DNA of 15,604 nucleotides, taken from assembly GCA_005789685.1 (NCBI GenBank), contig SXXD01000042.1, positions 1 to 15,604 of the forward strand, read 5' to 3'. Origin of the DNA: Burkholderiales bacterium. Its GTDB lineage: Bacteria; Pseudomonadota; Gammaproteobacteria; Burkholderiales; Burkholderiaceae_C. Of the stretch, positions 1 through 15,604 are shown piece by piece. The position numbers and the translations under genes were made by a program. Positions within the stretch are counted from its first letter, which is position 1. Every line of letters begins with the position of its first letter. The notes below the pieces were generated by a model. That model searched no databases, had not been told where the DNA came from, and saw nothing but the letters and a program-made list of their open reading frames with translations.

Positions 1-1013
1 CCATTGACGCCCGTTTGCACCCAATCTCTGGCAGCTGCGCAATCAAATGCCAAAACAGGGATACCACTTGCAAGTGCTTCTAAAGTCACATTGCCAAAGG
101 TTTCAGTTTGACTAGGGAAAATAAATAAATCTGAACTTGCATAGTAAGCAGCCAAATTTGACTGTGACAACATGCCAGGGAAAATAATTTCTGGACAGCG
201 CTTTTGAAATTGCTCTTTCAAGGGGCCATCACCCACCATGACCAACTTGAACGCTTGGCCTGTGACCTTAAGGGCCTCATAAGTTTTGAGAACTTGGTCT
301 AAATTTTTTTCAGGGGCCATTCTGCCCACCGAAATCAGAACCTTGGTGTCGTCTGTGGCTCCCCAAGAACTTCTCAAGCTTGTGTCGCGTTTGGAAATGT
401 TGAATAGTTTTGTGTCGACCCCTCTCGACACAACCTTGAGATTGGCAAAGCCATTCTGACTCAGGGTCCGCATCAACTCCCTTGTGGGCACCATGGTGCA
501 AGCGGTTGCATTGTGAAATTTACGCAAATAAGCAACGATAGGTTTGCGCAACCATCCCACACCATAGTGTTTAGAATAACTTTGAAAATTGGTTCTGAAG
601 TCAGAGGTCACCGGAAGTTTTAAAACTTTGGCTGCTTGCAATGCAGACCATCCTAAAGGACCTTCGGTTGCAATGTGCACCACATCTGGCCGGCGCAATG
701 TCCAAGTTTTGACGAGGGTTTTCTTGCTAGGCAAACCCAACTTTAATTCAGGATACCTGGGTATAGGCATGCCACGCATCAACACCTCTTCAAGAGATGA
801 ATCGCTCATGGGAGAATCGGTTTTTGTTTGACGTGGACGAATCAGTTGTACGTCGTGATTTCTGTGGCTTAAGCCTTGAACCAATTTAGCCAACGTCATG
901 GCCACACCATTGACTTCAGGGGGCCATGTTTCAGTGACAACCGCAATGCGCAGTGAAGGCCGTGTGGCAGGATAATCTTCTACAACGATGGCAGTTTCAA
1001 TTGAGTTTTCCAT
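1..1013 (-). CDS. GT-B glycosyltransferase (family 4 / group 1), 3' part missing
   Basis: An open frame of 337 codons starts at ATG 1013 and leaves the window at base 1, so the C-terminus is missing. Translation shows a GT-B glycosyltransferase. Residues 22-40 carry the N-terminal strand and glycine loop (RIAVVTETWPPEVNGVA). A second-domain VGRMAPEKN lies at 229-237 and GDGP at 261-264. The nucleotide-sugar-binding E-x7-E motif is ETFGNVTLE (E304, E312). These match the retaining GT4 family, near the MgtA/SQD2-like mannosyl or sulfoquinovosyl transferases. Donor and acceptor cannot be read from sequence; transfer to a membrane lipid or an envelope glycan at the cytoplasmic face is the usual role. 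About 20 residues precede the usual family start, so a downstream start is possible. It is divergent from the gene at 1185. Family call is firm, substrate unknown. Confidence 0.88.
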   Translation of the reverse strand, partial: MENSIETAIVVEDYPATRPSLRIAVVTETWPPEVNGVAMTLAKLVQGLSHRNHDVQLIRPRQTKTDSPMSDSSLEEVLMRGMPIPRYPELKLGLPSKKTLVKTWTLRRPDVVHIATEGPLGWSALQAAKVLKLPVTSDFRTNFQSYSKHYGVGWLRKPIVAYLRKFHNATACTMVPTRELMRTLSQNGFANLKVVSRGVDTKLFNISKRDTSLRSSWGATDDTKVLISVGRMAPEKNLDQVLKTYEALKVTGQAFKLVMVGDGPLKEQFQKRCPEIIFPGMLSQSNLAAYYASSDLFIFPSQTETFGNVTLEALASGIPVLAFDCAAARDWVQTGVN

Positions 1014-1071
1014 GCCTAAATCATCCAATCTCTATTTAACAACTTGATGACAATCAGGTTAAGAAATAAAT

Positions 1072-1124
1072 AAATGATGAAATTTCAATGACAAGATTCG
1101 TTTGTCATTGAAATTTCATCATTT
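1072..1124. repeat. 23-bp perfect inverted repeat in divergent promoter region
   Basis: Bases 1072-1094 and 1102-1124 are exact reverse complements, separated by 7 bases (1095-1101). Each arm also contains the self-palindrome TGAAATTTCA (1078-1087 and 1109-1118). The two copies start 31 bp apart, about three helical turns. Both flanking genes read away from it and there is no T-run, so it is not a simple terminator. It could be a double operator for a dimeric regulator, a leader-RNA hairpin for the gene at 1185, or a remnant of a small mobile repeat. The repeat itself is seen directly; its function is not known. Confidence 0.85.
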
Positions 1125-1184
1125 GCGTCAATGATCGTCTGATGCACAATTCGTGCTGCCCCAAATTTCACACCAGGAGACGAT

Positions 1185-1793
1185 GTGACTACATTTTTCG
1201 AAGCCTTGAGAATTCAGCGTTTTGACGACCACCGTTACTACCATCACAGCCGAATTAATCAATCATTGCACTTCATCAGTGCCATTAGTTTTGTGGTTGC
1301 CTATGCATTCCTGCTCATTGACCCTGTCATTTCTGCACTGATTGCTTGGTTGGTGTCTATGACCACTCGTCAATCTGGACACTTTTTCTTCGAGCCATTG
1401 GGTTACGATGAGATTAACCAAGCCACACAAGAACACAAGGAAGAAATCAAAGTTGGCTACAACTTGAGCCGCAAAGTTGTTTTGTTAAGCATCTGGGCTA
1501 TTTTGCCCATGGTGCTCTACGTTGAGCCTGGTTTGTTCGGCATGATTGAGCCTTGGGATAATTTGACAGAATGGGTTAGGCAAGTTGGCGCATCATGGCT
1601 TATTTTGGGTGTTGCAGGCTTGCTTTTCAGAACCATTCATTTGTTCTTCTTGAAAGATGTGCAAACAGGCTTGGTTTGGATGACAAAAATTATCACCGAT
1701 CCCTTTCACGATATTGTTCTGTACCACAAAGCACCTTTGTATTTGCTCAAAGGCGAATTGATAGACAACAATCCAAAGCAGATGTACCACTGA
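1185..1793 (+). CDS. Mpo1-like (DUF962-type) membrane protein
   Basis: A 202-residue membrane protein. GTG at 1185 is chosen because AGGAG (1175-1179) sits five bases upstream; the overlapping ATG at 1183 runs straight into TGA. Residues 19-29 read YHHSRINQSLH, giving the H-H-x3-N-x3-H pattern, and 63-70 read QSGHFFFE, giving Q-x-GH-x3-E. As recalled, yeast Mpo1 has the same HH-x3-N-x3-H spacing and a GHGVFE motif. Mpo1 is an Fe(II) dioxygenase acting on 2-hydroxy fatty acids. Hydrophobic segments lie at about 30-58, 98-113 and 136-153. H152 and H175 are further possible ligands. If the relation holds, the protein would oxidise a fatty acyl chain in the inner membrane; that is inference, and bacterial members are mostly uncharacterised. 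It ends just before a strong terminator. Confidence 0.6.
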   Translation: MTTFFEALRIQRFDDHRYYHHSRINQSLHFISAISFVVAYAFLLIDPVISALIAWLVSMTTRQSGHFFFEPLGYDEINQATQEHKEEIKVGYNLSRKVVLLSIWAILPMVLYVEPGLFGMIEPWDNLTEWVRQVGASWLILGVAGLLFRTIHLFFLKDVQTGLVWMTKIITDPFHDIVLYHKAPLYLLKGELIDNNPKQMYH

Positions 1794-1807
1794 TACTTTG
1801 AAAGTCA

Positions 1808-1839
1808 AAAAAAACCGCTCTGATCAGAGCGGTTTTTTT
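1808..1839. terminator. Bidirectional rho-independent terminator
   Basis: A perfect 32-bp palindrome is centred on TGATCA, with GC-rich arms (ACCGCTC/GAGCGGT) bounded by seven A on the left and seven T on the right. It lies between the convergent genes ending at 1793 and 1872, so it can serve both strands. Confidence 0.93.
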
Positions 1840-1871
1840 ATGTCCTAAAACTTTGCAGTCGTGCAACGCAA

Positions 1872-3566
1872 TCAGGCAATGTAAACGCGCTTTTCAGCAG
1901 CAGTGGGTGTATTGACTTTGTAGGTTCTGCTTGAAATGGTGTCAATGAACAACCACTCACCTTGAACTTGAGCAGTAGAAATAGTCAATTTAAGATAGCC
2001 ACGGCGAGATGAATCCATCCACTTCAAATCCTTGACTACGCCTTCAAAAATAGCTTTAACTTGCGCGGGTGGTAAAGACAAATAGGCTTCCAGTCCAGGA
2101 GAGCTTACGCTGGATGTAGCAAACTCTTCGCCCACTTTCTGGCCAGACATCAATGTCAAATCACTGTGCCAGGCATTGTGTGTATCGCCCGCCAAAACAA
2201 CCAATCGCTTTTTCAGCTGTGCAGCTGTCGACAAGAGAATTTCACGAGCAGCTGGATAGCCATCCCATGCATCCAAGTTGTAACCCAGTTTAGGCTGGTT
2301 CAACAAGGCTGTTTCTGTTGCTGTGATGGGAAAGCCTTGCGCTTGTTTTGCCTTGGCTGTGAGGTAGTCTGTGATGGCTTGTTGACCGGCCGCTTGCGCT
2401 TGTGGACTGGTGTCCGATGGATTCAAGGCTTGCAGAATGGTTAATGGAAACTCCATTCTGGCCATCAAAACTTGTTGGCCAAGCACTTGCCAAGTTGCGG
2501 TTGAAGTAGCCATCTGAGTCTGCAGCCACTGAACTTGCTCTGCGCCCATCAATTGTCTTGTGGGTGATGACAAAGTTGCCAGCGCTCTTGCTTGCTTCGC
2601 TGGATTGATCAAGTCGGTAATTTCAACTTGTTGATCGCGCCCAATCAAACGCGTATCGAGCATGTGCAAGCTCAGTAAGTTGCCGAAGTTAAAGCTTCTG
2701 TAAATCTTGCTCTTGTCTGTACCTGTGCGAATGGGCATCCATTCGTGATAGGCCTGAAGGGCAGCAGCTTTACGGGCTGCAAACGCACCTTCGGTTGCAG
2801 GCGTGTGATTTTCCGCACCATCTTTGTAGGTGTCGTTCGTAAATTCATGATCGTCCCAAACTGCAATCAAGGGCTTGCTGGCATGAAGCTGCTTTGAATC
2901 TGCATCAGACTTGTATTGCGCATGTCGCAAGCGGTAATCACTCAAAGTCAAAATTTCGTTGGCTGGAACAGAGGTTCGGCCTAGACTTGCGGCTTTCTCA
3001 GAGGCGTAGCCAGTTGCAGCATATTCATAAATGTAGTCGCCCAAGTGAATGGCAACATCTGCATCGGAACGGGCAACTTCAGCATACACATTGAAGAATC
3101 CTGATGGGTAATTCGAGCAGGACATCACAGCCAACTTCACATCGCTCACAGCACCAACAGGCAAGGTTTTTGTTTTGCCAATCGGAGAGTTGTGCTGGCC
3201 AGCCTGAAAGCGGTAAAAGTAGGTCTGATTGGGCAGAAGGCCAGTTGCGTCTACTTTGCATGTGTGACCAGTTTCTGCGTTGGCTTGTGCAGAACCAGAA
3301 ACCAGAATCTTTGAAAACTCGAGGTCTGCAGCAACCTGCCATGTGAGGTTAACAGCGTCCGAAAGGCCTTGGAACTTGGCGTGTGTCCACAAAATGACGC
3401 GGTCACTCAGTGGATCACCGCTGGCAACGCCATAGTCAAAATTGACCATGGGAGATTCGCTGCTTCCGCATGCACTCAGAATACCGCCAGTCGATAAAAC
3501 GGCAGAAATAGAACTGACTTTAATGAGAAAGTCGCGACGAGGATGGATATGTTTCAAAGTACTCAC
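1872..3566 (-). CDS. phoD: PhoD-family alkaline phosphatase/phosphodiesterase, Tat-exported lipoprotein
   Basis: A 564-residue PhoD-type metallophosphoesterase. The N-terminus has a twin-arginine motif (PRRDFLIK, residues 9-16) followed by a hydrophobic stretch and the lipobox LSAC (C33), so it should cross folded by Tat and then be lipidated. The PhoD N-terminal domain begins at FDYGVASGDP (43-52). Catalytic motifs are SCSNYPSGFFNVYAEVA (149-165), HLGDYIYEY (174-182), WDDHEFTND (237-245) and GDTHNAWH (460-467). The family uses Fe/Ca and releases phosphate from mono- and diesters in the periplasm. The frame opens with GTG at 3566, but AGGTGAG over that codon could instead serve a TTG at 3557; the twin-arginine motif survives either way. 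It lies 91 bp downstream of ppk2 on the same strand, and the gap holds a Pho-box-like cluster. It ends at the shared terminator. Confidence 0.92.
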   Translation of the reverse strand: MSTLKHIHPRRDFLIKVSSISAVLSTGGILSACGSSESPMVNFDYGVASGDPLSDRVILWTHAKFQGLSDAVNLTWQVAADLEFSKILVSGSAQANAETGHTCKVDATGLLPNQTYFYRFQAGQHNSPIGKTKTLPVGAVSDVKLAVMSCSNYPSGFFNVYAEVARSDADVAIHLGDYIYEYAATGYASEKAASLGRTSVPANEILTLSDYRLRHAQYKSDADSKQLHASKPLIAVWDDHEFTNDTYKDGAENHTPATEGAFAARKAAALQAYHEWMPIRTGTDKSKIYRSFNFGNLLSLHMLDTRLIGRDQQVEITDLINPAKQARALATLSSPTRQLMGAEQVQWLQTQMATSTATWQVLGQQVLMARMEFPLTILQALNPSDTSPQAQAAGQQAITDYLTAKAKQAQGFPITATETALLNQPKLGYNLDAWDGYPAAREILLSTAAQLKKRLVVLAGDTHNAWHSDLTLMSGQKVGEEFATSSVSSPGLEAYLSLPPAQVKAIFEGVVKDLKWMDSSRRGYLKLTISTAQVQGEWLFIDTISSRTYKVNTPTAAEKRVYIA

Positions 3567-3578
3567 CTGTAATGAAAT

Positions 3579-3628
3579 TGACAGGTGTCATCATGATGTC
3601 AAGAGATGACAGTGCCATGAATTTGACA
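3579..3628. promoter_or_regulatory. TGTCA-rich region with a Pho-box-like unit
   Basis: Five TGTCA motifs, counting both orientations, occur within 50 bases upstream of the PhoD start: 3579-3583, 3586-3590, 3597-3601, 3607-3611 and 3624-3628. Two on the plus strand start exactly 11 bp apart, giving GTGTCAT-CATG-ATGTCAA at 3585-3602. This is the 7-4-7 layout of PhoB boxes, with matches of 6/7 and 5/7 to CTGTCAT. The box points away from phoD, which is unusual for PhoB activation, so the call is tentative. A phosphate-starvation role would fit the gene. Confidence 0.4.
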
Positions 3629-3657
3629 CTTTCAGCCGTGACTTTTTACCAACTCTC

Positions 3658-4569
3658 TTAATATTTTTCAGGCACGATCATGTCTTCAGGAACTGGGTGC
3701 CGAATATAGTCTGGGTTTCTAACGCGCGCAGGTAGCTCAATTTCAGCGTGCTGCACCTCGTGGTAATTGAATTGTCCCAGCAGGTGATCAATGCAATTCA
3801 AGCGCGCTCTCTTTTTATCCACGGCTTGAACCACCCACCAAGGCGCTTCAGGAATGTGTGTGCGCTCAATCATGGTTTCTTTAGCACGCGTGTAATCTTC
3901 CCAGCGCCTGCGGCTTTCCAAGTCCATTGGGCTGAGCTTCCACTGTTTGAGTGGATCGTGGATTCGGCCTAGAAAACGCGCATGCTGTTCATCGTCAGTG
4001 ATTGAGAACCAGTACTTAAGGAGTGTGATGCCACTTCGTGCAAGCATTTTTTCAAATTCTGGCACGGTGCGAAAGAACTCTTCATACTCTTCGTCTGAGC
4101 AAAAACCCATGACTTTTTCGACACCAGCTCGGTTGTACCAGCTTCGATCGAACAGGACGATCTCACCAGCTGCAGGCAAATGCGAAACATACCGCTGAAA
4201 GTACCACTGGGTTCTTTCACGGTCGTTGGGTGCTGGCAATGCTGAAACACGGCAAACACGAGGATTCAATCGCTGGGTAATGCGTTTGATCACGCCACCT
4301 TTGCCGGCCGCGTCACGGCCTTCAAACAATATGACAACTTTTTGCTTGGTTGCAACAACCCAGTCTTGTAATTTGACCAGCTCCCCTTGCAATCGAAGAA
4401 GTTCGCGAAAATAGTGAGCACGCGCCACTTTTTCTTCAGCACTGGCCAAGGGGTCATTCTCATTGACACCGTCCTCAAGGGCCATCTCTAGTTCTTCATC
4501 AATAGAATCCAGAATGTCTTCACGGATTTTGCGCATTTGCTCGGCATCGATTTGAGCTTGTTGATTCAT
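3658..4569 (-). CDS. ppk2: Polyphosphate kinase 2 (class I PPK2)
   Basis: A 303-residue single-domain PPK2, which transfers phosphate between polyphosphate and nucleoside di- or triphosphates in the cytoplasm. Visible motifs are the Walker A EGRDAAGKGG (83-92), the Walker B LFDRSWYNR (139-147) and the basic lid region DPLKQWKLSP...SRRRWEDYTRAK (205-230). Length and domain layout fit a one-domain class I enzyme; sequence alone does not settle GDP versus ADP preference. ATG at 4569 has a good ribosome site (AGAGGAG). It is divergent from the MipA-like gene at 4690 and upstream of phoD on the same strand. Together with phoD it suggests coupled intracellular storage and extracellular scavenging of phosphate. 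Confidence 0.95.
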   Translation of the reverse strand: MNQQAQIDAEQMRKIREDILDSIDEELEMALEDGVNENDPLASAEEKVARAHYFRELLRLQGELVKLQDWVVATKQKVVILFEGRDAAGKGGVIKRITQRLNPRVCRVSALPAPNDRERTQWYFQRYVSHLPAAGEIVLFDRSWYNRAGVEKVMGFCSDEEYEEFFRTVPEFEKMLARSGITLLKYWFSITDDEQHARFLGRIHDPLKQWKLSPMDLESRRRWEDYTRAKETMIERTHIPEAPWWVVQAVDKKRARLNCIDHLLGQFNYHEVQHAEIELPARVRNPDYIRHPVPEDMIVPEKY

Positions 4570-4689
4570 ATCTTGACTCCTCTCGTAACATCATCTTGAT
4601 ACTTCATTGCAAATTCATGACTTAAATTGAATTTCCAAATAATTCATTTTGTCACATGGATTTAACCTTGTAAGCGTAAAACTGACTTG

Positions 4690-5526
4690 ATGATTCACCC
4701 GATGCATGCCCTTAAGCAAATGATCTTTCATGCACTTTGCTTGGTTGTCATCATTTTCAGCATCATCCTATTTCCGTCCACGGCAAACGCACAAAACAGC
4801 TCCACTGAGGCATCTCCTGTTATCAGCGAATCCGACCAACTCTATTACACCCTTGGCACAAGACTGAAGTCCAATGACCTGGGTGATTGGCAAAACACGG
4901 CACGCGTCAGACCCGTAATTGGGCTGCGCTACGGCAAGTGGCAACTGGGCATAGGCGATGGTCGCGCTTGGCGGAATTTAGGCCAGTTTGGCAGTGAGCC
5001 AACACTTAGTTATCAAGTCATGGATGAACAAGATTTGAACATCGGACTTTCTATGCGCGTTCACAACGTGGGCACGGGTGAGTCTTTTGATGTTTTCGAG
5101 GGTGGTAAAAACACTTTGCGAACACGCGTCATGTTGCATCGCAAGATCAATCAACGTTGGCGATTCAATGCAGATTGGACACAAGATGTTTTGAACAAAG
5201 GGGACGGCACCACTCTTAACCTAGGATTGTCATACGCCTGGCCAGTGTTTCAGCAGAGTGAGTTAATTCTTCATGCTGACAGCACTTGGGCCACAGCAGA
5301 ACATTGGCGAAATTCTGGTTCTCAATTCAAAACAGGACCGTTAAACCTTGTCACTACAGGTTTTCAGAAGGTCAGTGCGGGTTTAACTTTCAAGCAATCA
5401 CTTTCAAGACATTGGGCTTGGTATTCTTCATTTGCCATCTCCCAACCCATTGCTAAGCTCAAAAGAATTTCAGGCTTTAACGAAATTGCATCAGGCCAGA
5501 TTGGCATTTTGTATTTCAAACGCTGA
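4690..5526 (+). CDS. MipA/OmpV-family outer-membrane protein
   Basis: A 278-residue exported beta-rich protein. A long signal peptide (hydrophobic about 11-29) ends with a signal-peptidase I site after TANA (A34). The mature part starts YYTLGTRLKSN and then alternates short polar and aromatic strands typical of a small outer-membrane barrel: RVRPVIGLRYGKWQLGIGD, QDLNIGLSMR, NTLRTRVMLHRKIN, TTLNLGLSYAWPVF, VSAGLTFKQSLS. It ends GQIGILYFKR. This pattern matches MipA/OmpV, proteins linked in other species to murein-synthesis scaffolding or to porin-like functions. The frame can also open at TTG 4687; ATG 4690 is preferred, and ATG 4702 is a further option because no clear ribosome site is visible. 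The promoter must lie in the 120-bp gap shared with ppk2. Confidence 0.72.
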   Translation: MIHPMHALKQMIFHALCLVVIIFSIILFPSTANAQNSSTEASPVISESDQLYYTLGTRLKSNDLGDWQNTARVRPVIGLRYGKWQLGIGDGRAWRNLGQFGSEPTLSYQVMDEQDLNIGLSMRVHNVGTGESFDVFEGGKNTLRTRVMLHRKINQRWRFNADWTQDVLNKGDGTTLNLGLSYAWPVFQQSELILHADSTWATAEHWRNSGSQFKTGPLNLVTTGFQKVSAGLTFKQSLSRHWAWYSSFAISQPIAKLKRISGFNEIASGQIGILYFKR

Positions 5527-5574
5527 TCATTGAGTGGATTGCCTGATCGGGAAAAATAACATCTCGTCATCGAT

Positions 5575-6099
5575 TTGAAACACGAGAAGCATAGAATTTT
5601 CACAAGTTTTCCATTCAATCGTCACTCAAAAAGCTTTGTTTTGAAAAATACATTCATTCAAGTTCCGGCCAAAGCATTGTTGCTGCTTGCCAAAGTTGCC
5701 TTGCCAGTTTTGCCCTTTATCTTTGGTTTTATATTTTTAAAACCCAAGTACATTCTCAACTATCGCGAAACAATTCAGAAGTTGAGAATTCACCACAAGG
5801 CCCTTTCACAGGGACCTGTGAGAAGGTACTTTGAATCATTTTTTGCTGTGCGCTTGAATGAGTCGAGTCAAATTTCAGGTTCTTGCACCCAATGCGGCAG
5901 TTGCTGCCTGAATCAACAGTGTTTTTTTCTAGAGCCCATACCGGAGGACAAGTTCCAATGCGGCATCTACAACTCGCCTTTTAGAAAATTATCGAATTGC
6001 GGTGCTTTTCCTATTTCGGGTGAAGACATTGAGAGGTACGACTGTCCAGGTTATGTCCTTAATCCAAAAACAGTGATAAAGATTGCAGTAGTCAATTAA
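5575..6099 (+). CDS. YkgJ-like cysteine-cluster protein with membrane anchor
   Basis: A 174-residue frame. Residues about 34-55 are strongly hydrophobic (one membrane segment). The C-terminal half carries C104-x2-C107-x2-C110-C111, then C116, C129, C142 and C157. This CxxCxxCC pattern is that of the YkgJ/UPF0153 cysteine-cluster family, thought to bind zinc or an iron-sulfur cluster. No biochemical role is established. No ATG is available: the in-frame stop at 5557 is followed by TTG 5575, and a second TTG at 5641 would still keep the membrane segment. Neither has a good ribosome site, so the start is uncertain. It follows the MipA-like gene by 48 bp and faces the aminotransferase gene. Confidence 0.7.
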   Translation: MKHEKHRIFTSFPFNRHSKSFVLKNTFIQVPAKALLLLAKVALPVLPFIFGFIFLKPKYILNYRETIQKLRIHHKALSQGPVRRYFESFFAVRLNESSQISGSCTQCGSCCLNQQCFFLEPIPEDKFQCGIYNSPFRKLSNCGAFPISGEDIERYDCPGYVLNPKTVIKIAVVN

Positions 6100-6139
6100 G
6101 CACTGCTTTCACCCTCAAAAAATTAGTGAATAGCAGTGC
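6100..6139. terminator. Hairpin between convergent genes, probable terminator
   Basis: GCACTGCT (6100-6107) pairs with AGCAGTGC (6132-6139). The stem continues as TTCAC (6108-6112) with GTGAA (6126-6130) after a single bulged T at 6131, giving 13 base pairs and a 13-base loop. It starts right after the stop codon at 6099 and lies between convergent genes. No strong T-run follows on either strand, so termination or 3'-end protection is inferred from position. Confidence 0.5.
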
Positions 6140-6168
6140 CATGCGCAAGCTTCACACGGGTCTCATTT

Positions 6169-7821
6169 TTAAACTTTCATTGCATCTCGTTTTTGAAACA
6201 TTTCTTTCAAAATCGATCTGCGGATCAGCTTGTTGGACAGCTCAGGTGGGGCCCAAAACCACTGCGCTGATTTCATAGACTCACAAGCCGCCACAAATCG
6301 ACGCAACACTTCTTCAAAGTCTGCATCTGAGTAATTCAAGCTGAAAATCAAACGACCGGTGCCGACCCAACTGAGCGCCAATCCTTCAGAGCGCAGGTAG
6401 TACTGAAGCATCCAGTTGTAACGGCTTGTGTCCGTGTAATAGAGGCTCCAGACACTCGACATATTGGCAGCCCGCAAAGGCAGTCCTTTTTCAGTCATCA
6501 CCTGATTAAAACGCTCGCGCCTTTGGTTCCAAGTGTTGTCCAAATTGTCGTAAACAGCTGATATTTCAGGTGTTTCAATTTTTTCTAAAAAGACAGACAT
6601 GGCACCCATGACGTGTGGGTGCGCGTTGAATGTACCGCGCGCAAAACAAATGTCAGCGGGCCTTTCTGAGCGAAATCGCTTCATCAAATCGGCACGGCCA
6701 CACACCACGCCCACTGGGTAACCGCCGCCCAAGGTTTTGCCATACGTGACCAAGTCGGCTTGAACGCCAAAATACGCTTGGGCACCACCTTTTGCCAAAC
6801 GAAATCCTAAGAAAACCTCGTCAAATATGAGCACGATGTTGCGTTCGGTACAGACTTCGCGCAGCTTTTTCAACCAAGCTGTGTAAGCTTCCCGATCGTA
6901 TGTCGCCCTGCGGCTGCTATCGACCAAGGAAGAGTCGCCTGGCGCGCCTTGGTTTAAGTGAAGCGCTTGCAAGGGGTTGATCAGGACGCATGCAATGTCA
7001 GATCTGGTACGCAGCACTTTGAGAGAGTTTTCATGCATGTCCCTCAGTGTGTATGTTTCACGGGGTGGCATCGGGTTGCCGGGTCCTGGCTGCACATCTT
7101 CCCACCAGCCATGGTACGCACCACAAAAACGAACCAAGTTTTTACGACCTGTGTGATACCTTGCCAGCCTGACAGCCTGCATGACAGCTTCCGTGCCCGA
7201 CATGTGAAACGACACCTCATCGAGACCAGAAATTTCTTTCAAGCGCTTCACGTTAAAAGCAACACATGGGTGGTAGGCCCCTAAAGTTGCGCCTACTGCT
7301 TCAACCTTCTCCGATCCTAGTTTCATGCATTCTTTGTAAAAATCAGCGCCAAAAACGTTGACGCCGTAAGAGCCCGTCAAGTCGTAAAACCGCTGCCCAT
7401 CTTGGTCTGTCACAAATACGCCATCTGCGGACTGTATAAATGCACCTACTTTCAAGTGTTGTCGCACCAGTGGGCTGAATTGAAATGGAACGCGGTACGC
7501 GCCCGTGAACTGCAAATCAGAAATGATTTCACGCGCTTCGGCTGTCATTTCGATGCTTTTGACGTGCCGTGTCTGTAACAAATTTGCCAGCTGGTAAAAC
7601 GCAGAACGTCGATTAGCAGCCACAGACTCTGGAGCACCATCACATGAGAAGAATTGGTCTTCCTTGAACTCGTAGCCAGGCAAAAAGGAGACCACGCGTT
7701 TTGCCATTCTGGAGTGACCTGTTAATGACGGGTGCTTGGCAAACGACAACTCTAGCCGTCTTTTTACAAAAGGGAATAAGAGTGCAATTGCACCAATGGA
7801 CAAAGCAAGTTGTGTAGACAC
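6169..7821 (-). CDS. Class III PLP aminotransferase, glutamate-1-semialdehyde-aminomutase-like, with N-terminal extension
   Basis: A 550-residue fold-type I PLP enzyme. The core matches glutamate-1-semialdehyde aminomutase relatives: SGTEAVMQAVRLAR (208-221), FCGAYHGWW (232-240), IFDEVFLGFR (332-341, PLP-ring aspartate D334) and YGKTLGGGYPVG (360-371) with Schiff-base lysine K362. The core is preceded by about 110 extra residues, including a short hydrophobic segment (about 5-18) followed by KRR, which may tether it to the inner membrane. That extension and its length make a role as the heme-pathway HemL unlikely; the substrate is unknown. The start is GTG 7821 without an obvious ribosome site; ATG at residue 39 is an alternative that would remove the hydrophobic segment. 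It is divergent from psd with only about 60 bp between starts, so the two may share control. Confidence 0.85.
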   Translation of the reverse strand: MSTQLALSIGAIALLFPFVKRRLELSFAKHPSLTGHSRMAKRVVSFLPGYEFKEDQFFSCDGAPESVAANRRSAFYQLANLLQTRHVKSIEMTAEAREIISDLQFTGAYRVPFQFSPLVRQHLKVGAFIQSADGVFVTDQDGQRFYDLTGSYGVNVFGADFYKECMKLGSEKVEAVGATLGAYHPCVAFNVKRLKEISGLDEVSFHMSGTEAVMQAVRLARYHTGRKNLVRFCGAYHGWWEDVQPGPGNPMPPRETYTLRDMHENSLKVLRTRSDIACVLINPLQALHLNQGAPGDSSLVDSSRRATYDREAYTAWLKKLREVCTERNIVLIFDEVFLGFRLAKGGAQAYFGVQADLVTYGKTLGGGYPVGVVCGRADLMKRFRSERPADICFARGTFNAHPHVMGAMSVFLEKIETPEISAVYDNLDNTWNQRRERFNQVMTEKGLPLRAANMSSVWSLYYTDTSRYNWMLQYYLRSEGLALSWVGTGRLIFSLNYSDADFEEVLRRFVAACESMKSAQWFWAPPELSNKLIRRSILKEMFQKRDAMKV

Positions 7822-7880
7822 GTTGAATCCGAAGATGAGTGGTTGAAGTCATCTTTTTATTTAAATTTCGTGACAAGAAA

Positions 7881-8759
7881 ATGAAAATGAAACAATTAAT
7901 TCAAAGAATTAGCTCACAAGAAGACCTGAATTTCCTGTTAACCAATCGAATTCCACGCATCACACTGACACGGTTCATGGGTTGGTGGAGTCAAATTAAA
8001 AATCCGATCGTCCGGGACTTGTCAATTGGCGTTTGGAAGTTATTTTCAGATCTTGACTTGAGAGAGGCTTCAAAAACCAAATTTGACAGCATGCATGATT
8101 GCTTTGTTCGCGAACTTAAGCCAGGTTCTAGGACCATTGACATGCGCAATGAGATCCTGAGTAGCCCCTGTGATGCCATTGTGGGCGAATGTGGCGACAT
8201 TGATCACACCCAAGTCTTTCAAGCCAAAGGCTTCCCCTACAGCCTTTCCAGCTTGATGGGCTTCACGCCCAGGACTGGCGAGTTGGTTGAATCCTTGAAA
8301 AATGGCACTTACGTGACATTGCGCCTGACATCCAGCATGTACCACCGATTTCATGCGCCAGCAGATGCAACGCTCACCCACGTGACTCACATTTCTGGGG
8401 ACACATGGAACGTCAACCCCATTGCCTTAAAACGTGTAGAGCAACTCTTTTGCAAAAATGAACGGGCTGTTCTGAATTTCAAACTGACTGACGGAACGCC
8501 CATGATCATGGTGCCCGTAGCGGCCATCTTGGTCGCCAGCTTGCGCTTGCACGCTGTCAATTTGTTGTTCCATGTCGATTACACAGGCCCCAATGAAATT
8601 CCTTGCGCTATCCAATCTTACAAAGGCCAAGAGTTGGGTTGGTTTCAACACGGCTCCACCATTCTGGTATTTGTTCCAAAAGGTTTCAAATTGGCAGAGG
8701 GCATTGCAACGGGTCAGCGCATCAAGATGGGCCAAGCCTTATTGGAAAAATTAACATGA
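7881..8759 (+). CDS. psd: Phosphatidylserine decarboxylase proenzyme
   Basis: A 292-residue proenzyme that decarboxylates phosphatidylserine to phosphatidylethanolamine at the inner membrane. Catalytic elements, numbered from ATG 7881, are D98 in SSPCDAIVGECG, the histidine motif YHRFHAP (H155, H158) and the self-cleavage site HGST, where S259 becomes the pyruvoyl group. Most bacterial enzymes read LGST and YHRxHxP there, so the residue before GST differs. The frame extends upstream to GTG 7839, but ATG 7881 (or ATG 7887) fits the family start better. The stop TGA overlaps the ATG of the next gene (ATGA), implying translational coupling to the 5'-nucleotidase, an uncommon partner for psd. Confidence 0.93.
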   Translation: MKMKQLIQRISSQEDLNFLLTNRIPRITLTRFMGWWSQIKNPIVRDLSIGVWKLFSDLDLREASKTKFDSMHDCFVRELKPGSRTIDMRNEILSSPCDAIVGECGDIDHTQVFQAKGFPYSLSSLMGFTPRTGELVESLKNGTYVTLRLTSSMYHRFHAPADATLTHVTHISGDTWNVNPIALKRVEQLFCKNERAVLNFKLTDGTPMIMVPVAAILVASLRLHAVNLLFHVDYTGPNEIPCAIQSYKGQELGWFQHGSTILVFVPKGFKLAEGIATGQRIKMGQALLEKLT

Positions 8760-10516
8760 GAATTTCAGCCTTCAGATCAAGAGTCTTCGCTTTCACTGGA
8801 GTCCTTTTGAGCGCTTGTGCGCCAATGAACGAACTCCCCATCGCATCCACCGAAAAGATCAATGTCAGTATTTTGGCTTTCAACGATTTACATGGCCACT
8901 TAGAGCCCCCCAGCCTGAGTGTCCGGGAGCGAATTGATGGCAATTTGACAGAAGTACCTGCAGGTGGAGCTGCCTACTTAGCTGCCGCCATACAACATCA
9001 CAAAAAACTGCATCCATTACACGCCGTTGTTTCTGCAGGCGACATGATTGGTGCAACCCCCCTCATCTCTGCGCTTTTCCTGGACGAGCCCACCATCGAA
9101 GCGGTCAATGCCATGGGTATCGATTTCAATGCCGTCGGCAATCATGAGTTTGACAAAGGCACGCCTGAATTAATGCGCATGCGCCAGGGTGGTTGTGAAA
9201 AGTTAACTCGGCTAGAGCCGTGTCAAGTCAATCGCCAATTTCCAGGCGCCAACTTTGAATTCTTGGCTGCCAATGTGAAAAAGTCAGACCATGAAACTTT
9301 GTTTCCGGCTTATGGCATCAAGACTTTCAAGCAAGGAAATCAAGTGATCAAAGTTGGCTTTGTTGGCATGACCCTCAAAAACACACCCAACTTGGTCATA
9401 CCTGAAGGCGTTAAGGGTTTGAAATTTGAAGACGAAGCAGCTACTGCCAATGCTTTGGTGCCCTTGCTCAAAGCGCAAGGCGTATCTGCCTTGGTTTTGG
9501 TCATTCATGAAGGCGGCGTCATCCAAGGTGGGCCTAACGATGCTTCGTGCCCCGGACTTTCAGGCGACATCGTTCCCATTTTGAACAAACTTGACACAGG
9601 TTTTGATGTGGTGGTTTCTGGTCATACACACCGTGCTTACGCTTGCGACTACAAAAGAATCAATCCCAGCAAGCCATTTCTTTTGACCAGCGCGGGTCAA
9701 TATGGCACGTTTCTCACGCACATCCAGTTGTCTATTGACCCTATTTCTAAGACAGTCCAAAACAAAACTGCAAGCAATGTCATTGTTCAAAGTGAAGCCT
9801 TTGTCAACGCCTCCGGCATCCAAGTTAAGCCAAGCTCTGCCCTGCCTTTTTTCGGCAAGCAAATGGATGTCGAAAAAATTGTGAATGACTATCGCAAGGC
9901 CTCGGAAGTACAAGTGCTCAAAGAAGTCGGTCGCTTGTCGACCTCCATCACGCGCAATGCATCGCCCTCTGGCGAGTCTGGGCTAGGCAACCTGATTGCT
10001 GATGCTCAATGGTCTTCTACGGCGTCTGCAGAACGGGGACGATCCGATTTTGCGCTGATGAACCCTGGTGGTGTGCGCGCAGACATTTTGATTCAACAAG
10101 GTGGAGGCACCGTCAACTTTGGACAGCTTTTTAAAGTTCAGCCATTTGGCAACACACTGGTAGTTAAGCGCATGACGGGGCAGCAAGTCAAAGACTTGTT
10201 AGAACATCAATTTGAGAACCTCGATAGACCCAAAGTATTGTTTCCTTCTGAAGGCCTGAAATACGAAGTCGATCGCAGACAGCCCAAAGGACAACGGGTT
10301 CAGAACATTCAAATCGGTCAAAAGCCACTTGACTTGGCTCGTGCTTACAACGTAACCATGAACAGCTTCTTAGCTTCTGGCGGCGATGGATTTTGGCATT
10401 TCAATCAAGCACCGACCCTATCGGGCGGTGAGTTAGATGTCGATGCGCTTTCAGATTACGTGCAGAAACGCCCTGGCTTAAAGCCCGCGCCAACAGATCG
10501 CATTCGAATGTTGTGA
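8756..10516 (+). CDS. 5'-nucleotidase / 2',3'-cyclic phosphodiesterase family lipoprotein (UshA-type)
   Basis: A 586-residue protein starting at ATG 8756, which overlaps the psd stop. The open frame continues upstream inside psd, but only this start gives a signal peptide with lipobox LSAC (C21). The N-terminal metallophosphoesterase domain shows NDLHGH (43-48), AGDMIG (95-99 region), GNHEFDKG (128-135), VIHEGG (249-254) and SGHTHRAY (288-295). The C-terminal 5'-nucleotidase domain shows ESGLGNLIADAQ (407-418), MNPGGVRADI (435-444), FGQLFKVQPFGN (455-466) and the substrate-stacking region NSFLASGGDGF (536-546). Members hydrolyse nucleotides or UDP-sugars to nucleosides and phosphate in the periplasm; this copy should be anchored by lipid rather than soluble. 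Exact substrate is open. Confidence 0.92.
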   Translation: MRISAFRSRVFAFTGVLLSACAPMNELPIASTEKINVSILAFNDLHGHLEPPSLSVRERIDGNLTEVPAGGAAYLAAAIQHHKKLHPLHAVVSAGDMIGATPLISALFLDEPTIEAVNAMGIDFNAVGNHEFDKGTPELMRMRQGGCEKLTRLEPCQVNRQFPGANFEFLAANVKKSDHETLFPAYGIKTFKQGNQVIKVGFVGMTLKNTPNLVIPEGVKGLKFEDEAATANALVPLLKAQGVSALVLVIHEGGVIQGGPNDASCPGLSGDIVPILNKLDTGFDVVVSGHTHRAYACDYKRINPSKPFLLTSAGQYGTFLTHIQLSIDPISKTVQNKTASNVIVQSEAFVNASGIQVKPSSALPFFGKQMDVEKIVNDYRKASEVQVLKEVGRLSTSITRNASPSGESGLGNLIADAQWSSTASAERGRSDFALMNPGGVRADILIQQGGGTVNFGQLFKVQPFGNTLVVKRMTGQQVKDLLEHQFENLDRPKVLFPSEGLKYEVDRRQPKGQRVQNIQIGQKPLDLARAYNVTMNSFLASGGDGFWHFNQAPTLSGGELDVDALSDYVQKRPGLKPAPTDRIRML

Positions 10517-10551
10517 ATTAGCACTAACCCTGCTTAGTAACGAATTTGTCA

Positions 10552-10572
10552 CACTAATTTTCTATGCTAGTG
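10552..10572. promoter_or_regulatory. Short inverted repeat upstream of exbD, possible operator
   Basis: CACTA (10552-10556) and TAGTG (10568-10572) form an inverted repeat around an 11-base AT-rich spacer containing TATGCT, a possible -10 element at 10563-10568. A related pair, ACTAA/TTAGT, occurs at 10523-10538. The gap of 82 bp between the nucleotidase and exbD could hold a promoter for the TonB block. No convincing Fur box was seen. Weak evidence. Confidence 0.25.
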
Positions 10573-10598
10573 GGTTACTTACATCGCGGTTGAGCATC

Positions 10599-11012
10599 AT
10601 GCGCCATTGGCAGCAAACACAAAGAAAAAAAGCTCGCATCGAGATCATCCCCATGATCGATGTGATGATGTTTTTATTGGTTTTCTTTGTTCTTATCAGT
10701 GTCAATGTGATTCCTGCTTTGGGCATCAAAACACAACAGCCGAATTCGTCTCAAGTACAACAACTTCGAACCAAAGATGTGCAAGTTGTTGTCACTTTGG
10801 GAAAAGAGAATGTCATTCAGGTCGATGGCAAAGATGTTGAGCTTAAAGATTTGTCGGCTGCAGTAAAGAGAAAAGCTGGTACTGCGGAACAAATTGCCGT
10901 GATCGTGAACAGCGACAAGGGCGCAGAAGTTCAAACCTTGATAGACGTCATGGACGAAATCAAAAAATCAGGCTTAGGCAAGGTCTCTCTTGCAGCTCGT
11001 GAGCGTCAATGA
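10599..11012 (+). CDS. exbD: ExbD/TolR-family proton-channel subunit
   Basis: A 137-residue protein from ATG 10599 (an upstream in-frame TTG at 10590 would add three residues). A short cytoplasmic basic segment (RKKARIEIIPMID) leads into one membrane helix, about 18-40. D21 in PMIDVMMFLLVFF is at the position of the essential membrane aspartate of ExbD/TolR. The rest is a periplasmic domain with the usual VVVTL...I.VDG pattern. It works with ExbB to harvest the proton gradient and energise TonB. Its stop overlaps the next ATG (ATGA), so it is coupled to tonB. Unusually, exbB is not adjacent but lies 3.1 kb downstream, after the receptor gene. Confidence 0.9.
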   Translation: MRHWQQTQRKKARIEIIPMIDVMMFLLVFFVLISVNVIPALGIKTQQPNSSQVQQLRTKDVQVVVTLGKENVIQVDGKDVELKDLSAAVKRKAGTAEQIAVIVNSDKGAEVQTLIDVMDEIKKSGLGKVSLAARERQ

Positions 11013-11728
11013 TGCCACTCATTGACAGGTTGAACCAAGAGCGTCACAAACTTTCAAGTTTGGGGTCATTGCTGTTGGTCTTCTTTGTATTTTCAATGGC
11101 ACAAGCCATTAAAGGACCTGCCGAGATGTTGGCGCAAGAGGCCATGGAGCTGACCACAACGCTGATTGAGCCCTTGCTTCAGCCTCCAACTAAAACGCCT
11201 CCGCCGCAGGTCAAACCGCCCGAACCAAAACCCAAAATGCTGGCGATGCCTAATGCGCCAATCACGCCAGCACCCATTGAACCTGCTAGAGAAGTAACTG
11301 CCGCTGCCGAATCACCGCGGCCCATCCCCACACCTACACCCACACCCACACCAGCCCCGAGCTTGCCGACTGCAACCCCTGTTCAAGAAGCACCAAAGGT
11401 GGCAGTGCAGCCGCCAGTTTCAGTCAGCTTAGAAAACAATTACATCGTGAGCGTGCGGGCAATACTCAATGCCAACAAGCGCTACCCCACTGGTAGAGAA
11501 GCAAGCCTGCAACGCCCTTCTGGCAAAGTGAAACTTTGGTTTGTATTGGCTCGAAACGGTGCGCTGCAAGATGCCGGCATTGATGAGTCGAGCAACTCCA
11601 TCATTTTGGACAACGCTGCTTTGTCAACACTGCGTCGCACCACTTATGCGCCATGGCCTGAAGGCAGTTGGGCCTCTCAGTCGCAACACAAATTTACCGT
11701 CACCCTTGATTTTGTTCCTCTCAATTAA
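11009..11728 (+). CDS. tonB: TonB energy transducer
   Basis: A 239-residue TonB-like protein. One N-terminal membrane anchor (about 18-34) is followed by a long proline-rich stretch (about 57-137, with PPTKTPPPQVKPPEPKPK and a Pro-Thr repeat at 105-117) that spans the periplasm. A C-terminal domain follows at about 145-239, with KRYPTGREA, SGKVKLWFVLARNG and FTVTLDFVPLN. The C-terminal fold and the RYP motif fit the TonB/TolA C-terminal family that binds receptor TonB boxes. The histidine expected within the anchor helix of classical TonB is not evident; H13 lies just before it. ATG 11009 overlaps the exbD stop. The receptor follows 20 bp downstream, suggesting a dedicated TonB. Confidence 0.88.
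   Translation: MMPLIDRLNQERHKLSSLGSLLLVFFVFSMAQAIKGPAEMLAQEAMELTTTLIEPLLQPPTKTPPPQVKPPEPKPKMLAMPNAPITPAPIEPAREVTAAAESPRPIPTPTPTPTPAPSLPTATPVQEAPKVAVQPPVSVSLENNYIVSVRAILNANKRYPTGREASLQRPSGKVKLWFVLARNGALQDAGIDESSNSIILDNAALSTLRRTTYAPWPEGSWASQSQHKFTVTLDFVPLN
11320..11353 (+). repeat. Hexamer-like ACACCC repeat inside tonB
   Basis: Imperfect repeats of a CACACC/ACACCC unit encode the alternating Pro-Thr run at residues 105-117 of TonB. The unit is six bases, so copy-number change would keep the frame and only alter the length of the periplasmic spacer. Confidence 0.6.
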
Positions 11729-11748
11729 TTTTTTTACCAGGAGTTTTT

Positions 11749-14130
11749 ATGAAAAAATTTAAGCCAACCCCACTCGCCTTGCTCATCAGCTTGGCTTTTG
11801 CCTCTCCCATTCTGATGGCGCAACAAGCCACAGACGTGGGCAAGATCAATGTGGAAGGTCAACCAGGCGCCACTGACTCGGGCTTGATCTCCCAAGAAGA
11901 AACACCTAAAGCGCGCAGTTCAGTGAACCGTGCTTACATGGAAAAGCTGAATCCATCTGCCAACGCCTTTCAAGTGATTGATTTGTTGCCTGGCGTGAAT
12001 TCATTCAGCAGCGATGCCACTGGCCTGTTTGGCGGCGGCATCCGTGTTCGCGGCTTTGCCGGCGATCAAATGGGCCTGACCATCAATGGCGCCCCGGTGA
12101 ATGACTCAGGTAACTTTGCCGTGTACCCACAAGAATACACAGACTCAGAAAACTTGTGCGAAGTGTTTGTGACACAAGGTTCTACCGACACAGATGCACC
12201 TCACGTTGGCGCCTCCGGTGGCAACTTAGGCATGGTGACTTGCTCACCTAAAGACAAATTTGGAATGCGCGCAGCAGTGTCCACAGGCATGCTGAAATAT
12301 AAGCGTGCCTTTGTTCGCTTGGACACCGGTAAGTTTGGTCCCAGCGAAACCAAAGCGTTTGTGTCTTACTCCAAAACCACTGCGAACAAATTCAAAGGTC
12401 CGGGCGGCGCTGACCGTGAGCACATTGATTTAGCCGTTGAATCTCGTCCCAACGCCGATGTCTTTTTGAGCGCCAGTCTTTTGTACAACAACGCCATCAA
12501 TAACAACATCCGTGGCTTGAACAATGCACAAATTGCGCAATTTGGTCGCAACTTTGATTTCAGCAGCGTGGCCCCACAGCACTTGACGCCAGTTGCCGGC
12601 ACGGCTCAACTTGAGTCGCCTTCTGCAGACGGCTATTACAAATTCAACATCAACCCCTTCCGCAATTATTTGTTCACCAGCAAGGCCGAATTCAAAGTCA
12701 ACAAAGACTTGACCGTGAGCGCAGAGCCCTATTTCTGGTATGGCTACGGTACAGGCGGTGGCCAATTGACCACCCTGACTGAGGGACGCTCAGCTACCCA
12801 AACCTTGGCACAAAGTTCACGCGATATCAACGGTGACGGTGACTTGCTTGACAGAGTGATGGTGTACGGCAGCAGCTTGACTGAAACCAACCGCCCTGGT
12901 GTGACTTTCAAAGCCAACTACCGCGTTGAAAATCACAACATCAATGTGGGCTATTGGGTTGAGCGTGCACAACACGTGCAAACAGGCCCTCGCGTGAAAA
13001 TTGACAACGCGGGCAACTCTGCCAACCTTTGGCTTGACGATACTTCTGCTTACCTCTTGCGTGCCGACGGCAAGCCCTATCAAGCGCGCGACTGGAAAAC
13101 CATCAGCACCGGCACTTCCTTGTTTGTACAAGACAGCATTTCATTGATGCAAGACAAGCTGAACGTTCAGGTCGGCCTGAAAAACTCGGCCATTGAACGT
13201 GACTTCACCAACTATGCCAACGCCGGCACTTTTGGCGTCGGCCGTGCTGATTTGGATTATCAGATCAAGCGTACATACAGCAAAGTTCTGCCCAGCTTTG
13301 GCGCTAAATACAACTTAGATGCTGAAAAGTCGGTGTTCTTCAATGTTGCAGAAAACTTCCGCGCACCGTCCAACTTTGTCCTGTCTAACTTGTACACAGG
13401 CGGCACATCGGTAAACGGCACACTCACTGGCGCTACCATGCGCAACCCCACAGTTGGCATCGAGACCTCGACCAATTTCGACTTAGGTTATCGCTTGCAG
13501 AACAAAGACACCACCTTCTCGGGTTCTGTGTTCATGGTTGATTTCAAAGACCGCATTGCTTCCGCTTGGGATCCCGTTAGCTTGAGCTCATTGGATTACA
13601 ACGTTGGCAATGTGACCATGAAAGGTGCTGAGCTTGAGTTGGGCCAAAAGTTGAACAAAAATTTCTCGGTTTATGGCTCACTCACTTACACCGAAAGCTT
13701 GATGAAGAAAGACTTGAAAGTCAATGCGACACTGACAGAAGCCACTGCTGGCAAACAAATGCCTGACACACCTAAAGTCATGGCAGCCTTGGCTATGAGC
13801 TACAAAGAAGGTCCTTTGTTTGGCCTCCTCACAGTTAAGCACACTGGCAAAGCATTCTCAACCTTGGTCAACGACCAAGCGATGGACGCCTACTCCCTGT
13901 GGAACTTGTCAGTTGGCTATAAGTTGCCTGAAACAGCGATGTTCAAGTCACCTGAAATTCGCTTCAATGTGGACAACTTGACCAACACTGAATACAAGCG
14001 CATTAACTCACCCAGCGGCTCTAGCTTTACGGCCCGTTCTTTGCCCTTGGGAACATTGTCAGGCTCTAACCCTACCTACAACATTGGTGCACCACGCTTC
14101 ACCAGCGTGACATTGCGTTCCGACTTCTAA
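11749..14130 (+). CDS. TonB-dependent outer-membrane receptor, ligand unknown
   Basis: A 793-residue receptor with a good ribosome site (AGGAG, 7 bases before ATG 11749). The signal peptide ends near MAQQ (residues 23-26). A TonB-box-like segment, DVGKINVEG, lies at 29-37. The plug domain spans about 53-170, with AFQVIDLLPGVNSFSS, IRVRGFAGDQMGLTINGAPVND and GGNLGMVTCSP. The remainder is a barrel ending in FTSVTLRSDF, with the usual C-terminal phenylalanine and a penultimate-strand signature FNVDNLTNTEYKR. The only cysteines I find are C137 and C165, both in the plug, so a disulfide is likely. Nothing identifies the ligand; no heme-receptor FRAP/NPNL motif was seen. Sitting inside exbD-tonB-[receptor]-exbB-tatT, it is probably the outer-membrane gate of that system. 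Confidence 0.93.
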   Translation: MKKFKPTPLALLISLAFASPILMAQQATDVGKINVEGQPGATDSGLISQEETPKARSSVNRAYMEKLNPSANAFQVIDLLPGVNSFSSDATGLFGGGIRVRGFAGDQMGLTINGAPVNDSGNFAVYPQEYTDSENLCEVFVTQGSTDTDAPHVGASGGNLGMVTCSPKDKFGMRAAVSTGMLKYKRAFVRLDTGKFGPSETKAFVSYSKTTANKFKGPGGADREHIDLAVESRPNADVFLSASLLYNNAINNNIRGLNNAQIAQFGRNFDFSSVAPQHLTPVAGTAQLESPSADGYYKFNINPFRNYLFTSKAEFKVNKDLTVSAEPYFWYGYGTGGGQLTTLTEGRSATQTLAQSSRDINGDGDLLDRVMVYGSSLTETNRPGVTFKANYRVENHNINVGYWVERAQHVQTGPRVKIDNAGNSANLWLDDTSAYLLRADGKPYQARDWKTISTGTSLFVQDSISLMQDKLNVQVGLKNSAIERDFTNYANAGTFGVGRADLDYQIKRTYSKVLPSFGAKYNLDAEKSVFFNVAENFRAPSNFVLSNLYTGGTSVNGTLTGATMRNPTVGIETSTNFDLGYRLQNKDTTFSGSVFMVDFKDRIASAWDPVSLSSLDYNVGNVTMKGAELELGQKLNKNFSVYGSLTYTESLMKKDLKVNATLTEATAGKQMPDTPKVMAALAMSYKEGPLFGLLTVKHTGKAFSTLVNDQAMDAYSLWNLSVGYKLPETAMFKSPEIRFNVDNLTNTEYKRINSPSGSSFTARSLPLGTLSGSNPTYNIGAPRFTSVTLRSDF

Positions 14131-14140
14131 GGCCATCAGC

Positions 14141-14713
14141 ATGATGCTTTTTTTGCACGATGCGTCGCTGTATTTGTTGTATGTCGCCTTAGGGCTGGCT
14201 GTCTTCTTGGCCATTGAACGTACGATTTTTTACTCGCACGCCAGTGGGCAAATTAAAAGCCTCCTCAATGCATTGAAAACCAAGTCCCCATTGCCTGAAT
14301 TTAAAGAAGGCGATGTGGGCGAGGTAGTCACCCATGCCTTTGCCAATGGCCTACATCCCACAGCCTCCCAAAAGCTTGCTGACGATGTAGCCGAACAGGC
14401 CTTTATCCGTGTGCAGCATCAATTGAACCAACACCTTTGGGTGTTGGACACCATTGTGACTGCTGCACCTTTATTGGGCTTGCTCGGAACCATTTTGGGT
14501 ATTTTTGATACTTTCACCGCATTGGCCAAGTCCGGCATTTCAGACCCTCAAGGTGTGAGTGCTGGCATTGGCACTGCTTTGCTGGCTACGGCCATTGGCA
14601 TTGGCACTGCCTTGATATGCCTGATTGTTTACAACGCTTTTCTGGCCAAAGTAGAACGGCTTGGAGATCAAACAAAATTGGCATTGCTCCAAATGTCCAA
14701 TCGAAACGCATGA
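14141..14713 (+). CDS. exbB: ExbB/TolQ/MotA-family proton-channel subunit
   Basis: A 190-residue protein with three membrane helices: about 8-26, 103-125 and 141-167. The second, VTAAPLLGLLGTILGIFDTF, and the third, SAGIGTALLATAIGIGTALICLIVYN, carry the small-residue and threonine patterns of ExbB/TolQ channels. It is short for ExbB because the N-terminal periplasmic extension is absent. ATG 14141 follows the receptor stop by 10 bp, with AAGG at 14129-14132 as a weak ribosome site. ATG 14144 is an alternative. It forms the proton channel with the upstream ExbD. The next gene starts 19 bp after its stop. Confidence 0.92.
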   Translation: MMLFLHDASLYLLYVALGLAVFLAIERTIFYSHASGQIKSLLNALKTKSPLPEFKEGDVGEVVTHAFANGLHPTASQKLADDVAEQAFIRVQHQLNQHLWVLDTIVTAAPLLGLLGTILGIFDTFTALAKSGISDPQGVSAGIGTALLATAIGIGTALICLIVYNAFLAKVERLGDQTKLALLQMSNRNA

Positions 14714-14732
14714 TGAGACAAAAGGTGCCAGT

Positions 14733-15604
14733 TTGCATAATCTAATTCTCAGTTTGTTCAAGGTTTTTTTCACTGGCAGCTTGTTGATTGCTGTGCTAAG
14801 CGGGTGTTCAGTTCAGCATCAACTTTTGAATCGCGCTGGCGACTTATTGTCTGCAGAGACCAGCTCTACTGACGATGACTTAGAGCTGTTGATGCACGCT
14901 AGTGCTTACCAACTGAAACTTTCAGAATCGCTGTTGCAGGAAATTCCAAATCACTTGAAACTCGCAGAAGCCGTCACACGTGGCTACACACAGTATGCGT
15001 TTGTCTTCTTGATGGACGAAGCCGACCGAGTTGAATCGGAAAGTATTCAAAAAGCAAGTGTTCTCAGAGGGCGCGCAGCCAAGATGATGACACGTGCAAA
15101 AACAGTGGGCCTCAAAAGCTTAGCCAATCATTATCCAGATTTGAAGGGACACCTCCAAGGAAAAGGTGTCAAGCACGCCATCAAGATTAAAAAGCAAGAT
15201 ACAGGCTTGGTCTATTGGTCCATGACGGCATGGGCGGGTGCCATTTCCTTGTCCAAAGACTCACCAGATGTGGTTGCAGACTTGCCAGAAGTGTTGCGTA
15301 TGGCCGAGCTGGCATGGCAAGCAAATCCTCAATTCGATCAAGGTGCATTGGCCAGCATGATGGGGACTTTGGAACTTGCAAAGCCAGGTGGCAAACCTGA
15401 AGCTGCAGAAAAATATTTCAATCTTGCCATTGAGTGGCGAGGCAACCAAGTTGCACCCCTGATTTCTAAAGCCGAAAACTGGGCGGTCGCAACCCAAAAC
15501 AAAGAAGCCTTTAAGCTGCTTCTCAATCAGGCCATAGAGCTTGCTCGCTCTCAAAATGATTTAACCAATACTGTCATGCGGCGAAGGGCACAATGGTTGC
15601 TTGA
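14733..15604 (+). CDS. tatT: TatT-type TRAP-transporter lipoprotein, 3' end missing
   Basis: An open frame of 290 codons runs off the right edge without a stop. TTG 14733 is chosen because AAGG (14722-14725) lies seven bases upstream and the product then has a short signal peptide (hydrophobic about 3-22) with lipobox LSGC near residue 25. The mature protein is almost all alpha-helical, with TPR-like helix pairs: AVTRGYTQYAFVFLMDEADRV, SVLRGRAAKMMTRA, GLVYWSMTAWAGAISLSKD, VLRMAELAWQANPQF, AAEKYFNLAIEW. This pattern fits the TRAP-associated TPR protein TatT, known as Treponema Tp0956, which forms a complex with a TRAP solute-binding protein. Here it follows exbB, so it probably passes the ligand from the receptor to a TRAP permease. 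Partner genes would lie beyond the window. Confidence 0.8.
   Translation, partial: MHNLILSLFKVFFTGSLLIAVLSGCSVQHQLLNRAGDLLSAETSSTDDDLELLMHASAYQLKLSESLLQEIPNHLKLAEAVTRGYTQYAFVFLMDEADRVESESIQKASVLRGRAAKMMTRAKTVGLKSLANHYPDLKGHLQGKGVKHAIKIKKQDTGLVYWSMTAWAGAISLSKDSPDVVADLPEVLRMAELAWQANPQFDQGALASMMGTLELAKPGGKPEAAEKYFNLAIEWRGNQVAPLISKAENWAVATQNKEAFKLLLNQAIELARSQNDLTNTVMRRRAQWLL

Follow-up and report, generated by a model that had tools for sequence, protein, structure and literature searches.

A TonB unit followed by tatT at a contig end

The window analysed here is an entire contig (G000:C201, 15,604 bp), on whose plus strand exbD, tonB, a TonB-dependent receptor (TBDR) gene, exbB and tatT form an uninterrupted run with intergenic gaps of at most 20 bp. 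exbD (10599..11012, ATG at 10599; PF02472, 101 bits) is joined to tonB (11009..11728, ATG at 11009; PF03544, TonB_C, 38 bits; TIGR01352, 39.6 bits, over cut-off) by an ATGA overlap between the exbD 3′ end at 11012 and the tonB start at 11009. A spacing of 20 bp separates the tonB end at 11728 from the gene for the 793-aa TBDR (11749..14130; PF00593 barrel, 142 bits; PF07715 Plug, 42 bits), in which Pfam found no domain besides plug and barrel, and 10 bp lie between its end at 14130 and exbB (14141..14713; PF01618, MotA_ExbB, 96 bits). tatT, encoding the T-component lipoprotein of a TPAT-type TRAP transporter (14733..15604; PF16811, TAtT), has a TTG at 14733 as the start best fitting the relatives, 19 bp past the exbB end at 14713, and an LSGC lipobox in its deduced protein; it is incomplete at the 3′ end because the window is the whole contig. 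The assignments of ExbD, TonB_C, barrel, Plug, MotA_ExbB and TAtT each exceed the curated Pfam cut-off, and with ExbB, ExbD, the TonB C-terminal domain, plug and barrel all present the energised TBDR set is complete. When the coordinates were re-read, the five-gene order, the common strand, the gaps of at most 20 bp and the single ATGA overlap were as the earlier note on this DNA had described them.

The conserved unit in relatives starts one gene upstream of exbD, at an UshA-like 5′-nucleotidase and apparent lipoprotein (8753..10516, plus strand; PF02872, 136 bits; PF00149, 31 bits). This gene is found upstream of exbD in the genus loci that have the region on the contig, with the divergent unit of G082 (L052) as the exception. 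A Pho-box-like promoter of exbD is predicted at 10535..10568 (plus strand), with GTAAC and GTCAC half-sites 11 bp apart, followed after 10 bp by TATGCT.

Relatives complete the TRAP system

The earlier note had proposed that the last gene belongs to the TatT family and that TRAP genes lie beyond it. Both proposals were borne out: the domain search named there gave 158 bits for PF16811 against a cut-off of 26.5, with a fold that matches Tp0956, and tatP and a fused tatQM permease gene follow tatT in 8/8 same-junction relatives whose contig continues. The predicted TRAP system is taken as real because both genes follow in all eight, a completion read from the relatives only, with the window's own tatP and tatQM beyond the contig end. 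Contig NZ_NERY01000001.1 of the cultured Limnohabitans sp. MMS-10A-178 carries the whole locus. The 5′-nucleotidase unit is likewise present in all eight trio-complete relatives (in G079, split over two contigs).

We then aligned TatPs of relatives, the window's own being off the contig, to Tp0957 and to arginine-bearing TRAP proteins, and found Phe at the carboxylate-binding arginine site in 13/13. In TonB, phn and bare contexts alike, the TatP sequences share 69-91% identity and an invariant KFF at the substrate-arginine site, which suggests one ligand class.

The TonB unit and the TPAT trio are joined in one genus

A same-order search of 90 genus genomes identified exbB-tatT adjacency in 12 of the 22 that carry the receptor, and chance adjacency was ruled out because of this recurrence. 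TatT occurs in 21/22 receptor-bearing genomes versus 42/90 overall (Fisher p 5e-8, phylogeny ignored). However, in an rpoB tree most genomes with the receptor fall into a single clade, and the co-occurrence therefore represents few independent events. For this tree, rpoB was recovered in 18/30 and 22/30 genomes, the G102 and G099 fragments were dropped and 38 genomes were used, with G000 entering as a 420-base piece. The genes around tatT were inspected in 30 of the 42 genus genomes that carry TatT; for G063, G069, G070, G071, G077, G096, G097, G099, G103, G106, G107 and G111 the analysis covers the TatT coordinates alone.

In the wider class, 60 TatT loci gave zero matches at E 1e-5 to the window's exbD, exbB, tonB and receptor; 6 of the 60 stretches are shorter than 10 kb, and the search could overlook a receptor of divergent sequence. 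An ExbD profile search of 60 TatT-bearing genomes placed the nearest of the matches listed about 63 kb from a TatT, and homologous receptor loci outside the genus had a TatT match in 0/13. Thus, the joint TonB-TRAP function put forward in the earlier note agrees with the joining in 12/22 receptor-bearing genomes of one genus, but it does not extend to the 60 wider-class TatT loci, and a general TonB-TPAT system is unsupported.

Even within the genus the two halves of the locus, the TonB unit and the trio, rearrange: they are on opposite strands in 6/22 genomes and clearly apart in G071. Such rearrangement, like the TatT-free receptor loci outside the genus, is what would be expected if the TonB unit with its 5′-nucleotidase and the TPAT trio were both phosphate-starvation genes of one phosphorus island that handle different cargoes, with no relay between them. 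The apparent operon that joins the halves in 12/22 genomes speaks against such a separation, and we consider it possible, though on the doubtful side.

Phosphorus genes surround both halves

Phosphoester hydrolase queries matched 13/16 receptor loci (10/13 outside the genus, plus L049, L050 and L052), 1/60 class TPAT loci and only 5/17 genus TPAT loci (self-hits excluded). The steadier partner of the TonB unit is a 5′-nucleotidase or other phosphoester hydrolase when compared with the TRAP trio. Receptor homologues neighbour nucleotidases, PhoD, PLD, a PnrA-like binding protein or purine-salvage genes. The trio has phosphorus neighbours of its own: in L025, L027, L029 and L030 it is embedded in a cluster of C-P lyase genes, and in 6 genomes PhnJ lies 3.4 kb away from TatT and shares its strand, TatT being present in 16/19 PhnJ-bearing genomes (Fisher p 2e-4, uncorrected). 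Moreover, pstS lies 8.9-33.8 kb from tatT in 6/19 pstS-bearing genomes, that is, in all that have both on one contig. In L044 and L072 the stretch that separates the trio from the TonB unit contains two alkaline phosphatases, and a phytase-like gene adjoins tatT in L026, L070 and L072. This gathering of further phosphorus genes would also suit a shared island with separate cargoes. With the queries used here, L019, L020, L022, L028, L031, L032 and L033 showed neither a phosphohydrolase match nor phn genes.

The neighbours of the receptor homologues also bear on the possibility that the receptor is of the siderophore or haem type, with an indirect phosphorus link (for example, iron for iron-dependent phosphatases) and an unrelated TPAT trio. 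PhoX and PhoD require iron, the top NCBIfam matches of the receptor are siderophore and haem receptor models, and among PDB sequences only FoxA and CntO entries match it, weakly and over a C-terminal stretch. However, the NCBIfam scores fall far under the cut-offs (88.3 of 223.5, 86.2 of 316.85 and 84.6 of 323.75 bits), so that the TBDR misses the siderophore and haem subfamily cut-offs, and its homologues keep the company described above. Iron supply is thus a very improbable role for the locus.

Predicted Pho-box-like sites precede tatT and, more weakly, exbD

Promoter sites were scored with a 20-column Pho-box matrix derived from pstS, the rank of a site being its place by score within its locus. 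A 34-column matrix was set aside as overfitted (it ranked the window's exbD site 16th), as was a hand-made Pho consensus, under which the exbD site was non-significant (p 0.31) and which pointed to psd/amt and phoD sites instead. Where tatT is the first gene of its own unit, the upstream site ranked among the top three in 13/14 loci, with a median rank of 2 (L046 and L040, whose upstream side is cut, were left out); with 500 column-permuted matrices, such loci averaged 0.69 and never exceeded 6. In the class control, drawn from 62 loci outside the genus, a top-three tatT site was found in 2 of the 32 loci used.

The exbD upstream site ranked among the top three in 7/17 loci, against a mean of 0.85 and a maximum of 7 with permuted matrices, some of which equalled its median rank of 10 (lowest 5.0). 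The window's exbD site came 13th of 31,142 positions, and the ranks were 10 to 54 in 8/10 joined or close relatives. The exbD promoter footprint is conserved in close genus relatives. The predicted exbD site is weaker than the tatT sites of relatives, moderate versus strong. The best matrix match in the window, an amt/psd site on the minus strand at 7887, was not counted because it overlaps the psd start region.

No Pho-like site of its own was identified for tatT joined behind the TonB unit in the nine loci tested (0/9), which argues against halves that are merely co-regulated; in G075, G108 and G112, where the halves are close and on opposite strands, both carry Pho-like sites, as separate cargoes under one regulon would allow. 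Where tatT lies behind psd, in L019 and L020, its upstream sites ranked 46 and 143 and are not Pho-like.

The sites also weigh on whether fatty acids or hydrocarbons are the cargo of the trio, as has been suggested for other TPATs, with its phosphorus neighbours there by chance. Hydrophobic rather than phosphorylated ligands are proposed for TPATs in the available part of PMC5812351, and the Phe that replaces the arginine in TatP recalls Tp0957, which has Ala at this site and a hydrophobic pocket according to the accessible part of PMC4646407. The seven genus loci where our queries found no nearby phosphorus gene would agree with this proposal. However, five bare loci (L022, L028, L031, L032 and L033) are among those with a top-three tatT site, and the trio elsewhere keeps its C-P lyase and pstS neighbourhood; we regard a purely hydrophobic cargo as improbable.

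Proposed function

Taken together, the phn, pstS and phosphatase neighbourhood and the predicted Pho-box sites link both halves to phosphorus. We propose, with a probability of about 0.58, that the locus serves phosphate-starvation-induced organophosphorus scavenging in Limnohabitans-like Comamonadaceae, in the order receptor, phosphatase, TPAT. It builds on the identities and order of the genes, the TRAP genes found in relatives, the phosphorus-linked neighbours and the computed Pho-box-like promoters. The TBDR, powered by the co-encoded ExbB-ExbD-TonB, would take a phosphorus-containing organic compound over the outer membrane, and the periplasmic lipoprotein 5′-nucleotidase or a related phosphatase may act on it. 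The TPAT could then import the compound or its dephosphorylated part: TatT would be the periplasmic relay, TatP the binding protein and TatQM the permease. Phosphate starvation would be the inducing signal, probably through PhoB at the predicted sites. We infer the ligand class, and a ligand common to receptor and TPAT, on which the two would act in series, is plausible. In a stricter form of this scheme, a one-operon trans-envelope importer, the receptor would pass a phosphorus-bearing and perhaps lipid-like compound (for example, a phospholipid or phosphonolipid fragment) to TatT, the phosphatase would trim it and TatP-TatQM would import it under phosphate starvation; this form we hold to be unlikely, if conceivable.

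Tying a TPAT subfamily to phosphorus scavenging narrows the ligand hunt to a short list for which cultured freshwater bacteria offer a test. A ligand shared by receptor and TPAT would make this a TRAP transporter supplied through a TonB gate of its own, and the trans-envelope form, if true, would give a TPAT branch a physiological substrate class together with a TonB-to-TRAP relay.

Comparison with known systems

TPAT ligands are called unknown or undetermined in the available parts of PMC4646407 and PMC10942540, and within the open-licence literature, searched by title and start of abstract, we found no paper on a TPAT-phosphate or TonB-TPAT link. Among the closest known systems is TatT-TatP-TatQM of Treponema pallidum (Tp0956-Tp0957), a TPAT with Ala at the arginine site where the present TatPs have Phe. 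In contrast to Treponema, the trio described here is found behind a TonB unit in some genomes, and its promoters are predicted to be Pho-like. Treponema TatT and TatP are both lipoproteins as far as the available account goes, whereas most TatP signal peptides here are without cysteine, and those of L013-L015 have a signal-peptide cysteine but no clear lipobox. BstC, of the Methylococcus sterol transporter, shares the T-component family with the present TatT; in the accessible part of its description its ligand is a sterol, its partner BstB is homologous to PhnD-type binding proteins, unlike the DctP-type TatP here, and a TonB unit is not mentioned. EtoX of Phaeobacter, a TRAP transporter for ethanolamine, resembles our proposal in importing a compound that arises during growth on phospholipid head groups, to whose cleavage PhoX contributes; however, its small and large permease genes are separate, and no TatT or TonB genes are among those named in the available part of PMC10132767. 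Similarly, Cc0171 of Caulobacter, with ElpS, is a TBDR discussed with phosphate-starvation physiology, but the accessible part of PMC2996285 reports it as constitutive, with its role unproven, and mentions no ExbB-ExbD-TonB or TRAP genes in its cluster.

Gene order in the window and linkage of the two parts

We found exbD, tonB, the TonB-dependent receptor, exbB and tatT in this order on one strand, where the earlier note had placed them. exbD and tonB overlap by ATGA, and the genes that follow are separated by 20, 10 and 19 bp. All five genes exceeded the Pfam curated cut-offs, and the assignment of the last one to the TatT family held, with a TAtT match of 158 bits. The window is the entire contig of genome G000, and the contig ends inside tatT. 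The TRAP system predicted from this arrangement was confirmed in relatives, where tatT belongs to a trio with tatP and a fused tatQM permease (TPAT, TatT-associated TRAP transporter).

Among the 90 genomes of the genus, TatT was found in 42, the receptor in 22 and both in 21 (Fisher p 5e-8); such values are not independent evidence, because in the rpoB tree (38 genomes) a single clade, together with G071, accounts for most receptor-bearing tips. Receptor and TatT were jointly absent in G005, G030 and G100 of this tree. The sole receptor-bearing genome without a TatT match, G082, is 77% complete and its receptor is 50% identical. exbB lies directly before tatT in 12 of the 22 receptor-bearing genomes, counting G079 and G003, in which the unit is spread over contigs. 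In six more (G075, G066, G007, G112, G108 and G102) the trio is close to the TonB unit on the opposite strand, and in three (G069, G070 and G071) the two are on different contigs. Only G071 has them clearly apart, because the other two contigs break off at the unit, that of G070 within the receptor and that of G069 just past exbB.

Other trios lack this TonB unit (loci L019, L020, L022, L025 and L027 to L033). In L026 a different TonB set, with its own receptor and the order receptor-exbB-exbD-tonB, lies some 4.5 kb upstream of tatT and is followed by a metallophosphoesterase (872-6473); a second set followed by a metallophosphoesterase is also found near the L072 trio (16462-19545), where its receptor would fall beyond the stretch. 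In the wider class, 92 of 369 genomes had TatT, 87 of them with matches above the cut-off. Among the 60 loci fetched, 57 contained tatP and 55 contained tatQM, and none matched the window's exbD, exbB, tonB or receptor. Conversely, TatT had no match in any of the 13 loci, from 11 genomes, that carry receptor homologues outside the genus (36-50% identity), five of which keep the exbD-tonB-receptor-exbB order. The gene arrangement noted earlier is real and conserved within one genus, with its TRAP part confirmed in relatives; a joint two-membrane function is putative.

Phosphorus genes around the receptor and the trio

In the genus, wherever the contig covers this position, exbD is preceded by a UshA-like 5'-nucleotidase; the divergent G082 unit is the exception. 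In the window, a PhoD-like phosphatase (1872-3566) and a PPK2 polyphosphate kinase (3658-4569) lie on the minus strand. The plus strand also encodes a likely exported protein (4687-5526) and a cysteine-rich protein kept in relatives (5575-6099), both without a Pfam match.

Near receptor homologues outside the genus we identified 5'-nucleotidases (L055, L059, L060, L062 and L063). Receptor homologues also neighbour PhoD-like phosphatases (L052, L064, L065 and L066, and L058 by a tblastn match), PLD (L055 and L056), a PF04185 phosphoesterase with a PhoX-like protein (L058), and a PnrA-like binding protein with a PfkB kinase (L057, 139-7020). A receptor paralogue lies near a purine permease, a PfkB kinase, a nucleoside hydrolase and a phytase-like protein (L061, 11528-17421). 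L054 showed no phosphorus gene from the query set or in the two genes scanned; there, the gene directly after the receptor unit encodes a hybrid sensor kinase of 1786 aa that contains a GGDEF domain (11839-17199). With self-hits excluded, a single set of phosphohydrolase queries scored in 13 of 16 receptor loci, and among TPAT loci in 1 of 60 from the class and 5 of 17 from the genus, a contrast that is indicative only, as most queries came from the receptor loci themselves.

The trio sits between phnM and phnC-phnD-phnE of the C-P lyase cluster in L025, L027 and L030. In L025, Pfam confirmed PhnI, PhnJ and PhnD, and identified phnM only as an amidohydrolase; phnG, phnK, phnC and phnE were named by position and reading of the sequence. 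In L029 the trio is followed by phnE at about 0.5 kb, and phnC and phnD are therefore not in that place. PhnJ was found in 19 of the 90 genus genomes, 16 of which have TatT. The PhnJ-TatT distance is 3.4 kb, with both genes on one strand, in G013, G077, G021, G023, G024 and G106; it is 9-17 kb in G111, G070 and G102. A phytase-like gene adjoins tatT in L026 and L072, two alkaline phosphatases separate trio and TonB unit in L044 and L072, and other genes occupy that space in L046, L070 and L071. pstS lies 8.9-33.8 kb from tatT in the six of 19 pstS-bearing genomes with both on one contig (G001, G011, G013, G024, G033 and G098). Seven genus loci (L019, L020, L022, L028, L031, L032 and L033) showed neither phn genes nor a phosphohydrolase match.

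Pho-box-like promoter sites

We scanned 18 of the 19 pstS loci that were fetched; in 17 of them a Pho-box-like site precedes pstS, and these sites comprise 16 distinct sequences. The half-sites are spaced 11 bp apart and a -10 hexamer follows after a further 10 bp, a pattern defined after inspecting these same sequences. A 20-column matrix built from the pstS sites was run over other loci. In 13 of the 14 loci in which tatT is the first gene of its unit, one of the top three sites of the locus fell within the upstream 250 bp (the median rank being 2), compared with a mean of 0.69 and at most 6 loci for 500 column-permuted matrices, whose median rank was never below 5.5; the 14 loci are related, a property that the permuted control retains. 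L030 also holds pstS itself, the top site of that locus. Outside the genus, tatT had a top-three site in 2 of 32 loci (median rank 60).

For exbD, a top-three site was found in 7 of 17 loci (permuted mean 0.85, maximum 7), and the median rank of 10 was equalled by some permuted matrices (lowest 5.0). The window's exbD site ranks 13 of 31,142; ranks were 2 in L018 and L048 and 10-54 in L013-L016, L024, L035, L042 and L043. The closest relatives retain the layout GTAAC-N6-GTCAC-N10-TATGCT with minor changes. The matrix found no such exbD site in G069 (rank 129) or G071 (rank 42). In the 9 loci where tatT follows exbB and the 2 where it follows psd, it had no site among the top five; on one reading, the joined trio would borrow the exbD promoter. 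Another Pho-box-like site, near 7887, precedes a class-III aminotransferase gene (6169-7821, minus strand) that is divergent from psd; in many genus loci the distance to this gene is 65-66 bp. Because the site overlaps the start region of psd, it may reflect coding sequence or a ribosome site.

A putative route for organophosphorus compounds

We propose, with a probability of roughly 0.6, that the locus serves organophosphorus scavenging under phosphate starvation, an assignment to phosphorus that is new relative to the first reading. The TPAT loci without phosphorus neighbours and the exbD median-rank control count slightly against it. The receptor, powered by its own TonB set, would import a phosphorus compound, the nucleotidase would act in the periplasm, and TatT and TatP would hand the compound or a trimmed part to TatQM. 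A ligand shared by receptor and TPAT is the least secure step. The TonB unit and the TPAT could instead belong to one regulon and carry separate cargoes, a less probable arrangement that stays close to the scavenging proposal.

For organophosphorus scavenging, candidate ligands are nucleotides or nucleosides, phosphonates and lipid-like phosphorus compounds. Whether its context is TonB, phn or bare, TatP shares 69% or more identity with the L015 protein, an argument for a single class of ligand. Hydrophobic ligands have been proposed for TPATs (PMC5812351), and a lipid-like phosphorus ligand would fit this proposal and the PLD neighbours. A precedent is an ethanolamine TRAP system, which serves growth on phospholipid head groups (PMC10132767).
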